Origin: Zobellia amurskyensis
Lineage (GTDB): Bacteria > Bacteroidota > Bacteroidia > Flavobacteriales > Flavobacteriaceae
Direction: 5' to 3'
Length of the DNA: 64,000 bases
NCBI RefSeq assembly: GCF_009725985.1
Contig: NZ_RCNR01000010.1
Coordinates: forward strand, 1-64,000
Shown here: piece by piece, positions 1 through 64,000 of the stretch
How positions within the stretch are numbered: the first letter of the stretch is position 1
Layout: the number at the start of each line of letters is the position of its first letter
The notes under the pieces: generated by a model
Database searches by the model: none
What the model was told of the DNA's origin: nothing
Seen by the model: the letters and a program-made list of their open reading frames with translations, nothing else
Made by a program: the position numbers and the translations under genes

Positions 1-23
1 GCTATTATAGCGGGCGTTTTTTT
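1..23 (+). terminator. Right half of a possible terminator cut by the window edge
   Basis: A short GC-rich stretch (AGCGGGCG) is followed by seven T residues at 17-23. This looks like the descending arm and U-tract of an intrinsic terminator for a plus-strand gene that lies before the window. The ascending arm is not visible, so this is only a suggestion. Confidence 0.25.
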
Positions 24-47
24 GTTTAAAATATTGGCCGGTGCCGG

Positions 48-905
48 CTATATAAGCTTTCTTTTAATGTTTCTCCAACGTAACTTCCTGATAAAATCAC
101 CTTCAGATTTGGTGACCAGGAATTCCTTTTTTTCTTTTCTTGCTTCAAGATAACCGTACATGTTGTCTGTAAAAGCTTGGGGCTTTCGTTGTTTTACCGC
201 CATTTTTAGCGAAGCGATTACAGTAATTAGAATGCCATATCGCATTGTATACATCGCTTTTCCTTGAAGAAGTTTTGCTTTTTGATTATAAGCATTGCCC
301 GTAGGTCTAAGGTGCTTCACTTTTAAGACATCATCAGTGTAAATTTCATGTCCGTGATATTGAGCTAGTAATTCGTCTACCGTATCCCATCCCATTGCAT
401 TGCGCAATCCGCCAATTGCTTTGTAACATTTTTTGGTATACGCCTTAAATGCACCACGAACATGGTTCTTGTCCATGGGGTGGTTTAGTTTCCATTGTCC
501 GTCTTCAGTTTGTTCATAAACAAAACCTCCCGCAATGCCTACTTTCGGTTGACCTCTAAAAATGTAGACTACCTTCTCAAAGTAATTATCGGGTAGAATT
601 ACATCGGCATCCAACTTTACAATAAAGTCATAATCTTCATCTAAAAGCTGGAGACCTTTATTAAAGGCGTTCACTACTTTGCTGCCGGGCATATGTTCGG
701 TAGAAGAAATGGTATTTAGTTTTTCAAATATGGGGCTTAGAGATACAAATTGGTCTATTATAGACTCTGTGTTGTCTGTAGAGTTATCGTTCACTACAAC
801 CACTCTTTTGGGTTGTAGTGACTGTCTTAAGATAGAGTTTAAGGTGTCGGCCAAAAAGCCTTCTTCGTTATGAGCGGGAACAATTACATAATAGTGCATG
901 GCCAT
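48..905 (-). CDS. Family 2 glycosyltransferase
   Basis: A 285-residue protein with a GT-A fold N-terminus: YYVIVPAHNEE near residues 5-15, VVVNDNSTDNT near 36-46, and the metal/nucleotide-binding DAD of VKLDADVILP near residue 100. No clear membrane segment is seen after the catalytic domain, so it is probably cytoplasmic or peripheral. It likely transfers a sugar from a nucleotide donor to a lipid or envelope acceptor; the substrate cannot be read from sequence. The start may instead be the ATG at 899 (MHYYVIVPAHNEE), which fits the family better. It follows a methyltransferase and a ketoacyl synthase-like gene on the same strand, which suggests one envelope or lipid pathway. Confidence 0.85.
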   Translation of the reverse strand: MAMHYYVIVPAHNEEGFLADTLNSILRQSLQPKRVVVVNDNSTDNTESIIDQFVSLSPIFEKLNTISSTEHMPGSKVVNAFNKGLQLLDEDYDFIVKLDADVILPDNYFEKVVYIFRGQPKVGIAGGFVYEQTEDGQWKLNHPMDKNHVRGAFKAYTKKCYKAIGGLRNAMGWDTVDELLAQYHGHEIYTDDVLKVKHLRPTGNAYNQKAKLLQGKAMYTMRYGILITVIASLKMAVKQRKPQAFTDNMYGYLEARKEKKEFLVTKSEGDFIRKLRWRNIKRKLI

Positions 906-956
906 GAAGCGTTAATGGGATAAAAGCTATGAAATTCAATTGAGATGGAATACCTA

Positions 957-1484
957 TTAGAGCTGTTTTTTTACGGCGTAGACAATATAGTAACGCGGAG
1001 TAAAACTACGTAGTAAAGGCCGTAGGCCTAACTTCTTAACAGGGTTGGTCCATTTAGCTCGGTCCTTAATCTCCCAGCCTGCTTTTTCCAAAAGCCAATC
1101 AAACTGCCAATCTTCAAATTCATGATAGTGACGGTCCCATGGGTCGGTTTTGCTTTGGTAAGCTGGTGAGAACCATAGTTTTAATGGGATGCTCGCCACT
1201 AGCTTGTCTGCTTTTATTTCCCTAAGCGGATTAAAAGGAGCCAATAAATGCTCAAAAATTTCAAAAGCGGTTACCACTTCGGCATCTGATGTGGTCAGAG
1301 AGGAATAATCAATATCCAAATCCTCACCTTTTGTATTTTCTACCGAATAGCCTTGTTCCTTCATGATTTTAGAGAAGGGGTTTTCCACTCCCAGGTCCAA
1401 AATAGTCTCTTCGGGTGTTATATGTTTCTTTAAGAAATCTAGGGTATGCTGAAAACGTTTACTCGGATAGGTTTTCTCGTACAT
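957..1484 (-). CDS. SAM-dependent methyltransferase-like protein
   Basis: A 175-residue protein if it starts at the ATG at 1484 (MYEKTYPSKRF); an in-frame ATG at 1499 would add five residues. ILDLGVENPFS near residue 30 resembles motif I of class I SAM methyltransferases, and an acidic stretch (GEDLDIDY) follows. AEVVTAFEIFEHLL resembles motif II/post-II. The C-terminal half (WDRHYHEFEDWQFDWLLEKAGW) is typical of small Flavobacteriaceae methyltransferases near glycosyltransferases. The acceptor is unknown. It lies between the glycosyltransferase and the broken ketoacyl synthase gene, all on the minus strand with short gaps, so co-transcription is likely. Confidence 0.7.
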   Translation of the reverse strand: MYEKTYPSKRFQHTLDFLKKHITPEETILDLGVENPFSKIMKEQGYSVENTKGEDLDIDYSSLTTSDAEVVTAFEIFEHLLAPFNPLREIKADKLVASIPLKLWFSPAYQSKTDPWDRHYHEFEDWQFDWLLEKAGWEIKDRAKWTNPVKKLGLRPLLRSFTPRYYIVYAVKKQL

Positions 1485-1529
1485 TTTAACAGGTTGCAAG
1501 TTTTATGGTCTGCGCGTGTACCGGTCCAA

Positions 1530-2586
1530 TTAAACCCTGTATACCAAGGCATTAATGTTCATGCCTGCGCCAACACTGGCAAAGATAACAACATCTCCCT
1601 TTTGAACCTCTTGATTTTCTATTTTTCCGTTACGTACCAAATCGAATAAAGTAGGTACGGTAGCTACTGAGCTATTGCCTAGTTTTCCTATGCTCATGGG
1701 CATGATGTTATCAGGCGTATCTTGATTATATAGACCGTAAAAACGTTTTATAATCGCTTCGTCCATTTTTTCGTTGGCCTGATGGATGAAGATTTTTTTT
1801 AAGATCTCCTATGGCTACGCCACTTTCATCTAAACAGTCTTTCATGGCTTGAGGCACATGGGTAACGGCAAACTCGTAGATTTTGCGACCAAACATTTTT
1901 ATATACTTGGTATCGTCCTTAAGTTTATTGTATGATTTGCCAAAGAATAGATAATAAGCTTCTTCATAGGTGTAAGTTGCGCTTGCATGAGAGAGTATTT
2001 CTCCTGAATTCTCATTTTTTTCAATTATTGCCGCACCAGCACCATCGGAGTAAATCATAGAGTCCCTATCATGAGGGTCTACTATGCGGGATAAGGTTTC
2101 TCCTCCAATAACAAGGCATTTTTTAGCAATACCGCTCTTTATAAAAGCATTGGCCTGTATCACGCCTTGAATCCATCCAGGGCATCCAAAAATAAGGTCA
2201 TAAGCAACGCAGGCAGGATTTTTAATTCGCAAGTGTTGTTTTACCCTTGTGGCTAAACTTGGTAAGCTATCGCTTTGACTGTTATCAGCAGATACGTCTC
2301 CAAAGTTATGGGCAAAAATTATATAGTCTAAGGTCTCTCTGTCTATGCCTGCATCGATTATTGCTTTTTCGGCGGCAAGAAATCCAATATCGGAAGTATT
2401 TAGATTTTTTTCGGCGTAGCGTCTTTCTTCAATTCCGGTAATACCTTTGAATTTATGAATGATAACCGAATTGTCATGGGCAAATGGTGAGCCGTCGGCA
2501 TTTAGAAAATTATGACCTTCAAAATTTGTGTTGGGTACAACCAGTGAGGGTATGTAACTTCCTGTTCCTGTAATTGCAATTGACAT
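1530..2586 (-). pseudogene. 3-oxoacyl-ACP synthase III-like gene split by a one-base frameshift
   Basis: Two overlapping reading frames (2586-1726 and 1766-1530) together encode one ketoacyl synthase III-like protein of about 351 residues. The first carries the active-site cysteine in FGCPGW (residue 135). The second carries GNSSVAT, matching the conserved Asn motif, and the C-terminal VGAGMNINALVY. The frames meet at a run of eight A (minus strand, 1793-1800). With seven A the junction reads IFIHQANEKMD, restoring the family's catalytic HQAN histidine. As sequenced, translation leaves the frame just before that histidine and ends at 1726, giving a protein without His and Asn. The cause could be a real mutation, a homopolymer sequencing error, or slippage during expression. 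The family condenses acyl groups with malonyl-ACP or makes related ketoacyl products. Confidence 0.8.
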
Positions 2587-2634
2587 AGTTTAATTTATTT
2601 TATCACCCTACAAGGTAGTGTAGAGCAGATTAAC

Positions 2635-2652
2635 TATTATGCGCGCATAATA
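2635..2652. promoter_or_regulatory. Perfect 18-bp palindrome upstream of the KAS III-like gene
   Basis: TATTATGCGCGCATAATA is a perfect palindrome 49-66 bases before the start of the ketoacyl synthase-like gene. No T-run follows, so it resembles a binding site for a dimeric repressor rather than a terminator. Its core TATGC-NN-GCATA recurs before both SusC genes in this window. Confidence 0.5.
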
Positions 2653-2687
2653 AGTATTACGATGTTCAAGACCTTTTTCGGAAAAGA

Positions 2688-2734
2688 AGTAAAAAAACAC
2701 AAGCCTTTTCGTTAACTGGAAAAGGCTTGTGTTT
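2688..2734 (-). terminator. Intrinsic terminator of gcvP
   Basis: A perfect 16-bp stem (2695-2710 with 2719-2734, arms AAACACAAGCCTTTTC and its complement) has an 8-base loop. In the minus direction it is followed by a run of T (the A-run at 2692-2697). It lies directly after the gcvP stop codon on that strand. Confidence 0.9.
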
Positions 2735-2751
2735 ATTGGGTTTATGTATGT

Positions 2752-5604
2752 TTATTCTGCTTCTGCGTATGCTTCAATAGGTGCGCAGGTACATATTAAA
2801 TTACGGTCTCCATAGGCATCGTCTACTCTTCTTACCGATGGCCAAAATTTGTTTTCCTGAATGTATGAAAGTGGAAATGCCGCTTTTTGTCTACTATATG
2901 GAAATTGCCATTCATCTGCCGTTAACATTTCCAGCGTATGAGGTGAATTTTTAAGCACGTTATTCTGGTTTTCCGTTGAAGCTTCATCAATCTCTTTTCG
3001 GATAGATAACATAGCATCACAAAAACGATTTAGTTCTGTTAAACTTTCACTTTCTGTAGGTTCGATCATTAACGTGCCTGCAACCGGAAAAGAAACTGTT
3101 GGTGCATGAAAGCCATAGTCCATTAATCTTTTGGCAATGTCAGTTACCTCTATGCCGTTCTTTTTGAAAGGCCGGCAATCGATAATCATCTCGTGGGCTG
3201 CACGTCCTTTTTCGCCAGTGTAAAGAACATCATAGGCGCCACTTAATTGGTGTTTGATGTAATTGGCATTTAGTATAGCGATTTCGGTAGAATGTCTCAG
3301 TCCTTGCTCGCCAAGCATTTTAATATAACCGTAAGAAATCAAACATACCAAAGAACTGCCCCAAGGTGCTGCGGAAATTGCTGTTATAGCCGTGTCTCCG
3401 CCGGTTTCTATCACAGGATTACCTGGTAGAAAAGGAACTAATTGTTCGGCAACACAAATTGGACCAACACCTGGTCCTCCACCTCCGTGAGGTATGGCAA
3501 AAGTTTTATGAAGGTTTAAGTGACATACGTCAGCGCCGATAATAGCAGGGTTGGTAAGGCCTACTTGAGCATTCATGTTAGCACCGTCCATATACACTTG
3601 TCCACCATTATCATGTATCAATTTGGTGATGTGTTTTATGGAAGATTCAAAAACGCCGTGCGTAGAGGGGTAGGTAACCATTAAAGCTGAAAGATTATCT
3701 GAGTGCTTTAACACCTTATCTTCTAAATCAGCTACATCAATGTTTCCTTTTTCATCAGTTTTGGTAACTACAACCTTCATGCCCGCCATTACGGCAGAAG
3801 CCGGGTTGGTGCCATGTGCCGAAGCTGGAATGATACACACATCTCTGTGTCCTTCATTTCGGGATTCGTGGTATGCTCTTATGACCATGAGGCCTGCGTA
3901 CTCTCCTTGAGCACCTGAATTAGGTTGGAGTGAAGTTGCTGCAAAACCTGTTATAGTCGATAAATCTTTGGCTAGCTCTTTCAGTACAAATTGATAACCT
4001 TTGGCTTGTTCCGTAGGTACAAATGGATGGATATTAGCCCAACGTGCCATGCTCAATGGTAGCATTTCTGAGGCAGCGTTTAATTTCATTGTACACGAAC
4101 CTAATGAAATCATAGAATGGTTCAATGAAAGGTCTTTACGCTCCAGTTTCTTAATGTAGCGCATCAGTTCGGTTTCTGAATGATACCTATTGAAGACTTC
4201 ATTCTGTAAAAAAGCCGAATGGCGCTGTAAGGTTGGAGTTATAGCGGATTTGGATAGAAGGTTTTTTGTTTCTTGAACTTCTTTTCCAAGGGCTTCCGTA
4301 AAAACGGAGACAATTTGATTTAGGTCTTGTAATGATGTGGCCTCGTTTACGGCAATGGATACAGTTTCATTATCAATATATAGGAAGTTAACCCCATTTT
4401 CTTCTGCTACTTTTTTAACCTTATTTGCATCTGCTTTGATGGTGATAGTATCAAAATAAGATGAATTGGTTTGGTATAACCCTAATTTTTCTAGGGCATC
4501 AGCTAAAGTGACGGCAGTACGGTGTACTTTATTTGCTATATACTTTAGTCCTTCAGGACCGTGATAAACGGCATACATTCCTGCCATTACAGCTAATAAA
4601 ACTTGGGCTGTACATATGTTGGAAGTAGCTTTGTCTCGCTTAATGTGTTGTTCTCTGGTCTGCAAGGCCATTCTAAGGGCTGTTTTGCCATCCGTGTCCT
4701 TAGTTACACCTATAATTCTGCCAGGAATATTTCTTTTGTATGCTTCTTTTGTTGCAAAAAATGCGGCATGGGGACCTCCATATCCTAATGGAATCCCGAA
4801 TCTTTGCGTGGTGCCCACCACAACGTCAACACCAAATTCTCCTGGAGGGGTAAGAAGCGCTAAACTTAATATATCTGCAGCAACAGCTACTTTAATCTCG
4901 TTTTCCTTGGCTTGGGAAACAAAGCCAGAGTAATCATTTACTTGACCATGTTTTCCTGGATACTGTAATAAAGCTCCGTAAAAATCTTGGGTGAAAGTGA
5001 ATTCTTCGTGGTTCCCTATAACGAGTTCAATACCTAAAGGAGTTGAGCGTGTTTTTAGAAGGGATAGTGTTTGCGGTAATACCTCCTCGGAAACAAAGAA
5101 TTTTAGAATGCCGTTTTTCTTTTGTTCGCGGCTCCGAACATCAAACAACATGGTCATTGCTTCGGCAGCAGCTGTGCTTTCATCTAAAAGAGAAGCATTT
5201 GCTAGTTCCATACCGGTAAGGTCGGACACAACGGTCTGGAAATTTAAAAGTGCTTCAAGCCTGCCTTGGGCAATTTCAGCTTGATAAGGAGTATAAGCGG
5301 TATACCATCCCGGATTCTCAAGAATATTTCTTTTGATAACGGAGGGTGTCAAACTTTCGTGATACCCTAAGCCTATATAAGTGCGAAAAACTTCGTTTTG
5401 TTCGGAAAGCTCTTGAATGTGGGCCAGAAATTTATGCTCGCTCATGGCGGCATTAAGTTCCAATGGTTTTTTTAGGCGAATATCATTTGGGATAGTCTCA
5501 TAAATAAGCTGATCTAAGGTGTCTGTACCTACTGTTTTGAGCATGTGCTCTTGATCATCTTTCTTAATGCCTATATGGCGTAAAGCAAATACATCTGTCT
5601 TCAT
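2752..5604 (-). CDS. gcvP: Glycine dehydrogenase (decarboxylating), P-protein of the glycine cleavage system
   Basis: This PLP enzyme decarboxylates glycine and passes the aminomethyl group to the lipoyl arm of GcvH; it works in the cytoplasm with GcvT, GcvH and Lpd, none of which is in this window. The protein is the long single-chain form (950 residues), not the split GcvPA/PB form. The N-terminal half includes NPGWYTAYTPYQAEIAQGR and the pseudo-substrate domain. The C-terminal half has LNLHKTF with the PLP lysine at about residue 700, followed by the glycine-rich HGGGGPG loop. The open frame extends to 5658, but MKTDVFALRHIG at 5604 is the usual family start; an ATG at 5637 is an alternative. 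It is a single gene ended by the strong hairpin at 2688-2734. Confidence 0.97.
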   Translation of the reverse strand: MKTDVFALRHIGIKKDDQEHMLKTVGTDTLDQLIYETIPNDIRLKKPLELNAAMSEHKFLAHIQELSEQNEVFRTYIGLGYHESLTPSVIKRNILENPGWYTAYTPYQAEIAQGRLEALLNFQTVVSDLTGMELANASLLDESTAAAEAMTMLFDVRSREQKKNGILKFFVSEEVLPQTLSLLKTRSTPLGIELVIGNHEEFTFTQDFYGALLQYPGKHGQVNDYSGFVSQAKENEIKVAVAADILSLALLTPPGEFGVDVVVGTTQRFGIPLGYGGPHAAFFATKEAYKRNIPGRIIGVTKDTDGKTALRMALQTREQHIKRDKATSNICTAQVLLAVMAGMYAVYHGPEGLKYIANKVHRTAVTLADALEKLGLYQTNSSYFDTITIKADANKVKKVAEENGVNFLYIDNETVSIAVNEATSLQDLNQIVSVFTEALGKEVQETKNLLSKSAITPTLQRHSAFLQNEVFNRYHSETELMRYIKKLERKDLSLNHSMISLGSCTMKLNAASEMLPLSMARWANIHPFVPTEQAKGYQFVLKELAKDLSTITGFAATSLQPNSGAQGEYAGLMVIRAYHESRNEGHRDVCIIPASAHGTNPASAVMAGMKVVVTKTDEKGNIDVADLEDKVLKHSDNLSALMVTYPSTHGVFESSIKHITKLIHDNGGQVYMDGANMNAQVGLTNPAIIGADVCHLNLHKTFAIPHGGGGPGVGPICVAEQLVPFLPGNPVIETGGDTAITAISAAPWGSSLVCLISYGYIKMLGEQGLRHSTEIAILNANYIKHQLSGAYDVLYTGEKGRAAHEMIIDCRPFKKNGIEVTDIAKRLMDYGFHAPTVSFPVAGTLMIEPTESESLTELNRFCDAMLSIRKEIDEASTENQNNVLKNSPHTLEMLTADEWQFPYSRQKAAFPLSYIQENKFWPSVRRVDDAYGDRNLICTCAPIEAYAEAE

Positions 5605-5717
5605 AGCGTCAAATAAAAGTGGCGTAAAATTAGACATTTTATCCCTTAAAATAATCACATAATTGTCCGATATGATGAAAGTTTTTAACTAAAAACGATG
5701 TTTATGAACAGTTTGGT

Positions 5718-5725
5718 TAGTTTTG
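5718..5725 (+). promoter_or_regulatory. TAGTTTTG, candidate -7 box four bases before the ATG
   Basis: The sequence matches the Bacteroidota TAnnTTTG box exactly and ends four bases before the ATG at 5730. No good TTG -33 element lies 19-21 bases upstream. If real, the transcript would start at or beside the start codon. Confidence 0.4.
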
Positions 5726-5729
5726 TAAG

Positions 5730-6554
5730 ATGAAGGCTTTAAATCGTATTTTCGACTTTTACCTTGATGCCTCTGTACATGTGGCTCTTGCGGTTTTCGC
5801 ACTTGTGCATGTTACCGATATTACACTAGGGTATGGTGTAGACCAACATCTAGCATGGTTTCTCTTCTTTGGTTCTATTGCCTGTTATAATTTCGTAAAA
5901 TACGGAGTAGAGGCCAAAAAGTATATTTTGGTAGCCAACAGATACCATAAGAATATTCAATTAGTCAGTTTTGCTGCCTTGGCCATTGCTTTTTACCACG
6001 GTTGGTTTCTTAATTTTCGGGTATGGATTGGAGTTGGCGGACTTGTTGCTCTTACAGGTCTGTATGCCGTGCCTTTGTTGCCGCATACTAGGAATTTAAG
6101 AAGTTGGGGCGGACTTAAAATTTTTATTGTAGCATTGGTGTGGTCAGGGGCTACTGTTATTTTACCGGTCTTATCCGAAGGAGGGGTAATTGGTAAAGAT
6201 GTATGTATAGAAGCTGTTCAGCGTTTTCTATTCGTGTTAATTTTGTTGATTCCGTTTGAAATTCGTGATTTGGCTTATGACAGTTCGGAACTAAAAACTT
6301 TACCACAGCGTTATGGGGTAGCTAATACTAAAATACTTGGGGCTTTTGGGACACTCCCTTTTTTCTTTTTGATTTTTTTGAAAGACAATGCAAGTATACC
6401 GGAGGCAATTGCCGGAGGTATAGTTTTTTTAATTCTGGGAATTTTGATGTTCTTTACCAAGCGCCAACAAAATAAGTATTTTTCCTCTTTTTGGGTAGAA
6501 GGTATCTCTATTCTTTGGTGGATATTATTGGTTGTTTTAGAAAGGGTTTTTTAA
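5730..6554 (+). CDS. UbiA-like polytopic membrane protein
   Basis: A 274-residue integral membrane protein with about seven to eight hydrophobic segments. The loop EIRDLAYDSSELKTLPQRYG near residues 177-196 matches the second Asp-rich motif (DxxxD) and the following conserved region of UbiA-type prenyltransferases. The first motif (NDxxDxxxD) appears degenerate: the corresponding place reads NFVKYGVEA, without the aspartates. It may be a divergent prenyltransferase or a UbiA-like protein with altered chemistry; Flavobacteriaceae keep such proteins as conserved unknowns. It runs opposite to gcvP, from which it is separated by about 125 bases, and its stop overlaps the end of the anti-sigma gene by four bases. 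Confidence 0.65.
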   Translation: MKALNRIFDFYLDASVHVALAVFALVHVTDITLGYGVDQHLAWFLFFGSIACYNFVKYGVEAKKYILVANRYHKNIQLVSFAALAIAFYHGWFLNFRVWIGVGGLVALTGLYAVPLLPHTRNLRSWGGLKIFIVALVWSGATVILPVLSEGGVIGKDVCIEAVQRFLFVLILLIPFEIRDLAYDSSELKTLPQRYGVANTKILGAFGTLPFFFLIFLKDNASIPEAIAGGIVFLILGILMFFTKRQQNKYFSSFWVEGISILWWILLVVLERVF

Positions 6555-6778
6555 TCTCCTTTCTCTAAAATTTGTTTCATCTTCAACTTTTCCTCTTCAG
6601 TTAAGCTATGAAGATCTGCTTTTTGACACAATGTAGTTAACTGTGTATTCTGTTTAGTTGCTTTAGAACAAACGCTACACATTAAAATGTGAAAACGTAA
6701 TTTTATTTTTTCAACAAAAGTTGCTTCCCTGTACTGGGTTTTGTTGCAAATTATGGCGGCTTTTTCGCAAGAAATCAT
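6551..6778 (-). CDS. Small zinc-binding anti-sigma factor-like protein
   Basis: A 75-residue soluble protein with HILMCSVC near residues 30-37, matching the H-x3-C-x2-C core of zinc-associated anti-sigma domains. It has no membrane segment, so it would act in the cytoplasm. It begins three bases after the stop of the ECF sigma gene, the usual arrangement for a sigma factor and its own antagonist. The function is inferred from motif and position. The C-terminal helix (TEEEKLKMKQILEKGD) is charged. Confidence 0.7.
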   Translation of the reverse strand: MISCEKAAIICNKTQYREATFVEKIKLRFHILMCSVCSKATKQNTQLTTLCQKADLHSLTEEEKLKMKQILEKGD

Positions 6779-6781
6779 AAG

Positions 6782-7336
6782 TTAAAACCAATTTTGATTA
6801 AGGCAACCCATTAAAGCTGTTCTAGCCCTATGTATCATTACCCACAGGTTAGACGGATTAATACCAAGTTCATTACAAATATCTTCAGTACTAACTCCTT
6901 GAATGGTTTTCATAGTAAATACCAAAGCTTGTTTTTTTGGTAATTTAGAAATGCAAGACTGGATGGCAAGCCCCAGCTCTTTATTCTCTATGTCACTGTT
7001 TTCGAAGGAACTAAAGGGGTCTGCAACCTGTTCTTCTAGCCAATCGCCCTCTGCGTCAGTTTGCGAACTATAGTTCATTCGCACTTCTGCTTTTCCCTTT
7101 TTTGAGTTAATTTTTCTGTAATGATCAATTACTTTTCGTTTTAGAATAGCAATTAGCCAAGTACGCTCAGCAGCATCTCCTTTATAATTTTTTGCAGATT
7201 TTAAACCTGCCATAAAGGTTTCTTGAACAAGGTCTTTTGCTACTTCCGCATCGCTAATACGGCCTATGGCGTAGTTGAAAAGGTAATCTGCGTACAAGTC
7301 TACCCATGTCTCGGGCTTTAGTTGATGTTCTGCCAT
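6782..7336 (-). CDS. ECF-type RNA polymerase sigma factor
   Basis: A sigma-70 family member of 184 residues with region 2 (DLYADYLFNYAIGRISDAEVAKDLVQETF, then RTWLIAILKRKVIDHYRK) and region 4 (LPKKQALVFTMKTIQGVSTEDICNELGINPSNLWVMIHRARTAL). It would direct RNA polymerase to a small stress or envelope regulon. The open frame extends upstream to 7426, but a TACTTTTG box at 7361-7354 lies inside that extension, and family members begin near MAEHQLKPETW, so 7336 is chosen. The putative zinc-type anti-sigma gene follows after three bases. A rhodanese lipoprotein gene is divergent from it. Confidence 0.9.
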   Translation of the reverse strand: MAEHQLKPETWVDLYADYLFNYAIGRISDAEVAKDLVQETFMAGLKSAKNYKGDAAERTWLIAILKRKVIDHYRKINSKKGKAEVRMNYSSQTDAEGDWLEEQVADPFSSFENSDIENKELGLAIQSCISKLPKKQALVFTMKTIQGVSTEDICNELGINPSNLWVMIHRARTALMGCLNQNWF

Positions 7337-7353
7337 ACGTGTTGTGTCGTTAT

Positions 7354-7361
7354 CAAAAGTA
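7354..7361 (-). promoter_or_regulatory. TACTTTTG, candidate -7 box for the ECF sigma gene
   Basis: An exact TAnnTTTG match in the minus direction, 17 bases before the ATG at 7336. A TTG lies 23 bases further upstream, slightly more than the usual 19-21. The site falls inside the longer reading frame and so argues for the shorter protein. Confidence 0.45.
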
Positions 7362-7432
7362 ATGGAATTTGATTTAATGACCTTCAATTTTTTTTCATTC
7401 TCTCCAATATAATTTAATGCCGCCATAATTAG

Positions 7433-7440
7433 TATTTTTG
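7433..7440 (+). promoter_or_regulatory. TATTTTTG, candidate -7 box for the rhodanese gene
   Basis: An exact TAnnTTTG match 16 bases before the ATG at 7457. No convincing -33 TTG is present. Confidence 0.35.
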
Positions 7441-7456
7441 ATTAAAGTTAAAAACT

Positions 7457-7816
7457 ATGAAAATTCACTACCTACTTCTAATTTTGTGCTTTGTAAACTT
7501 GGGATGTGCTCAAAGTAAAGGAAAACCTATCACAGAATTTTCACAGAATGATATAGATTCTGGGATTTTAGTAGATGTGCGAACTCCTCAAGAGTATAAT
7601 AATGGTCACTTAGATCAGGCGGTTAACATTAATTTACTTGACGCCGATTTCATAAAAAGCGTTGATACAATACACAGGGGCCAACCTATATACGTATACT
7701 GCAAGAAAGGAGGGCGCAGTGCCAAAGCCGCTAAAGTACTTGATTCGCTTGGTTTTAAACAAGTGGTGGACCTAGAAGGTGGCTACGATGCTTTTATAGC
7801 GAATAAAAAAGATTAG
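7457..7816 (+). CDS. Rhodanese-domain lipoprotein
   Basis: A 119-residue protein with a lipoprotein signal (lipobox ending at Cys17 in NLGCAQ), so it should be anchored in the periplasm-facing leaflet of a membrane. The rest is one rhodanese domain: ILVDVRTPQEYNNGHLDQAVNIN near residues 37-59 and the catalytic loop YVYCKKGGRS near 80-89, whose cysteine carries persulfide sulfur. The substrate is unknown. Its 3' end overlaps that of the convergent nucleotidase gene by four bases. Confidence 0.88.
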   Translation: MKIHYLLLILCFVNLGCAQSKGKPITEFSQNDIDSGILVDVRTPQEYNNGHLDQAVNINLLDADFIKSVDTIHRGQPIYVYCKKGGRSAKAAKVLDSLGFKQVVDLEGGYDAFIANKKD

Positions 7817-8334
7817 AGTAGCTTGTCCGCAACTTCTAGCCAGTTGTTAACTCTTTCAAAACCGGTGGTGTTTACGTTATGAGGTGATGTAAATAAAAGT
7901 GACCTGCCTTCAAAGGTTTTAAGGTTATAGCTGCGATCATCGATCAATACATCGCCACGCAATATATGCTTATGTCCACACAGAATACGGTTCTCCCATG
8001 GTATGAATGAAAAATGTTCATCTAACCATTCAGATTTCTCTTCAAGAGAGTTTGGAAACTGCATAGCTGCAGATGCAATGTATACTTCGTGCTTTTCGCT
8101 TAATTTTTTAAGCACTTCTTGACCGTTTGCAATGGGTTTAAGGTTGCGAAAGAATCCTCTGTTTCTAGCATGGTCACGCACGCTTTGTTGTCTGTCTTTG
8201 GGAACTTTATGCCAAGCCTCACTACCGTGAAAGAAATCTAAAGTTAGATTTTCATTAAAATCTTTATTGTAAACTTCAATGTGTGCTCCGTAGGTGTCTG
8301 CTATCACCTCGTCCATATCAACAAATATAACCAT
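7813..8334 (-). CDS. 5'(3')-deoxyribonucleotidase-like HAD phosphatase
   Basis: A 173-residue cytoplasmic protein. FVDMDEVIADT near residues 4-14 supplies the nucleophile and acid/base aspartates of HAD motif I. VYIASAAMQ near 85 corresponds to motif II and VLIDDRSYN near 132 to motif IV. Length and motif spacing fit the NT5C family, which removes phosphate from deoxyribonucleotides. No partner gene is nearby, so the substrate is assigned from the family only. The A/T-rich 248 bases upstream hold only the terminator of the next gene. Confidence 0.85.
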   Translation of the reverse strand: MVIFVDMDEVIADTYGAHIEVYNKDFNENLTLDFFHGSEAWHKVPKDRQQSVRDHARNRGFFRNLKPIANGQEVLKKLSEKHEVYIASAAMQFPNSLEEKSEWLDEHFSFIPWENRILCGHKHILRGDVLIDDRSYNLKTFEGRSLLFTSPHNVNTTGFERVNNWLEVADKLL

Positions 8335-8437
8335 GAATTTTTTTTACAAAGTTCTTAAAATACAAGTGAGATGGCTAATGTAAACGGAAGAAATAGTAAT
8401 AATTTAACCTATCATTAAAGTTTTAAATTTAAGGCAT

Positions 8438-8468
8438 AAAAAAAGAGGGCGTCCCCACACCCTCTTTT
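8438..8468 (-). terminator. Intrinsic terminator of the purK-purE-peptidase group
   Basis: A 9-bp perfect stem (AAAAGAGGG at 8441-8449 with CCCTCTTTT at 8460-8468) encloses a 10-base loop. Minus-strand transcripts end in a run of seven T after the stem. It lies about 115 bases after the peptidase stop. Confidence 0.8.
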
Positions 8469-8582
8469 AAACCGTTAAAAAAATTACTTTTGATATAACC
8501 TTTTCAACCTACTTATGTTTAGTAAATATATAAGAAAAAACTTACAAAACATAATCTTGGTATATTTTTTTAAAATATTTTT

Positions 8583-10601
8583 TTAGTTTAACAGTCCTGC
8601 TCTTTCTAATAGGGCCTCTACCTTGGGTTCGGCTCCTCTAAAACGTTTGTACAGAACCATTGGATTTTCCGTGCCGCCTTGTGAAAGAACATTATCTTTA
8701 AATTTAGTAGCTACTTCTTTATTAAAGATACCCTTTTCTTTAAAATAAGCAAAAGCATCGGCATCTAAAACTTCTGCCCATTTGTAACTGTAGTAGCCAG
8801 AAGAATAACCGCCTTGAAAAATATGGGAAAAAGCTGTGCTCATACAAGTTTCTGCTGTATCAGGGTATAGGTTGGTACCTTCAAAAGCTTTCGTTTCGTG
8901 CTGTTTTACATTTGCAATGTTCGAAGGGTCAACACCGTGCCATGACATATCCAATAATCCAAAACTAAGCTGACGTAAGGTCTGCATGCCCTCCTGAAAG
9001 GTAGCGGACTCCTTAATTTTTTGAACCAGTTCCATTGGAATCACTTCACCGGTTTCATAATGCGTAGCAAAGAGCTCAAGGGCTTCTTTTTCATAACACC
9101 AATTTTCCATTACTTGGCTAGGGAGTTCTACAAAATCCCAAAAAACAGAAGTTCCCGAAAGGCTAGGGTAGGTGGTGTTCGCTAACATACCGTGCAATCC
9201 GTGGCCGAACTCATGAAATAGGGTAGTTACCTCGTTAAACGTCAAAAGAGATGGCTTACTAGGCGTTGATCGCGTAAAATTACACACATTTGATATGTGC
9301 GGGCGTACATTTTCTCCGTTACGTTGGTATTGTGGTTTGTAGGAAGTCATCCATGCGCCTCCACGTTTTCCTTTTCTAGGGTGAAAATCGGCATAGAAGA
9401 CAGAAATAAAATTATTGGAAGTATCGTAAACCCTATATGTTTTTACTTCTTCATGGTATTTGTCAATATCCGAAACTTCTTCAAACTTAAGGTCGAATAA
9501 TTTTTCAGCTACTTTAAAAACACCAGAAATTACATTTTCTAGTTTAAAATAGGGCTTTAGTTTTTCATCATCTAGATTGAACAACTTTTGCTTCAGCTTT
9601 TCAGAGTAATAGCTGCCGTCCCATTTTTCTAGTTGGTCTATATTATCCAGTTCCTTTGCAAAATCTTCTAGTTGATTAAATTCATTTTTAGCGGCAGGTT
9701 TTGCCTTAACCAGAAGTTCGCTTAAGAATTCATGCACTTTTTCCGGAGTTTCTGCCATTCGCTCCTCTAGAACAAAGTGCGCATGGGTTTTGTAGCCCAA
9801 TAAATTAGCGCGCTCAAATCGTAAATTAGCTATTTTAATTACGTTGTCTTGATTATCAAGCTCATCATTATGAAAAGCTTTGCTGCCAAACGCCAAGGCC
9901 AATTCTTTTCTGAGTTCACGGTTTTTGGCGTATTTCATAAAAGGAATATAGCTTGGGTAGTCTAAAGTTACCAACCAACCTTCCTTGTTCTTGGATTTTG
10001 CCATTTGGGCTGCAGCCTCTTTTTCTCCCTCGGGTAGACCATCTAAGTCGCTTTCAGAAGTCAGGTGCTTTTCATACTTGTTGGTTTCGGCCAGTACGTT
10101 TTCGCCAAATTTCAATTTCAATTTTGAAAGTTCGGCATCAATTTCGCGAAGACGCTTCTTTTTGTCTTCGCTTAGGTTTGCTCCATTTCTACTGAAACTC
10201 TTATATTTTTTGTCAAGTAGGGTTTGTTGTTCTACGGAGAGGTGTAGCGAATCTTTTTGCTCATAAACCGTTTTTATACGTTTGAACAAAGCTTCGTTTA
10301 GCGTAATGTCATTACTGAATTCAGAAAGCAAAGGGGAAATTTCCTGAGCTATTTTTTGAATTTCCTCATTGGTTTCGGCCGAATTCAAATTAAAGAACAC
10401 ACTTGAAATACGGTCTAGTTGCTGACCGGAAAATTCCAATGCCTCAATGGTGTTTTCAAAAGAAGCTTGGGCTTCGTTAGCTGTAATTTGGTCAATTTCT
10501 GTTCTAGCCTCTTCCATAGCTTGTACAAAAGCAGGCATAAAATGCGCATTTTCAATTTTTGAAAATGGAGCAATATCAAAAGGTGTCAATAAAGGATTCA
10601 T
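8583..10601 (-). CDS. M3-family zinc oligopeptidase (dipeptidyl carboxypeptidase type)
   Basis: A 672-residue metallopeptidase with the zinc motif FHEFGHGLHGML and, about 25-30 residues later, WDFVELPSQVMENW, which provides the third zinc-ligand glutamate. It starts MNPLLTPFDIAPFSKI, as in Dcp/PrlC-like enzymes. No signal peptide is visible, so it is probably cytoplasmic and degrades short peptides. Dcp and oligopeptidase A share this architecture, so the exact cleavage mode is open. It is the last gene of a minus-strand run after purK, purE and the EF-hand membrane protein, with 22 bases between it and the latter. Confidence 0.93.
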   Translation of the reverse strand: MNPLLTPFDIAPFSKIENAHFMPAFVQAMEEARTEIDQITANEAQASFENTIEALEFSGQQLDRISSVFFNLNSAETNEEIQKIAQEISPLLSEFSNDITLNEALFKRIKTVYEQKDSLHLSVEQQTLLDKKYKSFSRNGANLSEDKKKRLREIDAELSKLKLKFGENVLAETNKYEKHLTSESDLDGLPEGEKEAAAQMAKSKNKEGWLVTLDYPSYIPFMKYAKNRELRKELALAFGSKAFHNDELDNQDNVIKIANLRFERANLLGYKTHAHFVLEERMAETPEKVHEFLSELLVKAKPAAKNEFNQLEDFAKELDNIDQLEKWDGSYYSEKLKQKLFNLDDEKLKPYFKLENVISGVFKVAEKLFDLKFEEVSDIDKYHEEVKTYRVYDTSNNFISVFYADFHPRKGKRGGAWMTSYKPQYQRNGENVRPHISNVCNFTRSTPSKPSLLTFNEVTTLFHEFGHGLHGMLANTTYPSLSGTSVFWDFVELPSQVMENWCYEKEALELFATHYETGEVIPMELVQKIKESATFQEGMQTLRQLSFGLLDMSWHGVDPSNIANVKQHETKAFEGTNLYPDTAETCMSTAFSHIFQGGYSSGYYSYKWAEVLDADAFAYFKEKGIFNKEVATKFKDNVLSQGGTENPMVLYKRFRGAEPKVEALLERAGLLN

Positions 10602-10623
10602 ATGACGTAAGATTTTTGTGGGT

Positions 10624-11025
10624 TCAAGATTCTATGGGGTTGTTCTTGGATTTTATCCAAGTATTTACAAGGTCTAAGATGAGCGCAAGACCTGCCAAAA
10701 GAAAAGATAATGCGGCTCCGGTAACAAAAGCAAAATTCCGATCTGCGCCACTCATTACTTTATCTCTAACAAATCTATATTGGTCCGTATATTCTTTAAG
10801 GCCGATGCTGCCATCTGAATTAAGGTCAAAAGCGCTTAGTTGCATTTCATAATATTTCCAGCGCATAAAGACCAGAACCAGGATAAGAATATACATAGAG
10901 AAAAAGAACAAAGCACTTCTCCAAAGACTTTTTAGATAGGGATTGCTAATTTTTTTTTCAACAAAAGCTAAGCTAATAATAGCCAGCACACCAAGTATAA
11001 AACCAATAAGTGAAGGGTAATTCAT
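10624..11025 (-). CDS. Small membrane protein with a single EF-hand loop
   Basis: A 133-residue protein with about three membrane segments (residues roughly 5-22, 36-54 and 98-117). Between the second and third is DLNSDGSIGLKE (about residues 67-78), which fits the canonical 12-residue EF-hand calcium loop at positions 1, 3, 5, 6, 8 and 12. No family is recognised. A calcium-dependent sensing or gating role would be pure inference, as would the side of the membrane facing the loop. It sits between purE and the M3 peptidase gene with gaps of 27 and 22 bases, so it is probably co-transcribed with purine biosynthesis. Confidence 0.75.
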   Translation of the reverse strand: MNYPSLIGFILGVLAIISLAFVEKKISNPYLKSLWRSALFFFSMYILILVLVFMRWKYYEMQLSAFDLNSDGSIGLKEYTDQYRFVRDKVMSGADRNFAFVTGAALSFLLAGLALILDLVNTWIKSKNNPIES

Positions 11026-11052
11026 AAGAGGTAATTTTTGATGAACTAAGTG

Positions 11053-11544
11053 TTACTTTTTGGCGTTAATTGATTTTGCACCTTCAATAACCTTTTGTTT
11101 TAAACCTTCTTTGTAAAGGATAATTTTATCAAGAACGCACTTGTCCGAGCTTCCTATAATCTGTGCCGCCAATATACCGGCATTTTTGGCTCCGTTAAGG
11201 GCTACTGTTGCTACAGGAACACCACCTGGCATTTGGAGAATGGATAGGACAGAATCCCACCCGTCTATAGAATTGCTGCTTTTTACCGGAACACCTATAA
11301 CAGGCAGCGGAGACATAGAAGCCACCATTCCCGGTAAATGCGCTGCGCCACCGGCACCGGCAATAATAACCGAATAGCCATTAGTGTGTGCATTTTTACT
11401 GAAATCAAAAAGTTTTTCTGGAGTTCTATGGGCCGATACAATGTCTACATCAACCTCAATGTCAAATCCCTTTAAAATGTCTATGGCGTCTTGCATTACG
11501 GGCAAATCACTAGTGCTGCCCATTACTACTGCTACTTTACTCAT
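11053..11544 (-). CDS. purE: N5-carboxyaminoimidazole ribonucleotide mutase
   Basis: This enzyme converts N5-CAIR to CAIR in purine synthesis. The 163-residue sequence carries the class I PurE signatures: MGSTSDLP near residue 9 (phosphate binding), SAHRTPE near 38 (with the conserved His) and AGAGGAAHLPGM near 63. The gene begins four bases after the purK stop, giving the usual coupled purK-purE order for the two-step carboxylation of AIR in bacteria. Confidence 0.96.
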   Translation of the reverse strand: MSKVAVVMGSTSDLPVMQDAIDILKGFDIEVDVDIVSAHRTPEKLFDFSKNAHTNGYSVIIAGAGGAAHLPGMVASMSPLPVIGVPVKSSNSIDGWDSVLSILQMPGGVPVATVALNGAKNAGILAAQIIGSSDKCVLDKIILYKEGLKQKVIEGAKSINAKK

Positions 11545-11548
11545 ATGA

Positions 11549-12721
11549 TTATTTGCTTATCACTTTAATAGTTTCCTTTACTTGCTGCGCAATTTTGCGA
11601 GCTTCGGAAATTGATTCGTTTACTATGGTTACATGCCCCATTTTTCTAAAAGGACGGGTTTGTTTTTTGCCGTAAATATGCGGAGTTACTCCCTCCATTC
11701 CTAGAATTTGGGACATATTTTTGTAAACTACTTCACCTGTATAGTCTTCTGCGCCCACTAAATTTACCATTATACCGGCCACTTTACTTTTAGTATCACC
11801 CAAAGGCAGGTCCAAAATGGCCCGTATGTGCTGTTCAAATTGGTTCGTGTAGCTTGCTTCAATGCTGTAGTGCCCGCTATTATGAGGCCTTGGGGCAACT
11901 TCGTTAACTATAATCTGGTCATCCTTGGTTTGGAAAAGTTCTACTGCCAAGAGGCCAACATGTTGTATTTTTTCGGAAACTTTTAAAGCTATTTCCTGTG
12001 CTTTTTGTGCTACCGCATCACTAATTCTTGCAGGACATATCACATATTCTACCTGGTTGGCCTCTGGATGAAACTCCATTTCTACCACGGGATACGTTTT
12101 TACCTCGCCGCTTACGCTACGGGTGACGATTACGGCAAGCTCGTTCTTAAAGTCAATCATTTTCTCCGCTATGCACTCCCCGGAAGGTAGTCCTTCTAAG
12201 TCTTCGATCTTACGTACAACCTTTACGCCTTGCCCGTCGTAGCCGAATTGAGCGGCCTTCCATATAAAAGGAAACTCTAAGCCTCCGTTTGATATACTGT
12301 CCTTAATTTCACTTTTGTAGGCAAATCGCTGAAAATCGGCAGTGGGTATGCCATTGTCCACATAAAAAAGCTTTTGCTTGGCTTTATTTTGGATAATCCT
12401 TAGTGATTTAGTTGGAGGAAAAACCTTTAAACCTTCATCTTCAAGTTTTTCTAAGGCATCTACGTTTACGTTTTCAATCTCAATGGTAAGGACATCAACT
12501 TGCTTTCCTAAATTGTATACGGCATCAAAATCCATTAGGTCGCCCAGAACAAATTCATTACACGCTATTTTTGATGGAGCTTCTTCCGAAGAGTCCATAA
12601 CCACGGTATGAATGTCAAATTTACGGGTTTCGTAAAGCAACATTTTTCCAAGTTGGCCGCCGCCTAATATTCCCAGTTTAAATGGTGAAGAAAAGTACTC
12701 CGATGAATTATCTGTTGACAT
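11549..12721 (-). CDS. purK: 5-(carboxyamino)imidazole ribonucleotide synthase
   Basis: PurK is an ATP-grasp enzyme that carboxylates AIR with bicarbonate and ATP to N5-CAIR, the substrate of the adjacent purE product. The 390-residue protein has LGILGGGQLGKM near residues 17-28, the ATP-grasp middle region (FPFIWKAAQFGYDGQGVKVV) and the family signature NEVAPRPHNSGH near residue 273. It is the first gene of the minus-strand run and has a good promoter at 12743-12771. The gene is divergent from the hpt-adk fusion, so three purine functions share one intergenic region. Confidence 0.96.
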   Translation of the reverse strand: MSTDNSSEYFSSPFKLGILGGGQLGKMLLYETRKFDIHTVVMDSSEEAPSKIACNEFVLGDLMDFDAVYNLGKQVDVLTIEIENVNVDALEKLEDEGLKVFPPTKSLRIIQNKAKQKLFYVDNGIPTADFQRFAYKSEIKDSISNGGLEFPFIWKAAQFGYDGQGVKVVRKIEDLEGLPSGECIAEKMIDFKNELAVIVTRSVSGEVKTYPVVEMEFHPEANQVEYVICPARISDAVAQKAQEIALKVSEKIQHVGLLAVELFQTKDDQIIVNEVAPRPHNSGHYSIEASYTNQFEQHIRAILDLPLGDTKSKVAGIMVNLVGAEDYTGEVVYKNMSQILGMEGVTPHIYGKKQTRPFRKMGHVTIVNESISEARKIAQQVKETIKVISK

Positions 12722-12742
12722 GCAATTGATTTATAACTTGTG

Positions 12743-12771
12743 CAAAAATACATCGAATTCTTAAAACGCAA
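12743..12771 (-). promoter_or_regulatory. Bacteroidota-type promoter of purK
   Basis: In the minus direction a TTG (12771-12769) is followed after 18 bases by TATTTTTG (12750-12743), an exact TAnnTTTG -7 box. The purK ATG begins 21 bases further on. Spacing and both elements fit the family consensus, so this is one of the better promoters in the window. Confidence 0.6.
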
Positions 12772-12831
12772 GGTGTGTGGTTAAAAAAGCAAAATCAAAG
12801 TGTTATATTAGCCGTTCTTTAAAAATGCGAT

Positions 12832-13938
12832 GTGATAAAGCTACACGATAAACATTTTAAACCGTTCCTAAGCGAAGCTCAAATAAAGGCGGCCGTAAAA
12901 AGCGTTGCCGATCAAGTTGCGGCCGATTATAAAGACGAAACACCCATTTTTGTGGGAGTGCTAAACGGGGCATTTATGTTCATCTCAGATTTTTTAAAGG
13001 AGTATCAACATCCTTGTGAAGTTTCATTTGTGAAATTGAGTTCTTATCAAGGTTTGACGTCTACCGGTATTGTAGAGACCCTTTTGGATGTTTCTGAAAA
13101 CATAGAGGGCCGTAGCGTTATTATTCTTGAGGATATAATAGATACGGGGCGTACTCTGAAAAAATTAGTACACCTTTTCTCAAAAGCGAACGTCAAGGAA
13201 TTTAGGGTAGCTAGTCTATTCTTTAAATCTGAAGTATACAATGGAGAGTATAAAATTGATTATGTGGGTATAGATATACCCGATAAATTTATTGTGGGTT
13301 ACGGTTTGGACTATAATGAGCTGGGCCGAAATCTTAAGGAAGTTTACCAATTAAACCAAAAACATATGATTAATCTCGTGCTGTTCGGGAAACCGGGTGC
13401 CGGAAAAGGAACGCAAGCTGAATTTCTAAAGGATAAGTATAACCTGAAACATATTTCAACAGGAGATCTTTTCCGTTATAATATGAAAAATGATACCGAA
13501 CTAGGTAAGTTGGCAAAATCATACATTGATCGTGGTGATTTGGTACCTGATGAAGTAACTATAAAAATGTTGCAAGATGCGGTTGAGAAAAATCCGGAAG
13601 CAAGCGGATTTATTTTTGATGGTTTTCCTCGTACAACGGCTCAAGCAGAGGCTTTAGATGCTTTCTTGACTACAAAAGAAATGAAAATTGATGCTACCAT
13701 TGCCTTAGAGGCAAACGATGAAATTCTTATCCAACGTTTACTGGAACGCGGAAAAGTAAGCGGCCGTAGCGATGATCAAGATGAATCTAAGATACGTAAC
13801 CGTTTTGATGAGTATAATGAGAAGACCGCGCCGCTAAAGGATTTTTATGACAATCAAGGTAAATTTCACAGCGTGAACGGTATAGGTGCTATAGATGAGA
13901 TAACCCACCGTTTAGGTAAGGTTATTGAAGAGCTGTAG
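12832..13938 (+). CDS. adk: Fused hypoxanthine phosphoribosyltransferase-adenylate kinase
   Basis: Residues 1-175 are a type I phosphoribosyltransferase of the HPRT kind (PRPP loop [14 protein letters not shown] near 101; base-side [19 protein letters not shown] near 145). Residues 179-368 are a complete adenylate kinase: P-loop [14 protein letters not shown]-binding STGDLFR, FDGFPRT, and a short LID without zinc cysteines. One chain would thus salvage hypoxanthine/guanine to IMP/GMP and interconvert AMP, ATP and ADP. The start is a GTG; an ATG seven bases upstream is out of frame. The codon at 13366 ([11 protein letters not shown]) is where a free-standing Adk would begin, so the fusion looks like a loss of the hpt stop. 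The fusion is shared by other Flavobacteriaceae. A strong terminator follows. Confidence 0.94.
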
Positions 13939-13963
13939 TTTACTCTATTTCCAATATTATTTT

Positions 13964-13994
13964 AAAGAGAGTTGATTTATTCAACTCTCTTTTT
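13964..13994 (+). terminator. Intrinsic terminator after hpt-adk
   Basis: A 12-bp perfect stem (AAAGAGAGTTGA at 13964-13975 with its complement at 13981-13992) has a 5-base loop and runs into T residues. It lies 25 bases after the adk stop. Confidence 0.9.
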
Positions 13995-14051
13995 GGCTTT
14001 ATAAGGCTAATTTCTAAATGCATAGCATGTTCTAGCTTCATGCGAAATGCG

Positions 14052-14083
14052 TATTTTTGCGCAATTGTTGACTGTTGTCAACA
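14052..14083 (+). promoter_or_regulatory. obg -7 box followed by a small hairpin
   Basis: TATTTTTG at 14052-14059 matches the -7 box. Seven bases later comes TGTTGAC-TGTT-GTCAACA (14066-14083), a perfect 7-bp inverted repeat that would sit at the very 5' end of the obg mRNA or serve as an operator over the transcription start. The obg ATG follows at 14103. No clear -33 TTG is seen. Confidence 0.4.
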
Positions 14084-14102
14084 TATAATTCAGAATTTTT
14101 TT

Positions 14103-15104
14103 ATGACTGAGGGTAATTTTGTAGACTACGTTAAGATTCATGCGGAATCCGGTAAAGGAGGAAAAGGCTCTGTGCATTTGCATAGGGAAAAGTACATTAC
14201 CAAAGGTGGTCCCGATGGGGGAGATGGAGGTCGTGGAGGTCATATTATCTTACGGGGGAATGAAAATTTATGGACGCTCGTAACCTTTAAATTTAAAAAA
14301 CACTTTAAGTCCGGGCACGGAGAGCACGGTAGTAAATCACGTAGTTCTGGTGCAGATGGTCAAGACGTATATTTAGATGTTCCTTTAGGCACGGTGGTTA
14401 AAGATCCCGAGACAGGAGAAGTATTGTTCGAGATAACGGAACAAGGAGAAGAACGTATTTTGGCGGAAGGCGGTATGGGCGGTAGAGGTAACTGGCATTT
14501 TAAGACCAGTACCAATCAAACCCCTAGATACGCACAACCCGGTATTCCTGGGCAGGAGGTAGAAGTGATCCTAGAGTTGAAAGTATTGGCAGATGTTGGG
14601 CTCGTTGGTTTTCCTAATGCGGGTAAATCTACATTGTTGTCGGTTATTACTTCAGCCAAGCCAAAAATCGCGGATTATGAATTTACGACCTTGAAACCTA
14701 ACTTGGGAATTGTAGAGTATCGAGATTTTCAAAGTTTCGTTATGGCGGATATTCCAGGAATTATTGAGGGGGCTGCAGAAGGTAAAGGTTTGGGACATTA
14801 CTTTTTAAGACATATAGAACGTAATTCTACCTTACTGTTTTTAATTCCTGCGGATAGTGAGGACATTGGTAAAGAGTATCAAATTTTACTTGATGAATTA
14901 CGGAGATACAATCCCGAATTGCTGGACAAGGAGCGGTTGGTAGCTATTTCTAAAAGTGATATGTTAGATCAAGAACTTATGGATGAAATGAGTGTAGAGC
15001 TAGATAAAGATTTGGAGAGTGTTCCTTATATGTTTATTTCTTCCGTAGCGCAGCAAGGTATTACGGAATTGAAAGATAAGCTTTGGGCTATGTTAAATAA
15101 TTAA
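14103..15104 (+). CDS. obg: GTPase Obg/CgtA, ribosome assembly factor
   Basis: Obg binds the 50S subunit and couples its assembly to GTP and ppGpp levels. The 333-residue protein has the glycine-rich Obg domain ([30 protein letters not shown]; residues about 10-155) and then the G domain: G1 GFPNAGKST, the FTTLKPN switch region, G3 DIPGIIEG, and SKSD at G4 (usually NKxD; here AISKSDM). The open frame extends upstream to 14040, but [17 protein letters not shown] at 14103 is the family start and lies downstream of the -7 box. It follows hpt-adk after a terminator and precedes a DUF4136 lipoprotein gene by nine bases. Confidence 0.96.
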
Positions 15105-15113
15105 AATAAAGCA

Positions 15114-15635
15114 ATGAGAAGTATCATTATCATAGTTGGCGTTTTGTTTTTTGCCTCGTGTAACACCATACGGGTGAACTATGATTATGATAAGAACACT
15201 GATTTCACCAACTATAGTACTTATAATTATTACCCTGATATGGACACGGGTCTGAGTCCGCTTGATGCCAAACGACTGTTGGATGCCGTAAATGCAGAAA
15301 TGCAGTTAAAGGGTATACGTTTTTCTGAAGATCCTGATTTTTTTATTAACATAGAAAGTAACTCTTTTCAAGCACCTAGGAGTAATACGGTTGGTGTAGG
15401 GTTAGGTGGTTCTGGCCGAAGTGTAGGTGGTGGCGTGTCCGTAGGCATACCCGTAGGACAACCAAAGCTGGAACGGGAAATACGTTTTGACTTTGTAGAT
15501 GCCAAGAAAGACGAACTCTTTTGGCAAGGGCAGGGTTTTAGCAACTTTAAAGAAAACGTTTCTCCAGAGACACGTGAAGAAAAATTGCATGCTTTGGCAG
15601 CAAAGGTCTTTTCAAAATATCCACCCAAACAATAG
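15114..15635 (+). CDS. DUF4136 family lipoprotein
   Basis: A 173-residue protein with a lipoprotein signal (FFASC, Cys16). The start of the mature part (VNYDYDKNTDFTNYSTYNYYP) and the end (EEKLHALAAKVFSKYPP) match the DUF4136 family of envelope lipoproteins of unknown function. A glycine/valine-rich low-complexity stretch lies near residues 92-117 (VGVGLGGSGRSVGGGVSVG). It begins nine bases after obg and is probably co-transcribed. Confidence 0.8.
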   Translation: MRSIIIIVGVLFFASCNTIRVNYDYDKNTDFTNYSTYNYYPDMDTGLSPLDAKRLLDAVNAEMQLKGIRFSEDPDFFINIESNSFQAPRSNTVGVGLGGSGRSVGGGVSVGIPVGQPKLEREIRFDFVDAKKDELFWQGQGFSNFKENVSPETREEKLHALAAKVFSKYPPKQ

Positions 15636-15653
15636 AACTGTAGCTTTTGTCTA

Positions 15654-15720
15654 ATTACCCACGCAAGGAAGATCTAAAACCTTGAGTCTGTAGTGTTAAA
15701 AACTTTCGTGTGTAGGTAAT
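15654..15720. other. Imperfect long inverted repeat in the gap after the DUF4136 gene
   Basis: ATTACCCACGCA (15654-15665) pairs with TGTGTAGGTAAT (15709-15720) at 10 of 12 positions, enclosing 43 bases that contain an AAGG/CCTT pair. There is no strong T-run. It could be a weak terminator or an RNA structure. The rest of the 199-base gap shows no coding potential. Confidence 0.25.
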
Positions 15721-15834
15721 TTATTATTCCATATTTTCGAATAACCTTATATACTAGTGGTGTTCTAAAAAATATAATTGAAGCTAGCGAAGGATTATTT
15801 TTACCCCATTTAAACTTAAATTGAAACTTCTCTA

Positions 15835-16194
15835 ATGCCTAAGAGTGCACTGTATTATATTGATAACCATAAAATAGAAGTGGTCAATACATTCTTTGGA
15901 AAAGAAAAAATTCTCTTAAACGGTAGAACTGTTTCCAAAAAAATGACCGAAGTAGGTACGGAACATACCTTTACCATTGGTGAAAACAGGTATTGGATAT
16001 CGCAACGCAATACATCTTACGGAGAGAAATTGAATAGGTTTGAGGTTCGTAAAAACGGCTCGCCTATTTCACTTGTAAATATCTTATCTCAAAAATCTTC
16101 CAATCAAATGTTTGCCGTGGTTATTCTTTGTGGTTTAGGCTCTGGTTTTATTTTAGGTGTCATCATCTATAAGTTACTTTGGCCTGCAATGTAG
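15835..16194 (+). CDS. Conserved-type small membrane protein of unknown function
   Basis: A 119-residue protein with a hydrophilic, beta-rich N-terminal part (residues 1-88; KIEVVNTFFGKEKILLNGRTVS, FTIGENRYWISQRN) and one C-terminal membrane segment at about 92-114 (FAVVILCGLGSGFILGVII). It would thus be a tail-anchored protein with its domain in the cytoplasm or, less likely, the periplasm. No family is recognised. It is convergent with the large alpha-2-macroglobulin gene, eight bases away. Confidence 0.65.
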   Translation: MPKSALYYIDNHKIEVVNTFFGKEKILLNGRTVSKKMTEVGTEHTFTIGENRYWISQRNTSYGEKLNRFEVRKNGSPISLVNILSQKSSNQMFAVVILCGLGSGFILGVIIYKLLWPAM

Positions 16195-16202
16195 GTAGCT
16201 TA

Positions 16203-19200
16203 CTAATCCCCAATCTCCACCCGAACGCCTTTAGAATGACTTGAAAACTCCGGTGCGTACATGCTTTGGATTGTTGTAATACCATTACTGAAGTCTCCAG
16301 CATTGTTTACCCTTACATCATATTCAAAGACATAGACTCCTTTTGGTAGATAGTCAAAAAAGAAATTGGTGCTGGCATCCTTTGTACTTTCGTAATAGCC
16401 CAAACCATCTTGCCATTTGTAATTGGAAATTACATTTACGGGTTCAAAACCGGCCGCTCGCATATCTTTCATGTGAATAAATTCCATATCGCGGTCAGAA
16501 CGCAGTTCGATTCGTACGCGTACCAAGTCGCCTACTTGCAAGGGAGTGGCATCGGTGATTTCCGAAATTTTCTCTCCCGTATCCGTATTCTTTTTTAAGA
16601 ACAGCTTTTTCTTGAGTTGTAAGGGTGTTTTAGCCGATGTGATTTTATCCAAATCCTCAAAATACTGCCAGTACAAAGCACCCCACGCGATACCATTTCC
16701 TTTTTTCTCTAGACGCACCTCTGCCATTTCTGGTTGTATTTCATTAGTGTTCCATGAGGTTTTGAAATAACCTGTTCCGGCTTCAACTTGGGTGTTTTCT
16801 AGTCTTTCAGGAGCAATGGCTTGGCCTCCTAAGGTAACGTTAACAGCATCGGAAACCGAAAGCCAATCGCTACCTTGTAACAATAGGGCATAAACTGCTT
16901 CGGAGGTAGATTTGGTAGTGAACCACTGGTTGGTCTGCTTATGTTTTAGGAGCCATACTTTTAGGTTGTCAATGGTCTTTGTGTCATTTTCTATTTCACT
17001 GAAAGCTTCTATTAAAAGCGCCTGTGTTTCAATGGGTGCTTGGTACCAATACCATGAAGCCGTATTTTCTTTCCAATACATGCCCAACTCTTCTGAAACA
17101 ATACTATTCTCTCTTAAAGACTTTAAAATCTTTTTGGAAGTAGTAGTATCATCTGCTCTATTTAAGGTTAAGGCCAACATACCTTTGGCGTACAAGCCTT
17201 TTTTGGTCCAATATTTTTTTGCCTGACCTAAGTAATATGCTGTGATTTTATCAACTTCTTTTGATTTTTTTATTTCTTTAAAAAAGCTCCTCATATACAG
17301 ATAATGAATCTGTATTTGACTCAAGTGGTCATTATCCAGGTTGGAACTGTGCTTTTTCATTTGTTTGTACTCTTCAACAAACTCGGCATCTAAATAGGCA
17401 ATGGCTTTTTCTGTTAGGTCTTTTAAAGAAGATTGATTTTCTGAAGAGGCAGGTAACGCGTTCAACTGTTTCAAATGACCTATGCCCGTTACAATGTGTT
17501 GGGTAATGTACCGGTTGTCCGGTCCGCCATTGAACCAGGCCCAAGCTCCAGAATATTTCTGATTGTTCTTTAATTTATCAAGAGCACGGATTTCCTCGTT
17601 CTTCATTTTATTAAGGTCGAACAATAGGGCGATGCGCTTTTTTTGCTCCGTTTCAGATTGAGCATCACGCAACCAAGGCGTTTCTTGAATTAAAAGTGAT
17701 TTTAGTTCTTCGTTTTTTTCAAGGTTGCTCAATAAAGCGTCAGAATTGGCCCATTGGTCAAATACCGCTTTTACTCTTTCGTTGGAATTGGCTATATGGC
17801 TCGCCAAACGGTTCGCGTAATAACGGGAAAAGGTTTGTTCGTTACAGTCGTAGGGGTACTCCATAAGGTAGGGGAGTGCCTGTACGGCATACCACGCAGG
17901 GTTAGAAGTTATCTCTAACGTAAGTTTGTGGTTTTTTAATGTAGTTGAGGTGTTGTCCTTCAATTTATCCAAGACAAAAGTTTTGGTCTGATTGCTCCGT
18001 ACCCATAAAGGTAGGGTTTCGGTAACCAACTTGCGGTTGCTCAAAACGGGTAGTACACTTTGTTCGCCATCACTGAAACCTTCTGCTTTGGCTACCACCG
18101 TGTATTGAACGGCCTGTAAACTCTCGGGTATTTGTAATCGCCAAGAAACTTGGGTGTTCCCTAGGGCATCTACAGTGAACGTATTTTGAATCTTCCCAAT
18201 AAATAACTGTTCGGAAATGTCCTTTCCGGATAGGGCATCCACAAGAACTAACTTAGCTTCGCCCGATAATTTTCTATCGGTTAGATTGGCAATTTTGGTG
18301 CTGATATTGATTTCATCACCCTCTCTTAAAAAACGTGGTGCATTGGGTATGACCATCAGTTCTTTTTGGGTAACGGTTTGAAGGGTTTTTACGGCACTCT
18401 GTAAAGATTTATTATGTGCCAATAATTGTAGTTTCCATTTGGTAAGGGCTTCAGGTGTAGTGAAGCTAAAAGAAATCGTGCCGTCTTTATCCGTTTTCAA
18501 TTCAGGAAAGAAAAAAGCAGTTTCTTGAAGATTTTTCCGGATTTGTACCGTTTCTAAGTCCTTTTTGCCGCTGTTTGTTTGTCCGGGACTAGCTTGGCTG
18601 CTCATATCCATTTCGCTTTCCTCAGGGGCTTCGGAAGAGGTGATAACAACTTCTTCTAAAGTTGCTCCGTCATCGGCCATCATACTTAAAGGTGCAGTTT
18701 CGCTTTTTGCCATTTTTCTTGTTAAACTACTGCGGTAGTGGTTTGCATACCCAAAATGCAACCCGAACCAATTAAAAGAGTCATAGCCTTGGGGTGTATA
18801 GTTGTAGCCCTTATTTTCCAGATAGGTCCTAAAGGAATTTGTTCCGTAACTAGTGTGTGCATTAGCGTACATTGAAGAATAATAGGAGCTTCGTGCAAGG
18901 GGATTAAAATTCCAGTTATGTGGCCTAAAGGTATCTAGTGAGGCGTCATACATACTAGCCAATAGCTCTACCGATGCTTTTTCGCCTTCGGGTCCTTTTA
19001 TTTTGAAGGACCAGGTTTCATCCGTCCCCGGTTGCAGCTTGTCCCTAAACGTAGTCGTTTCAATTTCAAGGTTCGTGTTGGGGTAAGGTACATCTATGGA
19101 CATTGTACCCGATTGAAAGGAGTTATAGGCTGAGAACGTATAGTTAACGGCAAATCCGCCCAAATCGTTTTCAGAAATGGGAATGGTAAAGGATTTTGAG

Positions 19201-22200
19201 TTTTGACTCAAATGTACTTTATGAATGTCAACAATTTTCTGCTCTTTTTCAATAGCTACCGTCACGGTCAGGTCTTCTGAATTGGAGTAAAGGATCACTT
19301 CTACTTTGTCGCCAACCTTATACTCTGTTTTATCCGTCTTAATATTAAATAAGCGGTTGTCCGGTAATTGTTTATCGTTTTCACTAGTGAGTTCGGTTAT
19401 GGCCTTTTCCTTGACTAGTTGACCAAATTTATCTTGGGTTTCCAGCTCAACTATATATTTACCCGATGTCCAGTTTTTTAAATTCTTAATACTGATTTCT
19501 TTCGATTCTTCAGTGTCAAAATTGGTCTGCCATACCAGTTTGCCTTTTTTCCAGTTTATCGCCTTGTCTTCTTTATTATAAGCTTCATGTGGAAACAGGT
19601 TATGGTATTCTTCTTGGGTCCAGTTTTTATAATCCGGCGCAGGCCATGTACGGGTTCTAAGTACGTGTTTAGGAGCCTGTAATTTATACATTTTTAATGT
19701 TCCCTTAGCTGGTATGGGCTGTCCGTTAAGGTTAGAGGTAGAAATATGTATTTTATCCTCATTCTTATCTTTATCCCATTGCTCAGGTACGGAAATATCA
19801 GCGATAACTGAATGATATCCTACGGATATAAAAGTAGTAGTGCTATGGGTTTCTCCATTAATGTCCGTTACATCTGCCGTAATTTCATAACTGAAGGTAG
19901 GTAAGTTTTCTTTTGACACACTATTGTCCGGAATGGCTTTAAAGGTAATATCGTAGTTGCCCGAAGCATCCGTAGTAGTTTCTCCGTGTGCAATTTCTTG
20001 GGGAGAATTGTTATAATAGGGCATACGCCAATAGTACCAACGAGGGAAATAAACCGCCCTTTTTACGCGATAACTCACTTTGGCATCTGTAATTTTACTT
20101 CCCGCGTAGGCGGAAGCTACACCAGTCACGGTAATACTGTCGTTTACTTTATACGTTTCTGTTACAGGCTCAAAAGAGGTTTCAAATTTTGGACGTTTGT
20201 ATTCTTCTACGGAAAAGTAATGGACGTTATCGGCATTGCCTGAAAGAGCCTCAACTTCAATAGAAAACTCTCCCGTTAAGCCGGAATTGGGTAAAATGAA
20301 TTCCCCGTTAAAAGAGCCGAATTCATTGGTCTTAAATTCAAGTTCAGTTACTTTTTGGTCATTAACATCATATAGACTTACTGTTACCATTTCATTGGCA
20401 ACAATCTTAGATTTTTCTTCAAAAGTCTCCATAAGGATTCCCTTAAAGTAAAGCGGCTGGCCGGGTCTGTAAATACTTCGGTCCGTAAATAGAAAAACAC
20501 GGTTAGAAACAGTGTTGCGGTCTGTTTGGTTTCGCTTTTCGTTTACATAATAATTTCCAAAGAAAGCTTTCTCGCCGTCATGGTTAACTTCAATAGTTAC
20601 ATCGTTCCAATTGTCATCGGTTAGGGGAATGGTCACGAATCCCATTCTATCGGTAGTTTCGGTTCGCTTTAGATAGGGCTTATTGTAATTTTTAGTGTAG
20701 GAGAAAGTTAAATCGGCACCCGAAATAGGTTTTCCTGTAGTTCTATTGATTATCTGGTAACGTTGTTCTGAGTTGCCTTTTGTTTCTATCAAGGCCATGT
20801 TCGTTACCTGAATTTCACTAAAAGCAAAATCGTTATTGTTTTTGGTTTCTGGGGAAGCCAGAATGATGTATTGTCCGTTTTCCAAAGGAGGGAGCAACAC
20901 CTCAATACCATGTTGTTGGTAATCTTTTTCATTTTTAAGGGGGGCGGTCCAACTTTTTACCTCCTTTAACTTTTCTATAAAAGTTAGCTGTTTTTCCTGT
21001 GGATGAAGCCGGTTCAGTTCCTTTACTTGGTTTTTGGTTACTACATAGGCCGTTAGTTGTAATAAGGTAAGGTTCTTATAATTCACCAGCAATTTTGATG
21101 GCTTGTTTACGGGAATTTGCCTTTCTGTTACAATTGAAATACTGGGGCCCACAATCTGCGAACGTAATGCCCTGCATTTTTCAGCTGCCATGCTGTCTGG
21201 AAATTGAGCAACAACTGCATCGCATAGGGCTAAAGCTTCTTTGTGCTTCCAGCGGGTTTCTTCGGTAACTTCAGGACGGTATGTTTGTCCCAAGTTTTGG
21301 TAGAGTTTGGCAAGCTCATAAGTATAAAGGGCGGCAAGCTCATTATGCTTTAGACTTTCTGCGGAATTCTTTAAAGTCTCTTCGTAGTATGTTTCTTTGT
21401 TTTCAAAAGTGGCGTTCTGGTAAACAAAGTTTAAACGCTCAATATCTGCCATGACCAAAGCTTCTAACTCAGGTTCACTAAAATGAAAATGAATCAGTTC
21501 TTGGTATACTTTAAGCGCTTTGGCCTGTAACGAAGTGTCATCGTTCGTTGTCAGGTCATGATGTATAAATTGATACGCCTCGCATAGGGTTTCTGGGTCG
21601 TTTATCTCATATTTATCCGCAGGGCGAGTAATAGAGTTTTCATTGGTTTTATAGAATTGAAGCGCTGTCTGGGCAAGAAGGTCATAAAGAGTAGGGCGGA
21701 AGGTTTCCGAGCCTTTTTGTTGATTCAATAATTCCTCAACTACCTTTACATTGGTTTTTTGAAGCTCTTTTTTATTTTCTAAAGATGCCTTAAAATGAAT
21801 ATCTATTTCGTGAAATAAAGTGGTAAGGTCCCAAGTCCTGAAATCAGTGCTATCTACCTTGGTTTCTGTTGTGGTTCTATTGTAAAATTGATACCGGTTT
21901 TGTTGAAAATACTGCCAGTAAAGATTGGCTAAATAGCTTTCCAGAATATTCTTTGTTGGGGTTTCCGATTTGCCTATTTCCTCTTTAAACCGATTAATGA
22001 TATGCAATTGCGCATCTTCTTCCAGGGTCATTGTGTATTTGGAAACGAATAACAATGCTTTTACAATTTGCTCTGGATTTTTTTCTTTTTCCGCTTTTTC
22101 CGAAATGGTCTCAACCAACTTTAAAGCCGATTTGGTCAACGCTTCGCGCTCTAACTTTTGAACTTGTTCCCAAAGCGATTTATAGGAATCTCCGTTATCT

Positions 22201-22259
22201 TGAGCTGGTAGCATTTGCGAAAAAAGGATTACGGTGAATATGAGGGAAAATCTTTTCAT
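16203..22259 (-). CDS. Alpha-2-macroglobulin family protein with thioester motif
   Basis: A 2018-residue exported protein: signal peptide at 1-19 (ends MLPAQ), a long helical N-terminal region to about residue 380, then macroglobulin (MG) beta domains, including VFLFTDRSIYRPGQPLYFKG near 590, which is typical of the MG2 region. The thioester segment is YPYDCNEQTFSRYY with Cys at about 1472 and Gln three residues on. An all-helical complement-like domain and the C-terminal MG domain follow. Bacterial homologues trap or inhibit attacking proteases in the periplasm. In many proteobacteria the gene sits beside pbpC; here it stands alone. The linker near residues 1195-1235 (EEVVITSSEAPEESEMDMSS) is acidic and of low complexity and may be a bait-like region. 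Confidence 0.9.
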   Translation of the reverse strand: MKRFSLIFTVILFSQMLPAQDNGDSYKSLWEQVQKLEREALTKSALKLVETISEKAEKEKNPEQIVKALLFVSKYTMTLEEDAQLHIINRFKEEIGKSETPTKNILESYLANLYWQYFQQNRYQFYNRTTTETKVDSTDFRTWDLTTLFHEIDIHFKASLENKKELQKTNVKVVEELLNQQKGSETFRPTLYDLLAQTALQFYKTNENSITRPADKYEINDPETLCEAYQFIHHDLTTNDDTSLQAKALKVYQELIHFHFSEPELEALVMADIERLNFVYQNATFENKETYYEETLKNSAESLKHNELAALYTYELAKLYQNLGQTYRPEVTEETRWKHKEALALCDAVVAQFPDSMAAEKCRALRSQIVGPSISIVTERQIPVNKPSKLLVNYKNLTLLQLTAYVVTKNQVKELNRLHPQEKQLTFIEKLKEVKSWTAPLKNEKDYQQHGIEVLLPPLENGQYIILASPETKNNNDFAFSEIQVTNMALIETKGNSEQRYQIINRTTGKPISGADLTFSYTKNYNKPYLKRTETTDRMGFVTIPLTDDNWNDVTIEVNHDGEKAFFGNYYVNEKRNQTDRNTVSNRVFLFTDRSIYRPGQPLYFKGILMETFEEKSKIVANEMVTVSLYDVNDQKVTELEFKTNEFGSFNGEFILPNSGLTGEFSIEVEALSGNADNVHYFSVEEYKRPKFETSFEPVTETYKVNDSITVTGVASAYAGSKITDAKVSYRVKRAVYFPRWYYWRMPYYNNSPQEIAHGETTTDASGNYDITFKAIPDNSVSKENLPTFSYEITADVTDINGETHSTTTFISVGYHSVIADISVPEQWDKDKNEDKIHISTSNLNGQPIPAKGTLKMYKLQAPKHVLRTRTWPAPDYKNWTQEEYHNLFPHEAYNKEDKAINWKKGKLVWQTNFDTEESKEISIKNLKNWTSGKYIVELETQDKFGQLVKEKAITELTSENDKQLPDNRLFNIKTDKTEYKVGDKVEVILYSNSEDLTVTVAIEKEQKIVDIHKVHLSQNSKSFTIPISENDLGGFAVNYTFSAYNSFQSGTMSIDVPYPNTNLEIETTTFRDKLQPGTDETWSFKIKGPEGEKASVELLASMYDASLDTFRPHNWNFNPLARSSYYSSMYANAHTSYGTNSFRTYLENKGYNYTPQGYDSFNWFGLHFGYANHYRSSLTRKMAKSETAPLSMMADDGATLEEVVITSSEAPEESEMDMSSQASPGQTNSGKKDLETVQIRKNLQETAFFFPELKTDKDGTISFSFTTPEALTKWKLQLLAHNKSLQSAVKTLQTVTQKELMVIPNAPRFLREGDEINISTKIANLTDRKLSGEAKLVLVDALSGKDISEQLFIGKIQNTFTVDALGNTQVSWRLQIPESLQAVQYTVVAKAEGFSDGEQSVLPVLSNRKLVTETLPLWVRSNQTKTFVLDKLKDNTSTTLKNHKLTLEITSNPAWYAVQALPYLMEYPYDCNEQTFSRYYANRLASHIANSNERVKAVFDQWANSDALLSNLEKNEELKSLLIQETPWLRDAQSETEQKKRIALLFDLNKMKNEEIRALDKLKNNQKYSGAWAWFNGGPDNRYITQHIVTGIGHLKQLNALPASSENQSSLKDLTEKAIAYLDAEFVEEYKQMKKHSSNLDNDHLSQIQIHYLYMRSFFKEIKKSKEVDKITAYYLGQAKKYWTKKGLYAKGMLALTLNRADDTTTSKKILKSLRENSIVSEELGMYWKENTASWYWYQAPIETQALLIEAFSEIENDTKTIDNLKVWLLKHKQTNQWFTTKSTSEAVYALLLQGSDWLSVSDAVNVTLGGQAIAPERLENTQVEAGTGYFKTSWNTNEIQPEMAEVRLEKKGNGIAWGALYWQYFEDLDKITSAKTPLQLKKKLFLKKNTDTGEKISEITDATPLQVGDLVRVRIELRSDRDMEFIHMKDMRAAGFEPVNVISNYKWQDGLGYYESTKDASTNFFFDYLPKGVYVFEYDVRVNNAGDFSNGITTIQSMYAPEFSSHSKGVRVEIGD

Positions 22260-22446
22260 AGTATAAAATTACAGAACAAAACTGAGCAAAATCGGTGCCA
22301 ATAAAAACTATAAATGAGTGAACGCTACTATCCGGTTAGGGAATAGGTTTTTGGAATCGCAGGAAATGACCTACAGGATGGGCTTTTGAGATGCTTATGA
22401 GGTAAAATATTAGTTTTTAAAACCCATCGTCCCTGTTTCGTGGGGC

Positions 22447-22454
22447 TATTTTTG
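22447..22454 (+). promoter_or_regulatory. TATTTTTG box before a 32-codon open frame
   Basis: An exact TAnnTTTG match 17 bases before the ATG at 22472. No -33 TTG at proper spacing. It supports, weakly, expression of the small peptide that follows. Confidence 0.3.
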
Positions 22455-22471
22455 AGTGAACTAAAACCTAT

Positions 22472-22570
22472 ATGATGGATAATAATTTTATTGAAACTTG
22501 GGCATCTTCCCTTAAATCTACTTTTGTACTGCTCTTTATTCTTATTGTTTTATTGATTGTAGCATCCTAA
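22472..22570 (+). CDS. Possible 32-residue single-pass membrane peptide
   Basis: This short frame starts ATG ATG and encodes a polar N-terminus (MMDNNFIETWASSLKS) followed by about 16 strongly hydrophobic residues (TFVLLFILIVLLIVAS) and a stop. Such a composition is typical of small bacterial membrane proteins and unlikely in random AT-rich DNA. A TATTTTTG box lies 17 bases upstream. The rest of the 320-base gap between the macroglobulin and SDR genes (22260-22579) shows nothing else. No family is recognised, and the peptide is proposed from composition and context only. Confidence 0.4.
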   Translation: MMDNNFIETWASSLKSTFVLLFILIVLLIVAS

Positions 22571-22579
22571 ATAGGCCGG

Positions 22580-23365
22580 TTACAAACTCTTTAAAAGTCC
22601 CCCGTCTATAGGTATTTGTGTGCCTGTAATATAGGCTCCTTGGTCCGATGCCAAAAAGGTAGCGAGATACCCATATTCTTTTGGGTCTCCAATGCGTCTT
22701 ACGGGAACCCTTGATTCCATATCGGCAAGTACTTCTTCTTCCGAAATACCTAATTGTTCCGCTTTTTTAGCATTTAACTGTTCAATGCGTTCCGTATCGA
22801 AATAACCCGTAAGAATGCTGTTTACAGTTATTTGATATTGGCCTACATCATTGGCTAAAGACTTGGCCCAAGTTACTACTGCTGCTCTAATGGTGTTTGA
22901 AAGTGCTAAATATGATAATGGCTCTTTTACGGAAACCGAAGCCACATTTATTATTCTTCCCCACTTATTGGTTTTCATGTGTTCCAAGGCCAATTCCGTG
23001 GTGTACGAAACAGTCTTGAAAAGCAAATCGAACGCCTCTTGATAATCAGAGGTTTGTTTTTCCATTGCACTGCCTGCCGCGGGGCCTTGGGTGTTATTGA
23101 CCAGAATATCTACGCTGTTCGTTTCAAAATAACCATAGATTATTTCGCGATAGCTATGAAAATCTGAAAAGTCCACGACCAGATAATTATGTACTTGGTC
23201 TTGATCCGTAGGTAGGTTACTCACGATCTTCTGTAACTTTTCTTCACTGCGAGACATAAGGGTTACGCTTGCCCCGCTTTCTGCTAATTGCTGTGCTATT
23301 GCTTTTCCAATTCCGCCTGAGCTACCGCCAACTAATGCTTTTTTTCCTTTTAAATTGATGTTCAT
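22580..23365 (-). CDS. SDR-family oxidoreductase with an atypical active site
   Basis: A 261-residue Rossmann-fold protein. The NAD(P) loop ALVGGSSGGIGKAIA lies near residues 10-24, NNTQG near 90 corresponds to the NNAG motif, and IPIDGG ends the fold. Where classical members carry YxxxK this protein reads LALSN (in SVKEPLSYLALSNTIRAAV), so the catalytic Tyr and Lys appear to be replaced, as in a recognised subgroup with L-x-L-S-N. The reaction is therefore uncertain. A 103-residue cupin gene lies 35 bases upstream on the same strand, so the two probably act on the same small metabolite. Confidence 0.88.
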   Translation of the reverse strand: MNINLKGKKALVGGSSGGIGKAIAQQLAESGASVTLMSRSEEKLQKIVSNLPTDQDQVHNYLVVDFSDFHSYREIIYGYFETNSVDILVNNTQGPAAGSAMEKQTSDYQEAFDLLFKTVSYTTELALEHMKTNKWGRIINVASVSVKEPLSYLALSNTIRAAVVTWAKSLANDVGQYQITVNSILTGYFDTERIEQLNAKKAEQLGISEEEVLADMESRVPVRRIGDPKEYGYLATFLASDQGAYITGTQIPIDGGLLKSL

Positions 23366-23400
23366 ATGATACGATTTATGGGGATTTTTACTGCTGTCTT

Positions 23401-23712
23401 CTATTTGTACTCTTCACGCACCGGACTAAAAACGTCTATAAGTTTGCAGGGCGTAAGTGCCTTGCCACTATGTGGGCTATGGGGAGGTATAATTACAATA
23501 TCGTTTGCTTCGTAGATTTTTGTGTCTCCATCAAGTGTAAATTCAAAACGCCCTTCTTGAACGTGCATTATTTGCTCGTTCATATGGGAGTGTTCGGGTA
23601 CTACGGCACCTTCTTCAACCGTCCAAAAAGCAATGGACATATTTTCGGAGTGCACCAGTTTACCGTGGTAACCCGGCATAATTTCTTTTGAAGAAATACT
23701 TGATAAGTTCAT
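23401..23712 (-). CDS. Small cupin protein
   Basis: A 103-residue single-domain cupin. Motif 1 is GAVVPEHSHMNEQIMHVQEG (residues about 35-54) with the metal-binding His-x-His and Glu; motif 2 (IVIIPPHSPHSG) near 74 supplies a further His. It is a soluble cytoplasmic protein that may be an isomerase, dioxygenase or small-molecule binder. It is first in a two-gene unit with the SDR gene. The pair is often found near sugar-acid or aromatic catabolism in Bacteroidota, but nothing here fixes the substrate. Confidence 0.85.
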   Translation of the reverse strand: MNLSSISSKEIMPGYHGKLVHSENMSIAFWTVEEGAVVPEHSHMNEQIMHVQEGRFEFTLDGDTKIYEANDIVIIPPHSPHSGKALTPCKLIDVFSPVREEYK

Positions 23713-23759
23713 AAGCTAAAATTTCTCTAACGAAGATAGAAAGAATAGCAACAGAAATG

Positions 23760-23792
23760 AAAAAGCCCCAAACCATATTTATGATTCGGGGC
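23760..23792 (-). terminator. Terminator of the T9SS operon
   Basis: GCCCC (23765-23769) pairs with GGGGC (23788-23792); inside, CAT/ATG and AA/TT pairs extend the stem with two mismatches. In the minus direction five T follow. It lies about 70 bases after the PorE-like stop. Confidence 0.65.
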
Positions 23793-23860
23793 AAAGTTTA
23801 GGATGGGTAATTATCGTTTGTCGAAAGTTTGATTTCAAATGTCTTTTCTAGTAAACGGGA

Positions 23861-26005
23861 TTATTCCCATTTTACGACTATCAATTCACACCTTCTGTTC
23901 CATTCATGATCTTCTTCGGTACAGCTTTCTACGGTTTCACATTTAACAATGGGTTGGGATTCCCCGTAGCCTTTAGCAATAACACGCTCTTTTGCTATGC
24001 CGTTCTTAACCATGAATTCTTTGGCGGAGTCGGCACGTTTTTGCGAGAGATTACGATTAAATTCCGAGGTGCCTCTAATATCGGTATGGGTGCCAATTTC
24101 AATGACCATACCTGGGTTTTGCTTCATAATAGCAACTACCTTGGCTAAACGTTCCCTGGCTTCACGTCTTACGTACCAAAGACTATAATCAAAATGAATT
24201 TCTTCAGTTCTAATAATGATACGCTGATTCTCCCTGACAATAGCATCTTCTTTAGCAATTATGCCATCTATTTTTTTAAGGCGTTCCCGCTCTTCTTTTT
24301 CTTGAGTAGCCTTTTTCTTGACCGCTACTTCTTTTTCCTTTTTTATACGGTTTATTTCGGCTACTTTCTCTTGTTCTTTTTGTTTTGCTATGGCAACTAA
24401 TGCCAATTTTTCTGCTTCTTCTTTTTTAGCAAGAAGCTCTTTTGCTTTTTGGGCCTCTCTTTCTTCTATGGAGAACAGGGTAAGAGAGCCATCTTTTGTC
24501 GCGTTTCTTTCCGTATCTGAGATAACGGACTTAGAATTATCCTCATAGCCTTCTTTATAGGCTTTTATAAGGTATTCCTGGCTACATTCAATTTGGAATT
24601 TAAAGGAAGCGTCGGTTGACGTTGTTATCGTTTCAATACGATTGCCGTTGGCGTCTAAAAGTTCTATGGATGCATTTGCTAAAGGAAGTTTAGTAGTTTT
24701 ATCGGTCAAGACTCCGGCAATAAACTGCTTGCAATCTTCTATAAGCAGTGGCTTGGTTTCTGAAAAAGAATAGATGTCATCACTACCTTTTCCGCCAGGG
24801 CGATTGGATGAAAAATATCCCGTATTTCCGTTGTGGTCCAGTGATAATGAAAAATCATCATAACCGCTGTTTACCGGCAGACCAAGGTTGTCCGGTTTTC
24901 CAAAATCTCCGTTATTTTCTTTTGAAATAAAAATATCTAAAAGTCCAAAACCGGGATGACCGTTTGAGGCAAAATAAAGGTTGCCTTGATTGTCCAGAAA
25001 AGGAAATTGTTCTTTTTTATCCGTATTGATAGTCTTTCCCAAATTTATTGGCGTACCAAAGAATCCGTCTTTTTGAATGGTTACCGAATAGAGGTCAAAA
25101 GACCCGAAACCGCCTTCACGGTCAGATGAAAAATAAAGCTTGGTTTCATCCGGACTTAATGCAGGGTGTTCCGTTGAGAAGTCATCGCTGTTAAAGGGAA
25201 GCGTGATAATATTTTTCCATTCGCCATCTACAAATTCCGCACGATAGATTTTTAGGTTACTTATTTTATCATCTTCCGTTTTCTTTTTACTGTTTCGGGT
25301 AAAATAAATGGTTTTTCGGTCTTTGGTAATGGCAAAAGTACCCTCGTGCATCTTTGAATTGATAACAGTGCTTAGTGGAGTGCTTAAACTATCTCCCAAG
25401 GTAATCTTTAGAATCGGGTGGGTGTAGAGATCCAGATAATTTTCGTTGTTCCACCGGTACAATTTAGGTAGTCCAGACGACCGCTTTCTGGAAGCGCTGT
25501 ACACTAAATTAGAATCTATGCGTGCCGCACCAAATTCTGATGTGGAGGTATTGATATTGAGATTTTCTATGTTGAAACGTTCCCCTATGGCACCTACGTT
25601 TTCTATATAGGTGTAGTTGTTTTCAATTTGGATGGTCTTATCGTTTTGTCCTTGCTCGGTATAAAAATCAACGAGGACTTTTTTAGCTTTTTCGTACTCA
25701 CCAATCGACTTTAAGGACTGGTTCAATTTAAAATGATAGCTCTCATCTACGTTGGCTCCGTAGTTGGAAATAAGATATCCATACCAACGGGCGGCAGCTT
25801 TCATATCAAAAGTGTGGTAATAACTGTCGGCTAGGTTTTTTATAAGTTTTGAGCTCTTGTTTCGAGGCAATAATTGCTCGTATAGTGGAATAGCATCACT
25901 GTAATATGCCCGCTCAAAATAAGTATCTGCACGCTTTAGTTCCTGTTGGCCATAGGTCGGTAAAGTTAGACCCAGAATAAACCATATGAAGAGTATCTTT
26001 TTCAT
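23861..26005 (-). CDS. PorE-like OmpA-family protein (TPR, beta-propeller, carboxypeptidase-regulatory and OmpA domains)
   Basis: A 714-residue exported protein (signal peptide ending PTYGQ, about residue 19). In order: TPR-like helices (20-140), a beta-propeller with PD40-like repeats such as HPALSPDETKLYFSSDREGGFGSFDLY (about 190-410), a carboxypeptidase-regulatory-like domain (TDKTTKLPLANASIELLD, 430-500), a charged coiled coil (510-590) and a C-terminal OmpA peptidoglycan-binding domain (IEIGTHTDIRGTSEFNRNLSQKRADSAKEFM). This is the domain order of T9SS protein PorE. It starts two bases after the PorP/SprF gene, so it probably anchors that dedicated outer membrane complex to the cell wall. 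It is more likely a paralogue than the core PorE. Confidence 0.88.
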   Translation of the reverse strand: MKKILFIWFILGLTLPTYGQQELKRADTYFERAYYSDAIPLYEQLLPRNKSSKLIKNLADSYYHTFDMKAAARWYGYLISNYGANVDESYHFKLNQSLKSIGEYEKAKKVLVDFYTEQGQNDKTIQIENNYTYIENVGAIGERFNIENLNINTSTSEFGAARIDSNLVYSASRKRSSGLPKLYRWNNENYLDLYTHPILKITLGDSLSTPLSTVINSKMHEGTFAITKDRKTIYFTRNSKKKTEDDKISNLKIYRAEFVDGEWKNIITLPFNSDDFSTEHPALSPDETKLYFSSDREGGFGSFDLYSVTIQKDGFFGTPINLGKTINTDKKEQFPFLDNQGNLYFASNGHPGFGLLDIFISKENNGDFGKPDNLGLPVNSGYDDFSLSLDHNGNTGYFSSNRPGGKGSDDIYSFSETKPLLIEDCKQFIAGVLTDKTTKLPLANASIELLDANGNRIETITTSTDASFKFQIECSQEYLIKAYKEGYEDNSKSVISDTERNATKDGSLTLFSIEEREAQKAKELLAKKEEAEKLALVAIAKQKEQEKVAEINRIKKEKEVAVKKKATQEKEERERLKKIDGIIAKEDAIVRENQRIIIRTEEIHFDYSLWYVRREARERLAKVVAIMKQNPGMVIEIGTHTDIRGTSEFNRNLSQKRADSAKEFMVKNGIAKERVIAKGYGESQPIVKCETVESCTEEDHEWNRRCELIVVKWE

Positions 26006-26007
26006 GT

Positions 26008-26946
26008 TTAGTAGAATCTAGGGGATTTGTCGTATCCTTTGCCGAGGCCCAGTAAATCGAGATTAAAGAGAACAAAAATTTCATGTGAACCAGAACTGTA
26101 GGTACTTAGATTGGATAACGTATAATCATAAGCATAACCTATGCGCAACGCCGGTGTTGCCGCTATATTGAACATGGCACTAACGGAATCTTCCAGACGA
26201 TAGGATAAACCACCCTCAAACCGATTCAAGAAAAGGGCATTCAGCGAGACATCTAAGGTTAAAGGCGCACCCTGTACCATTTTGGCAAGCGCCGAAGGTT
26301 TCAGTTTTATATCGGAGTTCAATTCATATACATAACCGGACGTGAGAAAAAGGTGAATTTTCTCGGAACCTATGCGGTTAATGCCATCCTTGTTTTCAAG
26401 ATGTTTCGTAGTTAAAAGATTGGGCGCGGAAACTCCGGCATAAAAATTCTGTCTGTGGTAAAAAGCCCCAACACCAACATTGGGAAAAGTGCTGTTTAGG
26501 TTTTCGTTAAAAGCAGGGTCGTCTTGAAATTCAGGAAGTCTAAATCCGTTAAAATTGGTTTCAAAAGTGGTAAAGCCCCCTTTAAGACCTAACGAAATAT
26601 TACTCTTATCATCTAACTTCAATATATAGGCAAAGTCCGCGTAGATATTGTTTTCCTTTAAAGCCCCATCACCAATATTATCCGTGATAAACGAGAGTCC
26701 CATTTCAATTTTATCGCTCATAGGAGCATGTGCAAAAAACGTAAGCGTTTTAGGGCTTCCAACTGCATTTTTCCATTGGGAGCGGTATAATGCCCCAAAG
26801 TTGAGCATGCCCAGTTCATTGGTCGTGTAGGCCGGGTTAACGACGCTCATATTGTACATGTACTGTGTATACTGAGGGTCTTGTTGCCCATGGGCCGCAG
26901 CACATACCAACATCAGGAAAATAAAATAGCGTTTTATTTCTTTCAT
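26008..26946 (-). CDS. PorP/SprF family type IX secretion outer membrane protein
   Basis: A 312-residue beta-barrel-type protein with a signal peptide ending in AHGQ. QQDPQYTQYMYNMSVVNPAYTTNELGML right after the signal is the family hallmark; SQWKNAVGSPKTLTFFAHAP follows. PorP/SprF proteins work in pairs with specific type B T9SS cargo, helping secretion and surface attachment. Gaps are three bases to the upstream cargo gene and two to the downstream PorE-like gene, so the three form one tight operon. Confidence 0.95.
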   Translation of the reverse strand: MKEIKRYFIFLMLVCAAAHGQQDPQYTQYMYNMSVVNPAYTTNELGMLNFGALYRSQWKNAVGSPKTLTFFAHAPMSDKIEMGLSFITDNIGDGALKENNIYADFAYILKLDDKSNISLGLKGGFTTFETNFNGFRLPEFQDDPAFNENLNSTFPNVGVGAFYHRQNFYAGVSAPNLLTTKHLENKDGINRIGSEKIHLFLTSGYVYELNSDIKLKPSALAKMVQGAPLTLDVSLNALFLNRFEGGLSYRLEDSVSAMFNIAATPALRIGYAYDYTLSNLSTYSSGSHEIFVLFNLDLLGLGKGYDKSPRFY

Positions 26947-26949
26947 GGT

Positions 26950-29817
26950 CTAGCGGTTGAGGTACAATCTGCCTTGTACGGGATTATGACCTTCTTTGTT
27001 GTAGTTTATGATATAGAAGTATACGCCATTGGGAGCGGTGCTGCTTCCATTGTTTCCGTACCAAGCGGGATTTTTGCGGTCTCCTTTAAATAAGCTGGTT
27101 CCGTATCTATTCAAAATTTCTAAGGTGAAATCAGGAAAGATGACTTCTATATTGGGAATAAAGAAAGAGTCGTTTCTACCATCTCCGTTGGGTGAGAATC
27201 CGTCAGGAATGAAAAAATCATAGGCTTCGGGTTCGCAATTCGTAAGGTCAATAGTAATGGCCATCCGGTTCGGATTCATACAGCCCGTGTCCGGGTTGAA
27301 GCTTTCTGCGTAATACGTGGTTCCGGAAACCAATAAAACATCTTCCTCTAATGGAATTCCGTTTTCTGGAGTATCGTACCAAAGCACAACGTAGGAGGAA
27401 CTGCTCTCGGCATCTCGTAGATTTTCGATTGTGGGATTGTCCAATCCACAAAGGGCCAATGTAGAAAATGCCAATGTGACGGGCTCAAGTTCGTAAATTG
27501 TAGGTATTACTTCTGTACGGACAGAGCTTTGGCATTTACCGTTCACTTCGGTAGCGGCGTAATAGCTTTTTCCGTTCACAAGGGCGGTAGTGTTGTCCAG
27601 AACCGTTCCTCCAGTTTCGGTTTCATACCAAACAATGGAATTGCTACTGGCAACGCTCATATTCAAATTATCCACTGTTGGGTTTTCTGAGCCGCAAAAA
27701 GTAGGGTTTCCAACAAACAGCATCGGCATTTCGGGGTCGGAAAGAATAACCGTTACCTGAACCCTGTCCGAACCTTCGCAATTATTGTTGGGATCTATAT
27801 TGGAGATAAAATAATCTTCGCCATCTACAAGTTCGGTTTCTAACGGGAGAATATCCATATCGATAGCGGTATCGTAAAACATAATCTGGCCGTTCGCAGT
27901 TACCTCAATATCCTGTAATGTAGGGGAGGAGGATGGGAAAGCGGCAAGGCAAATTGTTTGTACGGCTTCAGCTTCTGGTAAAGCAGGTACTCCTTCAACA
28001 GCAAAATTTTCATTCACCTCAAAATCGAATATGGTTCTACAAGGTGTAGTGTCGTTTTGAGTGCTTTTTACGGTAATCGTATAATTTCCTTGTGAAAGTG
28101 TAGCCACATCAATTTGATAATCTGCCGTACCTCCCGTAAAATTGATGGTATTATCAATTAAAACGGCGTTAGTTTCCTGAGAAACCACTTCATAAGTAAC
28201 CACGTAGGTGCCATCATCCAGTATTGGCGCACTGACCATGACATCTATACTGGTAGCGTTACAAGAATTGTCTACCACAAGGTCCAAGTCAATAGCTTCT
28301 GGAATGGCCGTAACTGTTGCTGTGTCCGTTATTTCACAATCTAAAGGAAAACCATTGTCTACTTCAAAACTAAAACTATGTTCGCCGGTTTCTATAATTT
28401 GTGCGGCAGGTATCACTAAGTTGGCATTGCCTGAATTAAAAGTCACGTCATTTGCGATGTGTACGGTTTCTGTTCCACTGGGAGCGGTAATTGTGTAGCT
28501 AACATCATAAGTTCCGTTGGCAGGTGAGAACGAAGGGTCAAAAATTGAACTCAAAGAAACCGATAGGTCTTCATTTTCACAGGTATCCGTTACAGATACG
28601 TTGGGGTCGCTGATTACTAAGGAAATAGGGGCGACCTCAATAGTAGGGCAAACACTTTCTCCTAATGAGGTGATACTTAAAGTCGTATTCTCATTTAAAG
28701 TGATGAGGTCTGCATCAATCTCAAAAAAACCGGTTCTATCGGGGTTAAGTACCAGTTGGTCCCCACCTGTTTCTGTTCCGCTGGCAGAAGTCAGCAAATA
28801 GGAAATGTTATAAGTGCCATCGGCGATTAAAATATCATTATAATCTGTGATGTCTATTCTATATTTTAGAGCGCCCGAGCAGTAATTTGGCGATTCCATA
28901 GTGCCTTGTAAAACGGGAAGGATTATTATCTCTACATCTGTAGTATGGATGTCACAAACGGCATGAGAAGGATAAACCGTATAACGAAAAGTGAAAGAGC
29001 CATAGATATGCCGATCACGTATAGCCTGTATGTCTATAAAACGATCCGTAAGGTCCGACAGTTGATCTGTGTTGGCGCCTTCAGACCATGTTCCGTTTAT
29101 GTCTTCGTCTTCCAAAAGGCTGTTAAGGTCAAAATTGGTATAGCCGGATAAATCATCCGTAGTACAAACCGTTAAATTGGAGCCTATTCCCGAGTTGGCC
29201 GGTCTTTGCACCTCTAATAGTAAACGAACCTGTCTGCTAGGGCAAGTGCCCACTGCAGGAACGGTGTGTGTAAATTCGTAAATTCCCGTTCCAGCGGATT
29301 CCGCGTCAAAAAAGTTGGTGGATAGATGTGGTGCCGCAGCTGGTGTTACCGCATCCCAAATACCATTAAAATCTTGGAATTTGCCTTCCGTTTCGTCTCC
29401 TATAAAACCATGGAGGTTAACTCTTGGGTCATCGCCGCAGGCATCTGCCGAACCATCTATATTGTCTTCGCCGGGATATCCGCCTAGGATTATGGTTATT
29501 GTTGCGGTTTCGGTAGAGGCGCCACAGTCATTGGTATAGATAAATTCATGAAATCCTGAATTTTTTACGTCCCAAAGGTTAACAATGCCGTTATCTCGAT
29601 CAAGGGCGTAATAGTTTGCTGGGTCATTGGTAGACCATGTGCCTCCGGAAGTAGGAGTTCCGCCTAGTTCTGCAAAAAGGTCAAAAGTCTTATTGGCCTC
29701 ATCGGTATCTTTAGTACATATGGTTACAGTATTATCTGTACCTGCACATTGCGCCATTGCATTTACGGAAAAGAGAAACATGCAAAAAGGCAGGGCCAAT
29801 TGCAGAATAGTTCTCAT
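26950..29817 (-). CDS. T9SS type B cargo: large cell-surface protein with gliding-motility C-terminal domain
   Basis: A 955-residue secreted protein. A signal peptide (MRTILQLALPFCMFLFSVNAMAQ) leads; an ATG at 29835 would add six residues before it. The mature part is a string of Ig-like beta domains. Near the C-terminus are two CHU_C-associated repeats (IVWYETETGGTVLDNTTALVNGKSYYA and a related copy). The end (FFIPDGFSPNGDGRNDSFFIPNIEVIFP to GVYFYIINYN and GRLYLNR) is the type B sorting domain. It should be exported by the T9SS and held at the surface with the PorP/SprF and PorE-like proteins encoded downstream. Ligand or adhesion target is unknown. Confidence 0.92.
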   Translation of the reverse strand: MRTILQLALPFCMFLFSVNAMAQCAGTDNTVTICTKDTDEANKTFDLFAELGGTPTSGGTWSTNDPANYYALDRDNGIVNLWDVKNSGFHEFIYTNDCGASTETATITIILGGYPGEDNIDGSADACGDDPRVNLHGFIGDETEGKFQDFNGIWDAVTPAAAPHLSTNFFDAESAGTGIYEFTHTVPAVGTCPSRQVRLLLEVQRPANSGIGSNLTVCTTDDLSGYTNFDLNSLLEDEDINGTWSEGANTDQLSDLTDRFIDIQAIRDRHIYGSFTFRYTVYPSHAVCDIHTTDVEIIILPVLQGTMESPNYCSGALKYRIDITDYNDILIADGTYNISYLLTSASGTETGGDQLVLNPDRTGFFEIDADLITLNENTTLSITSLGESVCPTIEVAPISLVISDPNVSVTDTCENEDLSVSLSSIFDPSFSPANGTYDVSYTITAPSGTETVHIANDVTFNSGNANLVIPAAQIIETGEHSFSFEVDNGFPLDCEITDTATVTAIPEAIDLDLVVDNSCNATSIDVMVSAPILDDGTYVVTYEVVSQETNAVLIDNTINFTGGTADYQIDVATLSQGNYTITVKSTQNDTTPCRTIFDFEVNENFAVEGVPALPEAEAVQTICLAAFPSSSPTLQDIEVTANGQIMFYDTAIDMDILPLETELVDGEDYFISNIDPNNNCEGSDRVQVTVILSDPEMPMLFVGNPTFCGSENPTVDNLNMSVASSNSIVWYETETGGTVLDNTTALVNGKSYYAATEVNGKCQSSVRTEVIPTIYELEPVTLAFSTLALCGLDNPTIENLRDAESSSSYVVLWYDTPENGIPLEEDVLLVSGTTYYAESFNPDTGCMNPNRMAITIDLTNCEPEAYDFFIPDGFSPNGDGRNDSFFIPNIEVIFPDFTLEILNRYGTSLFKGDRKNPAWYGNNGSSTAPNGVYFYIINYNKEGHNPVQGRLYLNR

Positions 29818-29874
29818 GTAAGTTTGGTAGGTCATTTTGTAATGTTAGGGGGCAGAATACATATTGCTCCAAAA

Positions 29875-29882
29875 CAAATGTA
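29875..29882 (-). promoter_or_regulatory. TACATTTG, candidate -7 box of the T9SS operon
   Basis: An exact TAnnTTTG match in the minus direction 57 bases before the ATG at 29817. No TTG at the ideal -33 distance. The 257-base divergent region to mpl contains nothing else coding. Confidence 0.35.
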
Positions 29883-30067
29883 GTTTGACGATGAGCCGTT
29901 TGGGAATAAATGTTGTCAAAGCCCTTGTTTGAAGGGTGAATCTTATTAAATACGTAGCATGGGGTATTTAAAATTGTACATTTCATCGATGTTTTTGCAC
30001 TTTTTATAGTGTTGTAAATAGATAAAAGGCAACTGTTTTTGATGTTTTTTTTCGGGAAATCAATGAC

Positions 30068-30075
30068 TATATTTG
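30068..30075 (+). promoter_or_regulatory. TATATTTG, candidate -7 box of mpl
   Basis: An exact TAnnTTTG match 17 bases before the ATG at 30093, with a T-rich tract where the -33 element should be. It lies inside a longer open frame and so supports the 30093 start. Confidence 0.45.
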
Positions 30076-30092
30076 CCATAAATACAGCGTTT

Positions 30093-31451
30093 ATGCAGAT
30101 TCATTTTATTGCAATTGGTGGTAGTGCCATGCACAATTTAGCTTTGGCCCTAGCACATAAAGGAGATGTCGTAACAGGAAGTGACGATGTAATTTTTGAA
30201 CCTTCCAAATCCAGATTAAAGACACAAGGACTTCTCCCTGAAAGTTTTGGCTGGTATCCTGAAAAAATAAATGAAAATTTAGATGCTGTAATTCTTGGAA
30301 TGCATGCTAAGGAAGATAATCCTGAATTGCTAAAAGCGCAAGAGTTAGGTATAAAAATATATTCTTATCCTGAGTTTCTGTACGAACACGCCAAGGATAA
30401 GACCCGTGTGGTAATTGGTGGAAGCCATGGAAAAACTACGATAACCTCTATGATCCTTCATGTGCTAAACTATCATGAAAAGGAAGTGGATTTTATGGTA
30501 GGTGCTCAGTTGGAAGGCTTTGAACGCATGGTGCATCTGACGGATGATAATGATTTCATGATACTGGAAGGAGACGAATATCTTTCTTCACCTATAGATA
30601 GAAGACCAAAATTTCACCTCTATAAACCTAATATTGCCCTGTTGAGCGGAATAGCTTGGGATCACATCAATGTGTTTCCAACATTTGAGTTTTACGTAGA
30701 GCAGTTCCAGATTTTTGTGGACAGCATAGTTAAAGGGGGGAGCATAACCTATAATGAAGAAGATTTAGAAGTGAAAAGGGTGGTTGAAGCCTCGGAAAAT
30801 GCCATTCGTAAACTTCCTTATACAACACCAGAATATACAATTGAAGACGGTACTACACTTTTAGAGACTCCAGAAGGTCCTATGCCCATTGAAGTTTTTG
30901 GAAAACATAACTTAAGCAATTTAGCTGGTGCCAAATGGATATGCCAGAACATGGGTGTGGATGAAGACGATTTCTATGAAGCTATTGCAACGTTTTCCGG
31001 AGCTTCTAAACGTTTGGAAAAAATTGCAGAAGGTAAAACATCCGTAGCGTATAAAGATTTTGCACACTCACCAAGTAAAGTGGCGGCGACAACAAAAGCG
31101 GTTAAAGAACAATATGCGAATCGTAAATTAATTGCCTGTTTAGAGTTGCATACGTACAGTAGTTTTAATCCTGAGTTTTTAAAGGAATATAAAGGAGCTT
31201 TAGATGCTGCAGACGAAGCGGTGATTTTCTATTTGCCGGAGTCTGTTGCCATTAAAAAACTGAAAGAAGTTACGCCCGAACAAATTTCTGAAGCATTTGA
31301 ACGTAAGGACCTTAAAATTTATACCAATGCGCAGAGTTTTAAAGACTTTGTTTTTGGAGAAGATTACGATAACTCCGTGTTGCTTTTAATGAGCTCAGGA
31401 AATTATGGAGGATTAGATCTTATTAAATTGAAGGAAAAGTTCCCTGTATAA
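30093..31451 (+). CDS. mpl: UDP-N-acetylmuramate:L-Ala-gamma-D-Glu-meso-DAP ligase (Mpl-type Mur ligase)
   Basis: This cytoplasmic Mur ligase would attach the recycled murein tripeptide to UDP-MurNAc. The 452-residue protein begins MQIHFIAIGGSAMHNLA (N-terminal UDP-binding domain). The ATP loop is VVIGGSHGKTTITSM near residue 105. The acidic segment MILEGDEY near 170 and the C-terminal domain with FAHSPSKVAATTKAVK near 337 complete the fold. The start at 30093 is chosen over 30039 from the promoter position and family alignment. MurC is the closest alternative. The gene is divergent from the T9SS operon and is followed by radC. Confidence 0.9.
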   Translation: MQIHFIAIGGSAMHNLALALAHKGDVVTGSDDVIFEPSKSRLKTQGLLPESFGWYPEKINENLDAVILGMHAKEDNPELLKAQELGIKIYSYPEFLYEHAKDKTRVVIGGSHGKTTITSMILHVLNYHEKEVDFMVGAQLEGFERMVHLTDDNDFMILEGDEYLSSPIDRRPKFHLYKPNIALLSGIAWDHINVFPTFEFYVEQFQIFVDSIVKGGSITYNEEDLEVKRVVEASENAIRKLPYTTPEYTIEDGTTLLETPEGPMPIEVFGKHNLSNLAGAKWICQNMGVDEDDFYEAIATFSGASKRLEKIAEGKTSVAYKDFAHSPSKVAATTKAVKEQYANRKLIACLELHTYSSFNPEFLKEYKGALDAADEAVIFYLPESVAIKKLKEVTPEQISEAFERKDLKIYTNAQSFKDFVFGEDYDNSVLLLMSSGNYGGLDLIKLKEKFPV

Positions 31452-31562
31452 TATTTGGAGTAAATGAGGTAAGGTTTCTGGACAGAGTGCTCTTGGCGAG
31501 AGGTTTGTCTATTTCATCGGCGATAGAACTTTTAAAAAATAAGAGTTTGCTATATTTATATC

Positions 31563-32261
31563 ATGCATGAAAAATCAACCTCGTTTTCGATTAAACATTG
31601 GTCGGACGATGATAAACCGCGAGAAAAATTAGTTCATAAAGGAAGGTCAGTGCTATCCGATGCGGAACTTATTGCAATTCTCATTGGTTCGGGAAGTAGA
31701 AATGAAAGCGCAGTTGAACTGGCAAAAAGGATTCTAGCTTCCGTAAATAACAACCTTAATGAACTAGGTAAGCTCTCCATTAAACAACTCATGACCTTTA
31801 AAGGCATTGGAGAAGCTAAAGCAGTGAGCATAGCAGCTGCTTTGGAAGTTGGGAGAAGAAGACGTGGTGAGGAAGCCCGGAAAATCAGTAAAATTAATAG
31901 TAGCAAAGATGTTTTTGATTTGTTACAACCCCTTATTGGAGAGTTGCAACATGAAGAATTTTGGATTCTCTATTTAAGTAATGCCAATAAGGTATTGCAC
32001 AGTGCCCAACTGAGTAAAGGCGGGTTAACAGGAACTTTGGTAGATGTAAGGATTGTAATGCGCCAAGCGCTGGAGCAAGGTGCGGTCGGCTTGATTCTAT
32101 CGCATAATCACCCTTCAGGAACGCTAAGGCCAAGTGAAGAAGACCGTAAAGTCACTCAGAAATTAAAAAGAGCTGCCGCGGCATTGGATATAAAAGTTTT
32201 GGATCATTTGATAATTACCCAAAAGGATTATTATAGTTTTGCTGATGAAGGTATTCTGTAA
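31563..32261 (+). CDS. radC: RadC/JAB-domain protein
   Basis: A 232-residue protein with an N-terminal helix-hairpin-helix-like region (LMTFKGIGEAKAVSIAAALEVGRR, residues about 78-100) and a C-terminal JAB/MPN+ metallo-domain. The JAMM signature reads LSHNHPSGTLRPSEED near residue 178, with the two His and Asp zinc ligands. RadC-type proteins were named for DNA repair, but the role is unsettled; a DNA-linked metal-dependent hydrolase is likely. It stands between mpl and a deacetylase-like gene on the same strand, with a 111-base gap after mpl. Confidence 0.92.
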   Translation: MHEKSTSFSIKHWSDDDKPREKLVHKGRSVLSDAELIAILIGSGSRNESAVELAKRILASVNNNLNELGKLSIKQLMTFKGIGEAKAVSIAAALEVGRRRRGEEARKISKINSSKDVFDLLQPLIGELQHEEFWILYLSNANKVLHSAQLSKGGLTGTLVDVRIVMRQALEQGAVGLILSHNHPSGTLRPSEEDRKVTQKLKRAAAALDIKVLDHLIITQKDYYSFADEGIL

Positions 32262-32337
32262 ATTTGTTGTCTAATGTATAGCGGACATTCAAAAAGATGC
32301 CCACATTAGAAAATAAAATTTGAATCATTAGCAGGTT

Positions 32338-33633
32338 ATGTTACTCATTTATACCCATAAGATTACATCGCGTTTCAGGTACACCATGAAGCAGGTCTTT
32401 ACGCGCATATTGGGTATTGAAATTTCGTTTACAACTAAGGTAGAGGATTTTATAAAGCACTCGGGAGCAAAGATTACGTATACGAAGCAGCCCTTGCAGA
32501 ACGAATTTTTTGTTAGGAGCAATGATCTTCTTTTTGAGCAGGGTATAAACGACCTTCAGATAACCATTCACGATTGGGATGGTGTCCCGTGCTTTTTTAA
32601 AGCAGGAGAACGTAGTAGTTTGCCGTTTGACATATTCTCGGCCAGTTTTTATTTGTTGAGTCGGTATGAAGAATATCTGCCCCATGTAAAGGATGTACAC
32701 GAAAGGTTTCCCGTTAAGGATAGTTTAGCCTACAAACATAAATTTTTAAGGTCTCCCGTGGTTGATATTTGGGCGTACCGATTGCTTGAGGAACTGAAAC
32801 TTAAGTTTCCCGATTTAGAATATAAACCCAAGAAATACCGTTACGTTTCGGCCATAGACGTCACTACATCCCATTGTTTCGCCTACAGGGGAATAGCAAG
32901 GAGTATTGCTGGTTTCTTTTATGATTTAGGTTCACTAAAGTTTAAAAGGGTGGGGCAGCGTACGAAGGTGTGGTTTAATTCTCATGAAGATCCATATGAT
33001 AATTTCTCGTTGTTGGTTGATCTGCATAAAAAGTATGGGGTAAAAGGTATATTCTTTTTTCAGTTTGCGGAGTATTCCACTTTTGATAAAAACGTTTCTC
33101 CAGACAACAATAAGTTTCGTTTTCTAATAAAGTCCATTGCGGATTATAGTAAGGTAGCTCTGGCTGCTTCGTACAGTTCATTTAATGAAATAGACCTATT
33201 AAAGAAAGAGAAGAAAAAATTGACAAGTGTTATAAACAGACCTGTAAATAGCTCTCGTTTACGGTATAATCGGGTAGATTTACCGCATACCTATAGGAAT
33301 TTGGTGGAAGCAGAGTTTGTAGATGATTATACCATGGGGTACACACATGAAATTGGCTTCCGAGCTAGTACATGTACTCCCTTTTATTTTTATGATATTA
33401 GTTTAGAAGTGCAACAGCCCATTCGGATACATTCGTTTGCTTTTCACGATTATGCTTTTTTAAATAGTACTGATGAAGATGAGGTAATGAGTCAGGTGAG
33501 CGCTCTTTGTGATGAGGTTAAAGCTGTAAACGGTGAGTTTGTATCAGTTTTTTCCAATGAACTTTTAGGAGGAGAAGAAAAGATAGATTGGAAGAAATTT
33601 TATGAAACCGTATTAAAGCAAAGCCATGTTTAA
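32338..33633 (+). CDS. Polysaccharide deacetylase-family protein, probably catalytically inactive
   Basis: A 431-residue protein starting MLLIYTHKITSRFRYTMKQVF, the usual start of a Flavobacteriaceae family combining an N-terminal domain and a NodB-like barrel. Conserved landmarks are present (RTKVWFNSHEDPYDNFSLLVDLHKKYGVKGIFFF; FVDDYTMGYTHEIGFRASTCTPFYFYD). However, at the first metal/catalytic motif, where relatives read D-I-D-N, it reads DVTT (AIDVTTSHCFAY), and the His-Pro-Ser motif is replaced by AAS (VALAASYSSF). The metal site therefore seems lost. It may bind glycans without cleaving them. The next gene overlaps its end by eight bases, so they are translationally coupled. Confidence 0.8.
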   Translation: MLLIYTHKITSRFRYTMKQVFTRILGIEISFTTKVEDFIKHSGAKITYTKQPLQNEFFVRSNDLLFEQGINDLQITIHDWDGVPCFFKAGERSSLPFDIFSASFYLLSRYEEYLPHVKDVHERFPVKDSLAYKHKFLRSPVVDIWAYRLLEELKLKFPDLEYKPKKYRYVSAIDVTTSHCFAYRGIARSIAGFFYDLGSLKFKRVGQRTKVWFNSHEDPYDNFSLLVDLHKKYGVKGIFFFQFAEYSTFDKNVSPDNNKFRFLIKSIADYSKVALAASYSSFNEIDLLKKEKKKLTSVINRPVNSSRLRYNRVDLPHTYRNLVEAEFVDDYTMGYTHEIGFRASTCTPFYFYDISLEVQQPIRIHSFAFHDYAFLNSTDEDEVMSQVSALCDEVKAVNGEFVSVFSNELLGGEEKIDWKKFYETVLKQSHV

Positions 33634-34315
33634 GGATATAGTTACAGATGTTTTTTTTGATTTAGATCATACGCTCTGGGATTTTGAAAAGAACTCAGCC
33701 CTTACTTTTGATAAAATTTTTAGAGAAAACCGCATAGAAGTCGCTCTTCCGGATTTTTTGGAAGTATATATTCCGGCAAATTTTGCTTTTTGGAAGCTGT
33801 TTAGAGAGGGGAAGATAACCAAAGAAGCACTAAGGTATGAGCGCTTGAAGTCGGTTTTTGATGACTTAAAATATCAGGTTTCTGATGAAAATATTAATAA
33901 TCTGTCGGAAGATTATATTACCCATTTGTCCTCTTTCAATCATTTGTTTCCAAATGCTATTTCTATTTTGGAGTATCTCAAACCAAAATATAAGCTTCAT
34001 ATAATAACCAACGGATTTCAAGAAGTTCAGAGTAAAAAATTGAAAAATTCTAACATTCATGGTTATTTTGACCAGATTATAGATTCTGAAATGGCAGGTG
34101 TTAAAAAGCCTGATCCCATAATTTTTAATTTGGCGCTGAATAAAGCAAATGCAAGGCCCGAAACTTCATTAATGATAGGTGATAATCTTGAGGCAGATAT
34201 ACTTGGTGCACAAGCTGCAGGCTACCATGCCCTACACTTTAATGCACATCAGGGACCAAAACATGATTTTTGTGAAATCATTGATGATTTATACGAAATA
34301 AAAACCTTTTTATAG
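33626..34315 (+). CDS. yjjG: YjjG-type HAD pyrimidine nucleotidase
   Basis: A 229-residue HAD phosphatase with all four motifs: FFDLDHTLWDF (I, residues about 10-20), IITNGF (II), KKPDPIIFN (III) and MIGDNLEADILGA (IV). The helical cap follows motif I. YjjG-type enzymes dephosphorylate non-canonical pyrimidine nucleotides and keep them out of DNA. The gene overlaps the deacetylase-like gene by eight bases. The substrate is taken from the family. Confidence 0.88.
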   Translation: MFKDIVTDVFFDLDHTLWDFEKNSALTFDKIFRENRIEVALPDFLEVYIPANFAFWKLFREGKITKEALRYERLKSVFDDLKYQVSDENINNLSEDYITHLSSFNHLFPNAISILEYLKPKYKLHIITNGFQEVQSKKLKNSNIHGYFDQIIDSEMAGVKKPDPIIFNLALNKANARPETSLMIGDNLEADILGAQAAGYHALHFNAHQGPKHDFCEIIDDLYEIKTFL

Positions 34316-34370
34316 AGTTATATAGGTAACACCATAATTGCGCCAAGTAAGGCCAGTGTTCGGTATTGCC

Positions 34371-34919
34371 ATGATAAAATTTATTAAATCCATTTTACTT
34401 TGCACGTTGTCTTGCCTCACACTTTTATCGTGTATCGAGGATCAAGATTTCAATCAGTACGATGAGATTGGGGTAACCCCAACCTTGGAAGCAAGTATTC
34501 TTTATGTAGAAGCTCCTGAAGCATTGGTTAATGCAACAAGTGGAGCGAATGTTTTTTCGCGTAATTTTAATTTTGACGCTTTTAGTTCAGATGTTTTTGC
34601 AAAGCGGGTGCTAGACGGTACCATAACTTATATTGTTGAAAACACCAGTAGTAAGGCATTGGAGGTTACCATAGAATTACTTGATGTAGATAATAATGTT
34701 TTAGATGTAGAAATTATTCCAGTAGATCCTTCGCCTATGGCAATGCTACAGAGAGACGTTGCTTATGGTAGTTCTGGTCGTAGTATAGATATTATTAAAA
34801 ATACGTCTAGTATACGGGTAACTGCAAATAATTTAGGAGACAATACTAGTACTTCAAATGAGCCTGACCCCAAGATTATCCTTAAATCTAGTGGTAAATT
34901 CAGAGTTAATGTAAAATGA
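34371..34919 (+). CDS. Lipoprotein of unknown function
   Basis: A 182-residue lipoprotein (lipobox LLSC, Cys21) when started at MIKFIKSILLCTLS; an in-frame ATG at 34338 would put 11 extra residues before the signal. The mature part is beta-rich and has no known family that I recognise. It is followed by a DUF5723 outer membrane protein gene whose ATG overlaps its stop (ATGA), so the two are translationally coupled and probably form one envelope complex. Confidence 0.75.
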   Translation: MIKFIKSILLCTLSCLTLLSCIEDQDFNQYDEIGVTPTLEASILYVEAPEALVNATSGANVFSRNFNFDAFSSDVFAKRVLDGTITYIVENTSSKALEVTIELLDVDNNVLDVEIIPVDPSPMAMLQRDVAYGSSGRSIDIIKNTSSIRVTANNLGDNTSTSNEPDPKIILKSSGKFRVNVK

Positions 34920-36346
34920 GATTCCCCAACAAACTTTTCTTAGTCCTTTTTTGGACCTGCTTTGCTATGTTCGGACAGAACAAGCAAGTGCTTTATGATT
35001 TTGTGGAGATTCCTCAATCGGCAATGATTAATCCAGGTGTTGATACTGATTTTCAGTGGTATGCCGGAGTTCCATTATTGTCTGGAATTTCGCTTCAAGC
35101 AGGTTCAAGCGGTCTTTCTGTAAATGATATTTTTGCCGATGACGGACGAAGAATAAATGACAAAATAAGGGAGCGTGCCATTTTTGGAATGAACGCACGC
35201 GATGAGCTGAGCGGTACATTTCAAATTGAACTTTTAAACTTTGGTTTCCGAGGTAAAAATCCTGATAATTTTTATACAGCGGGAATGTATATTGAGGGAG
35301 ATGCCATAGGGTATTGGTTTCAAGATTATGCTATATTGGCTTTTGAGGGAAATGCGGATAGACTCAACCAACCTTTTGATTTAAGCCACTTAAAGACCAG
35401 AGGTGAAATGATGAATGTATTTCATATCGGCCTGAACAAAAAAGTAGATAATCAGCTTACGATTGGGGTTAGAGGTAAGCTATACTCCAGTATTTTCGAT
35501 TTTAATTCTACTAAGAACAAAGGTACTTTCATTACCAAAGAAGGTGTAAATAATATCTACAGTAGTACTATAGAAGCAGATATGCAATTACGGACTTCGG
35601 GCCTTAACGGTTTAAAAGATGCTATAGATGATGGAACGGTTGGAAGCACAATTACAAAACGTGCTTTTTTTGGGGGAAACCTTGGGGTAGGAGTAGATCT
35701 AGGTTTTACATATCAACTTAACGACCAGACCGTTCTTACCGGAAGCCTTTTGGACCTAGGTTTTATTTATCATTCAAAGGACATCAAAAATTATACTTTA
35801 AACGGAAAAGCCACTATAGAGGGAATAGAAATTATTTTGCCGGATGCAGCCGCAGACCCCAATGCCGATTTTTGGCAGGACCTTGTAGATGATGTTGAAG
35901 GCTTTGTCCCCTTTGAAGAAAATGCCGATAGCTACATAGCTTTTAGGCCTACAAAATTATATGGTTCCTTACGTTACAATTTTGGCGAGCATGTAGATAA
36001 CAGGGCAAACTGTGCTTGTGGCGTTAATGCTTCCAGCAATCGTGCTCGGGCTAAATACGTAAACAGTGTTGGTGGGCAATTGTACGTTATAAATAGGCCA
36101 AGAGGCCCCCAAATGGCCTTGACCGGGTTTTACCAAAGGCGATTTGGCAACTTTATGAGTATTAAAACAACGTATACCATAGATAAGTTCTCATATTCAA
36201 ATGTAGGTCTGGGACTTTCTCTACAAGCAGGACCAGTAAATATTTATGCTATGGCCGATAATTTGTTATCGTACGGCAATTTAGCAGATAGTAATTATGC
36301 TTCTTTTCAGTTAGGATTAAATATCATATCTTGGGGCAAGAAATGA
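34916..36346 (+). CDS. DUF5723 family outer membrane protein
   Basis: A 476-residue exported protein (signal peptide ending AMFGQ, about residue 20). VDTDFQWYAGVPLLSGISLQAGSSGLSVNDIF and RTRGEMMNVFHIGLNKKV-like segments match the DUF5723 family, which resembles PorV/PorP-like beta barrels of Bacteroidota. Alternating hydrophobic strands run to the end (NYASFQLGLNIISWGKK). The function is unknown. It is coupled to the preceding lipoprotein gene by a four-base overlap and followed by another exported protein after 84 bases. Confidence 0.82.
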   Translation: MRFPNKLFLVLFWTCFAMFGQNKQVLYDFVEIPQSAMINPGVDTDFQWYAGVPLLSGISLQAGSSGLSVNDIFADDGRRINDKIRERAIFGMNARDELSGTFQIELLNFGFRGKNPDNFYTAGMYIEGDAIGYWFQDYAILAFEGNADRLNQPFDLSHLKTRGEMMNVFHIGLNKKVDNQLTIGVRGKLYSSIFDFNSTKNKGTFITKEGVNNIYSSTIEADMQLRTSGLNGLKDAIDDGTVGSTITKRAFFGGNLGVGVDLGFTYQLNDQTVLTGSLLDLGFIYHSKDIKNYTLNGKATIEGIEIILPDAAADPNADFWQDLVDDVEGFVPFEENADSYIAFRPTKLYGSLRYNFGEHVDNRANCACGVNASSNRARAKYVNSVGGQLYVINRPRGPQMALTGFYQRRFGNFMSIKTTYTIDKFSYSNVGLGLSLQAGPVNIYAMADNLLSYGNLADSNYASFQLGLNIISWGKK

Positions 36347-36430
36347 TATAGTATTGCCAATTAATGAGCAACTTCAAGGTTTGGCACGCTTTTTTCATCT
36401 TCCTATTTACAAATATTAAATCTAAAGATT

Positions 36431-37315
36431 GTGAAGCATATATTCCTAACCTGTTTTTTCATGGTAAGCCTAGTTGGTATGGCTCAAGAACAACTTAATG
36501 ATTACAAGTACATTATTGTCCCTAAAAAGTTTGATGGGTTCAAAAAAGTAAATCAATATCAGACAAGCACTTTGGTAAAGTATCTATTTACAGAAGAAGG
36601 GTTCCAAACGGTTTATGAAGATGAACTGCCCAATGAACTGAACAACAATAGGTGCCTTGGGCTAACCGCAAACCTTATTGATGATTCGTCTATGTTTACA
36701 ACCAAGGCCGGTGTGGTTTTGGAAAATTGCAACGGACAAGAAGTCTTTGCAACTCCTATAGGTAAGAGCAAGGAAAAGGATTATAAGTTAGCCTATGGGG
36801 AATCATTGAGAAACGCCTTTAAGTCATTTAATACTATCAGTTACAGCTATAATGGTAAGGCCGATAAAACTGAGCCAGTGACCGTAAGTATGAAAAACGA
36901 TGTAAAGCGAATAGAGGAAAAGCCCCAATCGTATGAGCCAAAAAATAAACAACCCATGGTTCAGCAAGAGGCTACAAGAGAAAATCAAAGTTACAAAGAT
37001 AACAGACCTAAGCCTTCTAACTTAAAAAGTTCCGTTCAGGCAACAGCTGCGGTTCCAACTGTATCTAGTGTTGTAATCAATGCAAAAAAATCTGCTTTGG
37101 GTACGTTATATGCCCAAGAAATTCCAAACGGATTTCAATTGGTAGATAGTACTCCAAAAATTCAACTCAAAATATTCAAAACCTCATTGCCAAATTATTT
37201 TTTAGCCGAAAGTGAAGCTAAAAATGGAGTCGTTTTTAAGCAAGGCGAAAAATGGTTTTTTGAGCAATACGTAGACGGAGAACTTAAGACGGAAGAATTG
37301 ACAGTTAAGTTTTAA
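36431..37315 (+). CDS. Exported protein of unknown function
   Basis: A 294-residue protein with a signal peptide (LVGMAQ, about residue 18). Residues 24-140 form a compact domain (YKYIIVPKKFDGFKKVNQYQTSTLVKYLFTEEGF...); 150-215 are polar, Pro/Gln/Lys-rich and probably disordered; 216-294 form a short beta domain. No family name is recognised, although the first domain recurs in flavobacterial envelope proteins. The start codon is GTG. It follows the DUF5723 gene on the same strand and is convergent, with a four-base overlap, with rarA. Confidence 0.75.
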   Translation: MKHIFLTCFFMVSLVGMAQEQLNDYKYIIVPKKFDGFKKVNQYQTSTLVKYLFTEEGFQTVYEDELPNELNNNRCLGLTANLIDDSSMFTTKAGVVLENCNGQEVFATPIGKSKEKDYKLAYGESLRNAFKSFNTISYSYNGKADKTEPVTVSMKNDVKRIEEKPQSYEPKNKQPMVQQEATRENQSYKDNRPKPSNLKSSVQATAAVPTVSSVVINAKKSALGTLYAQEIPNGFQLVDSTPKIQLKIFKTSLPNYFLAESEAKNGVVFKQGEKWFFEQYVDGELKTEELTVKF

Positions 37316-38589
37316 TGGTCATATTTACCTTTCCATCTATTCTTTAAAAATTCTTTGATAGCATTTTCGCGGGAGTTGTTTCCGGGCTGATAGAACGGTG
37401 TTCCCGATATTTCTTCAGGAAGGAATTCTGCATTTACGAAGTTGTTTTCGTAATCATGGGCGTATTGGTATTCTGCCCCGTACCCTAAATCCTTCATTAA
37501 TTTGGTAGGCGCGTTTCGCAAGGGCAGCGGAACGGATAGATCTCCGGTTTCCCTAACTTTTTGCTGCGCTTTTTTAATAGCCATATAACTGGCATTACTT
37601 TTTGGAGAAGTGGCCAAGTACACCGCACACTGACTTAAAATAATACTAGCTTCCGGATATCCTATTGTGGTAACCGCTTGGAAAGCATTGTTCGCTATAA
37701 CTAAAGCAGTTGGGTTGGCAAGACCAATATCCTCAGAAGCAGAAATGAGAAGCCGTCTCGCAATAAATTTTATGTCTTCCCCACCTTCAATCATTCTAGC
37801 CAACCAATAAACGGCACCATTTGGGTCGCTTCCGCGGATAGACTTTATAAAAGCAGAAACAATATCATAATGCTGTTCCCCTGTTTTATCATAAAGTACT
37901 GTGTTTTTTTGAACCTTGCTCATAACAAGCTTATCCGTAATTTCTACAGTATCTCCAGGTTCGGAGTTTACAACCAGCTCAAAAATATTCAGTAATTTTC
38001 TCCCATCACCACCGGAGAGTCGCATAAGCGCTTCGGTCTCTTTTAAATCTATTTTTTTTGATTTCAGGTATTTATCCTCTTTAATAGCTCTTTTAAGAAG
38101 GTTCTCTAAATCATCCTTTCCAAAAGCATTCAGGATATAAACTTGACAACGAGATAGGAGGGCAGGAATTACTTCAAAACTAGGGTTTTCAGTAGTGGCG
38201 CCAATCAATGTAACCCATCCTTTTTCTACAGCTGCTAAAAGCGAATCTTGTTGTGATTTGCTAAAACGATGTATTTCATCAATAAATAAAATCGGATTTT
38301 TTGCAGTGAATAGCCCTCCACTTTTCTTTGCCTTTTCTATTACCTCACGAATATCTTTAACACCGCTGTTAATAGCACTTAATACATAGAACGGACGCTC
38401 ACTCTCGGTTGCGATTATATTGGCCAAAGTGGTTTTGCCCGTTCCAGGAGGGCCCCACAGAATAAGAGAAGGAATAATGCCCCTTTTAATCTGGTTGGTT
38501 AAAGAGCCTTGTTTACCTACCAAATGGTTCTGGCTAATGTAATCGTCTAATGTTTTAGGGCGAATGCGTTCCGCTAAAGGTTCGTTCAT
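37312..38589 (-). CDS. rarA: Replication-associated recombination protein A (AAA+ ATPase)
   Basis: RarA/MgsA acts at stalled replication forks with SSB. The 425-residue protein has Walker A GPPGTGKTTLA near residue 45, Walker B ILFIDEIHRFSKSQQD near 100, sensor 1 LIGATTENPSF, and the C-terminal tetramerisation region (ASEDIGLANPTALVIANNAFQA). The open frame extends to 38640, but MNEPLAERIRPKTLDDYISQ at 38589 is the family start, and a TACTTTTG box lies just four bases upstream of that ATG. A leaderless transcript is therefore possible. Confidence 0.95.
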   Translation of the reverse strand: MNEPLAERIRPKTLDDYISQNHLVGKQGSLTNQIKRGIIPSLILWGPPGTGKTTLANIIATESERPFYVLSAINSGVKDIREVIEKAKKSGGLFTAKNPILFIDEIHRFSKSQQDSLLAAVEKGWVTLIGATTENPSFEVIPALLSRCQVYILNAFGKDDLENLLKRAIKEDKYLKSKKIDLKETEALMRLSGGDGRKLLNIFELVVNSEPGDTVEITDKLVMSKVQKNTVLYDKTGEQHYDIVSAFIKSIRGSDPNGAVYWLARMIEGGEDIKFIARRLLISASEDIGLANPTALVIANNAFQAVTTIGYPEASIILSQCAVYLATSPKSNASYMAIKKAQQKVRETGDLSVPLPLRNAPTKLMKDLGYGAEYQYAHDYENNFVNAEFLPEEISGTPFYQPGNNSRENAIKEFLKNRWKGKYDH

Positions 38590-38593
38590 GGTG

Positions 38594-38601
38594 CAAAAGT
38601 A
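38594..38601 (-). promoter_or_regulatory. TACTTTTG, candidate -7 box four bases before the rarA ATG
   Basis: An exact TAnnTTTG match in the minus direction, separated from the ATG by CACC. No TTG at the -33 distance. The position implies transcription starting at or next to the start codon. Confidence 0.45.
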
Positions 38602-38734
38602 TAATAAAGTTGTTAGAAGATGGTTTCTATAAAGAGGCAAACTAGCTTTTTCGAAAGTTGAATGAATGTCACTACTAAATGACTATTTAGCAGTTCGGGT
38701 GCGGTTGGCCAACTTATTGCTAATTTTAAAGTGT

Positions 38735-39478
38735 ATGTCCGATAACGCCTATTTTAAATTTACCAATAGTGTTATAATTGCCCCATTGTTGGCGGTGATT
38801 ACTATATGGACGGTGTTTTGGGTTGAATTGCGCTTCAAAATTAACCTAAATGACTATGGCATATACCCACAGCGAGTTTCGGGCTTAAAAGGCATTATTT
38901 TTAGCCCTTTTATTCATAGTTCGCTAGAACATCTCTATAATAACACTATTCCGTTAGCTATTTTGACTGCTTCGTTGTTTTATTTTTACAGGGGTATTGC
39001 GCTACGAGTACTTTTAATTGGTATTTTAATTTCCGGATTGTTTACTTGGGCCGTAGGTAGACCGTCATATCATATTGGAGCCAGCGGGGTTATATATCTT
39101 TTGGCAAGTTTCATTTTTTTTAAAGGGATATTTACCAAACATTACCGATTAGTAGCCTTGTCCCTTATTGTAGTCTTTATTTACGGTAGTATGTTATGGT
39201 ACATTTTTCCGGTTGAAGATGGGATTTCTTGGGAAGGGCATTTGGGAGGTTTCTTGGCAGGTCTTTTGCTAGCATTTATATTGAAAACGGAAGTGCCACC
39301 CATAAAGAAATACGCATGGGAAGAAGATGATTATGATGAAGAAGCAGATGCGTTTCTAAGACAGTTTGATGAAAATGGAAATTTTATAGAATTACCGCCT
39401 GAGGAAGTCATTCCTGAAGAATCAGTTCAAATTACGTACCACTATAAAGAGAATAAAGAAAATAATCCTTCAGAGTAG
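38735..39478 (+). CDS. Rhomboid family intramembrane serine protease
   Basis: A 247-residue polytopic membrane protein with six hydrophobic segments. HIGASGVIYLL near residue 110 provides the catalytic serine (GxSx) and WEGHLGGFLAGLLLA near 170 the catalytic histidine. HSSLEHLYNNTIPL near 68 is the usual loop after the first membrane segment. The C-terminal tail (DDYDEEADAFLRQFDENGNF...) is acidic and cytoplasmic. The open frame extends to 38666, but MSDNAYFKFTNSVIIAP fits the family better. A decayed copy of its 3' end lies at 46150-46396. Confidence 0.9.
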   Translation: MSDNAYFKFTNSVIIAPLLAVITIWTVFWVELRFKINLNDYGIYPQRVSGLKGIIFSPFIHSSLEHLYNNTIPLAILTASLFYFYRGIALRVLLIGILISGLFTWAVGRPSYHIGASGVIYLLASFIFFKGIFTKHYRLVALSLIVVFIYGSMLWYIFPVEDGISWEGHLGGFLAGLLLAFILKTEVPPIKKYAWEEDDYDEEADAFLRQFDENGNFIELPPEEVIPEESVQITYHYKENKENNPSE

Positions 39479-39514
39479 TGGAGGAGTACACTTTAAAATC
39501 TGGTCTAATCTTTA

Positions 39515-40261
39515 TTAAGATTTAGCTGAAGTTCTTTGTCTTACGGCTTCATATAAGAATACGGCACAAGCAACAGAAACATTCAAAGACTCAATTTCAC
39601 CCAATAAAGGCAACTTAGCAAGATGGTCCGCAGCCTTTAAGGTAGAAGGAGAGATACCTCTATCTTCAGAGCCCATAATGATAGCCGATGGTCCAGTAAA
39701 ATTCACGTCATAAACAGAGGTTTCCGTTTTCTCGGTAGCTCCAACTACGCTAATTCCACTTGCCTGTAAATAATAAACGGCATCTTTGATATGGTCAACT
39801 TTGGCGATAGGCACTTTAAAAGCCGCGCCAGCTGAAGTTTTAATAGTATCTGCAGTTACAGGAGCAGCTCCTTTTTTCTGGATAATGATGCCGTCTACTC
39901 CGGTACATTCTGCGGTTCTGATGATGGCTCCAAAATTACGTACATCGGAAAGTTGATCGAGTAACAGAAATAAAGGGGCTTTCTTGTCTGCTACGACGGA
40001 TTCAACAAGTTCTTCTAGCTCATAAAAGGTAATAGGGGAAATGTTGGCAACAACACCTTGGTGGTTGTTTTGTGTTAACCGATTTAATTTTTCAATAGGT
40101 ACATAAGAAGTGTTAATCCCATTTTTACGGATTATTCCTTCTAGTTCACGAGATAAGTCGCCTTTAAGGCCTTTTTGGACAAACACCTTGTCTATGGGTT
40201 CATTAGCGTTTATAGCTTCAATGACCGCGCGTATACCGTAAATCTGAGTTGTTTTGTCCAT
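39515..40261 (-). CDS. rlmB: 23S rRNA (guanosine-2'-O-)-methyltransferase
   Basis: A 248-residue SPOUT methyltransferase that 2'-O-methylates G2251 in the peptidyl transferase P loop. An N-terminal substrate-binding domain (YGIRAVIEAINANEPIDKVFVQKG) precedes the knotted domain: DQLSDVRNFGAIIRTAECTG (motif 1), MGSEDRGIS (motif 2) and ESLNVSVACAVFLYEAVRQR (motif 3). All motifs are intact, in contrast to the pseudogene copy at 46467-47158. TACCTTTG lies four bases before the ATG and abuts the terminator of the SusCD operon. Confidence 0.96.
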   Translation of the reverse strand: MDKTTQIYGIRAVIEAINANEPIDKVFVQKGLKGDLSRELEGIIRKNGINTSYVPIEKLNRLTQNNHQGVVANISPITFYELEELVESVVADKKAPLFLLLDQLSDVRNFGAIIRTAECTGVDGIIIQKKGAAPVTADTIKTSAGAAFKVPIAKVDHIKDAVYYLQASGISVVGATEKTETSVYDVNFTGPSAIIMGSEDRGISPSTLKAADHLAKLPLLGEIESLNVSVACAVFLYEAVRQRTSAKS

Positions 40262-40265
40262 GGCG

Positions 40266-40273
40266 CAAAGGTA
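40266..40273 (-). promoter_or_regulatory. TACCTTTG, candidate -7 box four bases before the rlmB ATG
   Basis: An exact TAnnTTTG match in the minus direction with CGCC between box and ATG. A TTG inside the adjacent terminator palindrome lies 16 bases upstream, slightly short for a -33 element. A leaderless mRNA is possible. Confidence 0.45.
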
Positions 40274-40276
40274 AAT

Positions 40277-40308
40277 AAAAAAACCACCTCAATTGAGGTG
40301 GTTTTTTT
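40277..40308 (-). terminator. 32-bp perfect palindrome, terminator of SusCD locus A
   Basis: AAAAAAACCACCTCAA joined to its complement; both strands end in T-runs, so it could stop transcription in either direction. It lies 41 bases after the last gene of the SusCD operon. Its central 24 bases recur unchanged at 47183-47206. Confidence 0.9.
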
Positions 40309-40348
40309 TATTTACTCTGTACAATTTCAAGATTGTTTTGTTCTAATT

Positions 40349-41239
40349 TTAATTTTGTCGAATTAATGTTTCAGTAAATTCTCTTGTAGCACCAGCACCT
40401 CTAAAATATCCTGTAGTAATTTTTACTACATGCTTACCATCAGGCTTGAGCTCTTGATTAGTTGTGGTTTCGTCACAAACAACCGATTCAAATTTACCGC
40501 CAGCACATGTCATTATCGGAGATCCATTTAGTAAAGTTGGTTCTCCTTCTAAATCCTTGTCTAATACGGTAATTACATTTGTAGCAGGGTCTACGGTAAA
40601 ATAAAAGTCATTGTCTTCCGGCCAAAATCCAATACCAACATGTCTGTACAAGTCAGGAGAAACAGCTTCAATAGAAACAGTTCCGGAATAATTTCCAGCC
40701 AAAGAACCAGAGTTCCAGTATTGTCCTTCCTCTACATCATAAGTACCTGCCAGCGTATTTTCATCAAGTGTTTTGAGTGTTAAATTCATAGAATTAACAT
40801 CTGAAACGGCTTCTGATGAACTAGTTATTTCGAGTATGATGTCCTTAAAGTCAAAAGGAACTAAATCTGTGGTAAGAATACGCACAGACGCATTTGCTGT
40901 GTTTTCTCCTGCTGGGATAGTCAAAGAAGTTGAAGTCAATTCAAAATCAACACCTTCCTGCGCTTCAGAATCGGGACTTGTAGCTATGGTTACTTCTACA
41001 TCTCTGTCTAAAACAACATTCCTTCCTCCAAAATATGTTATTGGTATTTCATAATCTATAGATGTGATAGCTGGGTTTTTAATAATGTTAAGCTCATCTG
41101 TTGTATTTTGAAATTGAGCTAATATAGGTCCTTTGCCAAAGTCTATTTCGTCTTGGTCGACAATTGTATCACAAGAGGTAAATACTATTGCGACTAGCAA
41201 TGTTGCGAAAATATTATATTTAGAAAATATCTTTTTCAT
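40349..41239 (-). CDS. SusCD-associated surface lipoprotein of unknown family
   Basis: A 296-residue lipoprotein (Cys23 in VFTSC) when started at MKKIFSKYN; an upstream ATG at 41260 overlaps susD. Residues about 35-160 look like an immunoglobulin/Calx-beta-type domain (GVDFELTSTSLTIPAGENTANASVRILTTDLVPFDF). The C-terminal part (about 165-296) resembles small DUF-type domains found behind SusD proteins. It is the third gene of SusCD operon A and so probably part of the surface substrate-binding complex. Unit B has no counterpart. Confidence 0.8.
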   Translation of the reverse strand: MKKIFSKYNIFATLLVAIVFTSCDTIVDQDEIDFGKGPILAQFQNTTDELNIIKNPAITSIDYEIPITYFGGRNVVLDRDVEVTIATSPDSEAQEGVDFELTSTSLTIPAGENTANASVRILTTDLVPFDFKDIILEITSSSEAVSDVNSMNLTLKTLDENTLAGTYDVEEGQYWNSGSLAGNYSGTVSIEAVSPDLYRHVGIGFWPEDNDFYFTVDPATNVITVLDKDLEGEPTLLNGSPIMTCAGGKFESVVCDETTTNQELKPDGKHVVKITTGYFRGAGATREFTETLIRQN

Positions 41240-41250
41240 CGTTTTATTTT

Positions 41251-42795
41251 TTATTTCCAAAATGGATTGTTTGTAAATGCATCGCTTTTAGTTTGCTTTG
41301 GAACATTTAAAGCGTTTCTTCCAACCTCTGAATCAGGATATAGTAGACGTACAGGTCTTACGCCATCAGATTCAGCAGGAATAGGTAGGCCAACAGGAAA
41401 TCCTGTTCTTGTTAATTCAACCCAAGACTCAATTGAAGATGTTCCATTTAGGGCTATCCATTTTTGAGTGATAATAGCTTCAATCTTATTAGTGGATGAA
41501 TCCCATGCAACATTTTTTATAGGTTGAGAATGATAGGCTTGGGCTCTTTCGAGAGTAGTGGCTGCTTCAATTGGTGGTGTTGCAGTGGCATCGGCTTCTA
41601 TGGCTGGTACATGAAGGTATTCAAAGGACTCTTCTATAGCAGCTTCATATAATGCCTTTGCGGCGGCGTCTCCACCCGGTAAATAACCTCTAACAGTAGC
41701 CTCCGCCTGTAGCAATAAACTTTCGCTGTAAAGCATTAATGGTTGGTCTTGCTCAGAACTTACTAATAATCCGGGTCCTACATGAGACAAGTCATTAGAT
41801 GTAAATCCAGAACCAGGGAGGATTGTAGTTTGCTCAGCTCCTTTGTAACCACCATTAACTGCTTCAGAATATAGTTGATTTAATCTATCGTCCCCATTTG
41901 TGGTTAAATATTCGAGGATGTAATCTGTCGCAACGGTAAAATCATTTCTGTCAAGAGTTGTGTCGTTAGGTCCTCTACCTATATAACCAAAGAAAGGGCT
42001 TTGTTTGCCTTCATTATCAGAGTAGCCGGGATTAGCACTAACATTACTGGTGATATAGCCAGCTCCATTTGCTGCTATTAAGGCTAATTGCTCTTGAATG
42101 TAAGCATCTTGACCTGTTCCGCTTAATCTTACCAATAGACGTAATTTAATTGTGTTTGCAAATTCAGCCCAGTGTGTCATATCTCCTCCATAGATTATAT
42201 CCTGGGTTCCTGGGTTTTCAGCATCTGCACTAACATTTAGGGCTAACACGGCAGCAGTGGTTAGATTATCAATTAAGGCAGTGTAAATGGCCTCCTCATT
42301 GTCATAAGCAGGAGTTGGGTTTTCTGCTCGAAGATTTGCTTCTGAAAAAGGAATATCGCCGTATAAGTCTACTAAATATTGGTATTGAAAACTTTTAAGA
42401 ATAGTGGCTATTGCTTTATAAGCTGAATAGTCTATTTCGGATTCATCTCCTCCGAAGTTTTCTACAAAGGTTAAATCTTTGAAAATCAATAAATAAGATT
42501 CTTCAAAAATGTTACTAAAAAAAGTGTTTGCTATATTATACTGAATTAACTCTTGATTGGCAGACCAATTTGACGGAGTTGACCAATTATAGGTCATGAA
42601 CTGCCCTAAGTAAGTCATTTCTTCCGCGTTTATATCTACTAATGCTTGTTGAGCAACTGGCAGAGTTAAATCTGGAGTAGATATAGATGGGTCATTTGGG
42701 TTTTCATTCACGTCCAAAAAATCATCACAACCTATAAAAACCAGCATACTAACTACTATGCTTAGATATTTTATATATTTTGTTTTATTTTTCAT
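41251..42795 (-). CDS. SusD/RagB-family nutrient-binding outer membrane lipoprotein (SusD-like type 2), locus A
   Basis: A 514-residue surface lipoprotein (lipobox VFIGC, Cys23). FLDVNENPNDPSISTPDLTLP after the signal and helical TPR-like regions (YLVDLYGDIPFSEA near 130; THWAEFANTIKLRLLVRLSG near 215) match the SusD-like type 2 family, which lids a SusC transporter and binds glycan or peptide ligands. It lies 12 bases after susC and 11 before the third gene. The ligand is unknown; no glycoside hydrolase or lyase is in this window. Confidence 0.92.
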   Translation of the reverse strand: MKNKTKYIKYLSIVVSMLVFIGCDDFLDVNENPNDPSISTPDLTLPVAQQALVDINAEEMTYLGQFMTYNWSTPSNWSANQELIQYNIANTFFSNIFEESYLLIFKDLTFVENFGGDESEIDYSAYKAIATILKSFQYQYLVDLYGDIPFSEANLRAENPTPAYDNEEAIYTALIDNLTTAAVLALNVSADAENPGTQDIIYGGDMTHWAEFANTIKLRLLVRLSGTGQDAYIQEQLALIAANGAGYITSNVSANPGYSDNEGKQSPFFGYIGRGPNDTTLDRNDFTVATDYILEYLTTNGDDRLNQLYSEAVNGGYKGAEQTTILPGSGFTSNDLSHVGPGLLVSSEQDQPLMLYSESLLLQAEATVRGYLPGGDAAAKALYEAAIEESFEYLHVPAIEADATATPPIEAATTLERAQAYHSQPIKNVAWDSSTNKIEAIITQKWIALNGTSSIESWVELTRTGFPVGLPIPAESDGVRPVRLLYPDSEVGRNALNVPKQTKSDAFTNNPFWK

Positions 42796-42807
42796 TTTAT
42801 CTTTTAT

Positions 42808-45800
42808 TTAAAATTTAACAGTAAGAGATGCACCAAAAGTTCTTGATGGAGGACCTTGTTGTTGAGTACCGATACCTACAGCATTTCCTGTGTCAAGTCC
42901 GAACTCTGGGTCAGTAATCTTATTTTCTTTAGGTAACCATGTAACCAAGTTTCTGCCAAATATACCTAGGGTTAACTCTGACAGCCCAATTTGCTCTAAA
43001 AAGTCTTGATTAAAATCATATGTTAAAGAAACTTCACGCAATCTTAAGCTTGTAGCGTCTGTAACATAGTTTTCTTTAATTTCATTGTAAGAATCCCAAA
43101 ATGCATTTCCACCTCCAGAAGTTAATCTAGTCGTGTTTTCTGTATATCCGCCATTTCCATCTGCATATGAAGAATTTGGAAAAACAAATGGTTGTCTTCC
43201 TGATTCAACACTATGTGGTGTTAAACCTGTAAACTCCAGTGCATCATATAAATTATTGTAGAATACATGACCGGTTCTATAATCTGCCGATGCATATAAT
43301 CTTAAGTTTTTATACTTTAGGGTAGTATTGCCACCAAGAATGTAATCCGGTACAGTTTTGCCTTGTATTTGTTCTTGTGTATCCTGAATAGGGTCACCAT
43401 CTGCATCAACAATAATTCTTCCTTGTGGATCTCTTTCGTAGGCCGTAGTACGTAATAAAGGGAAAGATTCTCCAACTCTTGCTACAATACGGGCTCCTGC
43501 AGCAGCGGCTGCCCCTATTTCAATTTCTTCTACACCTTCAGTGAGTTCAAGTACTTCTGATTTAAAGCCCGTATAGTTTAGGTTCAATTTCCATGAAAAA
43601 TTATCAGTACTAACAAGTGTACTTTTAAGATCTAACTCTAGGCCCTTGTTTTCAATTTCACCAACATTAATCACATTTGTAGTGGCACCTGAAGCAAGAG
43701 ATACATTTACAGGTATGATTTGATCTACAGTATTAGTTTGATAACCTGTAGCTATAAGAGATAATCGATCTCTTAATACCGTGATTTCTATACCAGCTTC
43801 AATTGATGTTGTAAATTCCGGTCCTAAAAATGGGTCTGGGGCATCACTTGACTGAGAAAGCCCAACAGTATTCGCATAAGGAAAATTAGAAGGCGTCGTA
43901 AATGTTGAATTGTTTTGGTATGCAGAAGGGTCATTACCCGTTTTAGTTACACTAAAATTTGCTTTAAGATAACTAATTCCGTTTTCACTTTTTATACCTG
44001 GAAATGCGTCAGAAGCAACAAAAGATAGGCCTGCACCAGGATAAAAGAAAGAGTTATCATCAATATTTAGTGCCGAAGACCAGTCATTTCTTGCTATTAA
44101 ATTAAGAAATAGATAATTTTTATATCCTAATGTAAAATCTGCGTAAGCTCCCATTCTTCTGTATTCAGTAGTAGCTTCAGAACCTATTAATTCCCCAGTT
44201 CTTGTTGATACATTGTAAAAGTCTGGAATAATTAGGTCGTTTCCAGAAACTGAAACAAAATCAGTTGTTTCAATTCTTGTGTTTTGTCCAACAGTTAACT
44301 TTGTTGAAAAATCATTAAAATCTTTATCGAATGTTAGAAGTATGTCACTATTAAAACGATCGGTGCCAAATAAGAAGCTTGTAGTGGTAGCCCCATAAGC
44401 ATCTAAGTTGCTATAAGCGTCAGGTACTTGAAAAGCATATGTAAAAGCACCAGTTTCTTTCTTGAATTTTGTGGTACTATTTGTATAACCCGTAACTATA
44501 GACGCTTTAAGCCAATCAGTTATTTGATAATCAATATTCGTAAGGAAATTAAACTCTTTAATATCCTGTTTATCTCTTTGCGTATCTAATATGAAGTAGG
44601 GGTTTTCATAAAATCTGAAAAAAGAAACTTCATTTCTTGTAAACTCACCTGTTTGCCAGTTAGAGTAATCAACACCATCAACAGAACCGTTTAGAGGTAT
44701 GTGTAAAGGCGTGTTAATCAAAGTCCAGTAAAAAGGTCTAGATTGTCTACCTCCAGTTGAAGAAGTTACATTTTGATGGTCTCTAAAAAAAGTGGCGTTA
44801 CCTCCAATTTTTAACTTTCCGTATTCTCTACTACCCTTTATTCTCGCATTTGTTCTGTTGTAGGTGTCTTTTGGAATGGTACCAGTTGTATTTGTTTGAT
44901 CAATCGATAATAGAAAGTCACTGGTTTCATCACCGCCACTTAGAATAACACCATGTCTATTAGTGATACCGGTATTGAAAAAGTCTTTATTTCTATTTTT
45001 TATAGGAGAATATGGTAATTGTAAAACTCTTCCATCCTCGTAAGTTTCACTTCCATCTACTAATTGACCGTCGTACTTAGGACCCCAAGCCACATTTTCT
45101 AGAGGAAACAATGTTCCATCAGGAAATCCACCAGCTCCATATTGATCTTGTAATTCAGGTAAATAAGAAACTTGATTAAATTGTGTTGATGTATTGTATT
45201 CAATACTCATTTTTCCTTTTCCTTTTTTTGTAGTAACTAAGAATACACCATTACTAGCTTCAGAACCGTAGAGAACAGATGCGTTAGATCCCTTAAGAAC
45301 AGTAGTACTTTCAATGTCATTTGGAGAAATACGGTCATAAACTCCTCTAGCCGATGGAAAACCATCAATTACGATTAAGGCTTGGTTGTTTCCTTGTAGT
45401 GATCTGCTACCCCTTAAAACAATTCTTGTGCTAGGATTAACACCACTATTAACGGTGTTAATTTGCATACCTGAAACTTTACCAACCATTGCCGTTGCAG
45501 CATTTACAGATTTTGTTTCTGTAAGTGCTTTGGTGTCTAAGCTTGCAACGGAGTAAGCAAGCTCTCTTGGCTTTCGGCTTATGTTCAAGGCAGTTACCAC
45601 AACTTCTTCTAGAGCTTCAGTGTCTTCCGTCATCTGTAGATTGATAATACTTGATGCTTCTACAGCTCGAGTCTCGTTTTTGTACCCTATGTAAGAAAAA
45701 AGTAATGATTGACCTTCACTAGCTGAAATAGTGTAGTTTCCATCAAAATCTGTCTGTGTGCCGTTGGTTGTACCGTCGACAACGATGTTAACTCCTGGTA

Positions 45801-45915
45801 GTGGAAGACCATCTTGGTCTGACACTGTACCAGTAATTGTTTTGTTTTGTGCAAATGAAATCTGCATAGTTAACGCTAAAAACAGCGTTAACAATCCTTT
45901 TTGTTTTGCTTTCAT
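42808..45915 (-). CDS. SusC/RagA-family TonB-dependent transporter, locus A
   Basis: A 1035-residue outer membrane transporter. Signal peptide (MKAKQKGLLTLFLALTMQISFAQ), CarboxypepD-reg-like domain (about 25-100, SDQDGLPLPGVNIVVDGTTNGTQTD), TonB-box-like EEVVVTAL (103-110), plug (VIDGFPSARG...LKGSNASVLYGSEASNGVFLV) and a beta barrel to the final VKF. The start at 45915 is preferred over 45945. By my count 94 of the first 110 residues equal those of the other SusC here, then similarity drops to about 30%. It imports a ligand passed by the SusD partner using TonB energy. Confidence 0.95.
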   Translation of the reverse strand: MKAKQKGLLTLFLALTMQISFAQNKTITGTVSDQDGLPLPGVNIVVDGTTNGTQTDFDGNYTISASEGQSLLFSYIGYKNETRAVEASSIINLQMTEDTEALEEVVVTALNISRKPRELAYSVASLDTKALTETKSVNAATAMVGKVSGMQINTVNSGVNPSTRIVLRGSRSLQGNNQALIVIDGFPSARGVYDRISPNDIESTTVLKGSNASVLYGSEASNGVFLVTTKKGKGKMSIEYNTSTQFNQVSYLPELQDQYGAGGFPDGTLFPLENVAWGPKYDGQLVDGSETYEDGRVLQLPYSPIKNRNKDFFNTGITNRHGVILSGGDETSDFLLSIDQTNTTGTIPKDTYNRTNARIKGSREYGKLKIGGNATFFRDHQNVTSSTGGRQSRPFYWTLINTPLHIPLNGSVDGVDYSNWQTGEFTRNEVSFFRFYENPYFILDTQRDKQDIKEFNFLTNIDYQITDWLKASIVTGYTNSTTKFKKETGAFTYAFQVPDAYSNLDAYGATTTSFLFGTDRFNSDILLTFDKDFNDFSTKLTVGQNTRIETTDFVSVSGNDLIIPDFYNVSTRTGELIGSEATTEYRRMGAYADFTLGYKNYLFLNLIARNDWSSALNIDDNSFFYPGAGLSFVASDAFPGIKSENGISYLKANFSVTKTGNDPSAYQNNSTFTTPSNFPYANTVGLSQSSDAPDPFLGPEFTTSIEAGIEITVLRDRLSLIATGYQTNTVDQIIPVNVSLASGATTNVINVGEIENKGLELDLKSTLVSTDNFSWKLNLNYTGFKSEVLELTEGVEEIEIGAAAAAGARIVARVGESFPLLRTTAYERDPQGRIIVDADGDPIQDTQEQIQGKTVPDYILGGNTTLKYKNLRLYASADYRTGHVFYNNLYDALEFTGLTPHSVESGRQPFVFPNSSYADGNGGYTENTTRLTSGGGNAFWDSYNEIKENYVTDATSLRLREVSLTYDFNQDFLEQIGLSELTLGIFGRNLVTWLPKENKITDPEFGLDTGNAVGIGTQQQGPPSRTFGASLTVKF

Positions 45916-45991
45916 TATAGAATTATTTGAATTAGCTAATGTCAAAAGTCTTAAATTTACGTTAATAATCCTATTTTTTTTAACTTTAAAT

Positions 45992-46003
45992 TATGCGTGC
46001 ATA
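45992..46003. promoter_or_regulatory. TATGC-GT-GCATA inverted repeat upstream of susC A
   Basis: A 5-bp inverted repeat with two-base spacer, beginning 77 bases upstream of the susC start. In unit B the same repeat is at the same distance with a different spacer (TT). Nearby DNA (TTAACTTTAAAT on one side, AGTTTTTT on the other) is also shared. It is a likely operator for a dimeric regulator. A GACTTTTG element nearer the gene resembles, but does not match, the -7 box. Confidence 0.5.
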
Positions 46004-46149
46004 GTTTTTTTTGTGATTTAGTGATGTTTTTTTGTAGGTTTTAAGTAAAATGACACGCTAAATTATTTTAAAGTTATATAAAAACAGTTTTTTGTGATTT
46101 GGTTAGTAGGGTTGAATTTTATTGAAGGTAGGCTTGGGAATTGCATAAA

Positions 46150-46396
46150 CAGAAAATTTTTATAACGGAATGCTAGATTTTATGGCGAATATTTCGGCCT
46201 TTATAGGAAGGCTTTCACTGGCATTTGTACTGAAGGCCGAAATGTTCCCCATTGAAAAAAATACGTTTGGGAAAAAGAAAATTATGACAATGAAACCGAT
46301 GAGTTTTTGTGGCAATTCGATGAAAAAGTTAATTTTATAGAAAGTGCACTTGAAGAAGTTATCCACGAAGGATCAGTTCGAATTATGTATTCCTAG
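46150..46396 (+). pseudogene. Decayed 3' fragment of the rhomboid gene
   Basis: Aligned by eye with 39200-39460. After the first stretch (FIGRLSLAFVLKAEMFPIEK versus FLAGLLLAFILKTEVPPIKK in the intact gene) the reading frame shifts within an A-run. Then ENYDNETDEFLWQFDEKVNF matches DDYDEEADAFLRQFDENGNF. It continues as IESALEEVIHEGSVRIMY, matching IELPPEEVIPEESVQITY, and ends at a TAG (46394-46396). The N-terminal two thirds, with the catalytic Ser and His loop, are missing. It is a non-functional remnant of the duplication. Confidence 0.85.
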
Positions 46397-46466
46397 AAAG
46401 AGAGTAGAGAAAGCAATCCTTCCGGATAGTTGAGGAGTATGTCTTAAAACCTGATCTAGCCTTTAT

Positions 46467-47158
46467 TAAAATATGTCAGAGGTTCTCTGTCTAACCCTTC
46501 TTATGAAAATACGGCACAACCATGAGAAAGATTAATTGACTCGTTTTGCATCTGGCAAGTATTATTTGAGACGGTTATCGAAATAGATGTGTCTTTATAT
46601 TTGGGCTCCATAATAATAGTCGATGGTTAATTAGAATGGATGTCACAAACGAGGTTTTCGTTTTTTGGGTAGCGGCAACGAGTCTAATTCCAATTTCCTG
46701 TTGATAATAAACGAAATCTTTGATAGAGACAACTTGGCAGAGGGTATTTTAGAGACTGCTCAGGAGAAATTTAAACAGTTTATGCAGCTATAGGAATGCC
46801 CCCTTTTTTTCTGAATAAGAATATCATTAACTCAGATATATTACTCGATTATTGTAATAGTTCTAAAAGTTCGAATATTAGAAAATTGATCAGTATTATT
46901 AGTAACGAGGCTTTCTTGTATTCTGTGACATCTTCAATAAGTTCTTTGAGCTCATAAAAAGTAATAGGGAAATAGTGATAACAAAACCTCAATGGTTACC
47001 GAGTGTCAACCGTTTTAGTTTTTACGTAGCTAACTAAACGAGGTGGATTTGATTTTTTGCTATTCAAGCCTCCTCTTTTAGATTGTTTTAATCTATGGTT
47101 GTTAGTATTTATGGTTTTTATGACAGGGCATATATAGTGGACTCGAGTTGCTTGTCAT
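46467..47158 (-). pseudogene. Decayed copy of rlmB
   Basis: The 692-base stretch aligns end to end with intact rlmB (747 bases). Shared pieces include the 3' end (AATACGGCACAA), the region of the GSED motif (GGTTTTCGTTTT..GGTAGC), AATAATAAACG-like sequence, TTCTTTGAGCTCATAAAA and the 5' end (GAGTTGCTTGTCAT against GAGTTGTTTTGTCCAT). Many small indels and stops in all frames show loss of function. Its former upstream side leads straight into the duplicated terminator. Confidence 0.85.
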
Positions 47159-47182
47159 TAGGGACAATCGTAGTGAATAAAT

Positions 47183-47206
47183 AAACCACCTCAATTGAGG
47201 TGGTTT
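47183..47206 (-). terminator. Palindromic terminator of SusCD locus B
   Basis: A 24-bp perfect palindrome (AAACCACCTCAA plus complement), identical in its centre to the one at 40277-40308 although all flanking DNA has drifted. It lies 28 bases after susD on the minus strand, and the T-rich tail favours that direction. Its preservation next to pseudogenes suggests it is still used. Confidence 0.85.
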
Positions 47207-47233
47207 TCTTCTAATATTTAATAAGATATGATG

Positions 47234-48739
47234 TTAGTCTACGTCCCAGAAAATTTTGGAAGTCATAGCATCTCCGTCAGATAAATTACCACGTGCCGCA
47301 TCCCAATTACTCTTATTAAGTAATTGTTCGTTTTGTGGGTAAGTAACTCTGCTTGGAATAGCATCTAAGCCGGGTACAAGAGTAACGAAAGTTGCATCTC
47401 CGAAAGTATCGCCAGGTACGGTTAAGGTATTTGGAAATCCAGTTCTTCTGTACAAGGTCCAACCTTCAAGTCCGTCCATATATAATCCTATATACTTTTG
47501 AGTTAAAACAGTTTCTTCTGAAGCTGCAGGTAACGCACTAATATAAGCGGTAACGTCTGTGGCATCGATACCCCAATATTCCATAGAAGCAGAAACACCA
47601 TTCTCATAACTTGCTTGATCCCATCCATTAAATTCTGATCTAATGAATTCAATTTCCGCATAAGTCAAAATTGGTTGAGAAAAGTCTGGTTTTAAAATTT
47701 CGGCATCAGGAATACCTTCGTCATTAACTGCACGAGCAACGGTGTTTCCAAATCCATAAGGAATACCAACAACTTCCGTAGCATCAAGTCTAGTATCGAA
47801 GAAAGACTCAACCCTTGGGTCGGTATCCATACCTATAAAAGGCCCAGTTCGGTTGTAAAGTAATTCAGTGAAAGATAATGAAGGGGCAAAATCACGACGA
47901 GCATTAACCGTAAAGGCATCGTGCCATGGTCCACCAACTATATCAGTAGTACCGAACATGAATAATGCATTGTCTTCATTGGAAGTGAACGCAGAAGCAT
48001 CAGATTGAGTGAATACTGAATTCGCCAAAGTTGGGTTTGCATCTAATATGTGAGACGCCAACCTTAAGCGTAGCGAATGAGCAAATTTTATCCACTTAGC
48101 GTTGCTACCACCATAGATATTATCTCCAGAAGCCATAGTTGTGCCAGAAGGGTCTAATTTGCTTGCAGCATCAGCTAGTTCTGCTAACATATCTTCATAG
48201 ATAGTTTCTGCATCTGTATAGCTTGGACTTGTAACACCATCTTTTAAGCGTAACGCTTGAAAATCTTGATTCTCCATTTGTCCGTAGCTCCAATAAGGAA
48301 CATCGCCAAATGTATCTACTAGTTTTGAAAAGGTATAAGCCATCAAAATTCTAGAAACCTGAATCTGATCATTGTTCGATCCATATTGTAACATTAAGGG
48401 TGCGTTAACGGCGTCGGTATTTAATTCAATAACCTCTTTTAAATCCGTTAATATACGATACGGCCACTCCCACATGTCATCAACCATAGAAGTACGTAAA
48501 GCATATCTACTTTCATCAGTGTAAAAGGTAGAATTCCAATACTGGCTAATTTGAAGGGTTCCTCTAGCGGCTACCCATTCATCGTTCAATTCCCAAGCCA
48601 AATCGAATTGAGCATTGCTGAAAAGTTGAGTAGATGGAGCTGACGCCGGGTTGTCCGGGTCGTTTATATAATCGGTATCACAACCGATTACAAACAGCAG
48701 AGCTGAAGCTGCTAATGTTGCTAAACTATATTTTTTCAT
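47234..48739 (-). CDS. SusD/RagB-family outer membrane lipoprotein, locus B
   Basis: A 501-residue surface lipoprotein (lipobox FVIGC, Cys20) when started at MKKYSLATL. DYINDPDNPASAPSTQLFSNAQFDLAWEL follows the signal; TPR-like helices (SKLVDTFGDVPYW near 125; AKWIKFAHSLRLRLASHI near 200) and a C-terminal QKYIGLYMDGLEGWTLYRRTGFP segment fit the SusD-like type 2 family. It is only distantly similar to the SusD of locus A, so it should bind a different ligand. It is co-transcribed with the SusC 11 bases upstream. Confidence 0.92.
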   Translation of the reverse strand: MKKYSLATLAASALLFVIGCDTDYINDPDNPASAPSTQLFSNAQFDLAWELNDEWVAARGTLQISQYWNSTFYTDESRYALRTSMVDDMWEWPYRILTDLKEVIELNTDAVNAPLMLQYGSNNDQIQVSRILMAYTFSKLVDTFGDVPYWSYGQMENQDFQALRLKDGVTSPSYTDAETIYEDMLAELADAASKLDPSGTTMASGDNIYGGSNAKWIKFAHSLRLRLASHILDANPTLANSVFTQSDASAFTSNEDNALFMFGTTDIVGGPWHDAFTVNARRDFAPSLSFTELLYNRTGPFIGMDTDPRVESFFDTRLDATEVVGIPYGFGNTVARAVNDEGIPDAEILKPDFSQPILTYAEIEFIRSEFNGWDQASYENGVSASMEYWGIDATDVTAYISALPAASEETVLTQKYIGLYMDGLEGWTLYRRTGFPNTLTVPGDTFGDATFVTLVPGLDAIPSRVTYPQNEQLLNKSNWDAARGNLSDGDAMTSKIFWDVD

Positions 48740-48750
48740 TGTCAATTTTT

Positions 48751-51700
48751 TTAGAATGATAATTTAAGGTTCATACCATAAGATCTAAGAGAAGGCTGTA
48801 AACCACCTTCTAAGCCTTGTACGTTTCCTGATCCCGTAGATACGGTTTCTGGATCTATCCCGTCGTAATCTAGACCCCATGTAAAAAGGTTTCTTCCGAA
48901 AACACTAATTCTTGCAGAATCAAATATTTTTAAGAAGTCTTTCTGGAATGTGTACCCCAAGGCAATTTCGCGCAATTTCACGAAGTCTGCATCAAAAACG
49001 TTTTGAGCATCCGGAGTACCGTTTCCACCGTAATGCATAGTACCGAAAGTTTGTCCATCAATATTGGTGGTGTTCTCAGCAGTGTCGGATACTGTGTAAT
49101 TTCCGTTGTCGTCATAAGTGATGGTTCCAGTTACACCATTAAGAACGATACCATCCTCTCTAATGTTATTTTCGACAGTAGCTTGCAACATTCCTGAGTA
49201 CATACCCCATTGGTGTGATGTAGAGAAATATGAACCACCTTGACTTGTTTCAACTAAGAAAGTTAAATCTAAGTTCTTGTATCTAAGACTGTTTCTAATA
49301 CCAGCAGTATAGTCTGGAAGAACAGAGCCTAGGGGAACTAAGTCACGAGTAGCAGCGTACATTCCACTATCGGCAATAACTTTATTGCCAGCATTGTCGT
49401 ATACGAAATCCGTTCCCATGATTACACCGTAAGGTTGACCTACAGTTGCTAATAATTGAGCTCTAAAAGGTGCATTGGTAAGATTAATTGATTCTAGCCC
49501 TTCTGAAAGCTCTACTAGCTCATTTTCATTTTTAGCATAGTTAACGTCAATTTCCCAAGAGAAATCTTCAGTTTTAATAGGCTTAAGACCTACTTGAACT
49601 TCAATACCCTTGTTCGTCATCTCGCCCGCGTTAATCCATTGCGCTCCATAACCAGTTCCATAGGAAAGGTCTACTGGGATAATTTGGTCAGTTGTTGAGT
49701 TGTTATAGTAAGTAACATCTAAGTTGATCCTATTTTTTAGGAAGCTTAACTCAGCGCCCAATTCCCAGGTTCGAGTAGTCTCATTTTTAAGATTGGCATT
49801 TAATAATGTTGAAGGCACGGTCACTCGACCTTCTCCGTTGAAAGGAGTGTCCAAGGTTAATGTGCTAATAACCGTGTAAGGATCTGCATCATTACCAACT
49901 TCAGCCCAGTTTGCACGAAGTTTACCGTAATTAAACCAGCTACTGTCAGGAACGACCTCACTAAAGACCCATGCTAAAGAGGCAGATGGGTAGAAATATG
50001 AGTTGTTGTCATTCGGTAAAGTAGAAGACCAGTCATTACGAGCTGTTAAATCAATGAATAATTGATTTGCAAAACCTAAGTTTAAACTACCAAATAAACT
50101 ATTTACTTTTTTGAAATCTGTGTAAGTGTCTTGATCTAATGGCCCCTTACCGTTGTTAATATTGAAAATGCCTGGTATAGTAAGACCACCGGTAGTTTCG
50201 TTAAAACGGTAATCTAATTGGTAATCTCTTTGGTTAGCACCTGCCAATGCTGTAATATTGAAATTCTCAGAAATATCTTTTTTATAATTAGCTACTAATT
50301 CGTAGTTATACTCTTCGAAGTCGTAGGTTCTTTCTGTGTATTTCGATTGTGCCTGAGAGCCTATTGAAGCTCTTTCCGTATTTCTGAAGTTGTACGTGTC
50401 TCCATAAGTACTTAGCTTAATGCCAAACGCATCTGTTACTTGATAATTTACACTTGCAGAACCATATATTCTACTACGTTTATCAGTAGGGTGGTTTTCA
50501 AAAGCGGTCCAATATGGGTTGTCAGAGTAATTTGGTGTAGGGTCGTCATATGAAATCCTGTTCCAAGTTCTTTGACTTCCGTCATCATTTTTATAATTAC
50601 TTAATCTGTCGTAGTCCAATTGACGTTGACCCCATTGAAAGAATTTTTGAGTAACACTATTATCATCATAACCAATAATAGGTCTGATGCCAGAAGTATT
50701 AACGTAGTTCATGGTACCAACAAAAGTAACTTTCTCAGATAATCTTTGAGTAAGATTCAAACGTAAGAAGTGTTTGTTGATTTCTGTCCCTGGAACAATA
50801 CCTGTAGTTTTTTCATTACCAACAGACATGAGGTAACTTCCTTTATCTCCTCCAGAAGAAACAGTTATATTGTTATTGGTAGATATACCTGTATTGAAAA
50901 AACTCTCAACATCATTAGCTGGAGCTACCCAAGGTCTAGTTTGTAAATAATCCCCAGGAAAACTTTCTTGGTCAAAAGCATCCCAACCAAGATATTGAAT
51001 GCTTGGGTCATATTTAGGTCCCCAGCTTTCATCAGTAGCATACTGAGGTATAAGATATTCAGTTCCATTTATATTGGCAACTTCAAATCCGTTCCGACCA
51101 CCGTCAGCATCGGAAATAATAGAGCCTCCACCATATTCTCTTTGGAGATTTGGTAAAATAGCTACGTCTGAAAAAGTTACAGATGTGTTGATGGATACGC
51201 CTAGTTTTTTACCAGATTTACCTTTTTTAGTGTTAATTAAGATAACACCATTGGAGGCACGTGAACCGTAAAGAGCTGCAGCGGCACCTTTTAAAACCGT
51301 AACACTTTCAATACTATTTGGGTCTATATCATTTATAGTACTACCAAAATCGACACCACCTGCACCTCTTTCAGTATCATCGGTGTTAAAGTTGGAGTTG
51401 TCCATTGGTATACCATCTATAACGAATAAAGGTTGGTTTTCACCAGTTACAGAGTTCGCGCCACGAATTAGTATACGTTGTGAACCGCCCAAGTTACCTG
51501 ATGGCGAGTTTACTTTGAGACCAGCAACTTTACCAGATAATGCCGAAATGGCATTATTGTTTTGAGCTGAACTTAAATCGTCCGCACCTACTTTTGGGGC
51601 AGAATAAGATAATGATTTGGCGTCTCTTTCAACACCTAAAGCGGTAACTACTACCTCATCTAAAGCCTGAGCATCCTCAGACATTTGAAGGTTGATGGTG

Positions 51701-51966
51701 TTGGAAGCTCCAACGGCACGGGTCGTATTTTTATACCCGATGTAAGAAAATACTAATGATTGACCTTCGCTAGCTGAAATAGCATAGTTACCGTCAAAAT
51801 CTGTTTGGGTACCATTTGTAGTACCTTGAACAACAATGTTAACTCCCGGTAGTGGTAGACCATCTTGGTCGGATACCGTACCGGTAATCGATTTGCTTTG
51901 CGCAAATGAAATCTGCACGATTAACGCCAAAAACAGCGTTAACAATCCTTTTTGTTTTGCTCTCAT
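48751..51966 (-). CDS. SusC/RagA-family TonB-dependent transporter, locus B
   Basis: A 1071-residue outer membrane transporter. Signal peptide MRAKQKGLLTLFLALIVQISFAQ, CarboxypepD-reg-like domain, EEVVVTAL-type TonB box (DEVVVTALG, about 103-111), plug (LFVIDGIPMDNSN...LKGAAAALYGSRASNGVILI) and barrel ending LKLSF. The start is 51966, not 51996. The first 110 residues and upstream DNA nearly equal those of locus A, but the following plug region shares only about 19 of 62 residues by my count. Promoter and N-terminal domain were thus shared or copied, and the body comes from another lineage. Confidence 0.95.
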   Translation of the reverse strand: MRAKQKGLLTLFLALIVQISFAQSKSITGTVSDQDGLPLPGVNIVVQGTTNGTQTDFDGNYAISASEGQSLVFSYIGYKNTTRAVGASNTINLQMSEDAQALDEVVVTALGVERDAKSLSYSAPKVGADDLSSAQNNNAISALSGKVAGLKVNSPSGNLGGSQRILIRGANSVTGENQPLFVIDGIPMDNSNFNTDDTERGAGGVDFGSTINDIDPNSIESVTVLKGAAAALYGSRASNGVILINTKKGKSGKKLGVSINTSVTFSDVAILPNLQREYGGGSIISDADGGRNGFEVANINGTEYLIPQYATDESWGPKYDPSIQYLGWDAFDQESFPGDYLQTRPWVAPANDVESFFNTGISTNNNITVSSGGDKGSYLMSVGNEKTTGIVPGTEINKHFLRLNLTQRLSEKVTFVGTMNYVNTSGIRPIIGYDDNSVTQKFFQWGQRQLDYDRLSNYKNDDGSQRTWNRISYDDPTPNYSDNPYWTAFENHPTDKRSRIYGSASVNYQVTDAFGIKLSTYGDTYNFRNTERASIGSQAQSKYTERTYDFEEYNYELVANYKKDISENFNITALAGANQRDYQLDYRFNETTGGLTIPGIFNINNGKGPLDQDTYTDFKKVNSLFGSLNLGFANQLFIDLTARNDWSSTLPNDNNSYFYPSASLAWVFSEVVPDSSWFNYGKLRANWAEVGNDADPYTVISTLTLDTPFNGEGRVTVPSTLLNANLKNETTRTWELGAELSFLKNRINLDVTYYNNSTTDQIIPVDLSYGTGYGAQWINAGEMTNKGIEVQVGLKPIKTEDFSWEIDVNYAKNENELVELSEGLESINLTNAPFRAQLLATVGQPYGVIMGTDFVYDNAGNKVIADSGMYAATRDLVPLGSVLPDYTAGIRNSLRYKNLDLTFLVETSQGGSYFSTSHQWGMYSGMLQATVENNIREDGIVLNGVTGTITYDDNGNYTVSDTAENTTNIDGQTFGTMHYGGNGTPDAQNVFDADFVKLREIALGYTFQKDFLKIFDSARISVFGRNLFTWGLDYDGIDPETVSTGSGNVQGLEGGLQPSLRSYGMNLKLSF

Positions 51967-52042
51967 TTTATAATTATTTGAATTAGCTAGCGCCAAAAGT
52001 CATAAATTCACGTTAAGAATGCAATTTTTCTTAACTTTAAAT

Positions 52043-52054
52043 TATGCTTGCATA
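52043..52054. promoter_or_regulatory. TATGC-TT-GCATA inverted repeat upstream of susC B
   Basis: The same arms and the same 77-base distance to the start codon as in unit A; only the two spacer bases differ. This pattern, arms kept and spacer free, is what selection on a dimer binding site leaves. TTG and GACTTTTG elements 20 bases apart lie between it and the gene, a near match to the -33/-7 promoter. Confidence 0.5.
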
Positions 52055-52160
52055 GTTTTTTCGTGTTATAAAACGAAGTTAATAGGTGTATTTGTGAGAA
52101 AATCATACCTGAAATTAGCGCTTAGTTATAAAAAACATGATTTTGAGATTTGGTTTCTGA

Positions 52161-52550
52161 AAAAGGGAGTCTGTTTTTGTTAAATTTTTTAGAATTCGAT
52201 AATTGTGTATCATCTCAAGCTTAACTTGTTAATTATAAGTTAATTTTTAAAAAAATGAAGGATTAAACTTGTTAAAATAATTAAAAATGATAGCCGGAAT
52301 TTATCTGCCTTAAGATAGTTATTGCTTTTTCTTGTTTGTAAATTTTGATTTCGTCAGGAGTTTTAAATTGGTAAGTTGTTAATTTGAGTAATTTGGTGCT
52401 TATTCTACGTATATTTATTAGTTATAATTTTGGATTTAATAGCTCTAGGGTTGTCAATGTTTTGTTACTCTAGTTTTTAATTATAATGTGTTCTTATTAG
52501 TTGGTTAGATTTGTCTTGAAATAATTTATTCTAAAATAAATGGCAAACTA
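52161..52550. other. AT-rich intergenic region before the ribosomal operon
   Basis: About 390 bases with no coding potential. A small inverted repeat TTAACTT-N9-AAGTTAA lies at 52220-52242, followed by T residues. Nothing else stands out. It separates the divergent susC B leader from the rpsL promoter. Confidence 0.5.
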
Positions 52551-52581
52551 TTTGAATTTCTGCGAAATAGTCTTACATTTG
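52551..52581 (+). promoter_or_regulatory. Promoter of the str-S10-spc operon
   Basis: TTTG (52551-52554), 19 bases, then TACATTTG (52574-52581): both elements and the spacing match the Bacteroidota consensus. The rpsL ATG lies 42 bases downstream of the box. This is the clearest promoter in the window, as expected for a highly expressed operon. It lies within an upstream extension of the rpsL frame, ruling out the longer protein. Confidence 0.75.
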
Positions 52582-52623
52582 CCGACCCTTAAACAAGGGG
52601 TTATTTATACATATATATTTAGT

Positions 52624-52998
52624 ATGCCAACAATTTCACAATTAGTACGAAAAGGAAGGTCCACGATTACTAAGAAGAGTAAATCGGCGGCTTTGGATTC
52701 GTGTCCTCAAAGAAGAGGTGTTTGTACTCGTGTTTATACGACTACACCGAAGAAACCAAATTCAGCTATGAGAAAAGTAGCAAGAGTAAGGTTGACAAAC
52801 GGTAAGGAAGTGAACGCTTACATACCCGGAGAAGGACATAACCTCCAAGAGCACTCGATAGTATTAGTAAGGGGCGGAAGGGTAAAAGATTTGCCAGGAG
52901 TTAGATATCATATCGTTAGAGGGGCTTTGGATACCGCAGGTGTTGCAGGGAGAACTCAACGTAGGTCTAAGTATGGTGCAAAACGCCCTAAGAAGTAA
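52624..52998 (+). CDS. rpsL: 30S ribosomal protein S12
   Basis: S12 lies at the decoding centre of the 30S subunit. The 124-residue protein starts [12 protein letters not shown] and has [21 protein letters not shown] and [15 protein letters not shown]. The lysines corresponding to E. coli K43 and K88 are present, so this allele should be streptomycin-sensitive. An open frame from 52540 is longer but starts upstream of the promoter. It is the first gene of the superoperon; rpsG follows after 74 bases. Confidence 0.98.
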
Positions 52999-53072
52999 AT
53001 GAACAAAGAATGTTAGATGATGGTTGAGATGTTATGTTTCAATTGAAGTTTAAAATTCTAAACTATTAAGTA

Positions 53073-53549
53073 ATGAGAAAAAGACAGGCAAAAAAAAGAC
53101 CGCTTTTACCAGATCCAAGATTTAACGATCAGTTGGTAACACGTTTTGTTAACATGATGATGTGGGACGGTAAGAAGTCAATCGCTTTTAGTGTTTTCTA
53201 TGATGCAATGGATATTGTAGAGGAAAAAAAGACAGATGACGAAAAGACTGCTTTGGAGCTTTGGAAGGATGCGCTTTCAAATGTTATGCCTCACGTAGAG
53301 GTTAGAAGTAGAAGAGTAGGTGGTGCTACATTTCAGATTCCTATGCAAATTAGACCGGATCGTAAGATTTCAACTGCGATGAAATGGTTGATTAGTTTCG
53401 CAAGAAAGCGTAATGAAAAAGGAATGGCGCAAAAATTAGCAGCAGAGGTTCTTGCTGCTTCAAAAGAAGAAGGTGCTGCTGTTAAGAAAAGAGTAGATAC
53501 GCATAAAATGGCTGAGGCTAACAAAGCTTTTTCACACTTTAGATTCTAA
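53073..53549 (+). CDS. rpsG: 30S ribosomal protein S7
   Basis: S7 starts assembly of the 30S head and contacts tRNA in the E site. The 158-residue sequence ([38 protein letters not shown]) is typical, including the beta-hairpin arm region [19 protein letters not shown] and the C-terminal [20 protein letters not shown]. It lies six bases before fusA, in the standard rpsL-rpsG-fusA order. Confidence 0.98.
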
Positions 53550-53555
53550 TCGGAA

Positions 53556-55691
53556 ATGGCAAGAGATTTAAAATATACAAGAAATATAGGTATTGCTGCT
53601 CATATTGATGCTGGTAAGACAACAACAACTGAGCGTATACTTTTTTATACAGGTGTTAGTCATAAAATTGGTGAGGTGCACGATGGTGCGGCTACTATGG
53701 ACTGGATGGAGCAGGAGCAAGAGCGTGGTATTACCATTACTTCTGCTGCAACAACTTGTACATGGAAGTTTCCTTTGGAGAATGCAAAGGAGCTTGATAA
53801 TACTAAGGATTATCACTTTAATATAATTGATACACCGGGACACGTTGATTTTACGGTTGAAGTAAACCGTTCTCTTCGTGTGTTGGATGGTTTGGTTTTC
53901 TTATTTAGTGCTGTTGACGGTGTAGAGCCTCAATCAGAAACTAACTGGAGACTTGCTGATAATTATAAGGTGCCGCGTATTGGTTTTGTTAACAAAATGG
54001 ACCGTCAGGGTTCCAACTTCTTAATGGTCTGTAAGCAGGTTAAAGAGATGTTGGGTTCTAATGCGGTGCCAATTGTTTTACCTATTGGTGATGAAGCTGA
54101 CTTTAGAGGTATTGTTGACCTTGCTAAGAACAGGGCTATAGTATGGCATGAAGAGGGTTTTGGGTCAACTTTTGATGTTGTTGATATTCCAGAGGAAATG
54201 AAAGCTGAAGTAAAGGAGTATAGAGCTGCTTTAATTGAGGCTGTTGCGGAATATGATGAGGAGTTGATGGAGAAATTCTTCGAGGATGAAGATTCTATTT
54301 CTGAAGAAGAAGTTCATGCGGCTTTAAGGGCGGCAGTTATGGACAGGGCTATCATACCTATGATATGTGGTTCTTCATTTAAGAATAAAGGTGTTCAGTT
54401 TTTGTTGGATGCTGTTTGTAGATATTTGCCTTCGCCAATGGATAAGGAAGCCATTATTGGTGTGAATCCAGATACGGGAGAAGAAGAGTCTAGAAAGCCG
54501 GATGTAAAGGAGCCTTTTGCTGCTTTGGCATTTAAGATTGCTACGGATCCTTTTGTGGGTAGATTAGCTTTCTTTAGAACTTATTCTGGTCGTTTGGATG
54601 CAGGTTCTTATATATTGAATAACCGTTCAGGTAAAAAAGAGCGTATTTCACGTATATATCAAATGCACTCTAATAAGCAAAATGCTATCGATTATATCGA
54701 AGCGGGAGACATTGGTGCTGCTGTTGGATTTAAAGATATTAAAACTGGGGATACAATGTCTGCTGAAAAGCATCCTATTGTATTGGAGAGTATGGACTTT
54801 CCTGATCCGGTAATTGGTATAGCTGTTGAGCCTAAAACAAAGGTAGACGTTGATAAGTTGGGTATGGCTTTGGCTAAATTGGCTGAAGAAGATCCTACTT
54901 TTCAGGTAAAAACAGATGAAGCATCAGGTCAGACTATTATTTCTGGTATGGGCGAGCTTCACTTAGATATTATTGTTGATAGACTAAGACGTGAGTTCAA
55001 GGTTGAGGTTAACCAAGGTGAGCCGCAAGTAGAGTATAAAGAAGCGTTGACTAAATCGGCTTCACATAGAGAGACTTATAAAAAGCAATCTGGTGGTCGA
55101 GGTAAGTTTGGTGATATCGTATTTTCAATGAGTCCTGCAGATGAGGATTTCGAAGGAGAAGGACTGCAATTTGTTGATCAAATTAAAGGTGGTCGTATTC
55201 CAAAGGAATTTATCCCATCTGTAGAAAAAGGATTTGCTGCAGCAATGCTAAACGGACCTTTGGCTGGATTTGAGATGGATAGTATGAAGGTTGTGTTAAC
55301 TGATGGTTCTTTCCACCCTGTGGATTCGGATGCGCTTTCTTTTGAATTGGCTGCTAAAATGGGTTACAAAGCTGCTGGTAAAGCTGCTGGTGCCGTAATT
55401 ATGGAGCCTATAATGAAGATTGAGGTGCTTACCCCAGAAGAAAACATGGGTGATATAGTAGGTGATTTGAACCGAAGAAGAGGTGTTATTACTAGTATGA
55501 GTGATAGGGCTGGAGCTAAGGTTATCAAAGGTGAAGTGCCATTGTCTGAGATGTTCGGTTATGTTACTTCGTTAAGAACACTTTCTTCAGGTAGGGCAAC
55601 ATCTACAATGGAATTTTCTCACTATGCAGAAACTCCATCAAATATTGCAGAACAAGTTATTAAGGCAGCTAAAGGTATTACAACCGCTTAA
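53556..55691 (+). CDS. fusA: Elongation factor G
   Basis: EF-G moves tRNA and mRNA through the ribosome using GTP. The 711-residue protein has G1 [19 protein letters not shown], the switch I/G2 region [13 protein letters not shown]3 [10 protein letters not shown]4 NKMD, and domains II-V with [20 protein letters not shown] (domain III) and [23 protein letters not shown] (domain V). The codon composition is typical of highly expressed genes here. tuf does not follow as in E. coli; rpsJ is next, after 12 bases. Confidence 0.98.
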
Positions 55692-55703
55692 TTTTTTAGA
55701 AAG

Positions 55704-56009
55704 ATGAGCCAGAAAATAAGGATAAAACTAAAATCTTACGATCATAACTTGGTAGATAAGTCTGCTGAAAAAATCGTAAAAACGGTAAAAACTACCGGAG
55801 CAGTGGTAACAGGACCAATTCCTTTGCCTACGCACAAAAAGATATTTACAGTTTTGCGTTCACCGCACGTAAATAAGAAATCTAGAGAGCAATTTCAACT
55901 TAGTTCGTACAAACGATTGTTGGATATTTATAGCTCTTCATCAAAAACTATTGATGCACTTATGAAGCTTGAGCTTCCGAGTGGTGTTGAAGTTGAGATA
56001 AAAGTATAG
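55704..56009 (+). CDS. rpsJ: 30S ribosomal protein S10
   Basis: S10 belongs to the 30S head and, in E. coli, also binds NusB in antitermination. The 101-residue protein ([45 protein letters not shown]) is the standard size. It is joined to fusA, so the str and S10 operons run together. A 188-base gap with a terminator-like hairpin separates it from rplC, a wider space than elsewhere in the cluster. Confidence 0.98.
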
Positions 56010-56023
56010 TTATAGCCCGTCCA

Positions 56024-56111
56024 ATTAGGATGGGGGACATGTCCCGAGCTGCGTGCGAGGGAAAAACGGATAAAAACAATCAGGGTTGAATTGTTTTGAC
56101 CCTGTTTTTTT
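56024..56111 (+). terminator. Palindrome and terminator-like hairpin between rpsJ and rplC
   Basis: GGGACATGTCCC (56034-56045) is a perfect 12-bp palindrome within GC-rich DNA. Further on CAGGGT (56081-56086) pairs with ACCCTG (56099-56104), followed by seven T (56105-56111). The second element has the form of an intrinsic terminator inside a superoperon whose genes on both sides must be made. It may act as an attenuator or leader for feedback control of the L3-L4 part, or stop a fraction of transcripts. Confidence 0.6.
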
Positions 56112-56197
56112 GTCCGATAGTGAAAGAGTATTAATAAGTGAATATAAACGGAAGACGGGTTTATTTATAAATCTGAATTTCATAATCTAAAATCAGT

Positions 56198-56815
56198 ATG
56201 TCTGGGTTAATTGGAAAAAAAGTAGGCATGACCAGCATCTTTGACGAGAACGGGAAAAACATTCCTTGTACTGTTATTGAGGCGGGACCATGTGTAGTTA
56301 CCCAAGTCAGAACCGAAGAAGTTGATGGGTATAAAGCTCTTCAGCTTGGTTTCGATGACAAGGCAGATAAACGTGCTAATAAGGCCGAAGCAGGTCATTT
56401 CAAAAAAGCAGGTGCATCTCCTAAGAAGAAAGTCGTTGAATTCAAAGGTTTTGGTGAGGATTACAAATTAGGAGACACCGTTGGTGTTGATGTATTTGTA
56501 GAAGGAGAATTTGTAGATGTTGTTGGTACGTCTAAGGGAAAAGGTTTTCAAGGTGTTGTTAAGCGCCACGGATTTGCCGGTGTAGGTCAAGCGACCCACG
56601 GTCAGCATAACCGTTTGAGAGCTCCTGGTTCCATTGGTGCTGCATCTTATCCTGCAAGAGTTTTTAAAGGAATGAAAATGGCCGGTAGAATGGGTGGTGA
56701 TAGAGTTACCGTTCAGAACCTTAAAGTTTTAAAGGTTGTTCCGGAAAAGAATCTTTTGGTTGTAAAAGGTGCTGTTCCAGGTCATAAGAATGCTTACGTA
56801 ACTATCGAGAAGTAA
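56198..56815 (+). CDS. rplC: 50S ribosomal protein L3
   Basis: L3 initiates 50S assembly and reaches the peptidyl transferase centre. The 205-residue protein begins [19 protein letters not shown] and contains the extension loop [46 protein letters not shown]. It follows the long gap with the hairpin, and its stop overlaps the rplD start by one base (TAATG). Confidence 0.98.
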
Positions 56816-57444
56816 TGAAGGTAGCAGTTTTAGATATTAAAGGAAAAGAAACAGGTAGAAAGGCAGACCTTTCTGATGCTGTTTTTGCAATAGAACCGAA
56901 CGATCATGCCGTGTATTTGGATGTTAAGCAGTATTTAGCACACCAAAGACAAGGAACGCACAAAGCTAAAGAGCGTGCGGAAATTGCGGGAAGTACTCGT
57001 AAGATCAAGAAGCAAAAAGGAACTGGTACAGCGCGTGCTGGTAGTATTAAATCTCCTATTTTTAGAGGTGGTGGTAGAATTTTTGGGCCAAGACCTAAAG
57101 ATTACGGTCAGAAATTGAACAAAAACGTTAAGCGTTTAGCTCGTAAATCTGCACTTAGCATCAAATCTAAAGAACAAGCAATTTTGGTTGTTGAAGATTT
57201 TAATTTTGATGTACCAAAGACAAAAGATTTTAAAGGTGTTTTGAAGTCATTAGGGCTTGAAAACAAAAAATCGTTGTTTGTCTTGGGTGATTCAAATAAT
57301 AGCGTATATTTGTCTTCGCGAAATTTGAAAGGTTCCGAAGTTGTAACTTCCTCAGAAATAAGCACTTACAAAATTCTTAATGCAAGCAGTATAGTCTTGT
57401 TGGAGAGTGCTTTAGAAGGATTGGAGTCAAATTTAACAAAATAG
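56815..57444 (+). CDS. rplD: 50S ribosomal protein L4
   Basis: L4 lines the exit tunnel of the 50S subunit; in E. coli it also represses the S10 operon, but that mechanism is not known to be shared here. The 209-residue sequence has the extended loop KKQKGTGTARAGSIKSPIFRGGGRIFGPRPKDYGQKLN near residues 65-100. Its start overlaps the rplC stop by one base and rplW follows after six bases. Confidence 0.98.
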   Translation: MKVAVLDIKGKETGRKADLSDAVFAIEPNDHAVYLDVKQYLAHQRQGTHKAKERAEIAGSTRKIKKQKGTGTARAGSIKSPIFRGGGRIFGPRPKDYGQKLNKNVKRLARKSALSIKSKEQAILVVEDFNFDVPKTKDFKGVLKSLGLENKKSLFVLGDSNNSVYLSSRNLKGSEVVTSSEISTYKILNASSIVLLESALEGLESNLTK

Positions 57445-57450
57445 AAAGCC

Positions 57451-57741
57451 ATGAGTGTGTTGATAAAACCAATAATAACGGAAAAGATGACCGCCGATAG
57501 CGAGTTGTATAATCGTTATGGTTTCGTAGTTGATCCTAGGGCCAACAAGATCCAAATTAAAGATGCGGTAGAAGCTACTTACGGTGTTTCAGTAAAGAAG
57601 GTGCGTACCATGAATTATGGTCCATCTAGAAAAACACGTTTCACCAAGACCGGTGTACAGCATGGTAAGACTAATGCTATAAAGAAGGCAATAGTAGATG
57701 TGGTGGAAGGTGATATCATTGATTTTTACAGTAATCTATAA
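57451..57741 (+). CDS. rplW: 50S ribosomal protein L23
   Basis: L23 sits at the tunnel exit and is the docking site for trigger factor and signal recognition particle. The 96-residue protein (MSVLIKPIITEKMTADSELYNRYGFVVDPRANKIQIKDAVEATYGVSV) carries the typical fold. It lies between rplD and rplB with gaps of six and nine bases. Confidence 0.98.
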   Translation: MSVLIKPIITEKMTADSELYNRYGFVVDPRANKIQIKDAVEATYGVSVKKVRTMNYGPSRKTRFTKTGVQHGKTNAIKKAIVDVVEGDIIDFYSNL

Positions 57742-57750
57742 AGACAAGAA

Positions 57751-58575
57751 ATGTCAGTTAGAAAATTAAAACCCATAACCCCCGGGCAGCGTTTTAGAGT
57801 AGTGAATGGTTTTGACGCCATTACTACTGATAAGCCGGAGAAGAGTTTGCTCGCTCCGTTAAAAAAATCGGGAGGAAGAAACAGTCAAGGAAAAATGACC
57901 ATACGCCATAGAGGTGGTGGGCATAAGAGAAGGTATCGTGTTATTGATTTCAAGAGAGATAAGCAAGGTGTTGCTGCTACTGTTGAATCAATTCAGTACG
58001 ATCCTAACAGAACAGCTTTTATTGCTTTGTTGAAGTATGCGGATGGTGAGAAGAGATATGTCATTGCGCAAAACGGATTAGAAGTAGGGCAAGAGGTTTC
58101 TTCTGGTAGTAATGTTGCTCCTGAGATAGGTAATGCATTGCCAATAAGTGAGATACCATTAGGTACTATTATTTCTTGTATAGAATTACGACCTGGTCAA
58201 GGAGCTGTTATGGCTAGAAGCGCAGGTACTTTTGCTCAGTTAATGGCAAAAGACGGTAAGTTTGTTACAGTTAAAATGCCTTCAGGTGAAACTAGATTAA
58301 TTTTGTCTACGTGTATGGCTACTATAGGTGCTATATCAAACTCTGATCATCAGTTGTTGGTGTCTGGTAAAGCGGGTAGAAGTAGATGGTTAGGTAGAAG
58401 ACCTAGAACGAGACCGGTAGCAATGAACCCTGTTGATCACCCAATGGGTGGTGGTGAAGGTAGAGCTTCTGGTGGGCACCCAAGATCAAGAAACGGAATT
58501 CCGGCTAAAGGTTATAGAACGCGTACTAGAACCAAGAAGACGAATAAGTATATTCTAGAACGTAGAAAGAAATAA
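57751..58575 (+). CDS. rplB: 50S ribosomal protein L2
   Basis: L2 is needed for subunit joining and peptidyl transfer. The 274-residue protein has the RNA-binding [24 protein letters not shown] near residues 40-62 and the C-terminal [22 protein letters not shown], in which the conserved histidine near 230 ([10 protein letters not shown]) is present. It is in the standard S10 order before rpsS. Confidence 0.98.
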
Positions 58576-58588
58576 AAAGTAAGAAACA

Positions 58589-58867
58589 ATGGCACGATCG
58601 TTAAAAAAAGGACCTTACGTTCACTATAGCTTGGAGAAAAAAATCCAGCAAAGCGCTTCTTCTGGAAAGAAGAGTGTGATCAAAACGTGGTCAAGAGCAT
58701 CGATGATAACACCTGATTTTGTAGGTCAGACTATAGCTGTGCACAACGGAAGGCAGTTTGTTCCTGTATTCGTTACAGAGAATATGGTAGGTCATAAATT
58801 AGGCGAATTTTCTCCAACAAGATCTTTTAGAGGTCATGCAGGAGCCAAGAACAAAGGAAAAAAGTAA
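58589..58867 (+). CDS. rpsS: 30S ribosomal protein S19
   Basis: S19 lies in the 30S head with S13. The 92-residue protein ([63 protein letters not shown]) is canonical. The gene is 13 bases after rplB and three before rplV. Confidence 0.98.
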
Positions 58868-58870
58868 GCT

Positions 58871-59278
58871 ATGGGAGTTCGAAAAAAACAGATGGCCGAA
58901 AGAATCAAGGCCGAGAAAAAGCAGATAGCGTTCGCTAAGTTAAACAACTGCCCTACATCGCCTAGAAAAATGCGTTTAGTAGCGGATTTGGTAAGAGGTG
59001 TGCAAGTGGAAAAGGCTTTAGCTATTCTACGTTTCAACCCAAAGGAAGCTTCTCGTAAATTAGAGAAGTTATTACTTTCTGCTTTGGCAAACTGGCAATC
59101 AAAGAATGAGGATGCTAGTGTAGAGGATGCGGATCTTTTTGTAAAGGAAATTCGTGTTGATGGAGGTAGTATGTTGAAAAGATTGCGTCCGGCCCCACAG
59201 GGTAGAGCGCATAGAATTAGAAAACGTTCCAACCATGTTACATTGGTTTTGGGGTCTAATAATAATATAGAAAGCTAG
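58871..59278 (+). CDS. rplV: 50S ribosomal protein L22
   Basis: L22 extends a beta hairpin into the exit tunnel, where macrolide-resistance changes occur. The 135-residue protein has [29 protein letters not shown] near residues 25-53 and the tip region [28 protein letters not shown]. The first 20 residues ([20 protein letters not shown]) form a charged extension relative to E. coli L22, common in Bacteroidota. One base separates it from rpsC. Confidence 0.98.
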
Positions 59279-59279
59279 A

Positions 59280-60002
59280 ATGGGACAGAAAACAAATCCG
59301 ATAGGAAATCGTCTAGGAATTATCAGAGGATGGGAATCTAACTGGTACGGTGGAAACGATTATGGAGATAAACTAGCTGAAGACGATAAGATACGTAAGT
59401 ACATTCATGCGCGTTTGGCAAAGGCTAGCGTTTCTAGAGTGATTATAGAGCGTACTTTAAAGTTGATTACAATTACAGTGACTACTGCAAGACCTGGTAT
59501 TATTATCGGTAAAGGTGGTCAAGAGGTGGATAAGCTTAAAGAGGAGCTTAAGAAAATCACCAATAAAGAGGTTCAGATCAATATTTATGAGATCAAGAGA
59601 CCTGAGTTAGATGCAAATTTGGTGGCGGCTAGCGTTGCTCGTCAAATCGAAAGCAGAATTTCTTTTAGAAGAGCTATTAAAATGGCTATTGCTGCGGCAA
59701 TGAGAATGAATGCAGAGGGAATCAAAATTCAGATTTCGGGTCGTTTGAACGGTGCTGAAATGGCGCGTTCGGAGTCTTATAAAGATGGTCGTATTCCATT
59801 GTCTACTTTCCGTGCAGATATCGATTATGCTTTACATGAAGCTCAGACGACATACGGTAAGTTGGGTATTAAGGTTTGGATCATGAAAGGTGAGGTGTAC
59901 GGCAAGCGTGAATTGTCTCCGTTGGTGGGTATGACTAAAGGTCAGTCTTCAAAAGGTGGTGATAAACGTGAAGGCGGGAGAAAGCAACGTCGTAGAAAGT
60001 AA
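59280..60002 (+). CDS. rpsC: 30S ribosomal protein S3
   Basis: S3 forms part of the mRNA entry channel. The 240-residue protein has the KH domain ([24 protein letters not shown], with GIIIGKGG at the RNA-binding loop, near residues 72-83) and the C-terminal domain with [32 protein letters not shown] basic tail ([16 protein letters not shown]) ends it. It is followed by rplP after 19 bases. Confidence 0.98.
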
Positions 60003-60021
60003 TTTTTTAAAGAAGTAAACA

Positions 60022-60453
60022 ATGTTACAACCTAAAAGAACCAAGTTTCGTAAGATGCAAAAAGGCCGCATGAAAGGCAATGCGGGTAGAGGGTTTCAGT
60101 TGTCAAATGGAATGTTCGGCATCAAAACTTTGGATTCAAAATTTATAACGTCACGTCAGATCGAGGCAGCTCGTATCGCGGCTACTAGATATATGAAAAG
60201 GCAAGGCCAGTTATGGATAAAGATATTTCCGGACAAGCCTATTACCAAAAAACCTCTTGAGGTTCGTATGGGTAAAGGTAAGGGTGCCCCTGAATATTTC
60301 GTGGCTGTCGTGAAGCCTGGAAGAGTTTTATTTGAAGTTGCTGGTGTACCTATGGATGTTGCCAAGGAGGCACTAAGGTTGGCAGCGCAAAAGTTACCTG
60401 TTAAGACAAAGTTTGTTGTTGCACGTGACTACGTTGATCAAGATTTAATCTAA
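60022..60453 (+). CDS. rplP: 50S ribosomal protein L16
   Basis: L16 organises the tRNA A site and central protuberance base. The 143-residue protein ([81 protein letters not shown]) includes the arginine (MGKGKGAPE region) hydroxylated by YcfD in E. coli only. It lies eight bases before rpmC. Confidence 0.98.
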
Positions 60454-60461
60454 GTTGTACC

Positions 60462-60653
60462 ATGAAAAACAAAGAAATTAAAGAATTGTCTGTAGAAGAG
60501 CTTAAGCAGAAGCTGGCTGAATTTAAAAAGCAGCAAGCGAATCTTAAAATAGCGCATTTTGTAACGCCACTTGAGAATCCGCTTGAGATCAGAAAGACAA
60601 GAAGAACGGTAGCTAGATTAGCAACGGAATTAACTAATAGGGAAAACCAATAA
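60462..60653 (+). CDS. rpmC: 50S ribosomal protein L29
   Basis: L29 is a two-helix protein next to L23 at the tunnel exit. The 63-residue sequence ([62 protein letters not shown]) is typical. rpsQ starts 13 bases on. Confidence 0.98.
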
Positions 60654-60666
60654 CTGGTTCTGCTTT

Positions 60667-60927
60667 ATGGAAGAAAAAAGAAACTTAAGAAAAGAGAGGA
60701 TAGGGGTTGTAACCAGTAACAAAATGGAGAAATCTATTGTTGTGGCCGAGGTAAAGCGAGTAAAACACCCTATGTACGGTAAGTTCGTTTTGAAAACGAA
60801 AAAATACGTTGCTCACGATGAGAAGAATGACTGCAACGAAGGTGATACCGTTAAGATAATGGAGACGCGCCCGTTAAGTAAGACTAAAACTTGGCGTTTA
60901 GTAGAAATCTTAGAAAGAGCTAAATAA
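60667..60927 (+). CDS. rpsQ: 30S ribosomal protein S17
   Basis: S17 is an OB-fold protein that binds 16S rRNA early in assembly. The 86-residue sequence shows the family signature [33 protein letters not shown] and [23 protein letters not shown]. One base separates it from rplN, so this is the S10-spc transition without any visible break. Confidence 0.98.
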
Positions 60928-60928
60928 T

Positions 60929-61297
60929 ATGTTACAGCAAGAATCAAGATTAAAGGTAGCGGATAACACAGGGGCAAAAGAAGTTTTGACCATTCGTGTA
61001 CTTGGTGGAACCAAGAGAAGATATGCTTCCATCGGAGATAAGATCGTTGTTACCGTAAAGGAGGCTACGCCTAACGGAGGTATCAAAAAAGGAGCTGTAT
61101 CTACGGCGGTAGTTGTAAGAACAAAGAAAGAAGTTAGAAGACCAGATGGTTCATATATTCGTTTCGATGACAATGCGTGTGTATTGTTGAATCCAACGGG
61201 AGAAATGAGAGGAACCCGTGTTTTCGGTCCGGTTGCCCGCGAATTACGCGATAAGCAATTCATGAAAATTGTTTCATTGGCCCCTGAGGTACTTTAA
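60929..61297 (+). CDS. rplN: 50S ribosomal protein L14
   Basis: L14 forms inter-subunit bridges and the RsfS silencing site. The 122-residue sequence ([88 protein letters not shown]) has the exact family length. rplX follows after 13 bases. Confidence 0.98.
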
Positions 61298-61310
61298 TAA
61301 TAGAGCAAGC

Positions 61311-61625
61311 ATGAAAAAGTTGAAAATTAAAACGGGAGATACAGTTCGTATCGTTGCAGGAGACCATAAAGGTACTGAGGGCAAGGTGATGACAGTAAAC
61401 CGTGAAAAGAACAAAGCCATCGTAGAAGGTGCGAATATGGTTTCTAAGCATCAGAAGCCAAGTGCGCAAAATCCACAAGGTGGTATCGTTAAAAAAGAAG
61501 CTCCTATCCATATATCTAATCTGGCACTTGTTGATTCAAAATCAGGCGAGACTACAAGAGTAGGGTATGAGGTAAGAGACGGAAAGAAAGTCCGGTTTTC
61601 TAAGAAATCCAATGAAGTAATATAA
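61311..61625 (+). CDS. rplX: 50S ribosomal protein L24
   Basis: L24 is an assembly initiator with a KOW motif (KIKTGDTVRIVAGDHKGTEGKVMTVNREKNKAIVEGANMV). The 104-residue protein starts at MKKLKIKTGDT; an earlier in-frame ATG at 61269 lies inside rplN and would add 14 unrelated residues, so it is rejected. rplE begins three bases after the stop. Confidence 0.97.
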   Translation: MKKLKIKTGDTVRIVAGDHKGTEGKVMTVNREKNKAIVEGANMVSKHQKPSAQNPQGGIVKKEAPIHISNLALVDSKSGETTRVGYEVRDGKKVRFSKKSNEVI

Positions 61626-61628
61626 GTT

Positions 61629-62180
61629 ATGGCTTACGTTTCAAGGTTAAAGAAAGAATATGGTGAGCGTATAGTAAATGCGCTTAAGGAAGAGTTTGGT
61701 TACAAGAATGTAATGCAAGTGCCCAAACTAGAAAAGATAGTTGTTAGTAGAGGTGTTGGTGCCGCTGTTGCAGATAAGAAACTTATCGATCATGCAGTAG
61801 ACGAATTGACTAATATTACCGGTCAAAAAGCCGTTGCTACGTTATCTAAGAAGGATGTTGCTGCATTTAAGTTGCGTAAAGGTATGCCAATTGGCGCCAA
61901 AGTAACTTTGCGTGGTGAGCGTATGTACGAATTTTTGGATCGTTTGATCACAAGTGCATTACCGCGAGTTCGTGATTTTCAAGGGATTAAAGCTACAGGT
62001 TTTGATGGTCGTGGAAATTATAGCCTTGGTGTGACAGAGCAAATAATTTTTCCTGAAATCAATATTGATAAAATCAATAGAATTGACGGAATGGATATTA
62101 CCTTTGTAACTTCGGCCGAAACGGACAAAGAAGCAAAATCATTATTAACAGAATTAGGATTACCTTTTAAAAAGAACTAG
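61629..62180 (+). CDS. rplE: 50S ribosomal protein L5
   Basis: L5 binds 5S rRNA with L18 in the central protuberance. The 183-residue sequence has [48 protein letters not shown] and [30 protein letters not shown], all typical. rpsN starts one base after the stop. Confidence 0.98.
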
Positions 62181-62181
62181 T

Positions 62182-62451
62182 ATGGCTAAAGAATCAATGA
62201 AAGCCCGTGAGCGCAAAAGGGCAAAGACTGTTGCTAAATATGCCGAGAAAAGGAAAGCTTTGAAAGAGGCTGGAGATTACGAGGGATTGCAAAAATTGCC
62301 AAGAAATGCATCACCTGTTCGTATGCACAATCGTTGCAAGTTAACAGGTAGACCAAAAGGTTATATGAGAACTTTTGGTATCTCTAGGGTTACGTTCAGA
62401 GAGATGGCCAACCAAGGTCTTATACCAGGTGTTAAAAAAGCAAGCTGGTAA
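62182..62451 (+). CDS. rpsN: 30S ribosomal protein S14, zinc-free long form
   Basis: S14 lies in the 30S head. The 89-residue sequence ([89 protein letters not shown]) lacks the CxxC pairs of the zinc form and so is the C-minus type. A 65-base gap precedes rpsH. Confidence 0.98.
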
Positions 62452-62516
62452 TATTATTGAATAACTGGTTTCAGGTTTGTTAATTAAGACAAAAACCGTT
62501 ACCGAATTATATACAG

Positions 62517-62915
62517 ATGGTTACAGATACTATAGCAGATTATCTAACGAGAGTTAGGAATGCCAGCAGAGCTGGTCACAGAGTGGTAGAGATACCTTCT
62601 TCCAAAGTAAAGAAAGAGATGACTAAAATATTGTTCGATCAGGGCTATATTTTAAGTTACAAATTCGAGGAAGATAAAGTTCAGGGTTCTATTAAGATTG
62701 CCTTGAAATATGACAAGGCCACTAAAGAGCCTGTTATCAAAAAAATTCAGAGAATCAGTAAGCCAGGTTTACGTAAGTATACAGGTGCTGAGAATCTGCC
62801 TAGAGTCTTAAATGGCTTAGGGATTGCGATAGTATCTACCTCTCATGGGGTAATGACGAGCAAGCAGGCGAAAAATGAGAATGTAGGTGGCGAGGTGCTT
62901 TGCTACGTATATTAA
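62517..62915 (+). CDS. rpsH: 30S ribosomal protein S8
   Basis: S8 binds 16S rRNA helix 21 and, in E. coli, represses the spc operon. The 132-residue sequence (MVTDTIADYLTRVRNASRAGHRVVEIPSSKVKKEMTKILFDQGYI; GLGIAIVSTSHGVMTSKQAKNENVGGEVLCYVY) matches the family along its length. It precedes rplF by 18 bases. Confidence 0.98.
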   Translation: MVTDTIADYLTRVRNASRAGHRVVEIPSSKVKKEMTKILFDQGYILSYKFEEDKVQGSIKIALKYDKATKEPVIKKIQRISKPGLRKYTGAENLPRVLNGLGIAIVSTSHGVMTSKQAKNENVGGEVLCYVY

Positions 62916-62933
62916 TAGGATAAATAGTAAGAA

Positions 62934-63476
62934 ATGTCAAGAATTGGTAATAATCCGGTAGCTATTCCTGAGGGAGTTACTGTTGAGGTAAAGGATAACG
63001 AGGTTGTCGTAAAAGGCAAGTTGGGTGAGCTTACTCAAGAGTTTTCTGCCGTCGAGATAAAAATTGAAGAGAACCAGGTTTGGGTAACTAGACCTTCAGA
63101 TTCTAAAGAGCACAAGGCAAAGCATGGTCTTTACCGTTCTCTTGTTAGAAATATGATTGAAGGTGTTTCTAAAGGTTGGACAAAAGAACTAGAGCTTGTT
63201 GGTGTTGGTTATCGTGCTAGCAACCAAGGTCAGAAATTGGATGTCGCTTTAGGATTTTCACACAATATAGTAATAGACTTAGCTCCAGAAGTGAAAGTTG
63301 AAACTGTATCTGAAAAAGGAAAGAACCCAATAATTAAATTGACATCGTTCGACAAACAATTAGTGGGTCAAATAGCCGCTAAAATACGAGCATTTCGTAA
63401 GCCTGAACCTTACAAAGGAAAAGGGGTTAAGTTTGTTGGCGAGCAGTTAAGAAGAAAAGCAGGTAAATCAGCTTAA
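62934..63476 (+). CDS. rplF: 50S ribosomal protein L6
   Basis: L6 supports the factor-binding region of the 50S subunit. The 180-residue sequence (MSRIGNNPVAIPEGVTVEVKDNEVVVKGKLGEL; LVGVGYRASNQGQKLDVALGFSHNI; AAKIRAFRKPEPYKGKGVKFVGEQLRRKAGKSA) has the duplicated L6 fold and the usual C-terminal signature. rplR begins nine bases on. Confidence 0.98.
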   Translation: MSRIGNNPVAIPEGVTVEVKDNEVVVKGKLGELTQEFSAVEIKIEENQVWVTRPSDSKEHKAKHGLYRSLVRNMIEGVSKGWTKELELVGVGYRASNQGQKLDVALGFSHNIVIDLAPEVKVETVSEKGKNPIIKLTSFDKQLVGQIAAKIRAFRKPEPYKGKGVKFVGEQLRRKAGKSA

Positions 63477-63485
63477 TAGTATATC

Positions 63486-63842
63486 ATGGGATTATCAACA
63501 AGCGAAAGAAAACAGAGAATACGGAGAAGAATTAGAAAGGTTTCCACTGGAACAGCGGAAAGACCTAGATTGTCCGTTTTTAGAAGTAATAAAGAAATTT
63601 ATGCTCAGGTTATAGACGATAGACAAGGAGTCACATTGGCTTTTGTGTCGTCTAGAGATAAAGATTTGGCAAAAGAGAAAGGTACTAAGATAGAGATTGC
63701 AAACCTTGTAGGGAAGTCAATTGCTGCTAAGTGCAAAGAAGCAGGTATTGAAAAAGTTGCTTTTGATAGAGGTGGTAACCTTTACCACGGAAGAGTGAAA
63801 TCTTTGGCTGAAGGCGCAAGGGAAGCAGGACTTAATTTTTAA
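63486..63842 (+). CDS. rplR: 50S ribosomal protein L18
   Basis: L18 binds 5S rRNA. The 118-residue sequence ([73 protein letters not shown]) is canonical. rpsE begins eight bases after its stop. Confidence 0.98.
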
Positions 63843-63850
63843 ATAAGAGT

Positions 63851-64000
63851 ATGTACCAGAAATATAAAAACGTAGAGACCGTAAAACCCGGTGGGTTGGA
63901 ACTTAAAGATAGATTGGTAGGCATACAACGTGTTACCAAAGTAACTAAAGGTGGTAGAGCTTTCGGTTTTTCGGCTATAGTTGTTGTAGGTGACGAGAGT
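63851..64000 (+). CDS. rpsE: 30S ribosomal protein S5, 5' end only
   Basis: The first 50 codons encode [20 protein letters not shown] and then [20 protein letters not shown], ending [10 protein letters not shown] at the window edge. [15 protein letters not shown] is the dsRNA-binding-like N-terminal signature of S5. The spc gene order (rplR-rpsE) supports the call. The rest of the gene is outside the window, so its C-terminal half cannot be checked. Confidence 0.95.

Follow-up and report, generated by a model that had tools for sequence, protein, structure and literature searches.

Loci at which specificity genes are exchanged between conserved flanks include the capsule-type loci, with constant flanks and a variable centre, and the receptor types of Pseudomonas fpvA. 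In phase-variable SusC loci, a constant 5′ end is joined to alternative bodies. Among SusCD-type pairs, the rag locus (ragAB) of Porphyromonas gingivalis exists, as summarised in the sections consulted, in four types (rag-1 to rag-4) that are horizontally transferred between strains (PMC11817032, PMC5266723), and it is probably the closest known case to the locus described here. For the N-terminal extension of SusC (NTE, Pfam PF13715), the account of the Bacteroides levan importer Bt1763, in the part consulted, calls the function unknown and the loss harmful (PMC7782687). Among the titles and abstract openings listed, where "SusC" also matches "susceptible", we found no description of a SusCD slot between rlmB and the str operon or of its exchange. 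Here, we analysed two neighbouring SusCD pairs in the window, which is the whole stretch of 64,000 nucleotides under study; they appear, from sequence comparison, to be alternatives that can fill a single slot, flanked by rlmB on one side and the str operon on the other. The arrangement is probably explained by doubling of this slot plus exchange of cassettes at a SusCD site common to the family.

Both ends of a tandem unit are repeated in the window

The preliminary description had read the gap between the two SusCD pairs, 46150-47206, as a degraded copy of 39200-40308. The copy is real: blastn of 36000-46149 against 46100-54000 paired 39250-40092 with 46200-47023 at 69.5% DNA identity (E 1.5e-92), and a second block, 40191-40308, with 47092-47210 at 72%, the latter carrying the palindromic terminator that had been noticed on both sides. 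Globally aligned, 39223-40308 and 46176-47210 are 72.6% identical over 1023 columns with 32 gaps, and the local alignment of remnant and intact block scores 727, against a maximum of 54 across 100 letter shuffles. The rhomboid 3′ end aligns through its stop, as had been stated, with 39476-39478 paired to a TAG at 46427-46429. The positions of all features are listed in Table 1.

The many indels reported for the second rlmB were also found. Twenty-five of the 32 gaps fall in the rlmB part of the remnant, 23 of these are not multiples of three, and stops occur at 10 of 214 aligned codons. Substitutions relative to the intact gene are distributed 68/53/70 over the three codon positions, which matches the expectation for neutral decay, and at columns invariant across the nine genomes of the genus the remnant deviates in 160 of 590 ungapped cases. 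Because the gaps break the frame, stops are present and substitutions are spread over the codon positions, the rlmB remnant is an unconstrained pseudogene. One intact rlmB was found in the window's own genome (G000; each species is represented by one genome), where the remaining matches are paralogues of 25-30% identity or the remnant itself.

The opposite end of the unit, on which the preliminary description was silent, is repeated too: 45587-46104 matches 51638-52155 at 78.5% (blastn, E 3.7e-119), covering the leader of susC and the opening ~110 codons of the gene. Both unit ends are therefore in direct repeat around a single junction, the arrangement of a tandem segmental duplication. At 46105-46175, the susC leader is joined to the interior of the rhomboid gene, and homology was undetected in this interval. 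The repeated ends support a tandem event whose junction would lie near 46105-46175, close to the 46110-46150 proposed earlier.

Table 1. Features of the two SusCD units and their flanks in the window
Feature	Position	Strand	Basis
Rhomboid protease gene, intact	38666..39478	+	Pfam Rhomboid 3e-16
rlmB, 23S rRNA methyltransferase gene, sole intact copy found in genome	39515..40261	-	Pfam SpoU_methylase + SpoU_sub_bind; name rlmB from preliminary description
Palindromic terminator-like sequence, copy A	40277..40316	.	matches 47172-47210 in both orientations
Lipoprotein-like accessory gene, cassette 1, absent from cassette 2	40349..41260	-	Calx-beta, DUF5006 below cut-off only
susD1	41251..42795	-	Pfam SusD-like_2 1.7e-62
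susC1 putatively exchanged body, plug + barrel	42808..45586	-	96% aa to G001; 30-33% to susC2 body by alignment used
susC1 constant 5′ module: signal peptide, NTE/CarbopepD_reg_2, TonB box; ATG 45915	45587..45915	-	TonB box + signal peptide by eye
susC1 leader, common to susC2; motif 45990-46004	45916..46104	-	alignment
Junction of tandem unit	46105..46175	.	no homology detected
Rhomboid 3′ remnant	46176..46429	+	blastn + alignment
rlmB pseudogene	46466..47159	-	blastn + alignment
Palindromic terminator-like sequence, copy B	47172..47210	.	blastn
susD2	47234..48745	-	Pfam SusD-like_2 6e-76
susC2 putatively exchanged body	48751..51637	-	Pfam + alignment
susC2 constant 5′ module; ATG 51966	51638..51966	-	Pfam + alignment
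susC2 leader; motif 52041-52055	51967..52155	-	alignment
str operon genes rpsL, rpsG, fusA = right edge of slot	52540..55691	+	Pfam

The genes inside the two units are not duplicate copies

The interior of copy A consists of the lipoprotein-like gene, susD1 and susC1, and that of copy B of susD2 and susC2. Pfam placed CarbopepD_reg_2 and Plug in SusC1 and SusC2 alike, matched a barrel model to SusC2 only, and found SusD-like_2 in both partners; a SusC with NTE, plug and barrel beside a SusD lipoprotein is the composition of a SusCD importer pair. Both pairs look functional, judging from their intact frames and a dN/dS of ~0.03-0.05 between G000 and a second genome of the genus, G001.

The constant 5′ modules of susC1 and susC2 are 85% identical in amino acids and 80% in nucleotides (dN 0.076), whereas the bodies share 33% of their amino acids (30% in another alignment; dN 0.77) and the SusDs 28% (dN 0.87), so that divergence at amino-acid sites downstream of the module (dN 0.77-0.87) is about ten times that of the module. 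The interior genes thus do not behave as mutual duplicates. Relatives of each body were found elsewhere, in searches that kept matches at E <= 1e-200 and scored candidates in part. The C1-type SusC (that of susC1) has a 63% match beside rlmB in locus L078, whose stretch leaves rpsL outside, and matches of 61% in G020, on a contig other than that of the slot, and, within the slot, of 59% in G003 and 41% in G012. C2 (that of susC2) is 66% identical in amino acids to the SusC of Joostella locus L072, the sole pair between rpsL and rlmB there; a strong C2 match occurred only in G000 and G001 among 40 genomes (E <= 1e-200, part of the candidates scored). A sister relationship of C1 and C2 is rejected by the body alignment (AU p 5e-68).

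These data bear on the proposal of the preliminary description that one tandem duplication of about 6-7 kb included the SusCD genes, after which both transporter copies diverged and one rlmB decayed. Its structural part stands: a tandem unit bounded by the 3′ end of rhomboid and the leader of susC is present, its two ends repeat in the same order, and one rlmB copy has decayed. The SusCD pairs as its two copies do not fit. With SusC bodies at 33% and SusDs at 28% amino-acid identity and the dead rlmB at ~70% DNA identity, the pairs are not products of the same duplication, since functional genes of one duplication should not be less alike than equally old neutral sequence; moreover, the accessory gene is in copy A only. 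Because the bodies are closer to those of other genera (C1 61-63%, C2 66%) than to each other (33%) and their sisterhood is rejected, one pair must have been exchanged. We therefore hold a duplication that carried both pairs to be very improbable. Duplication followed by divergence of both pairs was itself tried and ruled out, on the dN contrast (0.77-0.87 vs 0.076) and the AU result.

A SusCD slot between rlmB and the str operon in the family

Of 80 rlmB loci on public genome contigs, 36 show both ends of the interval, and in 35 of these an intact SusC separates rlmB from rpsL. The only locus of the 36 that lacks a SusC, L032, has rpsL and rlmB 115 bases apart and may be an empty slot. In 23 of the 28 family genomes from outside the genus, rlmB and rpsG share a contig and lie within 20 kb of each other; the five uncounted genomes gave no rpsG hit (G010), had the genes on different contigs (G013, G022 and G023) or had them ~484 kb apart (G030). 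In 22 of the 23, SusC genes lie between rlmB and rpsG, singly in 18, doubly in three and triply in one. Twenty-three genomes from other families of the order were also searched; both genes were present in 22, none had them within 20 kb on one contig, and in five they were ~20-27 kb apart.

All nine genomes of the genus have a SusCD pair in the slot; in two (G003 and G005) the stretch examined ends before rpsG, which is ~0.6 kb further on. The inspection of relatives for one or two units that the preliminary description had suggested gave one pair in four of the nine and two in five. Alternative alleles thus occur at one conserved chromosomal site, as at ragAB. The cassettes of L126 (in G002) and L127 (in G004) have three extra genes between SusD and rlmB, and that of L133 (in G007) has two, of like size; the extra genes of L126 encode a hydrolase-like protein, a DUF3179 protein and one that combines a PKD domain with a type IX secretion signal, which hints at a different substrate.

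A constant 5′ end with alternative bodies is also the layout of phase-variable SusC loci, and a shufflon driven by a site-specific recombinase, or a related phase-variable system, could be imagined. However, the slot SusCs outside the genus (22 loci) all lie on the rlmB strand, and a Pfam scan of 10 window genes and 8 accessory genes revealed no recombinase; we regard such a system here as scarcely credible.

The leader and 5′ module are constant across slot SusCs

In all 14 SusCs at the locus in the genus, the leader is 74-96% identical over 100 bp and the module 65-99% in amino acids, and the body ranges over 27-99%. Of the many SusC-like matches elsewhere in the window's own genome, the 28 compared have modules at most 59% identical to that of C2 (median 45% over 29 including C1), and the leader at full length had no match among the 40 of 87 candidates scored. 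The leader contains a palindromic motif, ATTATGCNTGCATAG, that occurs exactly three times in the genome: once in each susC leader of the window (Table 1) and at G000:C38:1022-1036 (L218). It is 89 bases before both SusC starts in the window and 90 before the SusC-like gene on contig C38; in five loci of other genera it precedes SusC by 87-88 bases, and close forms are present in all 14 aligned leaders of the genus. The motif is possibly a promoter or a regulator site, placed at a fixed spacing. Since a C1-type body lies outside the slot in G020 and the motif occurs on C38, neither the cassettes nor the motif are confined to the slot.

Across 44 SusCs nearest rpsL, module identity tracks rlmB identity (rho 0.60), whereas body identity hardly does (rho 0.21), its median staying at 30-32% in each bin below 90% rlmB identity. 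Family-wide mean amino-acid identity is 66.5% for the module and 34.3% for the body. Seven tandem loci of other genera were compared; in six, the modules of the paired SusCs are 67-78% alike and their bodies 26-40%, with the module border set in most at a default of 115 residues. The three SusCs of G027 (L217, G027:C4:11500-31300) depart from this pattern of shared modules: two of them have bodies 67% alike and modules 49% alike, opposite to what is usual.

Synonymous divergence separates module and body within single genes

The sharpest contrast was seen between the right-hand pair of G005 and the pair of G008. Synonymous divergence is 0.11 in the SusC body and 0.13 in SusD, compared with 1.09 in the module, 0.93 in rlmB and 1.18 in rarA. 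At fourfold sites (counts rebuilt from rounded percentages), the body is identical at 400 of 435 positions, against 24 of 44 in the module (p 1e-9) and 59 of 105 in rlmB (p 1e-16). Identity in sliding windows mostly stays at 96-100% across SusD and the body, dipping in a few places to 87-93%. It is 75-78% at the module, and the drop is located at the module/plug border. Inside the window itself, the border between susC1 and susC2 is gradual under a forced global alignment; the sharp step comes from G005 and G008.

Between G000 and G001, dS is 0.59 for the susC1 body and 0.31 for susD1, against 1.28 for rlmB and 1.75 for the susC2 body. The C2 body is thus as old as the backbone, and the C2 module (dS 0.28) is younger than its body. 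The contrast between body and module of susC1 is modest (p 0.002). These dS contrasts, in G005/G008 and in G000/G001, indicate that module and body have separate histories within single genes.

The trees agree in part. Of three larger body clades tested, two are rejected by the module data (AU p 0.00065 and 0.01); the third, {G000_C1, G001_C1, G003_Cl}, is not rejected (p 0.073), and the module tree keeps G008_C with G005_Cr (98/98) and G000_C1 with G001_C1 (96/97). Full independence of module and body tree shapes, which had been expected, was absent from these trees: the module has diverged further than the body and is not randomly reshuffled.

Could the module simply be under stronger purifying selection, while the slot pairs turned over by gain and loss of paralogues without exchange? 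The family-wide conservation of the module and the two body pairs retained in its tree would fit. However, selection on the protein cannot lower body dS ten times below module dS in one gene, as in G005/G008, and the slot SusCs have in common a noncoding leader whose full length was unmatched among the candidates scored elsewhere in the genome. This alternative is, in our judgement, improbable. Taken together, the dS steps of G005/G008 and G000/G001 make cassette exchange between species well supported as a reading of these sequences; as for the mechanism, we infer homologous recombination. With one genome for each species, no exchange was seen within a species.

Origin of the remnant and search for further scars

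The remnant is closest to the rlmB of its own genome (67.4%; next 65.3%). Its placement in trees is poor because its branch is long (1.2-1.6 changes per site): AU tests of sisterhood gave p 0.022 for G000, 0.058 for G001 and 0.495 for G005. Seven alignment columns set G000 apart from the other genomes; there the remnant agrees with G000 once, with the others five times and with neither once.

No remnant scoring above shuffles was found in the gaps between pairs in G001, G003 and G005. Extra rlmB or rhomboid fragments were detected in two of 112 loci, many of whose scanned stretches span the slot in part: the window's own, and that of G004, which has ~90 bp of rhomboid only. The scan covered 80 family and nine genus loci with protein and DNA, and 23 further family loci with protein only, the window's proteins serving as queries. 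In G004 (L127, G004:C2:555200-575100), a second SusCD pair stands between rhomboid and rlmB, and ~90 bp of the rhomboid 3′ end is repeated beside an intact rlmB; the DNA matches of this locus in the scan reflect the repeated susC end, a SusCD pair lying inside its rlmB-rhomboid block. The two alleles of the window also occur in G001, in unchanged order, with no rlmB or rhomboid remnant detected between them, so that the scar does not explain every tandem. Either the scar was deleted in G001, or the G001 tandem formed separately.

Two orders of events could have produced the window: we infer either a doubling that preceded allele exchange, or the joining of two alleles in one unequal crossover. 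In the latter variant, two chromosomes, or a chromosome and taken-up DNA, with different slot alleles would have undergone an unequal, largely illegitimate crossover, with no prior duplication of one allele. The junction at 46105-46175, where leader and rhomboid interior meet without detected homology, fits this one-step route, as does the similar joint in G004, with SusCD beside rhomboid and the short rhomboid repeat. On the other side, the proximity of the remnant to its own rlmB mildly favours an own-lineage copy, yet the AU value of 0.022 disfavours sisterhood with G000. A single crossover of this kind is a serious contender, to which we attach somewhat less than an even chance.

Discussion

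Slot doubling plus cassette exchange remains the reading we prefer, and it may be pictured as follows. Across the family, the chromosomal stretch that separates rlmB from the str operon would serve as a slot for SusCD outer-membrane importers. In the genus, susC would keep its 5′ part, with leader, signal peptide, NTE and TonB box, at the slot, and the SusC plug-barrel with its SusD partner would be replaced as a cassette by recombination between species, anchored in the constant module at one side and in rlmB or the cassette end at the other. In the G000 lineage, a unit that starts with the 3′ end of rhomboid, spans rlmB and SusCD and finishes with the leader of susC would have become tandem; one SusCD interior was, or became, a different allele, giving a cell with both importers, and the redundant rlmB and rhomboid 3′ end would then have decayed.

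A broader view is that the slot is dedicated to SusCD in the Flavobacteriaceae, with the fixed leader, NTE and TonB box serving both expression and recombination as an anchor, cassettes of plug-barrel and SusD swapped in frame across species, perhaps under phage or nutrient pressure, and doubling as a means to keep two specificities. We offer this tentatively, at somewhat less than an even chance. The arrangement suggests a route to change the imported substrate without altering how the importer is expressed or energised. It also cautions that, for tandem SusCD pairs with shared ends, a paralogue reading should not be the default.

In its direct-orientation flanks and decayed housekeeping copy, the locus resembles a tandem segmental duplication with a pseudogenised copy, but the interiors of its two units are not duplicates. 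Exchange between conserved flanks is shared with capsule-type loci and fpvA; the genes are different, and the slot has one anchor inside coding sequence. The module carries the same Pfam domain as the Bt1763 NTE, followed by a TonB-box-like stretch, whereas a role as recombination anchor is absent from the NTE account in the part of PMC7782687 consulted. As that account describes the function as unknown, the retention of the NTE while everything downstream in SusC is exchanged makes the slot a natural experiment on this domain. Like ragAB, as far as the sections consulted describe it, the slot holds a SusCD-type pair with alternative alleles. Unlike ragAB as described there, the slot is common to a family, its variation is seen between species, and it can keep two alleles side by side, marked by a scar; a further possible difference is that its break falls within susC, where the NTE meets the plug.
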